A DNA stretch of 32,834 nucleotides from Phycisphaerales bacterium. GTDB taxonomy: Bacteria; Planctomycetota; Phycisphaerae; UBA1845; Fen-1342. Under the pieces are notes generated by a model that made no database searches, had not been told where the DNA came from, and saw nothing but the letters and a program-made list of their open reading frames with translations. Numbering within the stretch: the first letter of the stretch is position 1; the number at the start of each line of letters is the position of its first letter. The translations under genes were made by a program, and so were the position numbers. The stretch lies in assembly GCA_003162245.1 (NCBI GenBank), contig PMMM01000153.1, positions 1 to 32,834 on the forward strand, given 5' to 3'. This document shows positions 1 through 32,834 of this stretch, in pieces.

Positions 1-100
1 GCACAACGCCGCCCACCCTGGGGGCGGGGAATACCAAAACACATTCCGATTCCGGACCCGCACCGCACCGACCCCGTAGCGGCCCGCGCCCTCGCGCGGC

Positions 101-140
101 CGCTATTCGCACCGCGCGCCCGCTATGCGCACCGCGCTGG
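101..140. repeat. Imperfect 20-bp tandem repeat
   Basis: Two adjacent 20-bp units (101-120 and 121-140) both begin CGCTAT and share CGCACCGCGC; about 17 of 20 positions agree. The surrounding first 234 bases hold no gene that I recognise. This may be simple GC-rich drift rather than a functional repeat. Confidence 0.4.
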
Positions 141-234
141 TCGCCGGAATAGCGGGTTCCGGCCGCCTTTCGCGCCCCCGCTGCGCGCCCGCTGTAGAAT
201 CGGCCACCGGACGCCGCGTAGCAAACAAAACGCG

Positions 235-1031
235 GTGGATTCAGCCGGCGGTGCCGGTGGCCACAGTCAGCGCGCCACTTACGACGGCGCACGCCTGGTT
301 CACCGAAAACCTCTCCGAGCTGACCCGCCGGGCCCAGGGCTTTGCCCGCCGGTTTGCCCGTCGCCACCGCGACGACGCGGTGGCCGACATCCCGGGCCAG
401 ATCTTCCGCTACAGCTTGAGCGCCGCAGCCCGCGGCAAGCTGGCCTTGCTCACACCGTTCGCGCTGGTCTCGTTCTTCGGCCGGGCCCACGCCGCGGGCC
501 GCCAGCTCGCCGGCACCGACACGTAGGACCTGCTCTCGCCGACCGCCCAGCAGCGCCAGCGGCTGCGCGTCGTTTCGTTCGACGAGTGGTGCCGCGTGCG
601 GACACCGGGGGGGCGAGCACCGGCTGCCGTTGTCGGAGGTGCTGGCCGATCGCCGGGTCAAAAACCCGCTTGAGGCTTGCCGCCAGGATCTCGATTATCC
701 TGGCATCCTGCGCCAGCAGCACGCCAGCCGCCCGGCGCGCCGGGTGTTCGCCTACCTGGCCCAGACCCACGGTTCCAGACGCCAAACCGAACTGGCGCGC
801 GAACTGGAGGTCAGCCCGCCCCGCATTGTGCAGCTCAAGCACCGGCTCGTGGACTGCCTGGCGGGCGAGGATTACAGGCCGCCGCCGACCCGGCCACTCG
901 GCCCGCCACGGCCGAAGCGGGGTCGGCCGCGAGTGACGCGCAAGGCCGACCGGCAGGCCAGGCGCTACTGGTGCGGCCCCAAGGGGCACGTCCGCATGTC
1001 GCAGGCCGTTCAGGCCGGAGGTGTGGCATGA
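235..1031 (+). pseudogene. Decayed sigma-like / helix-turn-helix protein gene
   Basis: The reading frame is broken. The first piece (to about 526) encodes an Arg-rich helical stretch with FARRFARRHRDDAVADI and ends in a stop codon, after which DLLSPTAQQRQRLRVVSFDEW continues in frame. The last piece (about 630-1031) is in another frame and ends with RQTELARELEVSPPRIVQLK, which looks like a sigma-70 region 4-type helix-turn-helix. The layout (helical N-terminus, LSP..QR motif, C-terminal HTH) resembles a family I know from planctomycete mobile or accessory regions. The stop plus frameshift argues that it no longer makes a full protein. Its stop codon overlaps the ATG of the following ThiF-like remnant, as in an original gene pair. 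Family assignment is from memory of sequence style. Confidence 0.5.
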
Positions 1032-1200
1032 GCAGGCGTCACCGCAAGACGACGCAAGCCGCCAGCCGGGATCTGTCCACGCTCGTCGTGGGCTTGCACG
1101 AGATCAGCCGGCAAGTGGCCCTGCAACTGGCCACCCTCGGCCTCCAGAGGCTTACGCTGATCGACGCGGGCCGCGTCGGCACAGCCGACTGTGCCCGACT
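1028..1200 (+). pseudogene. ThiF/E1-like adenylyltransferase, N-terminal fragment
   Basis: The ATG at 1028 overlaps the stop of the upstream HTH remnant. The translation gives a Rossmann-like start typical of the ThiF/MoeB/E1 superfamily: LVVGLHEISRQVALQLATLG followed by LTLIDAGRVG, the usual beta-alpha-beta with an acidic residue ending strand 2. The canonical GxGxxG is altered (GLHEIS). After about 55 residues the similarity stops and the frame runs into a different, transposase-like sequence, so the gene is truncated. No ATP-binding or catalytic cysteine region remains. Non-functional in all likelihood. Confidence 0.45.
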
Positions 1201-1299
1201 GCTCGCGATCGGTCAGGAGCTCGACCACAACGTCGCGGACGTGATCGGCATCGTCACGCCGCAGACATATTGTCGCTCGGTCACGGAACTGCGGGAAGG

Positions 1300-1640
1300 G
1301 CGCCAGCCCAGACGGGTCGGTCGGCCAAAGATCGCCCGGAACCTGCGCGAACTCGTGGTCCGCCTCGCGAAAGAGAACGCCGGCTGGAGGGCTGCATCGC
1401 CGGTACACGCGGGACGCTTGAACGGGCGCGGGCGCCGCCGGTCATACTGTCAGCGGAGCAGAACGCACGTGACGGGCTGGTCCTGCGCCGACCTGGACAG
1501 AACGCCCGTTGCGCGGCGTTCTGGACGTACTTCGGCGTGGCGCGTCGACCCCAACGGGCTCAATCGTCCTGGTGTCTGCCGTTCCGCGTGGCCGCGACGA
1601 AGTTCTCGATATGCACACGGGGCCGACGGTTTGCTCACAG
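1300..1640 (+). pseudogene. Remnant of an rve-type (IS3/IS481-like) transposase
   Basis: Around 1318-1390 the translation reads GRPKIARNLRELVVRLAKEN followed by GW, closely matching the HTH-to-core linker of integrase-core transposases (pattern GRPR...i..LvlrmAreNp.WGy.RI.GEL). Beyond this, weak matches continue only by switching frames and crossing stops (for example HTVS and then APTWTERP near 1430-1510), so the element has decayed. No inverted repeats or catalytic DDE residues could be placed. It fills the gap between the ThiF-like fragment and the end of the gas vesicle genes. Confidence 0.45.
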
Positions 1641-1982
1641 GAGCTTCCCAAGCGGGCCAAGATCCAGGTTGAGATCCTCGTCGCGTAGCCCGAACTCGTG
1701 CTTGAGTCGGGTCATTTCCTCGGCCAGGCGCATGAACGTCGTCCCGAGCCGCTCCACCTCGGCGTCGGTCAGCGACCCGCCCTCGATCCGCCGGATCGCC
1801 TGGCGCTCCAACAGCTCGCGCAGCAGCTCGACCACTGTGAGGACCAGCTTCCCCAGGCCGTTACGGACGTCGTCCTGCCGCAGCTCGATCCGCGGCGGGC
1901 TGGCCGCGGCCGCCGGCGACATTGCACCGGCGAAATCGCCCAGGGCCCGCGATTCGGCGTGCACGATTTCAGCCGTCCGCAT
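1635..1982 (-). CDS. gvpK: Gas vesicle protein GvpK
   Basis: A 115-residue protein of the GvpK family, a small accessory protein needed for gas vesicle formation in several bacteria; its exact role is unsettled. The family pattern is clear: IELRQDDVRNGLGKLVLTVV, then ELLRELLERQAIRRIEGGSL, then a C-terminal LNLDLGPLGKLL. The ATG at 1982 is chosen because GGGAGG lies seven bases upstream; longer in-frame extensions lack a ribosome site and look non-coding. It overlaps the end of the preceding gvpS-like gene by 14 bases, so the two are probably translationally coupled. It is the last recognisable gene of the locus. The S-K order matches the Bacillus megaterium gvp cluster. Confidence 0.92.
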   Translation of the reverse strand: MRTAEIVHAESRALGDFAGAMSPAAAASPPRIELRQDDVRNGLGKLVLTVVELLRELLERQAIRRIEGGSLTDAEVERLGTTFMRLAEEMTRLKHEFGLRDEDLNLDLGPLGKLL

Positions 1983-2217
1983 GATTCGCCTCCCGCCGCA
2001 GCGCTCGGGCTCCCGCGACCCCGTTCTTGCGCGCACTCTCCACGGAAGTGAGCACCAGTTGGAGCCCCAGATAGACCAAATCAATGTCCGCCACGGAGAT
2101 GAGCACCTCGCCCACCACCACCACGCCCTTGGTCAGCACGCGATCCAGGATCTCGCACAACGAGATGTGTTCCTGCTCGGCCGACAAACACTGCGTTGAC
2201 TGTGTGTCCGTATTCAT
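1969..2217 (-). CDS. gvpS: GvpA-fold minor gas vesicle protein (GvpS-like)
   Basis: An 82-residue protein of the GvpA/J/M/S family, whose members form or initiate the gas vesicle shell. Residues about 18-62 carry the family core: ISLCEILDRVLTKGVVVVGE followed by VLISVADIDLVYLGLQLVL, the amphipathic helix-beta-beta-helix unit. I call it GvpS-like because of the VADIDLVYLGL variant and its position directly before gvpK, as in Bacillus megaterium; GvpM or GvpJ are possible names for the same fold. It lacks the long C-terminal tail of some GvpJ proteins. GAGGAAAG lies upstream of the ATG. The upstream neighbour is the ArsA-like ATPase gene, 28 bases away. Confidence 0.8.
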   Translation of the reverse strand: MNTDTQSTQCLSAEQEHISLCEILDRVLTKGVVVVGEVLISVADIDLVYLGLQLVLTSVESARKNGVAGARALRREANHADG

Positions 2218-2245
2218 GCGATTACGACCACTTTCCTCGTCGACG

Positions 2246-4276
2246 TCATGTGCAATACAACGCCTGCCCCAGCTCTGTCAGGCGCGCCAGCCCGCGCGGC
2301 GACGCGCCGCGGTACACGACCACCGGACGCGCAGCCTCGAACGTCGCGCTGAACTTCGCGCAAACCCCCGCTTCCTGCCGCGTGAGAGCTTCGCCAACGG
2401 GGCACGCCCCCGCCGGCCGGACCATGTTCACGAACAGCGCCGGTACGTGTATCCCCGCCTGCCGGCAAGCGGTCAGCAGATCGCAAGTCTCGGCATACGC
2501 CATCTCGGTCGGAATCGTCACTACGTGCAGGCTCGTCTTGTGCGGATCCACGAGCAACGAGCGCAACACCTTGAGCCGTTTGGACAGAGTAACAAGCAAC
2601 TCCGAGATGCGCGGAACTCGCAACACGCGCTTGTACTTCAGCAGGAGGCCAAAGAAGACCCCCAGCCAGCGCTGGACGAGCGCCGGCAGTTCCAGCAGGC
2701 GGATCAGGTGCCCCGTCGGGGCCGTGTCACAAACAAACGTGTCATACTCCTTCGCTTCGAGAAACTGGATCACGCGCGCTAGCGCCATGACCTCATCGAT
2801 GCCCGGCGGCGAAAGGTCCATGATGCGCTCCGCGACCTCGCGGTCGAAAGCTACATCCAGCCCCCCCGCCGACTCCGTAAGACGCTCAAAGAGCCCTTCG
2901 ACCTCCTCTGCGTACTGTTTCTTCAAGTCTGCAAACTCTCCCTCGGCGTCGATTTCGATGGCACTGAGCCGTTCGTTCAACCTGACCGCGCTGGGACCGA
3001 TGCGTGTCCCCAGACAATCGGAAAGGGAGTGCGCCGGGTCCACCGAGAACAGCAGGATCTGCCGGTCCCGGTACTCCTGCGCCAGCCGCAACGCCGTGGC
3101 GCTGGCCAACGTGGTCTTTCCCACGCCGCCCTTTCCGGCGAAGAACAGCAGGCTCGTTTCAGTCGCCGGCAGACGGGCGGGATGCTCCACCCGCGGCGAC
3201 GACGACCACTCTGGTCCGTCCTGTGCCGATGGATGGACTTCGACCGGAGATTCTCGGTCCGCGTCGCACGCCGCGGACTCCGGCCGGTCCACGTCACGGA
3301 CGCCATCCCAGAAAACCGCGAGCTGCGAATCGCCCTGCGCGTCGAACGCCTGGAACGGAACCGACCACAGCCGGTAGCCGGGAAACGCCGCGCGGATGCG
3401 GCGTATTTCCTCGGCTTGCCCGCGTAGATCCGCACAATTCGGCGGGCAGCCCGCCCCCACAGGGCACGCCCGGTTGACCACAATCTCCCGAACCGGAACC
3501 CCCAGCCGCTCGAGCGCTTGCACGAGGCGCACGGTTTCGTCCGTGACCAGCGGCTCGGCGAGCGTGACGGGTACGAAGCAACACCGGCGCGGATCGGCCA
3601 GCAGCGACGCCAGACCCTCGATCGTCGCCGCGAACTCCTCCAGAAACCGCTCGGCGTCGTCCGGACGATGCCGGCCGCTGTACAGCTTCACCATCCACCG
3701 ATGTTTGGCAACCAGGGCGTCGAGCGCGCCGAGCCATTTGCGCAACACGTCCGGGAGCCCGAGCAGTCTGAGCGTGTGCCCCGTGGGAGCCGTGTCCACG
3801 ATGATGCCGCCGTAGGCGCCGCCCTTCGCCAGGGCCGCCAGCTCGATGAACGCCATCAGCTCATCGAGACCCGGCAGGGACAGGTCCAGGAGCTTGCCGA
3901 TGTCGTCGTCGTCCAGGAACGTTCCGCGTTGGGCGATCTGCCGCAGGTGCCCGGCGTGCGCCGCCTTGAACTGGCGGAGACTCTCCTGGGCGTCCAATTC
4001 GCGCACCTCGAGGTTCGGCGGCCGCGTCGCGCCCGCCAGGCAGTCCTGGAGCGAGTGGGCGGGGTCAGTCGAGGCAAGTAGGTAGTCCTGATCCGGGAAG
4101 AGTCGGGCCCAGTGCAGCGCCGTGCCGGTCGCGCAGGTCGTCTTGCCAACCCCGCCCTTGCCGCCAAAGAGCAGCAGGCGGACCGCGCCCGGCTCCAAGA
4201 ACGCCGGGCGATCGCGCGGCTTGGTGCGCGGGCTCGCCAGGCCGCTACTCGTCTGCGTCCGGCTCATCGCCTGCAC
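2246..4276 (-). CDS. Tandem-domain ArsA/Get3-family ATPase
   Basis: A 676-residue soluble ATPase made of two ArsA/Get3 domains. Each half has the deviant Walker A with signature lysine, GKGGVGKTT (residues about 39-47 and 381-389), a VDPAHSL or TDPAHSL switch, and the family DTAPTGH motif (161-167 and 517-523). The linker (about 325-372) is acidic and Ser/Pro-rich. ArsA proteins energise arsenite efflux; Get3 relatives shield hydrophobic membrane segments. No arsB, arsR or arsC genes are nearby, so an arsenic role is not supported by context. Between gvpG and gvpS it sits where Bacillus megaterium has gvpL. A chaperone role for hydrophobic shell proteins is inference. The start overlaps the end of gvpG by 32 bases (ATG 4276) or 23 bases (ATG 4267). 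Confidence 0.9.
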   Translation of the reverse strand: MQAMSRTQTSSGLASPRTKPRDRPAFLEPGAVRLLLFGGKGGVGKTTCATGTALHWARLFPDQDYLLASTDPAHSLQDCLAGATRPPNLEVRELDAQESLRQFKAAHAGHLRQIAQRGTFLDDDDIGKLLDLSLPGLDELMAFIELAALAKGGAYGGIIVDTAPTGHTLRLLGLPDVLRKWLGALDALVAKHRWMVKLYSGRHRPDDAERFLEEFAATIEGLASLLADPRRCCFVPVTLAEPLVTDETVRLVQALERLGVPVREIVVNRACPVGAGCPPNCADLRGQAEEIRRIRAAFPGYRLWSVPFQAFDAQGDSQLAVFWDGVRDVDRPESAACDADRESPVEVHPSAQDGPEWSSSPRVEHPARLPATETSLLFFAGKGGVGKTTLASATALRLAQEYRDRQILLFSVDPAHSLSDCLGTRIGPSAVRLNERLSAIEIDAEGEFADLKKQYAEEVEGLFERLTESAGGLDVAFDREVAERIMDLSPPGIDEVMALARVIQFLEAKEYDTFVCDTAPTGHLIRLLELPALVQRWLGVFFGLLLKYKRVLRVPRISELLVTLSKRLKVLRSLLVDPHKTSLHVVTIPTEMAYAETCDLLTACRQAGIHVPALFVNMVRPAGACPVGEALTRQEAGVCAKFSATFEAARPVVVYRGASPRGLARLTELGQALYCT

Positions 4277-4508
4277 CCGCGTCGCGCGCCTCGATTCGAT
4301 CCAAACGGTCGAGCAGCACTACTTCGGCGTCGTCGAACTCCTGCTCGGTGATCTGCTGCGCCTCCAGCTTCATGTACAGCTCGCGCAGCTCGGTCCGGAT
4401 GGCGTCGCCTTCGCTCTCGCACTCCTGCTCAACGGCCTTGTGGACTTCGCGCAGGATGTGTAGGAGGCCTCGCATCGGAAACCACAGCAGCCTGTCGATG
4501 ACCAGCAT
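4245..4508 (-). CDS. gvpG: Gas vesicle protein GvpG
   Basis: An 87-residue GvpG protein, an accessory factor that interacts with GvpF/L-type proteins during assembly. The hydrophobic start (MLVIDRLLWFPMRGLLHILR) followed by a long charged helix (EQECESEGDAIRTELRELYM, then LEAQQITEQEFDDAEVVLLD) is the usual GvpG layout, ending in an acidic tail. The ATG at 4508 starts exactly at the family N-terminus; the frame is open further upstream, but that stretch is the shadow of gvpF. No strong ribosome site is seen, and it lies 17 bases after the gvpF stop, so it may depend on coupled translation. Its end overlaps the ArsA-like gene. Confidence 0.9.
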   Translation of the reverse strand: MLVIDRLLWFPMRGLLHILREVHKAVEQECESEGDAIRTELRELYMKLEAQQITEQEFDDAEVVLLDRLDRIEARDAGAGDEPDADE

Positions 4509-4525
4509 GGTGCCCGCGGCCCCGC

Positions 4526-5284
4526 TCACATCTGTAGGTTGACGTCGACGAAGTTGTGCGGTGCCCACGGACCGTTGTAGTCGAAGCAGTAGTTGGCATC
4601 GAATTGGCCAGCCACCGCGACCACGCCCTGCGCAAACGCATCTTCCGTGCCGCGTGCGATAAGGCACGCCATCCGCACGAGCTCGCACTCGTCCTGTAGC
4701 TTGTTCTCCTTGATCTCGTCGCAACAGGCACGCAGGCCCTGCTCGACGCGCTCGGCGGCCGTGGCCCGGTCCTCCTCCAGCAGGCGTTCGACCAACCGGC
4801 CCAGCTCCATCCGCTCATCGGCCGACGGATCGCGGCCCTGCCGAAACGCCCGATCGCGGGCGGCGCGCAGCTCCTCGTGTTGGTTGACGAGGTACTCGAA
4901 CAGGTTCGCTACATCCCAGCGCACCCGCAGGCCCATCTCCACCCGGCCGCTCAGCCGCTCCAGCCGCTCGACGAGGGTCTCCTGGTTCAATTCGAGGATT
5001 CGCCGTATGTCCTCGGGCCCGTCGGCAATGACGCCGAACGACATCGGCATGGGCGAGCCGTCCTCCATGAGGCGTTTGAGGACCCGCTGATGGGCAGCGA
5101 GATGCCGCCGCTGGGGCCGCAGCGACCGTTGCTTCAGGTCGCTGACCACGGCGGCGACCGCCCCACAGGAAATGCAGTACACCAACTCGTCGTCAATGCC
5201 GATCGGCCCATAGGTGCGGTCCCCCGCACCGGCGATCACCGCGTAGAGATAGGTTCCGCCGGCGTGGTCTTCGTGTGTCGCCAT
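4526..5284 (-). CDS. gvpF: Gas vesicle protein GvpF (GvpF/L family, copy 1)
   Basis: A 252-residue GvpF/L-family protein, which binds GvpA and is thought to take part in shell nucleation or chaperoning. It starts with the family strand TYLYAVIAG, contains MSFGVIADGPEDIRRIL and a Glu/Arg-rich helical region (residues 100-190), and ends with NGPWAPHNFVDV, a variant of the hallmark GPWPPYSFV. It is the only GvpF/L copy inside the structural part of the locus; two more lie near 11.2-12.8 kb. The ATG at 5284 lies seven bases after the zinc-ribbon gene stop with a weak ribosome site, so coupling is likely. The symbol follows its position just before gvpG. Confidence 0.92.
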   Translation of the reverse strand: MATHEDHAGGTYLYAVIAGAGDRTYGPIGIDDELVYCISCGAVAAVVSDLKQRSLRPQRRHLAAHQRVLKRLMEDGSPMPMSFGVIADGPEDIRRILELNQETLVERLERLSGRVEMGLRVRWDVANLFEYLVNQHEELRAARDRAFRQGRDPSADERMELGRLVERLLEEDRATAAERVEQGLRACCDEIKENKLQDECELVRMACLIARGTEDAFAQGVVAVAGQFDANYCFDYNGPWAPHNFVDVNLQM

Positions 5285-5290
5285 GAGTCA

Positions 5291-5560
5291 TCACCGTTCT
5301 TCTATGATTCGGCTGCCCGCCGCACCGCACCGCCGTGACGCACGGCCTGACTCATCCTCGGCCAGCTCCGCGCCGGCGAACGCCTGAGGGAGCGACGCGC
5401 TGGGTACGTGCTCGCGACCTCTCGCCGCCTTGACGCACCCGTCTTTGGCGCGGATCTCAAAGACCGCGCCACAGACCCAGCACCGGATCGGTCCCTCGTA
5501 ATCGTCGTAGGCTTCATCCAGCTCGACGCTGTGTCCGCACGCCAAACATCTGATTTTCAT
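5291..5560 (-). CDS. Small zinc-ribbon protein in the gas vesicle operon
   Basis: An 89-residue protein with two CxxC pairs at the N-terminus (CLAC at 5-8 and CWVC at 28-31) separated by an acidic linker LDEAYDDYEG, consistent with a single zinc ribbon. The C-terminal half (about 45-89) is low-complexity, Ala/Glu/Arg-rich and probably disordered. The ribosome site AAAGGAGA precedes the ATG at 5560. It lies between the gvpO-like gene and gvpF on the same strand with short gaps, so it belongs to the operon. I do not recognise a named family; an assembly or regulatory adaptor role is only a guess from position. Confidence 0.75.
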   Translation of the reverse strand: MKIRCLACGHSVELDEAYDDYEGPIRCWVCGAVFEIRAKDGCVKAARGREHVPSASLPQAFAGAELAEDESGRASRRCGAAGSRIIEER

Positions 5561-5602
5561 TCTCCGATTCTCCTTTCACGAGGTCGTGGCGCAGGGCGTG
5601 CG

Positions 5603-5953
5603 TCACGCGTCCACCGAGTCCTTGAGCCCGTACGCGACGATGCTCAGTTGTGCGTCCAGCCGCAGCAGGTACGTCTCCGTATCCACGACGGGCCGCCGCG
5701 TGGGCAACCCGAGCGCCTTGACGGTCGCATTCGGTACCTGGACGTCCGCTTCCGCCTCCCACAGACACTTGTCGGCGTCGATCACCGCCAGCTTGGTGAC
5801 CGCGGCGCCGAGCGCGTCCGGCACCGTCCGGAGCAGAAAGTCCCGCGCGGCGCCGGCCAATTGCTCGACGGATGGGGATTCCTTGTGTGGCTCCTCCACC
5901 CCCGGCTGCGCCACCCGCTGGGCCATGGTCACGCGGTCAAGGATCGATGCCAC
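5603..5953 (-). CDS. gvpO: Gas vesicle protein GvpO-like
   Basis: About 116 residues. The C-terminal half resembles GvpO: WEAEADVQVPNATVKALGLP, then DTETYLLRLDAQLSIVAYGL, matching the family pattern W.VEVEV.E...P.......YEV.LD..G.l..Y. GvpO is an essential gas vesicle protein in haloarchaea and is common in actinobacterial gvp clusters; its mechanism is unknown. The N-terminal third is Gln/Glu-rich and not conserved. I prefer the GTG at 5953 because AGAAAGG lies eight bases upstream; an in-frame GTG at 5962 would sit directly on that site. Neighbours are the coiled-coil gene upstream (57 bases) and the zinc-ribbon gene downstream. Confidence 0.72.
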   Translation of the reverse strand: MASILDRVTMAQRVAQPGVEEPHKESPSVEQLAGAARDFLLRTVPDALGAAVTKLAVIDADKCLWEAEADVQVPNATVKALGLPTRRPVVDTETYLLRLDAQLSIVAYGLKDSVDA

Positions 5954-6010
5954 GCGATCCACCTTTCTGCGCCGTCCTCACGCCGCACCGCCCCCGTTGC
6001 GCATCGTGCT

Positions 6011-6337
6011 TCAGTACTTGACCCTGAACTGCCGCTTCTTGCGGTGTACCGGGGCAGGCCCGGTCCCCTTTTCGACGGCCGCCGGACGCAGGCCGTCCGC
6101 CCCGCCCGCCATCGCGCGCCGGACGGCGTCGGCCTCGCCCTCGATCTCCTGGAGACGGGCGTCGATCTTCTGCAGACGACGTACGACGCTGTTCCGCTCG
6201 ATCCCGCGCCGCGTCTTCTCCATCTCGATCCACGCGAGCTTCATGTACGCCCGGTGGGGCCGCGACGCCTCGTCCGCGCGCCCGGACAGGGTCCGGAGAT
6301 CGCGCAAGGTGCGCTGGTTACGTTTCGTTACAGACAT
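6011..6337 (-). CDS. Small coiled-coil protein of the gas vesicle operon
   Basis: A 108-residue, very basic protein. Residues about 28-75 form a continuous charged helix (AYMKLAWIEMEKTRRGIERN, then VVRRLQKIDARLQEIEGEAD) with heptad-like spacing, so a coiled coil is likely; the C-terminus is basic and disordered, ending RKKRQFRVKY. GGAG lies seven bases before the ATG at 6337, which overlaps the end of gvpN by 20 bases. No cysteines or catalytic motifs. I do not recognise a named Gvp family. Similar small helical proteins accompany gvp clusters in other bacteria, so an assembly role is plausible but unproven. Confidence 0.75.
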   Translation of the reverse strand: MSVTKRNQRTLRDLRTLSGRADEASRPHRAYMKLAWIEMEKTRRGIERNSVVRRLQKIDARLQEIEGEADAVRRAMAGGADGLRPAAVEKGTGPAPVHRKKRQFRVKY

Positions 6338-7382
6338 AGTCGGGCTCCGCTACCGGCTTTGGTGTCGCAATGAAGCCCCGTTTTGCGGACGGCGCCGCGC
6401 CGCCTCCGCAGATCCGCTGGATGGCTTCATCCACCTTGCGGATCGCCACCGGCTCGCCGTCGTGCGTGACGGAAGCGGTGTCCATGTTCAGCACGTCGCG
6501 GCAGACCCATTGAAACACCGGGTCGCTCCGGCCGGCGTGCGCCTTCCGATGCACGAGAATCCGGGCAATCGTGATGCAGGCCCGAATCGTCGGACGGTGG
6601 GGGCTCACGCCGACGCTGCGCAGCTCGCGGACCACGTCCACGATGCGCTCGGCGTCCGCCCGCGCGATCCCGGACTTCCGGATGGTGACCTCGATCTCGG
6701 TCTGGCGGTCATAGTGATTGAGGTGGAGCGTGACCAGCCGGTCCATGAGCGCATCCTGGGTCTTGTGTGTGCCGGCGTATTCCTCAGGATTCGAGGTGAA
6801 GATCGCGCGGAAGTTGGGGTGCACGTCCACATAGCCTTCGCCGGTCACGCTCAGCTTCGGCAAATTGAGGATCTTCTCGGCCAGGATGCTGAGCAAGACG
6901 TTGTTCGCCTCCGGTTTCGAGCGTGTGAACTCGTCGTAGATCAGCGTAAACCCCTTCTCGCACGCGGTCGTGAGCCGATTGTCCACCCACAGCATCTTCA
7001 TCTCTTCCTCCGTCTTCAGCACGGAGTGAATGAAGTTGTCAACGAGCGTCTTCTTGGAATACCCGGCGTCGCGGCCAATCAGGTCGGAACTGCCGAACTC
7101 GTCATCGCCGTGGATCAGCACGACCGGGCGGCCGAGCTGCGCGGCCAGGTGGAAAGCCAGCGTCGTCTTGCCCGTGCCCGCGGGCCCGGCCAGGTGCACC
7201 GGGTACCCAATCTCCAGGTACGCCAGACCGCGCTCGGTCACGTTCTGGACATACGGGGTAAGCACGAACTCGTCGCTCGGCTCCGGGACGATGCCGCGCT
7301 GATCGAGCTCGAGCCGCGGCCCGGGTTCGGGCGCGAACCGCGTCTCGGGTGTGGACGTCAGTTGTTCAACAGCTTCGCTCAT
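6318..7382 (-). CDS. gvpN: Gas vesicle AAA+ ATPase GvpN
   Basis: GvpN, a MoxR-type AAA+ ATPase required for gas vesicle enlargement. With the start used here (354 residues) the Walker A motif GPAGTGKTT is at about 66-74, Walker B TLIYDEF at 146-152, and sensor 1 FTSNPEEYAG follows IFxxN-type spacing. The C-terminal arginine-rich lid is present. I place the start at ATG 7382 because AAGGAG precedes it by about ten bases; the frame is open to an ATG at 7487, which would add 35 Lys/Arg/Pro-rich residues, and that longer form cannot be excluded. It overlaps the coiled-coil gene by 20 bases. GvpN and the CDC48-type protein at 12.8-14.9 kb give this locus two unrelated AAA+ machines. Confidence 0.93.
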   Translation of the reverse strand: MSEAVEQLTSTPETRFAPEPGPRLELDQRGIVPEPSDEFVLTPYVQNVTERGLAYLEIGYPVHLAGPAGTGKTTLAFHLAAQLGRPVVLIHGDDEFGSSDLIGRDAGYSKKTLVDNFIHSVLKTEEEMKMLWVDNRLTTACEKGFTLIYDEFTRSKPEANNVLLSILAEKILNLPKLSVTGEGYVDVHPNFRAIFTSNPEEYAGTHKTQDALMDRLVTLHLNHYDRQTEIEVTIRKSGIARADAERIVDVVRELRSVGVSPHRPTIRACITIARILVHRKAHAGRSDPVFQWVCRDVLNMDTASVTHDGEPVAIRKVDEAIQRICGGGAAPSAKRGFIATPKPVAEPDYVCNET

Positions 7383-7542
7383 GAGGTCGGCACTCCTTGC
7401 GGTCGGTCCGGCGGCTTCCACGGGCCCCCGGTCTCGGCCCGGGACTCGCCGCCCCGTAACTCGCTTTGTGCGCACTTTTTTCTTCATTCCGCAGCGCCTA
7501 CCGTCCTGGGAACCGCGTCTTCAGTCTGAATGACAGCCGCCA

Positions 7543-7857
7543 TCAGCGCACCGGAACCGGCTCGGCCTGACCCACGGCACGTTCCAGCCGCTCGAGCCGC
7601 GCCGACAGCGCCGCCGCGCCGCTTTCATCCAGTTGGGGCTGTGCGCGGGAAGAGTACGCCGGCTCCCGCTCCCACCAGTCGATCCCGATTTCCTTGGCTT
7701 TGTCCACCGACGCGATCAGCAAGCGGATCTGGATCGTCAGCAGCTCGACGTCTGCCAGCTTCACTTTGATGTCGCCGGCGATCACGATCCCCTTATCGAG
7801 AATCCGCTCGAGCAGGTCCGCCAGATTCGTCGTATCCGTCGCGTGCTGCAGATGCAT
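7543..7857 (-). CDS. gvpJ: GvpA-fold gas vesicle protein (GvpJ-like)
   Basis: A 104-residue member of the GvpA/J family. Residues 10-62 hold the shell-protein core: [20 protein letters not shown], then KLADVELLTIQIRLLIASVD, followed by KAKEIGIDWWE. Unlike GvpA it has a 40-residue charged C-terminal tail (QPQLDESGAAALSARLERLE), as in GvpJ, a minor protein proposed to act in cap formation or nucleation. It could instead be a second GvpA/GvpB type; the VKLADVELLTI segment and the tail favour GvpJ. GGAGG precedes the ATG by about eight bases. The gene lies directly downstream of the damaged gvpC-like gene and the IS66 remnant, and upstream of gvpN. Confidence 0.82.
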   Translation of the reverse strand: MHLQHATDTTNLADLLERILDKGIVIAGDIKVKLADVELLTIQIRLLIASVDKAKEIGIDWWEREPAYSSRAQPQLDESGAAALSARLERLERAVGQAEPVPVR

Positions 7858-7893
7858 GAGAATGCCTCCACTAGGGCACCGGTCGCGCGTTTC

Positions 7894-8805
7894 TCAACCC
7901 TTCGCGCGCCGTTTTCCCGACCGCCCCCGTGCCGCTGGCACGTGCTTGTGCGGCTGCTGAGGATGGCCGTGGTCTCGCCGCCGCGCGGCGTCGCGACGAA
8001 GAGGGAGTTTCTTCTGAGTAGGGCAATCCGTTTCATCTGCCGTTCGGCCAGGTTGTCGTGGAGCAGGACGGCCGCGTCCGTGGTGAACCGCGTCAGTTCC
8101 CGCCGCCGGTTTGGCGTGTGGCCGATGGCCCGCGCCAATGCCAGGTCCTTTTTCCAGCCGCGCCCGGGCCACTGCCAGGTCATTCCAGAGCGCGCGGGAT
8201 GCCACGGAATCACTGTGCATCTCTTCCAGCTTGTGTCGCACTTCCCGCGCCACGTCCGCCACGCGCCCCGCAACCCGCTGGTGGACGGCGTCAAACGCCT
8301 CCAGCCGCGTGTTGTCGTCATCGGCCAATTGCTGCCGCAACTCTTCCGCCGCCCCGCGCAGCTCCTCAGCCAGCGCCTGCCGGCTGGCCTCGAATTCTCT
8401 CAGCAGGTCGCGCGTCTGGGCCGTCAGCTCAGCGACGTCCTGGACATTGTCGTCGCACATCTGGGCGATCCCCTCGTGCATTTCGTGGAACGTGTCGAGA
8501 CGCGCGGCCTCGCCACTGGCCGCCAGTTCGCGGAGTCCGTCCGCTGTCCGCCGTAGCTCGTCGGCCACAGCGGCCTGCTCTTCGTTGCACGTTGCCAGAA
8601 AGCGGTGCGTCTCCTCCGCCAGGCCTTCCACGCACCCGACAAAGCGGTCGTGCGTCACGCCGAACGCCTGTCGGCGCTCCGCCGCGCTGTTCGCCAGAAA
8701 CTCCGCCACCCTGGACTTCACGTCGGTAACGGCCTTCTGCCGCTCGCAAGCCAAGGAGAAAACGTCCTCGGTCAGAGCTTTGCACTGTTCAGTCGCACGC
8801 GCCAT
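7894..8805 (-). CDS. gvpC: GvpC-like repeat protein with a foreign C-terminal tail
   Basis: The first ~218 residues form a long amphipathic helical protein with 33-residue periodicity: leucine-initiated units start at residues 37, 70 (short, 24 residues), 94, 127, 160 and 193, with patterns such as LANSAAERRQAF, LAASGEAARLDTF and LADDDNTRLEAF followed by a His four residues on. GvpC of cyanobacteria and haloarchaea is built of similar ~33-residue helical repeats that bind and stiffen the GvpA shell. After about position 8150 the frame runs through a remnant of an IS66 transposase in the wrong frame, giving an unrelated Arg/His/Pro tail of about 80 residues. The original C-terminus is therefore lost. 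The start is ATG 8805, eight bases after GAGGAG. It is the next gene after gvpA, the classic gvpC position. Confidence 0.75.
   Translation of the reverse strand: MARATEQCKALTEDVFSLACERQKAVTDVKSRVAEFLANSAAERRQAFGVTHDRFVGCVEGLAEETHRFLATCNEEQAAVADELRRTADGLRELAASGEAARLDTFHEMHEGIAQMCDDNVQDVAELTAQTRDLLREFEASRQALAEELRGAAEELRQQLADDDNTRLEAFDAVHQRVAGRVADVAREVRHKLEEMHSDSVASRALWNDLAVARARLEKGPGIGAGHRPHAKPAAGTDAVHHGRGRPAPRQPGRTADETDCPTQKKLPLRRDAARRRDHGHPQQPHKHVPAARGRSGKRRAKG
7926..8150 (-). mobile_element. IS66-family transposase, C-terminal remnant
   Basis: In the minus-strand frame shifted relative to the gvpC-like gene, about 75 residues match the IS66 transposase C-terminus: LARAIGHTPNRRRELTRFTT, then DNLAERQMKRIALLRRNSLF, then VATPRGGETTAIL and TSTCQRHG. 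The family pattern is AIgYtlnqW.aL.rFl.dg.l.iDNN.aER.mR..aLGRKN.LFaGSd.gGe.aA.lySl..tckrhG. Only the last quarter of a transposase is present, without start, upstream catalytic residues or inverted repeats. The first Asn of the DNN motif is replaced (HDN). It lies between the GvpC repeats and gvpJ on the same strand. Confidence 0.85.
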
Positions 8806-8953
8806 GTTCACATCTCCTCAAATGTTCAGACTTCCAACACGCTCTCCGTTTCCGTATCGCCGTGTTCGCCGCTGCCGGCGAAACGCGGTGCCGACCCCGG
8901 CGACATTGGTCTTCGCGAGGCCTCCAGACGCGCGAGCCCGCGACCGCGGAAAT

Positions 8954-8992
8954 CCGGCGGGAAGGGCCGTATTTGCGGCCCCTCCCCGCCAG
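8954..8992 (-). terminator. Hairpin after gvpA (putative partial terminator)
   Basis: On the minus strand, about 35 bases after the gvpA stop, an almost fully paired GC-rich stem of about 14 bp (GGCGGGGAGGGGCCG against CGGCCCTTCCCGCC, one bulge) closes a CAAATA loop and is followed by GGATTTCC. The T-tract is short, so it could be a leaky terminator or a 3' stabiliser of the gvpA transcript. Similar hairpins between gvpA and gvpC set a high gvpA-to-gvpC ratio in cyanobacteria; that parallel is inference. The rest of the 219-bp gap to the gvpC-like gene shows nothing else clear. Confidence 0.6.
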
Positions 8993-9024
8993 ATAATTCA
9001 CCCAACGCAGTCTGCCCGGGCGTG

Positions 9025-9243
9025 TTACGCCGGGGCTGCCGCAGTCGCCGTGAGGCCGACGGCCTCCGCGTACTTCAGGTACGTCTCCACCGAGGCGATT
9101 ACGGCGCGGGCCTCGATCGAGAGCAGCTCGATGCCGACCAGGGATACCTTGGCCCAGGCATCGACCACAATCCCCTTGTCCAGGATGCGGTCGATAACCT
9201 CGGCCAGACTCGAACTCTCAGTAGCCTTTTGAACCTTCGCCAT
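9025..9243 (-). CDS. gvpA: Major gas vesicle shell protein GvpA
   Basis: A 72-residue, near-canonical GvpA, the main structural protein that polymerises into the ribbed, gas-permeable shell. The conserved core is intact: [20 protein letters not shown], then [20 protein letters not shown], then [14 protein letters not shown], with a short Ala/Thr tail. Length is typical of the family (about 70-75). GGAGG lies upstream of the ATG at 9243. It is the first gene behind a sigma-54 promoter (9502-9517), implying a leader of about 250 nt, and is followed by a hairpin that may limit read-through into the gvpC-like gene. Confidence 0.97.
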
Positions 9244-9501
9244 TCGAACTTACCTCCAGGTAAAGTTGCTCAAGAAACCGTTTGTGACACGATCACCCCG
9301 GGGAATCACACCGTGCCGCCACCCTGCCCACTCCACTCGCATCTCACGGCAGGCGTCGCGGCACGCTCTAGAGCACATTTGGCCTCACATCGCGGCTCCT
9401 GTCCCACGCCGCCAACCGACCACGATCTTTTCAAGTCCGATCTTCGCTCGTGCGTCAGCCCAGGCTCCCGCACACTTCGTTCACAGACTACGATCAACTC
9501 A

Positions 9502-9517
9502 TGCAAGCTCCGTGCCA
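9502..9517 (-). promoter_or_regulatory. Sigma-54 (-24/-12) promoter of gvpA
   Basis: On the minus strand the sequence reads TGGCACGGAGCTTGCA, which matches the sigma-54 consensus TGGCACG-N4-TTGC[A/T] at every specified base, with GG and GC at the correct spacing. Transcription would start near 9491 and run toward gvpA (start codon at 9243). It sits in the 386-bp gene-free stretch 9244-9629. The locus also encodes a GAFTGA-type activator and a histidine kinase, which sigma-54 promoters require. An open frame spanning 9306-9608 is not considered real. Confidence 0.88.
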
Positions 9518-9611
9518 GTGCGGCGTCGTCCTTCTGATATAGGCGCCGGCCTCCGGCAGCTGCATGTCCGCGCTCTATCGGTCCCCACTCCCGCAACCCC
9601 GCATCCACGCC

Positions 9612-9656
9612 TGAGTTCCCCTATGGAACTCATGCCACTATGGAATCGATTCCATA
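9612..9656. promoter_or_regulatory. Two palindromes, probable activator sites for gvpA
   Basis: Site 1 (9612-9632) has 8-bp arms TGAGTTCC and GGAACTCA around a 5-bp spacer. Site 2 (9639-9656) is a perfect 18-bp palindrome, TATGGAATCGATTCCATA. Both contain TATGGAA and GGAA/TTCC halves. They lie about 120-165 bp upstream of the expected gvpA start, the usual distance for NtrC-type enhancer binding. Site 1 overlaps the stop codon of the kinase gene and site 2 lies inside its last codons. A terminator is less likely because no T-tract follows. Confidence 0.65.
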
Positions 9657-11198
9657 CTGGGCTGACGGGTGCTTGTCGCCGCCCGGCGGCCGCAACGCGG
9701 TGAGCGGAAGCGCGACAGTCACGGTTGTGCCGTCGCCCTCGCGGCTGGCGATGTCGATCCGGCCCTTGTGTTCCTGCACGATGGCGTAGCTAATGGAGAG
9801 GCCCAGGCCCGTACCTTTACCGATCGGCATGGTCGTGAAGAACGGGTCAAAGACCCGCGGCAGGTCGGCACTGCGTATACCTGCGCCGGTGTCCGCAATC
9901 TCGAGTACGGCCTGATTCTGGACTTCCGTTAGCGCGATGCGCAACACGCCGCCATGCTCAGACATGGCATTCGCGGCGTTCAACACCAGGTTGGTGACAA
10001 GCTGCTGCAAGAGCGCCGCGTTGCCGCTGACCCACGCCGGATGGTCCGGGGCCTGCCTGACAACCTGGATCTGGCTCGACGCGAGCTGGTTGGCCACGGG
10101 CGCCAGAGCCTCATCGACTAACGGCCCCAGGTCCAGCGGCTCCATCACGCCTTGGTCGGATGATCGCGCGAAGCACAGCAGGCCCTCGACAATGCTGCTC
10201 GCCTTCTGCGTCGCGCGGCAAATGCACTTGGCGCACTCCCGCTGGATGTCTGCCGTGAGTGTCTTCTCGGCCAGCAACTGCGCCGACGATGAAATCACCG
10301 CCAGCGGGTTGCGGACCTCATGGGCAATGCCGCCCGCCATCACCCCCAGCGCCGCCAGCTTCTCGGACTGGAGCAACCGGGCTTCCAACTTGCGGCGTTC
10401 CGTCAGGTCACGCCCGACGGCGACCAGGCCGACCACACGGCCATCCGTGCCGCGCATCGACGAGATGACCCACGCGATCGGTACCGCGTCGCCTCCGCGG
10501 TTCGCAAGCTCAATCTCGACCGGCTCCCTGCGGCCCTCGCGCGGCGCCTGGTCGAGAATCGCCGCCAGCACGGCGCGTTGCGGCTCGGCCGCCAACTCAT
10601 AGAGGTAGCGGTCGCGCACCTCGCTCTCGGAGTACCCGGTCACCCCTTCGGCGGCCGTATTCCAGGTCAACACACGCCCGGCAATGTCAGTGGATACGAT
10701 GATGTCGGTGGCGCTCTCGACGACACTAGCCAAATGGCGCTCGGCCTGGCGCGCCTCGCGCCCGAGCCGCACCTGCTCGGTTACATCCTCCATGAGCAGC
10801 ATCACGTGCCCGACCGTGCCGTCTTGGCCGAACGGTATCAGGCTGTAGTAGTACGTCCGAGTCGGCAGACCGGGCGCCCGGTACACCATTTGCTCGCCCT
10901 TGACGGTGGCGCCGCTCTGAAACACCGCGGCGATGCGCTCTTGCAAGTGCAGGTGCTCACAGATGCCCGGTGGGAATGCGTCCTGAAGAAACCGGCCAAT
11001 CACGTTGGCTTCCGACACGCGCGCCTTCACCAGGAAATTGTGGTTCGCCGCCACGACCCGCAGGTGATCGTCGACCAGCAGCACCGAGCACGGTATATTG
11101 GCCAAGAGCATGTTGTAGAGTCGCTCGTACCCGTCCAGCCGGGGATCATCCGGCGCGCGCGCCGGGGTCCGTGGGGCTTGTGTAGTCAGCAGAGTCAT
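9630..11198 (-). CDS. Soluble PAS-PAS sensor histidine kinase (NtrB-like)
   Basis: A 522-residue cytoplasmic histidine kinase with no membrane segments. Two PAS domains (about 25-145 and 153-268) precede a HisKA domain with the H-box GGIAHEVRNPL (His293) and a HATPase domain with N-box NLVLNAANAM (403-412), DTGAG (436-440), DPFFTT and GKGTGLGLS. The layout matches NtrB-type kinases that partner sigma-54 activators, so the NtrC-type protein at 15.5-16.9 kb is the likely target. The PAS ligand is unknown; a CAKC motif (322-325) lies outside the PAS domains. Its ATG overlaps the stop of the preceding GvpF/L gene (ATGA), so it is made together with assembly proteins. It ends over the gvpA activator palindromes. 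Confidence 0.9.
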   Translation of the reverse strand: MTLLTTQAPRTPARAPDDPRLDGYERLYNMLLANIPCSVLLVDDHLRVVAANHNFLVKARVSEANVIGRFLQDAFPPGICEHLHLQERIAAVFQSGATVKGEQMVYRAPGLPTRTYYYSLIPFGQDGTVGHVMLLMEDVTEQVRLGREARQAERHLASVVESATDIIVSTDIAGRVLTWNTAAEGVTGYSESEVRDRYLYELAAEPQRAVLAAILDQAPREGRREPVEIELANRGGDAVPIAWVISSMRGTDGRVVGLVAVGRDLTERRKLEARLLQSEKLAALGVMAGGIAHEVRNPLAVISSSAQLLAEKTLTADIQRECAKCICRATQKASSIVEGLLCFARSSDQGVMEPLDLGPLVDEALAPVANQLASSQIQVVRQAPDHPAWVSGNAALLQQLVTNLVLNAANAMSEHGGVLRIALTEVQNQAVLEIADTGAGIRSADLPRVFDPFFTTMPIGKGTGLGLSISYAIVQEHKGRIDIASREGDGTTVTVALPLTALRPPGGDKHPSAQYGIDSIVA

Positions 11199-11911
11199 GA
11201 CACGACTTCCGTCTCTTGCGGCGCGACGAAGCTGTATGGTGCCCAGGGCCCGCTTACCAGCAGGCGATAGCCGACGCGCTCCTGGAGGCGCCGAAACTCG
11301 CCACGGAACGCGCCGATCTGCCCGCGTCGAATCAGGAAATACAGCGACATGAGCACGTGCGGCCCGATGACCGCCTGGGTGGCGCGCGACTGCACGCTCA
11401 GGCCGCTGAACGTGCGCTCCACGACAGACCGCGCCGCTGCGACCGTTTCGCGCTCGGCGTCCCGACAGGCATAGGCCGCCCGGCGCGCGGCCAGGTATGC
11501 CACACCAGAGCCGACTTCATTTGTCCGGCCGCCATCATCCCCTACCGGACGCCCGGCAGTCGCCAGCAGAACGCGGACGCCCATTTCGACGCACCCATCC
11601 ACCTGGTCGAGCAACGCACCGAATTCCGCCCGGCGCACCCGCAGAAACTCGTGGACTTGCGTCTCAGACGGCAAGAGACACCCGTAGCGCATCGGAAGAA
11701 CCGTGCGGCGTCTCAAAAGCACTGCGATCGCATCGGCGTACGCCGTCGCGCGCGCCGCGTCCGCAGTGCGGTTGAGTTCCGACACACGTGAGACCGCGGC
11801 CGCCAACGCGTCCTCTGTGACCAACACGATCGGCGTCCCCTCGACACCTTCCGGAAGCCTGCCCCGCCAAGGCGGCCGAGCGCGGAGAATGCAGTACACC
11901 AGGTGCCTCAT
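11195..11911 (-). CDS. GvpF/L-family gas vesicle protein, copy 3
   Basis: A 238-residue GvpF/L protein. It opens with the family strand HLVYCILRARPP, contains LRRRTVLPMRYGCLLPSETQ (the conserved vlP.RFG.v region) and ends SGPWAPYSFVAPQE, the GPWPPYSFV hallmark. GvpL and GvpF proteins bind GvpA and other accessory proteins during nucleation. The ATG at 11911 overlaps the stop of the preceding GvpF/L gene by four bases; the frame is open further upstream, but that is the shadow of its neighbour. Its stop overlaps the kinase start. Whether it should be called GvpL or GvpF cannot be decided from sequence alone. Confidence 0.88.
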   Translation of the reverse strand: MRHLVYCILRARPPWRGRLPEGVEGTPIVLVTEDALAAAVSRVSELNRTADAARATAYADAIAVLLRRRTVLPMRYGCLLPSETQVHEFLRVRRAEFGALLDQVDGCVEMGVRVLLATAGRPVGDDGGRTNEVGSGVAYLAARRAAYACRDAERETVAAARSVVERTFSGLSVQSRATQAVIGPHVLMSLYFLIRRGQIGAFRGEFRRLQERVGYRLLVSGPWAPYSFVAPQETEVVS

Positions 11912-12759
11912 CGGCTCTGCTCGCCATCGAGAAGGGAGGGACAGAAGCTGTACGGCGGCCACGGCCCGCAGATGTTCAGACTGAGCCCCCGCTCCGCATA
12001 CCGGGCCTCGATTTCGATAGCGTGGTCGCGCCACGCGGCCACGCGGTCCTTCAATACCAACTGCGCGCAGTTGAGAACCATCTGGCGGTCCTGCCACGAC
12101 GCTTCTCTGTCCTGCAGCCGCAGCGGACAGATGTCGACGGCGTGCGCCGCGAGCAAGCGTTCGACCTCCCCGGCCGTCTGACGGCCCAGGTCTTGCAGCC
12201 GTCGCCGCGCGCCGACGCGCAACTGCCGGCCCTGGATATAGCGTAGCCCGGGCGATACCGGCCCCGGCTCGGTGGTTTCGTCGACGGCCGTCTGAGATGC
12301 CACGAGCCACGCTTCGGCTTTGGGCATGTCGAGGAACGCCTTGACCGACCACTCCTCCAGGTCGGCCATGCGCGCCAGAAACAGCCCGATCGGCCCCGCG
12401 TTCGCGGCCACCGTGCCCTCCAGAGCCGACGTGGACGAAAACACGGTTCCGAAGCGCACGGGCAACACCGGCGAAAACCGCATCACCTCTTCGACAACCC
12501 GTTCGTGCCGGCGCGCGCGCGGCGCAATCCACGCCACGTTCCGCAGATTCGCGTCGCCGGACGGCCCGCTGAAGGTCCCCACCGGCACCGGGCTATACAC
12601 CGCGGCGATTCCCTCCACCGCCAGCGCCGTAACGTCCGCGTCGTCGATGCCCGTGGTTTCGATCCGATCGGCAACCGTATCGCGCGCGAAACAGTACACG
12701 TACACGCCCGGGCCACTGGCCGGCAGTCGCGTGCACAGCTCAGACTCCGGCTCACGCAT
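11908..12759 (-). CDS. GvpF/L-family gas vesicle protein, copy 2 (GvpL-like)
   Basis: A 283-residue GvpF/L protein and the longest of the three copies. Residues 18-26 give the usual GVYVYCFAR start, MRFSPVLPVRFGTVFSS (93-109) is the conserved central segment, and the C-terminus has LNICGPWPPYSFCPS, a close match to the family hallmark. The middle region (about 130-200) carries an insertion relative to copy 3. The ATG at 12759 lies within the end of the CDC48-like gene (8-bp overlap), and its own stop overlaps the next start (ATGA), so translation is chained. Likely role: GvpA binding and shell nucleation. Confidence 0.9.
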   Translation of the reverse strand: MREPESELCTRLPASGPGVYVYCFARDTVADRIETTGIDDADVTALAVEGIAAVYSPVPVGTFSGPSGDANLRNVAWIAPRARRHERVVEEVMRFSPVLPVRFGTVFSSTSALEGTVAANAGPIGLFLARMADLEEWSVKAFLDMPKAEAWLVASQTAVDETTEPGPVSPGLRYIQGRQLRVGARRRLQDLGRQTAGEVERLLAAHAVDICPLRLQDREASWQDRQMVLNCAQLVLKDRVAAWRDHAIEIEARYAERGLSLNICGPWPPYSFCPSLLDGEQSR

Positions 12760-14890
12760 GATTCCGCTCGCGGCTTGCGAGTACCTCGGCCAGGGCCCGT
12801 TCCAGATGGTCCTGACGAATGACCAGCTTCTCGGGTGGCGGCTCATCGGTATCGCGCAACGCCTCGCGAATGGTCTCGAGCGCGGCCAGGTTGCACGCCG
12901 ACTGGATGTCCGCCCCGGTGCACCCCTCCGTCGCCGCGGCCAACTCGTCGACGCGGATACCCTCCGCCAGCGGCTTGCCGCGCAGTCCGATCCGAAAGAT
13001 CTCCTTGCGACCCTCGCCGTCCGGCCGCGGCACCTCAAGCTGCACGTCGAACCGCCCCGGCCGCCGGAGCGCCGGGTCCAGCATGTCCGGCCGGTTCGTC
13101 GCACCCAGCACGAGCACGTCGCCCAACTCCTCTATGCCGTCCAGCTCGGTGAGGAACTGGCTGATTACGCGCTCGGTGACGTGCGAATCGGAGCTCCCCG
13201 CGCCGCGGATCGGCACCAGCGCGTCGATCTCGTCGAAAAACACGATGCACGGCGCCGCCTGCTTGGCCTTGCGAAACACCTCGCGCACCGCCCGCTCCGA
13301 CTCCCCAACGTACTTCGAAAGCAGCTCCGGCCCTTTCACCGAAATGAAGTTCACTTCCGTCTCGTTCGCCACCGCCTTGACCAGCAGCGTCTTCCCGCAA
13401 CCCGGCGGCCCCGAAAGCAGAATCCCCTTCGGCGGCGCCACGGCCACGCGATCGAACAGCGCCCGGTGCTTCAGCGGCCACTCCACCGCCTCGATCAACC
13501 GCTGCTTGACCTCGCTCAGCCCGCCCACGTGCTCCCAGCGCACGTCCGGCACTTCCACAAACACTTCGCGAATCGCCGACGGCTCGACCTCCCGCAGCGC
13601 CTCCACGAAATCGTGCATGTGGACTTCCAGCCGCAGGAGTGCGTCGTACGGAATCTCCGCCGCCGCAAAGTCGATCTCCGGCAGCAGCCGCCGCAGGCAG
13701 ATCATCGCCGCCTCGCGACACAGGGCCTCCAGGTCGGCGCCGACGAACCCGTGCGTAATTGCGGCGATCCGCACCAAGTCCACGTCCGGCGCCAGCGGCA
13801 TACCGCGGCTGTGGATCGCGAGAATCTCCTGCCGTCCTTCGCGCCCCGGGATCGGGATCGTGATCTCGCGGTCGAAGCGCCCCGGCCGGCGCAGCGCCGG
13901 ATCAAGCGCGTTGGGGATGTTCGTGGCGGCCAGCACGATCACGTGCCCGCGCTGGGACAGCCCGTCCATCAGGGCCAGCAGTTGGGCGACCACCCGTTTC
14001 TCGACATCGCCGACGACCTGCTCGCGCCGTGGGGCGATCGCATCGATCTCGTCGAGAAAAATGATGCTCGGCGCCTTCCGCCCGGCCTCATCGAAGATCT
14101 TGCGCAGGTGCGCTTCGCTCTCGCCGTAGAACTTGTGGATGATCTCCGGCCCATTCACCGAGAAGAAGCTGGCATCCGTCTCGTGCGCCACCGCGCGCGC
14201 AATCAGCGTCTTGCCGCACCCCGGCGGCCCGAGCAGCAGCACGCCCTTCGGCGCATCGATGCCCAGCCGCTCGAACACCTCCGGATACCGCAGCGGCAGC
14301 TCCACGATCTCCCGGACACGGAGGATCTGCGGCTTCAGCCCCCCGACATCCTCGTACGAAACACCCCCCGCGGCCTCACTCTTCTCCGTCCGTCCGACTT
14401 CGAGCACCGTTGTCGGGCGCACGGTCACCGGCCCCGGCGGCGCTGTGCTCGCCACTTTGAAGTCCGCCGCGCGCGAGCCGAACAACGTGGCGCGGATGCG
14501 GTCCCCCGCCACCACCGGCAACCCGTCCAGCAGGCTGCCGATGTACTTCAGGTCGCGTTCCCGGGGCGTGATCGTCGTGGGGACGAGCACGACCCGCACG
14601 GCGGGGCGTGTGGCGATCTTGCGGACTTCCACCGCCTGGTCCAGACCGACGCCCACGTTTTCTCGCGTCAACCCGTCGATCTGAATCCGCGCGCGGCCAC
14701 GCTGCTCTTTGTACGCCGGCATGGCCTTCGCGACCGTCTTGCGCTTGCCGCTCAGCTCGACTACGTCGCCGATCTCCAGTCCCAGCGCGGCGATGTCGGC
14801 GGGGTCCATCCGCGCCAGCGCCCGGCCGACGTCCTTGCCGAGCGCCTCGGTGACCTTGAGGCTCAGCGTGGTGTCCGTGGCGACAGTCAC
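12752..14890 (-). CDS. CDC48/VAT-type double AAA+ ATPase
   Basis: A 712-residue CDC48/p97/VAT-family unfoldase. The N-domain (1-165) has the double-psi barrel start LKVTEALGKDVGRALARMDP and KTVAKAMPAY. D1 carries Walker A GPPGCGKT (221-228), Walker B IIFLDEID (276-283) and RRPGRFD; D2 carries GPPGCGKT (494-501) and IVFFDEID (549-556) with a second RRPGRFD. All ATPase motifs appear intact. These hexamers thread or remodel proteins and are common in archaea but patchy in bacteria. Here the gene overlaps the Hsp20-like gene upstream (ATGA) and a GvpF/L gene downstream, so it is made as part of the gas vesicle operon. Remodelling or clearing of shell subunits is the inferred role. Confidence 0.95.
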   Translation of the reverse strand: MTVATDTTLSLKVTEALGKDVGRALARMDPADIAALGLEIGDVVELSGKRKTVAKAMPAYKEQRGRARIQIDGLTRENVGVGLDQAVEVRKIATRPAVRVVLVPTTITPRERDLKYIGSLLDGLPVVAGDRIRATLFGSRAADFKVASTAPPGPVTVRPTTVLEVGRTEKSEAAGGVSYEDVGGLKPQILRVREIVELPLRYPEVFERLGIDAPKGVLLLGPPGCGKTLIARAVAHETDASFFSVNGPEIIHKFYGESEAHLRKIFDEAGRKAPSIIFLDEIDAIAPRREQVVGDVEKRVVAQLLALMDGLSQRGHVIVLAATNIPNALDPALRRPGRFDREITIPIPGREGRQEILAIHSRGMPLAPDVDLVRIAAITHGFVGADLEALCREAAMICLRRLLPEIDFAAAEIPYDALLRLEVHMHDFVEALREVEPSAIREVFVEVPDVRWEHVGGLSEVKQRLIEAVEWPLKHRALFDRVAVAPPKGILLSGPPGCGKTLLVKAVANETEVNFISVKGPELLSKYVGESERAVREVFRKAKQAAPCIVFFDEIDALVPIRGAGSSDSHVTERVISQFLTELDGIEELGDVLVLGATNRPDMLDPALRRPGRFDVQLEVPRPDGEGRKEIFRIGLRGKPLAEGIRVDELAAATEGCTGADIQSACNLAALETIREALRDTDEPPPEKLVIRQDHLERALAEVLASRERNHA

Positions 14891-15438
14891 TGGCCAGCCC
14901 CCCCATGTTTCTGCTCAGCCTGCTTCGCGAACCGGACTTCGACGACCCCGTTGTGGCACTTCCAACTCATGCGCTCAGCCGCAAACGTCGCCGGCAGCAA
15001 CACTTCGCGCCGGTATTTCTTGTCGCCGCGCTCCGCGGCAATCGTGAGAATGTCGTCTTGCAGGTCGAGCTTGACGTCGTCCGAGGCTATGCCGGGCATC
15101 TCGGCGACCACGAGCACGCAGTCCTGCTCGTCGAACAGGTCCACCATTGGCTCGCGAACCTCGTCCACGACCGTCTGGCCGGTCTTTTCGTCCTTCCGCA
15201 CGTTTCCGAACGGCTCGACGGTGACTCCCTCCCCGCCCAAGCCCGTGCGGATGTTGAATCCGTAGACGCCTTTGACCTTCCCGTCCGTGCTGCCGAACGT
15301 GCCGGACTTGCGCAGCTCCTCGCCCTTTTCGGCCAACTCGCCGAGCTTCTCGAGCATTGTGCCGAGCCCGTCGAGGATTCCGCCGAGGCCCGCCGTGCCC
15401 TTCTCTTCCGCGTCCTTCGTTGCTTTCTGTCTTGTCAT
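14887..15438 (-). CDS. gvpH: Hsp20/alpha-crystallin chaperone, GvpH-like
   Basis: A 183-residue small heat-shock protein. The N-terminal ~95 residues (helical, then Gly-rich) precede an alpha-crystallin domain: EPMVDLFDEQDCVLVVAEMP, then GIASDDVKLDLQDDILTIAA, ending in HNGVVEVRF, a form of the A-x-x-x-n-G-v-L motif. Gas vesicle clusters often include such a protein, called GvpH in haloarchaea, and it may protect aggregation-prone Gvp proteins. GGAGA precedes the ATG by eight bases. It starts a run of overlapping genes (Hsp20, CDC48, two GvpF/L, kinase). The 49-bp gap before it holds no perfect promoter. Confidence 0.85.
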   Translation of the reverse strand: MTRQKATKDAEEKGTAGLGGILDGLGTMLEKLGELAEKGEELRKSGTFGSTDGKVKGVYGFNIRTGLGGEGVTVEPFGNVRKDEKTGQTVVDEVREPMVDLFDEQDCVLVVAEMPGIASDDVKLDLQDDILTIAAERGDKKYRREVLLPATFAAERMSWKCHNGVVEVRFAKQAEQKHGGAGQ

Positions 15439-15487
15439 GACTGCATTCTCCGTTCGGTGACCAGTACCGCGTTTTCAGTTCCGCAAA

Positions 15488-16891
15488 TCACGTGGGAATC
15501 CCGTATTCCTTGATCTTGGTGTGCATCGTCTTGTAGTCGATCTCGAGCATCCGCGCCGCGCGGGCCTTGTTCCCCCCCGTCTCCCGCAGGACCTGGATCA
15601 ACACGTCTCGTTCCAGTTGCTTCATCCGGCGGCGCACGAACGCCTTCAGCGGCCCCGCCCGGTCGATTGTCGGACCGGCTTCCGGGCTGCTGGTCTCGTT
15701 GGCCCCCAGCGCGTCGCCCAGCCCCAGGTGCTCGCGCTCCACCTGCCCGCTCGCCAGCAGTACGGCCCGGCGGACCACGTTCCGCAGCTCGCGCACGTTT
15801 CCCGGCCACGTGTGCGCCATCAGCACGCCAATCGCAGCCGGCGAAATCTCCCGCACGTTCTTGCTCAACTCCTCGTTCGTCAGCGTCACAAACCGGCCGG
15901 CCAGGAACACGATGTCGTCTCGCCGCTCGCGCAGCGGTGGCACGTGAATCGCGAACTCGTTCAGCCGGTGATAGAGGTCCCGCCGAAAATCCCCCGCCGC
16001 GACCATCGTCGTCAGGTCCCGATTTGTCGCGGCGACCACGCGGATGTCAACCTTGATGCCCTTCCGCCCCCCGATGGGACAAACCTGCTTCTCCTGCAAC
16101 GCCCGCAGCAACTTCGCCTGCAACGGCAGCGGCAGGTTGGAGATCTCGTCCAGGAACAGCGTCCCGCCCGACGCCTGCTCGAACCGGCCGGTCTGCCGTG
16201 CCACCGCCCCGGTAAACGCCCCCTTCTCATGCCCGAACAGCTCGCTCTCCATCAGCCCGGGCGCGATCGACCCGCAGTCCACCGGGACAAACGGCGCGGC
16301 GGCGCGGCGGCTGTGGCGGTGGATCGCGCGGGCCACGATCTCCTTGCCCGCCCCGGTCTCGCCCGTGATGACGACCGTGAAATCGGTCGGCGCGACCTGC
16401 TGGACCTCGGCGGAAAGCCGCGCGACACAGTCGCTCGGCCCCATGACCGCAGGCAAGGAGGTCTCCTTGCCGACACTGCGGAGGAGCTGCCGGTTTTCTT
16501 TCCGGAGTCGGTGCGTTTCCAGCGCCCGCCGAATCGTGAGCACCAGCTTGTTGTTGTCGAAGGGCTTGGCGATGTAGTCGTAGGCCCCGTTCCGCACGGT
16601 CTCCACCGCCGACGCGATGCTGCCGAACGCGGTAACCACGATCGCCGGAACGTCCGCATTCAGCTTACGCGCCTCATCCAGGAACTGCGGGCCGTCCATG
16701 CCCGGCATCTTCATGTCTACCAACATCACGTCGGGCAACTGCGCGCGCATCATCTCCAGCCCCCTGGAGCCGTCCTCGGCTTCCTGCGGCTCGAACCCCT
16801 CCGCCTCCAGAAGTCGCGCCAGCGTGCGCCGCGCATCGGCCATATCGTCCACGACCAGGACCCGGGGAGCCCGCAGATCTGACGTGCACAT
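15488..16891 (-). CDS. NtrC-family sigma-54 response regulator
   Basis: A 467-residue regulator with receiver, AAA+ and Fis-type HTH domains. The receiver has DD at 15-16, phospho-acceptor Asp59 (MLVDMKMPGMDG) and Lys109. The AAA+ domain has Walker A GETGAGKE (177-184), the sigma-54 contact loop GAFTGA (224-229) and LFLDEI (245-250). The C-terminus ends with a Fis-like HTH (GGNKARAARMLEIDYKTMHT). It should activate sigma-54 promoters after phosphorylation, most likely the gvpA promoter at 9502-9517, and bind the palindromes at 9612-9656. The ATG at 16891 is chosen because it sits at the receiver start; 24 additional in-frame residues upstream look non-coding. It follows the unknown 207-residue gene by 47 bases. 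Confidence 0.93.
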   Translation of the reverse strand: MCTSDLRAPRVLVVDDMADARRTLARLLEAEGFEPQEAEDGSRGLEMMRAQLPDVMLVDMKMPGMDGPQFLDEARKLNADVPAIVVTAFGSIASAVETVRNGAYDYIAKPFDNNKLVLTIRRALETHRLRKENRQLLRSVGKETSLPAVMGPSDCVARLSAEVQQVAPTDFTVVITGETGAGKEIVARAIHRHSRRAAAPFVPVDCGSIAPGLMESELFGHEKGAFTGAVARQTGRFEQASGGTLFLDEISNLPLPLQAKLLRALQEKQVCPIGGRKGIKVDIRVVAATNRDLTTMVAAGDFRRDLYHRLNEFAIHVPPLRERRDDIVFLAGRFVTLTNEELSKNVREISPAAIGVLMAHTWPGNVRELRNVVRRAVLLASGQVEREHLGLGDALGANETSSPEAGPTIDRAGPLKAFVRRRMKQLERDVLIQVLRETGGNKARAARMLEIDYKTMHTKIKEYGIPT

Positions 16892-16938
16892 TTGCTTCCG
16901 CTCCGTCGCCGCCGCAGCCGGCGGCCTTCGAGACCCGG

Positions 16939-17562
16939 TCACGCCTCCGTCGCCGCCCACCAAGCCTCCCGCGTCATCTCGATGTCCGGCGGCAGGAATG
17001 GTTCCAGCGCATGGAGCAACCCGAGGAAGATCAGCCCAACCTCTCCGACTTTCAGCGTCTCGTTCACGCGCCCGGCGATGAACCGGTCGCGCTTTTCGAG
17101 CACCAGCTTGTCCCGCATCTGCTGTTCGGGCGCGTCGCCGTCCACTTCATCCGTCGCCAGCCGCGTCAACGAGCGCTGCGCCGACTCGTACTCCTCCAGC
17201 AGCAGCGCCGGCGACTCCGTGCCGACGATCGTCGCCCCGCGCGCCGCCAGATCGAGGAGGATCTGATGGTTCTGGCTGCCCCCCGCCGCCAGCTCTCTTA
17301 CGATGTCCATCTCGTGCCCGCACTGCGGCAGACCGTCCTGGTAGACCCGCACGACACCGTGGTCGAGGTGCAACTGCTCGACGGCCCGTCGAATGCGCTC
17401 CCAGGCGTCGTCCACGGTCCGAATGTGCCGGTCCCACTCCTCGTGGCTGGTCCGCCGGACGTACAACTGCCGAAATGCCCCGCCGACGCTCCCGAGATCG
17501 GACGGCGAGTGAATGATCGGAACCCAGATTAGTCGCCGTGTCTCTTTATGACCACGCGACAT
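16939..17562 (-). CDS. Conserved protein of unknown function
   Basis: A 207-residue soluble protein. Recognisable conserved stretches are RRLIWVPIIHSPSDLGSVGG at the N-terminus, VRVYQDGLPQCGHEMDIVRE in the middle, and RGATIVGTESPALLLEEYES. I recall similar proteins in other bacteria but know no function; the charged His/Asp/Glu positions could form an active or metal site, which is speculation. GGAGGG lies eight bases upstream of the ATG at 17562. It is the first intact gene of the minus-strand run, directly after the truncated integrase, and is probably co-transcribed with the NtrC-type regulator. It need not be part of gas vesicle biology. Confidence 0.75.
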   Translation of the reverse strand: MSRGHKETRRLIWVPIIHSPSDLGSVGGAFRQLYVRRTSHEEWDRHIRTVDDAWERIRRAVEQLHLDHGVVRVYQDGLPQCGHEMDIVRELAAGGSQNHQILLDLAARGATIVGTESPALLLEEYESAQRSLTRLATDEVDGDAPEQQMRDKLVLEKRDRFIAGRVNETLKVGEVGLIFLGLLHALEPFLPPDIEMTREAWWAATEA

Positions 17563-17565
17563 GAC

Positions 17566-18186
17566 TCAGAACCCTCCACGCCAGCCGAACCACGGCACGC
17601 TCGCGAACGTCACGGGGCGGTTGCCCCTTGTGCCAACCCATCCGTCATCTTTCGGTACCGGCCCGGTGACCGGCCGGCCGAAACCGGCCCGCGCCTTCGC
17701 CATGTCGCGGAGCGCGTGGCCACGGCCGGTGGGCGACCGGGAAAAGGCCCACCGTACCCACACACTATCGAATACCTGACCGCACGGGGCGATGGGCAAA
17801 AGGACCCTATTGCCCGCCCGGCCGATCGGCTGGGCGTACTGGTCGACCGGCCGCTTCGGCGTCTCCGTCTTGGACCAACCGCCTGGCAGGCCGAGTTCGA
17901 GCGCTTCGCAGATCGGCCCAAAGAAGACCCGCAGCCGGCTCACGTCGTTCTTGCAGGATTTGAACGTCCGGGTGACCTGCAGGTGCTCGCAGAACTTCTG
18001 CAGCACCGTCCGGATGGGCAGCCGGCTGGCGGCCTGCAGCTCGCCGATCGACAGCTCGTACTCGATGCGTTTCTGCTTCTCCTTCGCAATCCGCTCGTTG
18101 TTTGTGCCGAGCGATTTCTGAACGTGCTCGCCGTTCGCGTAGTACGCGATCCAGAACCACTCTCCTCGCTTGTACAGGGACGCCAT
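17566..18186 (-). pseudogene. Truncated tyrosine recombinase (phage-type integrase)
   Basis: The first ~105 residues look like the arm-binding and SAM-like core-binding domains of a tyrosine integrase: MASLYKRGEWFWIAYYANGE, KSLGTNNERIAKEKQKRIEY and VLQKFCEHLQVTRTFKSCKN, then SRLRVFFG. After that the sequence (rich in Gly, Arg, Pro) no longer resembles an integrase, and the catalytic R-H-R-Y residues are absent, so the enzyme is dead. GGAGAAGG precedes the ATG. It points away from the tRNA gene at 18383-18455 and lies between that gene's 3' end and the gas vesicle locus, the usual position for an island integrase. Confidence 0.75.
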
Positions 18187-18335
18187 GACAGCCTTCTCCG
18201 ACGACCGTCGAGTTCAACCGTCCTGAACGTAACCCAGGCTGTCTCTGCGGGAGTGTCAGACGCGTGACGTGTCGCCGACGCCGTGATCGATCACTACAAA
18301 ACCGCTACATCTTCGTGATCGACGGCGTCCGCGCA

Positions 18336-18367
18336 ACGAAACAGGGACGGCTAACCGGCCGTCCCTG
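18336..18367 (-). terminator. Rho-independent terminator of the initiator tRNA
   Basis: A perfect 10-bp stem, CAGGGACGGC paired with GCCGTCCCTG, closes a 6-nt loop (18342-18367). On the minus strand it is followed by TTTCGTTGC, a short T-rich tract. It sits 16 bases after the tRNA 3' end, so it most likely ends the tRNA transcript before the integrase remnant. The remaining bases between it and 18187 hold nothing I recognise. Confidence 0.82.
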
Positions 18368-18382
18368 CTCAACTTACGTGAT

Positions 18383-18455
<73 letters not shown>

Positions 18456-18699
18456 GCCGTATTGGTGAGCGTAACACACCTGCGCCGCGTGTCAAGGCGG
18501 GGCCACGCGGAGTCGTCCCCACGGGCGTGACCATATTTCCTGGGAACACGTAAAGCACGCGTCGAGCGAGACTTGGCGGGGGTTGGGCTGTGCGTTTTGG
18601 CAAGGAGGCCAAGCGGTGCGCGATGGCGCGAGCGAGCCGATCACGCCGAAAGCATGGGAGCAGGCCCTGGCCACGGAGTTCACGCCGTTGACCCGGCCT

Positions 18700-18872
18700 G
18701 CCGCGCGAAACGCTGGGAGCTTGGGAGTGGCCCGACCGACGCACAGTGCAAGACGATGACCGTGGGGCTGAGGGGTTCGGGCCTGCGGTGGGACCCGCCC
18801 AACGCCGTGGCCCTGTTGGCCCTCAGCGGCTGGGCGGATTCCGACGAGTGGTCGGCATACTGGCACTCGCCT
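18700..18872 (+). pseudogene. C-terminal remnant of a transposase (ISKra4-like pattern)
   Basis: The plus-strand translation contains KRWELGSGPTDAQCKTMTVG followed by LRGSGLRWDPPNAVALLALS and DEWSAYW. This matches the C-terminal pattern iGSGp.Ea.CK....R.KgsGmrW....A.aiLaLr.l..sg.W..fW of a transposase type I associate with ISKra4. No start or upstream catalytic part is left. It lies in the 529-bp gene-free stretch between the tRNA gene and fumC (18456-18984); nothing else in that stretch is recognisable. The exact IS family is uncertain. Confidence 0.65.
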
Positions 18873-18984
18873 GTTGGGGCCGACTCAACCGTAAACACGT
18901 CAAGCGACGGCCTGGCTTCGCACGGCGGTCCGCGCCGCCACTCTGGAACCCGACGGCGGCACGCGGTGGCGAGCAAGACCTGTC

Positions 18985-20421
<1,437 letters not shown>

Positions 20422-20521
20422 GCGCTACCTCCGTCGGCCCAACAGCGGCCGTCCTCGCCAGGAGTGTAGTCACCGCTCGCGCGGCTGCAAACGTCGGCGT
20501 CCTTTGCGGTGAAAGAGCGGC

Positions 20522-21082
20522 CTACCGCGGGCCGTGGTCTTCGAGCCGCTCCACGCGCGGGCCCAGCCGGTGGCCGGCCCAGCTTAGCGAGCGGTATAGC
20601 AGGTGGCCGAAGACCGCGACCGCCACCGCCATCAGCAACGCCGCCCGCCAACGCCGCTGCCGGATCAGCGTCCACCCCGGCGTATACGCGATCAGCGTGA
20701 GGATGCCGGCGACGACGACGACGGCGTCGAAGCTGGCGCGCTGCCAGTACGAGCCGCCCAGGTGCACCCACATGCCGAACTCGTCGAAGGTCAACCCGAG
20801 CCCGACGCCGTAGATCGTCGCCGCCAGCGCCAGTGTCCGCCCAACCGGCCGCGCGAAGAGCAGGTACGCCCCGATGCCGGCGAGCAGGAAGATGCCATAG
20901 TTGAGGTGGTGGACGTGCGTACCCTTGAGGTTGAGGTACAGGTCGGGGATCGCGCGGGCCATGATCATGAACACGACCACGCGCGCCGCCATGAACGTCA
21001 GCAGGAAGCTGTAGAGCACGCGGCGGGCAATGCGCCGCCGTTCGGCGCGGCCGTCCACATGTGATATGTCCGCTCCGGCCAC
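20522..21082 (-). CDS. Integral membrane protein of unknown function
   Basis: A 186-residue protein with about five hydrophobic segments (near residues 22-44, 62-80, 82-98, 115-133 and 148-166). Conserved-looking loop motifs are GTHVHHLNYGIFLL and LGLTFDEFGMWVHLGGSYW; the His pair and the Asp-Glu could bind a metal, which is speculation. I recall similar uncharacterised membrane proteins in several bacteria. The start is uncertain: GTG at 21082 gives the full frame, but no clear ribosome site precedes it. It stands alone, 100 bases upstream of fumC in the same direction, with its C-terminus basic and acidic mixed (RVERLEDHGPR). Confidence 0.75.
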   Translation of the reverse strand: MAGADISHVDGRAERRRIARRVLYSFLLTFMAARVVVFMIMARAIPDLYLNLKGTHVHHLNYGIFLLAGIGAYLLFARPVGRTLALAATIYGVGLGLTFDEFGMWVHLGGSYWQRASFDAVVVVAGILTLIAYTPGWTLIRQRRWRAALLMAVAVAVFGHLLYRSLSWAGHRLGPRVERLEDHGPR

Positions 21083-21289
21083 GCGGGCATTCTAAACGTG
21101 TGCGTCTGTTGAAGCATGTATCTCATCCCGAAACACGCGGTGACATGAGGAACCCCGCGTCTGACACCAACGTGCGATCTCGCGTCTACGCCGCAACCCG
21201 GCGTGTGCGGGGGCGTATCAGACTCCGGACCGCGCTGCGGGCGTAACGCAGCGGACTGAAGGGTGTTGCGATTTCGGGAGGTTCGAGCC

Positions 21290-22246
21290 GTGAACAGCAA
21301 GATCGTGCGAGCCGGGTGCGTGGCGGGAGCGAGTGTGTTGTGCGTGCTGTTGTGGCTGGCGCTGCCGGCCGGCGCGCAGGAACAGAAGGAGGCCGCGAAA
21401 CAGCAGCCGGTTGGTGGGCAAGTGCAGAAAGAGGCGCCGCCGCAGGGGGCCGGCGGGCAGGCGCAGAAGGAGACGCCGAAGCAGCAGCAAGGGGCCGGCG
21501 GGCAGGCGGGCGGGGCGAGTCAGCAGGCCGGTGGCGGCGGGCAGGGTCAGAAGGAACCGGCGAAGACGGAGGCGGGCGGCGGGGGTGGCAGTGCGGGCGC
21601 GGGCGGGGGCGGCGGCAGGGCCCGGGGCAGCGAGATCGGACCACACGAGGCCTCGGGCGCACCCGTCCCCGGGCCGTCCGCGCGGTTCGAGGCCACGGTG
21701 TTCGAGGTCGTCATGGCCCCGGAGAGTGGAATCGGTCTGGACGCGAAGAAGCTGGCCGCCGACGGGCCGACGCCGGCCAAGCTGGTCGCGGCGCTGGCGC
21801 CGTTGGGCAACGCGCGGCTGCTATATCGCATCGATCAGGTTGTGCCCATTGACGGGCACGCCACGCACATTGAGGTCAGCCGGGATGTCCCGTACGTGAC
21901 CGGCCCGCAGATCGGGCCGCCGGGGACGCCGCAGCCGCCCGGCATTTCGATCGGACGCACCAAGGGCGGGGTGCGCTTCGAGCTCAACGCGTTCTGCCCG
22001 GACCAGGCGGACCCGCGATTTCAGGCCACCATCGACGTGAAGCTCGCCACGATGAACGCGAGCGCCACGAAGCTCGGCGGAGACGTGACCGCCCCCGAGT
22101 TCTCGGACATCACGCAGAAGTACGGCGGCGTGGCGGAGCTGGGGCGGCCGATCGTTCTCTTGACGGTTGATGGAACCACGACGGGCGGCGCCGAGGAGAG
22201 CCGGGCGTACGTGACGCTAATTACGCTGAGCGCGGCGGGGAAGTAG
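21290..22246 (+). CDS. Secreted protein with a Gln/Gly-rich low-complexity linker
   Basis: About 318 residues from GTG 21290, chosen because GGGAGG lies upstream and a signal peptide follows (SVLCVLLWLALPAGAQE, cleavage after AGA or AQ). Next comes a ~90-residue low-complexity region of QKE, QQQ, GAGGQA and GGGGG runs, probably disordered. The C-terminal ~200 residues (from about PSARFEATVFEVVM) look folded and beta-rich (YRIDQVVPIDGHATHIEVSR, RPIVLLTVDGTTTGGAEESR) but I do not recognise the domain. Planctomycete genomes carry many such exported proteins of unknown role. It is divergent from the gene at 20522-21082. Confidence 0.78.
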   Translation: MNSKIVRAGCVAGASVLCVLLWLALPAGAQEQKEAAKQQPVGGQVQKEAPPQGAGGQAQKETPKQQQGAGGQAGGASQQAGGGGQGQKEPAKTEAGGGGGSAGAGGGGGRARGSEIGPHEASGAPVPGPSARFEATVFEVVMAPESGIGLDAKKLAADGPTPAKLVAALAPLGNARLLYRIDQVVPIDGHATHIEVSRDVPYVTGPQIGPPGTPQPPGISIGRTKGGVRFELNAFCPDQADPRFQATIDVKLATMNASATKLGGDVTAPEFSDITQKYGGVAELGRPIVLLTVDGTTTGGAEESRAYVTLITLSAAGK

Positions 22247-22267
22247 CGCGGTAACGGGCGAGGAGAA

Positions 22268-23323
22268 TCAAGGGCCTGAGCGTGGGTGGGCGAGGAGCAT
22301 CTCGACCGTCTTGAATTCGGTCGGGCGTAGCTCGAACACGGCCTCATCACGGCTCAGGCGTAGCTCGTACGGGGCTTTGGAGAAGTCCCACGTGCGAGGG
22401 ATCGTCACGTATTCGACCACAGTCTGGCCTTTGACGAAGACGAGCGCCTGGAGGCTCTCATCGAACTCATCCCACGCTTTGTCTGCATCCGGCCACCGGA
22501 ATCCCACGACGCGCTCCACACTCGTACCGCCGCCGTAGGGGCCGAACACGTAGACCGCATCCCAGTCGAAGTGTGTGCAGCTTTTCAGGTCGAAGGCCGT
22601 TCCGGTGCGTCGAGCTTCCTCGATACCCCGCAGGATCAGCTCGCAGCGTGCCTGGCGACGCAGGCCCAGGAATGCGTACGAGGCGAGCAGCGTGAAGGCC
22701 ACCGCGAGCACGGGCACCGCCGGATGGCGAATCACGAAAGCCAGCAGTCGGGTGGTTGCCCGACGACGCGCGTAATCCGGGCTTTCCACGTCGAACCAGT
22801 GGGGCTTCGCGAACGGTCGGCCGCATTCGGGGCAACGTTCGAACGGCAGGGAAGCGCACAGGTCGTAGCCGCAGAAGCGGCACAGCCCCGTATCCAGCCA
22901 CACTCTCGCAAGAAGACAACGGACGACACCGGCCGTGATGATGAATACTCCGCCTGAAACACCCATCAGATGGAAGACGCGGCTATCCGGGCAGTAGTAC
23001 GCGAGCACGCCCACGATGACTGCACAGGTCCAAAGCACAATCGGCCGTGCCAGGTCGATATCGCGTGTACGCAGAAGTAACATCAGGAACGGAGCGCAAG
23101 CCAACCCCACCAGCAATCCGAACACGACCGCGAATACCAACCCGCCCGCGGGGAACTCCGCCCAAAGCGGTCTGCCGATCGCATACGCAAGCGCCCCGAG
23201 CAGAGTGCCCGACACCAAGCTGAAACCAAGCAAGGCCAGCGCAGGCTTGCGATCCGGCGGAACGTCGGGCTCCGTCGCGGCATCGGCCATCGGCGCGGGC
23301 GTGTCGGGCATGTCGCCACTCAC
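22268..23323 (-). CDS. Multi-pass membrane protein with a CGYDL zinc ribbon
   Basis: A 351-residue protein with about four N-terminal membrane segments (residues 30-50, 58-85, 93-112, 120-138), then a zinc ribbon CRFCGYDL...CPECGRPF (about 148-170), a fifth membrane segment (about 198-222) and a C-terminal soluble domain. The CGYDL-CPECG ribbon is very common in planctomycete membrane proteins and supports that assignment. Function unknown. The GTG at 23323 is preceded by GAGGG; an in-frame ATG at 23311 is an alternative. It converges with the secreted-protein gene (22-bp gap). Confidence 0.8.
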   Translation of the reverse strand: MSGDMPDTPAPMADAATEPDVPPDRKPALALLGFSLVSGTLLGALAYAIGRPLWAEFPAGGLVFAVVFGLLVGLACAPFLMLLLRTRDIDLARPIVLWTCAVIVGVLAYYCPDSRVFHLMGVSGGVFIITAGVVRCLLARVWLDTGLCRFCGYDLCASLPFERCPECGRPFAKPHWFDVESPDYARRRATTRLLAFVIRHPAVPVLAVAFTLLASYAFLGLRRQARCELILRGIEEARRTGTAFDLKSCTHFDWDAVYVFGPYGGGTSVERVVGFRWPDADKAWDEFDESLQALVFVKGQTVVEYVTIPRTWDFSKAPYELRLSRDEAVFELRPTEFKTVEMLLAHPRSGP

Positions 23324-23412
23324 GCATTCACCCTCTCAGGATCGAGTGTCGGAGCCGGCTGCAGTACTTGCCGCACTCCGGACCACCGCGCCGGCGCCAG
23401 CGGGGACGGTTC

Positions 23413-24030
23413 TTATTGCCCGAGCAGCGCGGCGAGCTTACGCTTCGAGTCCGCCTCGATCTTCTCGTGCAGGCTCTGCCCGTGCGAGTCCATCGTCACG
23501 ACGCACGGGAAGTCCTCGACGCGGATTTGCCAGAAGGCTTCCGGCACGCCGAAGTCGAGCTTGTGGACCGCGACGACCTGCTTGACGCTCTCGGCGATCA
23601 GCGTCGCGGCGCCGCCGATGGCGTGCAGATAGACCGCGCCGTGCTTCTGGCACGCGGCCAGCGTTTTTTCGCTCATGCCGCCTTTGCCGATCACGCCGCG
23701 GAGGCCGAAATGCTCGATCACCGCGCCCTGGTACGGCTCTTCGCGGATGCTGGTCGTCGGGCCGGCGGCGACAAACTGGTACTCGCCGTCCTCGCGTTTG
23801 CGGACGACGGGGCCGCAATGATAAATGACCCCGCCCCTGAGCCCGGCCTTGAGCACGTCGTACAGGACGCGTTCGCCGCTGGGACACTTGCCCTTGATGA
23901 ACGTCTCCACCATGTACTTATGGGCGGCGTCGCGGCCGGTGAAGATCACGCCGGACAGCAGCACCTGGTCGCCGATGTGCAGCGCGCGGATGTCCTTTTC
24001 GCTGATGGGGACGGTCAGACGGGTAGACAT
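23413..24030 (-). CDS. Class I fumarate hydratase, beta subunit
   Basis: A 205-residue beta subunit (C-terminal domain) of the two-subunit class I Fe-S fumarase/L(+)-tartrate dehydratase family. Family landmarks: GDQVLLSGVIFTGRDAAHKY, GPTTSIREEPYQGAVIEHFG and GVIGKGGMSEKTLAACQKHG. ATG 24030 is chosen because GGAGA lies eight bases upstream; the frame extends to 24051 at the alpha-subunit stop. It follows the alpha gene by 21 bases and completes the same enzyme. Fumarase is more likely than tartrate dehydratase because nothing nearby points to tartrate use, but the sequence alone does not decide it. Confidence 0.92.
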   Translation of the reverse strand: MSTRLTVPISEKDIRALHIGDQVLLSGVIFTGRDAAHKYMVETFIKGKCPSGERVLYDVLKAGLRGGVIYHCGPVVRKREDGEYQFVAAGPTTSIREEPYQGAVIEHFGLRGVIGKGGMSEKTLAACQKHGAVYLHAIGGAATLIAESVKQVVAVHKLDFGVPEAFWQIRVEDFPCVVTMDSHGQSLHEKIEADSKRKLAALLGQ

Positions 24031-24051
24031 CAATCGGTCTCCGCTTGTCAC

Positions 24052-24930
24052 TCACCGCGCCGCCAGCAGCGCGACGTTGCCTTCCTTGATCGTCATCACT
24101 TTCCGGCGGTCGGCCCAGCACATGTAGGCGATCGAGACGAAGAACGACGCCGGCACGCGGTGCAGCTCGCCGATCTTCACGCCGAGCACGGTCGTCTTGC
24201 CGCCGAAGCCCATCGGACCGATGCCCAGCTCGTTGATCTCGCGCTGGAGCTGCTTCTCCAGGGCGTCCAGCTCGGGGCTCGCGTTGGTGTCGGCCAGCGG
24301 GCGGAAAAGCTGCTCCTTCGCCTTCAACATGCTCGTCACGCGGTCGCCGCCGACGCCGACGCCCAGAACCCCCGGCGAGCAGCCGAAGCCCTGCGCCTTG
24401 TGGGCGGCGTCGAGCACGGCCTTGCGGACGCCCTTCAGATCGCGGCTGGCCTCGAACTCGGGCGACGGGATGCTGTACTGGGCGCCGCAATTCTCCGATC
24501 CGCCGCCCTTCAGCAGCAGCCCGACCTGAATGTAGTCGTGCCCCCACTCCTCAAAGTGCACCGTGGGGAAGTCGATCCCCGTGTTGTCGCCGGAGTTCTT
24601 GCCGGACAGGGCCGCGACCGCGTTCGGCCGCAGGTACGCCCGTTCTGTGGCGATGCGCACGGCGGCGCGGATCTGCTTGAGCAGCTCGCGTTGCGAGACG
24701 CCCTCGGGGTTCCAGACGTAGAAGATCGGCGTGCCGGTGTCCTGGCAGATCGGCCGGCCGGTCGTGCGGGACATCCGCACGTTCTCCAGAACCGTCTGGA
24801 GCGCCCCTTCGGCCGCGGAGCCGGCGGCTTCCGCGGTTTTCGCGGCGAGCAGGGCCTGCTCGACGTCGGGCGAGAGATCGGTCGAGGCCGACTTGATCAG
24901 CTCGACCACGCGTTCGGTGATGTCTGGCAT
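24052..24930 (-). CDS. Class I fumarate hydratase, alpha subunit
   Basis: A 292-residue alpha subunit of class I fumarase (TtdA/FumA N-terminal family), which carries a [4Fe-4S] cluster. The three expected cysteines are seen in GRPICQDTGTP (Cys62), GGGSENCGAQYS (Cys148) and GFGCSPGVLG (Cys184). ATG 24930 is preferred because GAGG lies upstream; an in-frame ATG at 24948 is possible. It is the first gene of a two-gene operon with the beta subunit. A 76-bp segment of this gene (24661-24736) reappears, inverted and about 90 percent identical by eye, inside the IS701 remnant at 25605-25680. Confidence 0.93.
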   Translation of the reverse strand: MPDITERVVELIKSASTDLSPDVEQALLAAKTAEAAGSAAEGALQTVLENVRMSRTTGRPICQDTGTPIFYVWNPEGVSQRELLKQIRAAVRIATERAYLRPNAVAALSGKNSGDNTGIDFPTVHFEEWGHDYIQVGLLLKGGGSENCGAQYSIPSPEFEASRDLKGVRKAVLDAAHKAQGFGCSPGVLGVGVGGDRVTSMLKAKEQLFRPLADTNASPELDALEKQLQREINELGIGPMGFGGKTTVLGVKIGELHRVPASFFVSIAYMCWADRRKVMTIKEGNVALLAAR

Positions 24931-25069
24931 GGCAACCTCGTGCGTCACGGCCCGCTTTGGTCACTTCTTTCCCGGCCGGCGTCATTATCCAACGTGCCGA
25001 CGCGCGGTCAACTCCGCGCCGGCGGGGCGAGCCGACGACCTTCCCACGACCCAACGGCCAGAACACCTG

Positions 25070-25216
25070 CCACCGAGAAACTATGAAAGCCGGGCCTGCC
25101 GAGCGGCACAGTTCCGCCCGACGGGCTCGCATGCCGCGGCCAGCCCGTCCGGTGATCATGGGACACGGTCCCACTTCCGATCATCAGAAGGCCCGGCTTT
25201 CGTAGTCTCTCGGCGG
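25070..25216. repeat. 147-bp element with 27-bp inverted ends
   Basis: The left arm (25070-25096, starting CCACCGAGAAACTATG) and the right arm (25190-25216, starting GGCCCGGCTTTCGTAG) are complementary over 27 bp with three mismatches. The 93 bp between them contains smaller palindromes (GGGAC/GTCCC near 25160) and GATCAT twice. It has no open frame. It may be a MITE-like repeat or a large hairpin in the leader of the class I fumarase transcript. The rest of the gene-free stretch 24931-25257 shows no other feature. Confidence 0.7.
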
Positions 25217-25253
25217 TTGCCCTTCGGTGGGTCCCGATAACCAAGGTGCACAA

Positions 25254-25257
25254 TTAG
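25254..25257. repeat. Left target-site duplication (TTAG)
   Basis: TTAG directly precedes the left inverted repeat of the IS701-type element and is repeated after its right end at 26458-26461. Four-base YTAR duplications are the known target signature of the IS701 family. Confidence 0.75.
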
Positions 25258-25345
25258 TACTACAACGCTACGAAGGCTCGACAAACGCGGCGGTCGTGGC
25301 CAAGATCCCTGTGGGTTGAGTAAGGATACAGGAGGATATTGGCAC

Positions 25346-26430
25346 GGCTGCCGCGACGATTCTGGAGTTCAAGCCGGCGTTGACCACCTTCCTGCACGAG
25401 TCTGACGGTTGCTTCGGTCGACGGACGACCCGCCGCTACCTGGACCTCTATGTCGCCGGGCAGCTTTCGGACCTCGACCGCAAGAGCGTCGAACCGATGG
25501 CCGACGCGGCCGGCTCGCCGTCGCGCTCGCTGCAGGAGTTCCTGAGCCTGTTCCGGTGGGACGAGGCGGCGGTGCGTGACCGGCTGCAACGCGGGGTGGC
25601 GGCCCGGCACGCCGTTCTTTTGTGTCTGGAATCCCGAGGGCGTCTCGCAACGCGAGCTGCTCAAGCAGATCCGTGCCGCCGCCGGTGTTGTATCGTGACC
25701 ACGCGCGCGACAAGGCCTTGGCGCAGGGCGCCACGATGCGGGAGCCGCCCCGCCGGCTGCCGCGGCTGAAGGTCAAGCACACGCCGGCTGGCGAAGTGCG
25801 CGACCTGCTGAAGCATTCGCCCCTCGTGCGGCGGATTCCCTGGCAGAAGTACCGAGTTAAGGAGGGCACGAAGGGACCGTTCGTGTGGGAAGCCAAGTGC
25901 GTGCCGCTGTGGATCAAGGACGAGAACGGGCTGCCAGACGGACCCCACCCGCTGCTGATCGCCCGTCACGTATGGAAGCCCACCGAAGTTAAGTTCTTCC
26001 CCAGCAACGCCCCGCTCGACACGCCGGTCGAGACGCTGCTGTTGGTGGTGTTCAGCCGTTGGCGCATCGAGCGGCTGTTCGAGGACGCCAAGACGAGACT
26101 GGGCTTGGACCACTTTGAGGTCCGCCAGTACGGGGCGATTGCACGCCACCTGCTGCTGACGTGCGTGAGCCGTCTGTTCCTGGCGGAATTCGTGCACTAG
26201 AGAAAAAAACGACCCCGCCCTGACCGTGTACCAGGTGCGGACCGCCACGCGTGCGCTCGTCGCGCTCTGGCTCCGCGGCGGACGTTGCTCCCGACGGACG
26301 GCCGAAAGCCTCGCGGCGCAATTGGCGTGAACGGAGCACCACAACGCGGCCGCCGCCCGCAGCCACCGCCAGCGAACGCTGCGGCGATTGTGGGCGACCA
26401 GAATACGACCACGCGACGTACGCATCTGTC
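25346..26430 (+). pseudogene. Broken IS701-type transposase gene
   Basis: The N-terminal part (25346-25604) reads LEFKPALTTFLHESDGCFGR, LDLYVAGQLSDLDRKSVEPM and LQEFLSLFRWDEAAVRDRLQ, matching the IS701 N-terminus. The central part with the first catalytic Asp residues is missing; a 76-bp fumarase-derived patch in a third frame lies there. The C-terminal part (about 25690-26200, another frame) includes VVFSRWRIERLFEDAKTRLG with LDHFEVRQYGAIARHLLLT, the DDE Glu region. A TAG at 26198 and a frame change at an A7 tract (26203-26209) separate a last piece, LTVYQVRTATRALVALWLRG. Clearly non-functional. Confidence 0.85.
25605..25680 (-). repeat. 76-bp inverted copy of part of the fumarase alpha gene
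   Basis: This stretch matches the reverse complement of 24661-24736 at about 70 of 76 positions by eye. Read on the plus strand it encodes VWNPEGVSQRELLKQIRAA, the same peptide as residues 72-90 of the class I fumarase alpha subunit. Most differences are synonymous changes. It sits exactly where the middle of the IS701 transposase is missing. Confidence 0.9.
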
Positions 26431-26457
26431 AGTGGCCGACGAGGTAGCGTTGTAGTG

Positions 26458-26461
26458 TTAG
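26458..26461. repeat. Right target-site duplication (TTAG)
   Basis: TTAG follows the right inverted repeat and matches the copy at 25254-25257. The remaining bases to 26573 are short and show no feature. Confidence 0.75.
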
Positions 26462-26573
26462 GCTACACACAAAACAACGCAGTTGAGCACCTTCGGTTTC
26501 CAGCCCGCGAGCCGCGCACGCCGGCCGCCTAGCCGCCGTTGCTGACGCAGCCCGCGCGGGCTACGATGTGGCG

Positions 26574-28466
26574 ATGGGTGCCACAGGTTCTGCTGCCGGG
26601 GCGTCGGTGTTGGCGTCGCCCGCCGGCGAGGCCCGCGCCGCGCGGCCGTTTACGGGTACATTGGCGCTGCTCGTCGGCGTGGTCGCCGTGGTCGTTCTTT
26701 GCGTGTTCTGGCCGGCTCTTTCGGCGCGGGCGGACTACTTCGACGACGGCATGTACCTGGGGAACAATCGCCTGGTGCAGAATCCGAGCTGGAACTCCAT
26801 CGGTCAGTTCCTGCGCGAGGTCTGGAAGCCCTCGACCGTGTCGGGCTATTACCAGCCGCTGACCATGATTTCCCTGTCCCTCGACTCGGCCATGGGCGGA
26901 CGGCCGGACAATCCGGTGCCGTATCACGCCACCAGCCTGGCCCTGCACGTCGGCAACACGGCCTTGATCGTCATCCTGCTGTACCTGCTTTTGGGCAACG
27001 CGTGGGCCGCCGCGCTCGTCGGTTTGCTCTTCGGCGTCCACCCGCTGGCCGTGGAACCCGTGCCGTGGACCGGCGAGCGAAAGACGCTCTTGGCGGCGTT
27101 CTTCGCGCTGTGGTGCCTGGTCTTGTACGTGCTGTACGTACAGCGCGGGCGGCGGCTGTACTACGGGCTGTCGCTGCTGACCCTGGTGCTGGCGCTGCTC
27201 GCGAAGCCGACGACGGTGCCCGTGCCGCTGCTGCTCCTGATTCTGGATTGGTGGCCGCTGCGGCGCGTAAGCTGGCGGGCGCTGCTCGAGAAGATCCCCT
27301 TCTTCGCGATCGCGGGGCTGGCGGCGGTCGTCACGGTCATCTCGCAGGCGCGGGCGTGCATCATCACGCTGCCCCAGGATCAGCCCGTCGCCAAGATCCC
27401 GCTGACGATCTGCCACAACATCATCTTCTACCCGTACAAGATGCTCTGGCCGACGAATCTGTCGTCCAACTATGTCGCCCCGGAGCTGTCCCTGGCGCAC
27501 GCAATGGTGCTGGCTGGCGTCATCGGGACCGCCGTCCTGATCGCACTGTTGCTGCTCTCCCTGCGCTGGACGCGGGCGCTGTGGGCCGGATGGGTGTTCT
27601 TCTTCGCGGCGATCTTTCCGACCCTGGGAATCATCGGCTTCACCAATGTCATTGCATCCCACAAGTATGCATACCTGCCCGTGGTGGGGTTCCTGTTGAT
27701 TCTGGCCTGGGCGCTGGGCAAGCTATGGCAAGCCGGCCGGCGATCCGCACGGCCCCGGCTGTGGGCGGGCGCGACCGTCGGTGCCGTCGTCGTTATCGCG
27801 GCGCTGGAGACCCGGATTACGCACGAACAGTTGGGGTATTGGCGAAACAGCGAGACCTTGTATCGATATATGCTGCGGATGGATCCACGCGGGTATGGTC
27901 TTCAGACCGGATTGGGGTATGCACTGTTTCAGATGGGGCGCCTCGAGGAGAGCATCCAGCATTACCGGATCGCGCTCGAGGAAAAACCCGATTACCCCAT
28001 TGCGCACAACAACCTGGGCACAGCACTCGCCGCGCAGGGCAAGTTCGCCGAGGCGGCGCAGGAATATGAGGAAGTTATACGGCTGGCGCCGCAGCGGCCG
28101 GTCGGCTACAGCAATCTGGCGCGTGCGCTCGGGCGGCAGGGGAAAGTCGACGAAGCCCGCAAGTACTACGAGCAAGCGCTGGCGCTAGACCCCGAGGCGG
28201 AGGACGCGCACAACGGGCTTGGCGCGCTGCTCGCAACCCAAGGCAACCTGGAAGAAGCGGCGGGACATTTCCGCGCGGCGATTCGCGCGAACCCCAGCTT
28301 CGTCAACGCCTACGTGGGCCTGGGGATGACCCTGACGCACCAGGAGCGGATCGGCGAGGCCATTCGCGTGCTCGAACAGGCGCGCGACCTCGCTCCCGCC
28401 GACAAGAACGTCGCCGGCGCGCTCACGGCGGCGCTGAACAAACGGCTGAAATCGGCCGGGCCATAG
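26574..28466 (+). CDS. TMTC-like membrane protein with C-terminal TPRs, copy 1
   Basis: About 630 residues. The N-terminal ~400 residues are membrane-embedded, about ten segments, with the GT-C-like luminal start DYFDDGMYLGNNRLVQNPSW, then GYYQPLTMISLSLDSAMGG, the pattern of TMTC/DUF1736 proteins (putative O-mannosyltransferases in eukaryotes). The C-terminal ~190 residues form about six TPR units (for example NNLGTALAAQGKFAEAAQEY and SNLARALGRQGKVDEARKYY). A glycosyltransferase role outside the cytoplasm is inferred, the donor and acceptor being unknown. The start is GTG 26568 or ATG 26574, neither with a clear ribosome site. A homologous gene follows 85 bases downstream. Confidence 0.85.
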   Translation: MGATGSAAGASVLASPAGEARAARPFTGTLALLVGVVAVVVLCVFWPALSARADYFDDGMYLGNNRLVQNPSWNSIGQFLREVWKPSTVSGYYQPLTMISLSLDSAMGGRPDNPVPYHATSLALHVGNTALIVILLYLLLGNAWAAALVGLLFGVHPLAVEPVPWTGERKTLLAAFFALWCLVLYVLYVQRGRRLYYGLSLLTLVLALLAKPTTVPVPLLLLILDWWPLRRVSWRALLEKIPFFAIAGLAAVVTVISQARACIITLPQDQPVAKIPLTICHNIIFYPYKMLWPTNLSSNYVAPELSLAHAMVLAGVIGTAVLIALLLLSLRWTRALWAGWVFFFAAIFPTLGIIGFTNVIASHKYAYLPVVGFLLILAWALGKLWQAGRRSARPRLWAGATVGAVVVIAALETRITHEQLGYWRNSETLYRYMLRMDPRGYGLQTGLGYALFQMGRLEESIQHYRIALEEKPDYPIAHNNLGTALAAQGKFAEAAQEYEEVIRLAPQRPVGYSNLARALGRQGKVDEARKYYEQALALDPEAEDAHNGLGALLATQGNLEEAAGHFRAAIRANPSFVNAYVGLGMTLTHQERIGEAIRVLEQARDLAPADKNVAGALTAALNKRLKSAGP

Positions 28467-28551
28467 TGGACTGCGAGACGCCGGAAACCGATGGGTGTTC
28501 GAGCGCCGGCCTTGCGCCAGATCCGGCACGGACCGGCGAGGTGGAGCAGCA

Positions 28552-30453
28552 ATGAGTGAATCACCACAAGCGAGTGTTCCGCCCCTTGACTCGTCCGAGT
28601 CCGTCCCCGCCGCAGCGGGACCGACTGCCAGGCGGCCGCAAGGGGTTGTGCTGGTGGTCCTGTGCCTCCTGGTCGCCACGGCCGTGACGGTCGTGCACTG
28701 GCCGGCGATGTCTTCGCAGCTTATTGCTTTCGACGACTACGAGTACTGGGTCCAGAACCGGCTGGTGCAGACTCCGAGCTGGAGCACGGTGGGACAGTTC
28801 TTTCGCGAGGTGCTCACGCCGTCCACCGTTCAGGGGTACTATCAGCCGCTCACTATGGTCTCTCTGATGACGGACTGGGCGCTCGGCGGGCGGCCCGACA
28901 ACCGGTGGGCTTTTCACCGCACAAACCTGGCTCTGCACGTTATGGACAGCGTGCTCGTCACGGTGTTCCTATACCTCCTGTTCCGCAACGCGTGGGTGGC
29001 CGCGCTCGTTGGTCTGCTGTTCGGCGTGCATCCGTTGACGGTGGAGGCGGTGCCCTGGATCGGTGAACGGAAGACGACGCTCGCGGCCTTCTTCGGGCTC
29101 TGGAGCCTGATTGCCTACGTGCTGTATACGCGCAAGTCCAGTTGGCTGCTCTACGGGGGCGCACTGGTGGCATTTGTGCTCTCGCTCCTCGCCAAACCGA
29201 CCACGATCGCGATGCCACTCCTCCTGCTCATTCTGGACTACTGGCCGCTACGGCGCATAAACGCCCGGGCGATACGCGAAAAGATCCCCTTCGTGCTTGT
29301 GGCGGGCATCTCCGCCGTCATCACGTACAAGTCGCAGGCGACGACGGCGGCGGCCTACTGGCCCAAGGACTTCCCGCCGCACTGGGTGCCGCTGAAGCTC
29401 TGCCACGATGTGGTTTTCTACCCATACAAGATGATCTGGCCGAGCGACTTGACGCCGCACTATCCGATCCCAGAGCCGTTCGACCTGTCGCAGCCCATCC
29501 TCCTGGCCGGCGTCATCGGCACGGTCGTGTTGGTTGCGGTCCTGCTGATCTCCCTGCGCTGGACGCGGGCGCTCGTGGCAAGCTGGCTGTTCCTCTTCCT
29601 CGCGCTGTTGCCCGTGAGCGGGATCATCGGGTTCAGCCAGGAATGCGGCGGCGTCCGCTTCGCCTACTTCCCGGCGGTGGGCGTGCTCATGCTCCTCGCG
29701 TTCGCCCTCGCGCGGCTCTGGGAGCACCGCCGCGCCCTGGGGCGGGCCGGCATCGCCCTGGTCGTGCTGCTGGCGGCCAGTGCGGAGGTGCGCGCCAGCG
29801 AGCGCTTTCTCGGCCTCTGGCAGACGACGGAGGAGCTGTACCGCTATGTGCTGACGCGCGCGCCGCATTCGGGCTCCTTGTTGACGCATCTCGGAGTCGA
29901 CCTGATGGCGCAGGGCCGTCTGGACGAAGCCCTGGAGCTGTATCGCGAGGCCGTGGCCGCCGACCCCAGCTACCCGAACGCGCAATACAACCTCGGGGTG
30001 GCATTGGCCCGCCAGGGCAAGTTCGAGGAAGCCGCCCAGCGCTTCGCTCTGACGATTCGGCTCAGGCCGACGTACTCGATCGCGTACAGCAACCTCGCCC
30101 GCGCGCTGGCGCGGCAGGGGAAGACCGACGAAGCCCAACGCGTGCTCGAGGCCGGCCTGAAAGTGGATCCATATCAGGCCGACGCGTACTTCGGCCTGGG
30201 CGTGCTGCTGGGCGAGCAGGGCCAGCTCGACGAGGCGGCCGCCCGCTTCCGCGACGCGATCCGCGTTAATGCCGGCTTTGTTAACGCGTACGTCGCGCTT
30301 GGCCGCACGCTGATGGCACAGGGCAAATTCGACGAAGCGCTCCGGACCTTCACGGACGCCCAGCGGGTGGCGCCCAAGAACCCGCAGGTGGAGGCCGGGC
30401 TTAACGCCGTCAAGACCGCCCTGGAGCGGCGCGCGCCGGCGAGTCAGCCCTGA
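28552..30453 (+). CDS. TMTC-like membrane protein with C-terminal TPRs, copy 2
   Basis: A 633-residue paralogue of the preceding protein with the same layout: AFDDYEYWVQNRLVQTPSW, GYYQPLTMVSLMTDWALGG, about ten membrane segments, and about six TPRs (YNLGVALARQGKFEEAAQRF, SNLARALARQGKTDEAQRVL). The FDDY Asp pair corresponds to the GT-C catalytic position. The ATG at 28552 is chosen because GAGGTGGAG lies just upstream; the 19 residues before it in frame look non-coding. Conservation is high in the membrane part and lower in the loop after membrane segment 7 and in the TPRs, so the two copies may act on different acceptors. Confidence 0.87.
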   Translation: MSESPQASVPPLDSSESVPAAAGPTARRPQGVVLVVLCLLVATAVTVVHWPAMSSQLIAFDDYEYWVQNRLVQTPSWSTVGQFFREVLTPSTVQGYYQPLTMVSLMTDWALGGRPDNRWAFHRTNLALHVMDSVLVTVFLYLLFRNAWVAALVGLLFGVHPLTVEAVPWIGERKTTLAAFFGLWSLIAYVLYTRKSSWLLYGGALVAFVLSLLAKPTTIAMPLLLLILDYWPLRRINARAIREKIPFVLVAGISAVITYKSQATTAAAYWPKDFPPHWVPLKLCHDVVFYPYKMIWPSDLTPHYPIPEPFDLSQPILLAGVIGTVVLVAVLLISLRWTRALVASWLFLFLALLPVSGIIGFSQECGGVRFAYFPAVGVLMLLAFALARLWEHRRALGRAGIALVVLLAASAEVRASERFLGLWQTTEELYRYVLTRAPHSGSLLTHLGVDLMAQGRLDEALELYREAVAADPSYPNAQYNLGVALARQGKFEEAAQRFALTIRLRPTYSIAYSNLARALARQGKTDEAQRVLEAGLKVDPYQADAYFGLGVLLGEQGQLDEAAARFRDAIRVNAGFVNAYVALGRTLMAQGKFDEALRTFTDAQRVAPKNPQVEAGLNAVKTALERRAPASQP

Positions 30454-30542
30454 CGGCCGCCAGCGCATGTCGGGCGGCGCCTTTGTCCGCTCAGGCGACA
30501 GTTTCCGACATTCCCCGCACGCGGGGGCGCGGCGCGCCGCCG

Positions 30543-30548
30543 TATAAT
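30543..30548 (+). promoter_or_regulatory. Possible -10 box upstream of sppA
   Basis: A perfect TATAAT stands out in a very GC-rich stretch, about 105 bp before the sppA start. No good -35 hexamer is found at 16-18 bp spacing (CGCGGG there), so the promoter call is tentative. The 199-bp gap between the TMTC gene and sppA holds nothing else clear. Confidence 0.35.
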
Positions 30549-30652
30549 CGCGCGCGTGGCCACTCTCTTCCCCCTCACGACGCGAAACTCGGTCGCAGGG
30601 CGGTAGCCGGCCACGTTTCGGAGCTCGGACCAACTGACTTGGAGGTCGTGCG

Positions 30653-32500
30653 ATGACGCGAACGATGCGGACGATGACGGCCGGAACGATACTCGCCCTG
30701 CTGATGGTCGCCGGGTGGCCCGGAGAGGCCTTGGCCGCGAAGAGAATCCTGCGGCTGCGGCTGGACGGCCCGGTGATGGAGAAGCCCAACGACATGGCGG
30801 GGCTCATGAGCATGTTCGGGCAGGAAAGCGCCCACACCCTGCGCGAATGGGTCAAGACGATCCGCGAGGCGGCGGCCGACCACGAGATCAACGGCCTGGC
30901 GCTCATCATCGAACAGCCTCAGATGTCGCTGGCGCAGGTCGAGGAGCTGACGCGCGCCTTGCAGACCTTCCGCAGCAAGGGCAAGCCTGTCTATTGCTAC
31001 ATGGACTCGGCCGGCAACCTGTCGTACGCGCTGGCGTCCGCGGCTGACCGCATCACGCTCGCGGAGAACGGCGAGTTGGAGATCACGGGCCTGCACGCCC
31101 AGCTCACGTTCTTCAAGGGGTTGCTGGACAAGATCGGCGTCGAGGCCGAGATGCTGCACTGCGGGGCGTACAAGAGCGCCCTTGAGCCGTTCACACGCAC
31201 CGAGCCCAGCCCCGAGGCGGCCGAGAACGTCAACTGGCTGCTCGACAGCGTGTACGAGCGCTGGGTGGAGCTGATCGCCAAGAACCGCGGCCTAACGGCC
31301 GACGAGGTCCGCAAGCTCGTGGATGCCGCCCCGCTAACCGCGCAGCAGGCACTCGAGCACAAGCTCGTCGACGAGGTTTCCTCGTTCGGGGCCTACAAGA
31401 AGATGATCCAGAAGGAGTTCGGCAAGGACCTCGAGGTCGTCAAGAAATACCAGCCGGGGCAGGAGCAGGAGCAGGAGGTCGACCTGGAGAACCCGTTCGC
31501 CCTGTTCGGCATGATCGCCGAGATGTTCAAGGGCGGCACCGAGGCCACGGACCCCGGCATTGGGCTGGTTTACGTGGACGGCGGCATCATGGTCGGCAAG
31601 GACGACCAGGGCCCGTTCTCTGCGGGCACCGCCGGGAGCACGACGATCCGCGCCGCGCTGGAGCAGGCGCGGACCGACGACAAGATCCGCGCCGTGGTCA
31701 TGCGCGTCGACTCCCCCGGCGGCTCGGTGGTCGCCAGCGACATCATCTGGGACGCCGCCAAGCGCTGTGCCGAGGAGAAGCCGCTCGTCGTCAGCATGGG
31801 GGCGGTTGCGGGCAGCGGGGGGTACTACGTCGCCGTGCCCGCGGACACGATCTTCGCCGAGGCCTCGACCATCACGGGCTCGATCGGCGTCGTCGGCGGC
31901 AAGATCGTCTGGAAAGGTCTCATGGAAGGCATCCTGGGGATCACGACCACGGAGTTCAGCCGCGGCAAACACGCCGGGCTGATGAGCTTCGACCGCAAGT
32001 GGAACGACGACGAGCGCAAGTGGCTCACGGACTACATGAACGCCACGTACGTGCTCTTCAAGGGGCGCGTCACGTCCACGCGTGGCGACCGGCTGAAGAA
32101 GGACATCGACGAGCTCGCCGGCGGGCGGGTGTACACGGGCGAGCAGGCTCTCAAGCTCGGGCTGGTGGACAAGCTGGGCGGCCTGTCGGAGGCCATCGAC
32201 TTTGCCGCCACGAAGGCTGCGCTGGCGAAGGATTGCCCGGTCTATCCGTTGCCGAAGCCGTCCGAACTCGTCGCGCTCGTCCAGCTTCTCCAGAACCTGG
32301 GCAAGTCGGAGAACGACGAATTCGAGCTGAAGCCCAAGGCCGAGCTCCAGGGGACGGCCCTGCTGCGGACGGCGTTGCCGCTGCTGCGCGAGCTGGCTCC
32401 CGAGCAGGTCAAGGAGATCGTGCGCGGGCTGCGCAACCTCGCGACGCTCCAGCAGGAGCGCGTCGGCTGCTTTATGCCGATCGTGCCGGTCATCCACTAA
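30653..32500 (+). CDS. sppA: Signal peptide peptidase SppA, long (67K) type
   Basis: A 615-residue SppA, a membrane- or periplasm-located Ser-Lys protease (family S49) that degrades cleaved signal peptides. An N-terminal signal/anchor (TILALLMVAGWPGEALAA) precedes two tandem S49 domains. The general base Lys174 lies in CGAYKSALEPF in the first domain and the nucleophile Ser388 in AVAGSGGYYVAVP in the second, the split arrangement of long SppA proteins. The linker is Glu-rich (QEQEQEVDLENPF). GGAGG precedes the ATG by seven bases. The C-terminal ~80 residues are helical and less conserved. Single gene, followed by tRNA-Val. Confidence 0.92.
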   Translation: MTRTMRTMTAGTILALLMVAGWPGEALAAKRILRLRLDGPVMEKPNDMAGLMSMFGQESAHTLREWVKTIREAAADHEINGLALIIEQPQMSLAQVEELTRALQTFRSKGKPVYCYMDSAGNLSYALASAADRITLAENGELEITGLHAQLTFFKGLLDKIGVEAEMLHCGAYKSALEPFTRTEPSPEAAENVNWLLDSVYERWVELIAKNRGLTADEVRKLVDAAPLTAQQALEHKLVDEVSSFGAYKKMIQKEFGKDLEVVKKYQPGQEQEQEVDLENPFALFGMIAEMFKGGTEATDPGIGLVYVDGGIMVGKDDQGPFSAGTAGSTTIRAALEQARTDDKIRAVVMRVDSPGGSVVASDIIWDAAKRCAEEKPLVVSMGAVAGSGGYYVAVPADTIFAEASTITGSIGVVGGKIVWKGLMEGILGITTTEFSRGKHAGLMSFDRKWNDDERKWLTDYMNATYVLFKGRVTSTRGDRLKKDIDELAGGRVYTGEQALKLGLVDKLGGLSEAIDFAATKAALAKDCPVYPLPKPSELVALVQLLQNLGKSENDEFELKPKAELQGTALLRTALPLLRELAPEQVKEIVRGLRNLATLQQERVGCFMPIVPVIH

Positions 32501-32661
32501 GCGACCACGCGCGATCGCACGTCAGACGGTGGAAGGTTCGGCGTGCGCAGAGAATCGGAGCGGGACGGGGTGCGCGTCGCCGGGACGGCGGTTGACATGC
32601 CGAGCGCCGGGCGGCAACATGCCTTGCCCGGCAGTCGCTGGCCGTTCGCCGGTGCCGCCAC

Positions 32662-32735
32662 GGGCGATTAGCTCAGTTGGTTAGAGCGCGTGCTCGACAT
32701 GCACGAGGTCACTGGTTCGAGTCCAGTATCGCCCA
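32662..32735 (+). tRNA. tRNA-Val (GAC), with C at position 33
   Basis: A full cloverleaf: acceptor GGGCGAT/ATCGCCC, D arm GCTC...GAGC, anticodon stem CGTGC/GCACG with loop TCGACAT, and T arm ACTGG-TTCGAGT-CCAGT. The anticodon is GAC (Val). Position 33, almost always T, is C here. CCA is not encoded. The 161 bases between sppA and this tRNA show no gene. Confidence 0.9.
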
Positions 32736-32755
32736 TCCGCTCCGCAAATCCGTAG

Positions 32756-32774
32756 GGCGCGTCCTCGACGCGCC
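32756..32774. repeat. Perfect hairpin after tRNA-Val
   Basis: GGCGCGTC and GACGCGCC form an 8-bp stem with a CTC loop, about 20 bases after the tRNA. No T-tract follows, so it may be a processing or stop signal or a dispersed intergenic palindrome. The remaining bases to the window end hold nothing recognisable. Confidence 0.45.
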
Positions 32775-32834
32775 ATACCGACCACCGATTCGACACACCC
32801 CACGCGCTATGCTACGGGCACGTCGAGCCGATGC

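Follow-up and report, generated by a model that had tools for sequence, protein, structure and literature searches.

Within the 32,834-nucleotide stretch of DNA analysed here (the window), which derives from a Phycisphaerales bacterium, a gas vesicle (gvp) cluster includes a tandem ATPase of the ArsA/Get3 family, termed GV-ArsA. The locus raises the question of whether this protein belongs to an arsenite pump or is dedicated to gas vesicles. The association of ArsA with gas vesicles is already known, and since it was published in 2010 the idea that such proteins serve gas vesicles is not new. Castillo and Saier (2010; PMC2963123) described ArsA homologues in gvp operons, with the metalloid cysteines missing, which were proposed to energise gas vesicle biogenesis. 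Clusters 4 and 6 of that paper comprise two-domain proteins of about 640 aa with no arsenic genes, and the hosts named are cyanobacteria, Bacteroidetes/Chlorobi, Geobacter and an acidobacterium. GV-ArsA of the window likewise has two domains, lacks the metalloid cysteines and is encoded in a gvp cluster free of ars genes; it is a further member of the 2010 family. A 2017 cyanobacterial study also reported ArsA co-evolving with eight gas vesicle proteins (PMC5464585). The present analysis adds an interpretation as a Get3-like protein, a single-domain form and genomes that lack GvpN, none of which was found in the papers searched, as well as the evidence for an independent duplication. Get3-type client binding is not connected with these proteins in the accessible part of the 2010 paper, against which the present analysis also covers more phyla and includes a presence/absence test across a phylum; in the open-licence PMC literature, no paper pairing Get3 with gas vesicles was found.

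A tandem ATPase in a complete gas vesicle cluster

The gene is a real open reading frame without internal stops, starting at GTG 4276 or ATG 4267. Each half of the product matched PF02374 alone (173.5 and 172.5 bits; 4.4e-102 for the whole protein), in agreement with a first-pass annotation of the same DNA, which had recognised a two-domain ArsA-type ATPase at 2246-4276. The score on TIGR00345 (GET3_arsA_TRC40) was 345 bits, above the cut-off of 135. Motif comparison revealed that both nucleotide sites are complete in the window protein; across the GV family, the two P-loops and switch I vary little or not at all, and the SxDPAHS and most DTAPTGH (switch II) motifs are intact. The AlphaFold model (pLDDT 84, pTM 0.82) shows both domains as ordered, with a disordered linker (residues 334-356). 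Structural similarity search of this model with Foldseek ranked ArsA pseudodimers first (TM ~0.6), as expected because the query is a tandem chain, followed by TRC40/Get3 with TM <=0.80 over single domains.

The surrounding gvp cluster is complete (Table 1). Upstream of GV-ArsA are gvpN, gvpF/L and gvpG, and farther upstream gvpA, a gvpJ-like gene and two more gvpF/L genes; gvpN, gvpA, the gvpJ-like gene and the three gvpF/L genes all lie on the GV-ArsA strand. The GV-ArsA frame overlaps the end of gvpG by about 23-32 nt, according to the start codon (ATG or GTG, respectively), and a gvpS/J/M-type gene begins 28 nt downstream, followed by gvpK. The overlap with gvpG and the downstream gvpS noted in the first-pass annotation are thus confirmed by the coordinates. 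The genes annotated in the window include none recognised as arsenic-related, as that annotation had also stated.

Table 1. Coordinates of the ATPase, its domains and motifs, and the neighbouring genes in the window
Feature	Position	Strand	Evidence
GV-ArsA, tandem ArsA/Get3-family ATPase, 676 aa	2246..4276	-	ORF; PF02374; TIGR00345
N-terminal Get3/ArsA domain, residues 28-328	3293..4195	-	domain search; AlphaFold model
C-terminal Get3/ArsA domain, residues 370-675	2252..3169	-	domain search; AlphaFold model
N-half P-loop GGKGGVGKT, residues 38-46, invariant core	4139..4165	-	
C-half P-loop GKGGVGKT, residues 381-388, invariant core	3113..3136	-	
N-half equivalent of the Get3 client-groove/TRC40-insert region, 48 aa, K191 and R193 nearly invariant	3605..3748	-	
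C-half equivalent of the Get3 client-groove/TRC40-insert region, 41 aa, hydrophobic (RWLGVFFGLLLKYKRV...), W537 invariant, Y548 nearly so	2558..2680	-	
gvpG	4245..4508	-	PF05120 7.1e-14
gvpF/L, first copy	4526..5284	-	PF06386 1.1e-64
gvpS/J/M-type GvpA paralogue, downstream of the ATPase	1969..2217	-	PF00741 2.4e-15
gvpK	1635..1991	-	PF05121 5.3e-35
gvpN, AAA+ ATPase	6318..7487	-	TIGR02640 1.6e-104
gvpJ-like GvpA paralogue	7543..7857	-	PF00741 2e-17
gvpA, main shell protein	9025..9243	-	PRK09371 6.7e-39, over cut-off
gvpF/L, second copy	11195..11917	-	PF06386 4.6e-41
gvpF/L, third copy	11908..12741	-	PF06386 7.2e-49
CDC48-type double AAA+ ATPase, recurrent gvp-cluster neighbour	12752..14890	-	CDC48_N + AAA domains
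GvpH/Hsp20 small heat-shock protein	14887..15438	-	PF05455, PF00011, PF17886
PAS histidine kinase in the gvp cluster	9630-11198	-	
Sigma-54 response regulator in the gvp cluster	15488-16963	-	
Small gene between gvpN and gvpF	6011-6337	-	no Pfam match
Small gene between gvpN and gvpF	5603-5962	-	no Pfam match
Small gene between gvpN and gvpF, CxxC zinc-ribbon-like protein	5291-5560	-	no Pfam match
Long helical ORF between gvpA and the gvpJ-like gene	7894-8811	-	weakly apolipophorin-like
Frame beside the operon end, reading STLVVGLHEISRQVALQLATLGLQRLTLIDAGRV	1021-1408	+	resembles part of a ThiF/E1-type protein

Several neighbours merit mention in their own right. The PAS kinase, which recurs in related gvp clusters, and the sigma-54 regulator likely form a two-component control of gas vesicle expression. 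The CDC48-type ATPase and GvpH/Hsp20 form a pair adjoining gvpF/L that is present in many gvp clusters. The first and the last of the three small genes listed in Table 1 keep their position in related clusters. The long helical ORF could encode a GvpC-like or other shell-associated protein, and the plus-strand frame beside the operon end is perhaps degraded or from a mobile region.

Arsenite site, phylogeny and tandem duplication

The ArsA reference was an Enterobacter protein (L157) encoded in an annotated arsR-arsC-arsD-arsA operon, after which comes an arsenic transporter. The arsenite cysteines C113, C172 and C422 (C423 in the Enterobacter reference) are Cys in 12 of 12 true ArsAs. They are replaced in all 47 GV domains aligned, which present Gly, Lys (rarely Arg or Gln) and Gly at the respective columns; in archaeal Get3, the first and third of these are likewise Gly. 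The window protein scored 150 bits on TIGR04291, the arsenical ArsA model, against a cut-off of 650, and 181 bits on NF041417 against a cut-off of 800. The assembly (G000) has no ArsB, and one Acr3 on another contig.

In a single-domain tree, the GV domains form one clade (SH-aLRT 100), within which N halves and C halves group with supports of 97 and 95, respectively. Cyanobacterial and other GV domains fall together in this clade, the cyanobacterial relatives standing in for the 2010 sequences. Archaeal Get3 and the GV domains lie on the same side of a branch with a support of 100 and the arsenic ArsA halves on the other, and the nearest proteins to the GV domains are Get3/TRC40 of the archaeal type (e.g. 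M. thermautotrophicus TRC40, PDB 3zq6). By sequence, GV-ArsA is nearer archaeal Get3 than ArsA. A tandem duplication shared with ArsA, modelled by joining the N halves of both families, was rejected (dlnL 109, AU p = 0.0008), and the tandem form thus arose twice. Although GV-ArsA and ArsA (E. coli R773 type, with the Enterobacter protein as control) display the same tandem two-domain layout and fold, they differ in this separate duplication, in the arsenite cysteines and in the ArsB, ArsD or ArsR partner that GV-ArsA lacks.

A true arsenite/antimonite pump ATPase that came to lie in the gvp operon by chance, perhaps partnering the distant Acr3, is therefore extremely improbable: an arsenic pump was ruled out by the cysteine loss, the missing ArsB, the tree and the gvp context. 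The family annotation "ArsA", the single Acr3 of the genome and a Nodularia spumigena gene located after the gvp cluster (nsp15480), which was filed among arsenate-related genes (PMC3610870), speak for such a pump. They are outweighed by the three arsenite cysteines missing from every GV relative, the absence of ArsB from the genome, the low score on the arsenical model, the independent duplication and the confinement of GV-ArsA to gvp-bearing genomes described below. The annotation "ArsA" in aquatic bacteria often denotes a non-arsenic gene.

Single-domain forms of GV-ArsA, of about 313-325 aa, were found in Chlorobiota, Nitrospinota and Patescibacteria, and a single GV-ArsA domain occurs in a 414-codon open frame of G320. 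Such forms lie in gvp clusters at L097-L100, L103, L107 and L071, one of them from a relative of the window's phylum. They joined the N halves with a support of 36, and a placement with the C halves gave a p-AU of 0.57, so that they may either predate the duplication or have arisen by loss of a half.

Restriction to gvp-bearing genomes

Among 392 genomes of the phylum, profile searches revealed GvpK in 19 and GV-ArsA in 15, all of the latter with linked gvp genes. The GV-family profile displayed a clear gap, the 15 genomes scoring 146-872 bits and all others <=122 bits. GvpK was present in 14 of the 15; the genome without a GvpK match (G182) carries gvpF-gvpG-ArsA-gvpS on a 3117-bp contig. Co-occurrence of GV-ArsA and gvp genes was significant even with this genome scored as gvp-negative (Fisher p = 9e-21), a value that overstates independence because the species share ancestry. 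The count covers this single phylum. Four gvp clusters of the phylum (L063, L067, L068 and L074) have no GV-ArsA between gvpG and gvpS, and one such genome (G206) shares its genus with G182.

Beyond the phylum, loci of relatives extend to about ten more phyla. Relatives in named genomes were found with an alignment query, a single-sequence query having given no matches, and their organism names are taken from the records, which include many MAGs and some doubtful-looking entries (L080, L097). Nearly all the best relatives lie in gvp clusters, from Hydrogenedentes, Acidobacteriota, Thiohalocapsa, Planctomycetota, Bacteroidota, Chlorobiota, Nitrospinota, Patescibacteria, Myxococcota, Rokubacteria, Hakubella and cyanobacteria, and the same context was observed in Gammaproteobacteria. 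Some cyanobacterial copies are unlinked or only partly linked to gvp genes, and GvpA-family genes are present in 8/8 of these genomes (L083, L086, L087, L089, L096, L101, L105 and L108). The exceptions among the relatives, for which no GvpA-family match was found, are L094 (Citreicoccus), which has a long branch and a non-canonical second P-loop, L082, from a fragmentary MAG, and L153, which consists of two adjoining, distantly related single-domain genes.

The position of the gene is also conserved. Across 32 clusters, GV-ArsA is preceded by gvpG in 19 and by Hsp20 in 5. The gene that follows it is most often gvpS (14 clusters), then a CDC48-type ATPase (7) or gvpF/L (6). In the six clusters last mentioned, gvpS comes after gvpF/L, indicating that the ATPase was inserted after gvpG and did not replace gvpL; such a replacement is ruled out, and the "gvpL position" assigned to the gene in the first-pass annotation was inexact. 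Its recurrence in 15 genomes of the phylum and in other phyla likewise rules out a sporadic, one-off insertion.

The 36-kb plasmid p4 of Nostoc sphaeroides (L158) also bears a complete gvp cluster, which includes GV-ArsA and an AAA ATPase, so gvp clusters with GV-ArsA can be plasmid-borne. Movement of gvp clusters between lineages, together with the clusters that lack GV-ArsA, would fit a passenger gene of mobile gvp clusters without a gas vesicle role. This is very unlikely, given the co-occurrence in many phyla, the constant position after gvpG, the intact catalytic motifs and the gvp genes that still accompany unlinked cyanobacterial copies. GV-ArsA is almost certainly non-arsenic and gas-vesicle-dedicated, as had been suspected on first inspection: the arsenite cysteines and ArsB are absent, the association is the same in many phyla and the sequence is nearer archaeal Get3.

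According to a published description, every gas vesicle cluster has GvpN (PMC10903477). Contrary to this statement, no GvpN over the cut-off was found in nine GV-ArsA genomes (G003, G178, G149, G214 and G405-G409; L069, L073/L104, L090, L092, L093, L106 and L134), where the best score was 42 bits against 267, while three control genomes gave 320-354 bits. GV-ArsA is thus the only dedicated ATPase recognised in these nine genomes. The clusters are of Myxococcota, Rokubacteria, Acidobacteriota and Planctomycetota types, and several of the genomes are incomplete MAGs. GvpN is present in all four clusters without GV-ArsA, and every sufficiently complete cluster of the sample, which includes several incomplete MAGs, has GvpN and/or GV-ArsA.

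Get3-like features and a possible role in shell assembly

GV domains share with Get3/TRC40 Gly at the ArsA cysteine positions and complete P-loop and switch motifs; a long helical client segment and, in most cases, CxxC, the zinc motif of the Get3 dimer interface, add a partial resemblance. In the GV family, CxxC is present in 14/17 N halves and in 14/17 C halves, compared with 10/10 archaeal Get3 and 0/24 ArsA halves. The window protein itself has a degenerate motif, with CxxxC in the N half and no CxxC in the C half; CxxC is absent from some true Get3 as well (PMC10248533). The client-groove segment, which is reported to be retained among Get3 homologues but not by ArsA (PMC10248533), spans 48-50 aa in GV N halves, 41-43 aa in GV C halves and 51-55 aa in archaeal Get3, compared with mostly 34 and 22 aa in the two ArsA halves. 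Its mean GRAVY is +0.27 in the GV C half, -0.35 in the GV N half, -0.43 and -0.88 in ArsA and -0.47 in archaeal Get3, so that within GV-ArsA only the C half has a hydrophobic segment. Since even the archaeal segment fails to score as hydrophobic by this measure, hydropathy is a weak argument. The segment contains 0.8-1.9 Met per domain in GV-ArsA versus 4.7 in archaeal Get3. This comparison was chosen after the alignment was seen and is descriptive, the groove surface being judged on sequence and secondary structure. Get3/TRC40, a membrane-protein chaperone with tail-anchored and other hydrophobic clients, is a homodimer of single-domain subunits, whereas GV-ArsA of the window is a gvp-linked tandem pseudodimer with specialised halves and a shorter, Met-poor segment.

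The lost arsenic residues, the Get3-like character and the near-exclusive occurrence with gas vesicle genes suggest that GV-ArsA probably helps to build gas vesicles. There is an even chance that it does so in the manner of Get3, as an ATPase dedicated to gas vesicles that would hold hydrophobic shell proteins and deliver them; family resemblance and the hydrophobic helix suggest such client binding. GV-ArsA would then act as a covalent pseudodimer, derived from a tandem duplication separate from that of arsenite ArsA, in which ATP binding would close both halves and form a hydrophobic groove, mainly from C-half helices. There, a freshly synthesised member of the GvpA family (GvpA, GvpJ or GvpS) would be held by its hydrophobic segment, and hydrolysis at the two sites would open the groove, passing the subunit to the GvpF/GvpG/GvpN machinery at the growing vesicle. 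We infer both what the client would be and that ATP would drive its transfer. The more specific proposal, that an independently duplicated, asymmetric Get3 pseudodimer loads GvpA-family proteins by ATP and is the sole dedicated ATPase in the GvpN-less clusters (Myxococcota, Rokubacteria, Acidobacteriota and some Planctomycetota), is put forward tentatively and at slightly less than even confidence. If true, Get3-type delivery would be aimed at a protein-shelled gas organelle and not at a lipid membrane.

GvpA requires chaperoning in the cell, and recent reviews and interaction studies name the solubility and insertion of this very hydrophobic protein as an open question (PMC10903477, PMC11445434). 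A widespread, dedicated Get3-like ATPase, undiscussed in those GvpA studies, would be a direct candidate for its handling. Counting against a holding function, GvpF/GvpG are the currently favoured GvpA chaperones (PMC11445434), four clusters of the phylum lack GV-ArsA, the window protein has lost the strict CxxC, and the groove segment of GV domains is shorter and poorer in Met than that of archaeal Get3. Anabaena flos-aquae gvpA and gvpNJKFGWV yield vesicles in human cells without GV-ArsA (PMC10344784), which is thus not universally essential; host chaperones may help there. GvpN, an ATPase, and GvpF/GvpG are gas-vesicle-dedicated assembly factors as GV-ArsA appears to be, but its fold is unrelated to theirs and it is found with or without GvpN.

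A dedicated ATPase that does not bind shell segments, and instead remodels or regulates GvpF/L, GvpG or GvpK or acts as a nucleotide-driven switch, is a lesser but serious possibility. It would agree with the adjacency of GV-ArsA to gvpG and to gvpS or gvpF/L across phyla, with strong conservation at the nucleotide sites and with the near-invariant K191 and R193 of the N-half segment, which suggest a protein contact and not a greasy groove. It would also fit the general proposal of Castillo and Saier that the protein "energizes a biogenic step" (PMC2963123). Such a role leaves unexplained a Get3-type client segment that is hydrophobic in the C half and shortened in ArsA. Very unlikely is a ParA/MinD-like positioning or partitioning ATPase that spreads gas vesicles in the cell. 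Get3/ArsA and ParA/MinD share the deviant-Walker-A P-loop class and weak ParA/MinD profile matches were obtained, but these cover the P-loop region only (19-48 bits against cut-offs of 180-213), and domain order, the switch II DTAPTGH and the fold are all those of Get3/ArsA.

The natural contrasts between clusters with and without GV-ArsA, and with and without GvpN, make the role of GV-ArsA testable, and the protein may be of use in engineering, where gvp clusters moved into E. coli do not always work. A further Get3-family protein of photosynthetic bacteria with a client segment is Get3d, a fusion of Get3 with an alpha-crystallin domain (PMC10248533). A Pfam scan of GV-ArsA of the window found no fused alpha-crystallin domain and, unlike Get3d, GV-ArsA usually retains CxxC. 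The fusion has a parallel in Chlorobi gvp clusters, where a separate Hsp20 gene directly precedes single-domain GV-ArsA, and the gene order in Chlorobiota and Nitrospinota is Hsp20, single-domain GV-ArsA, CDC48.
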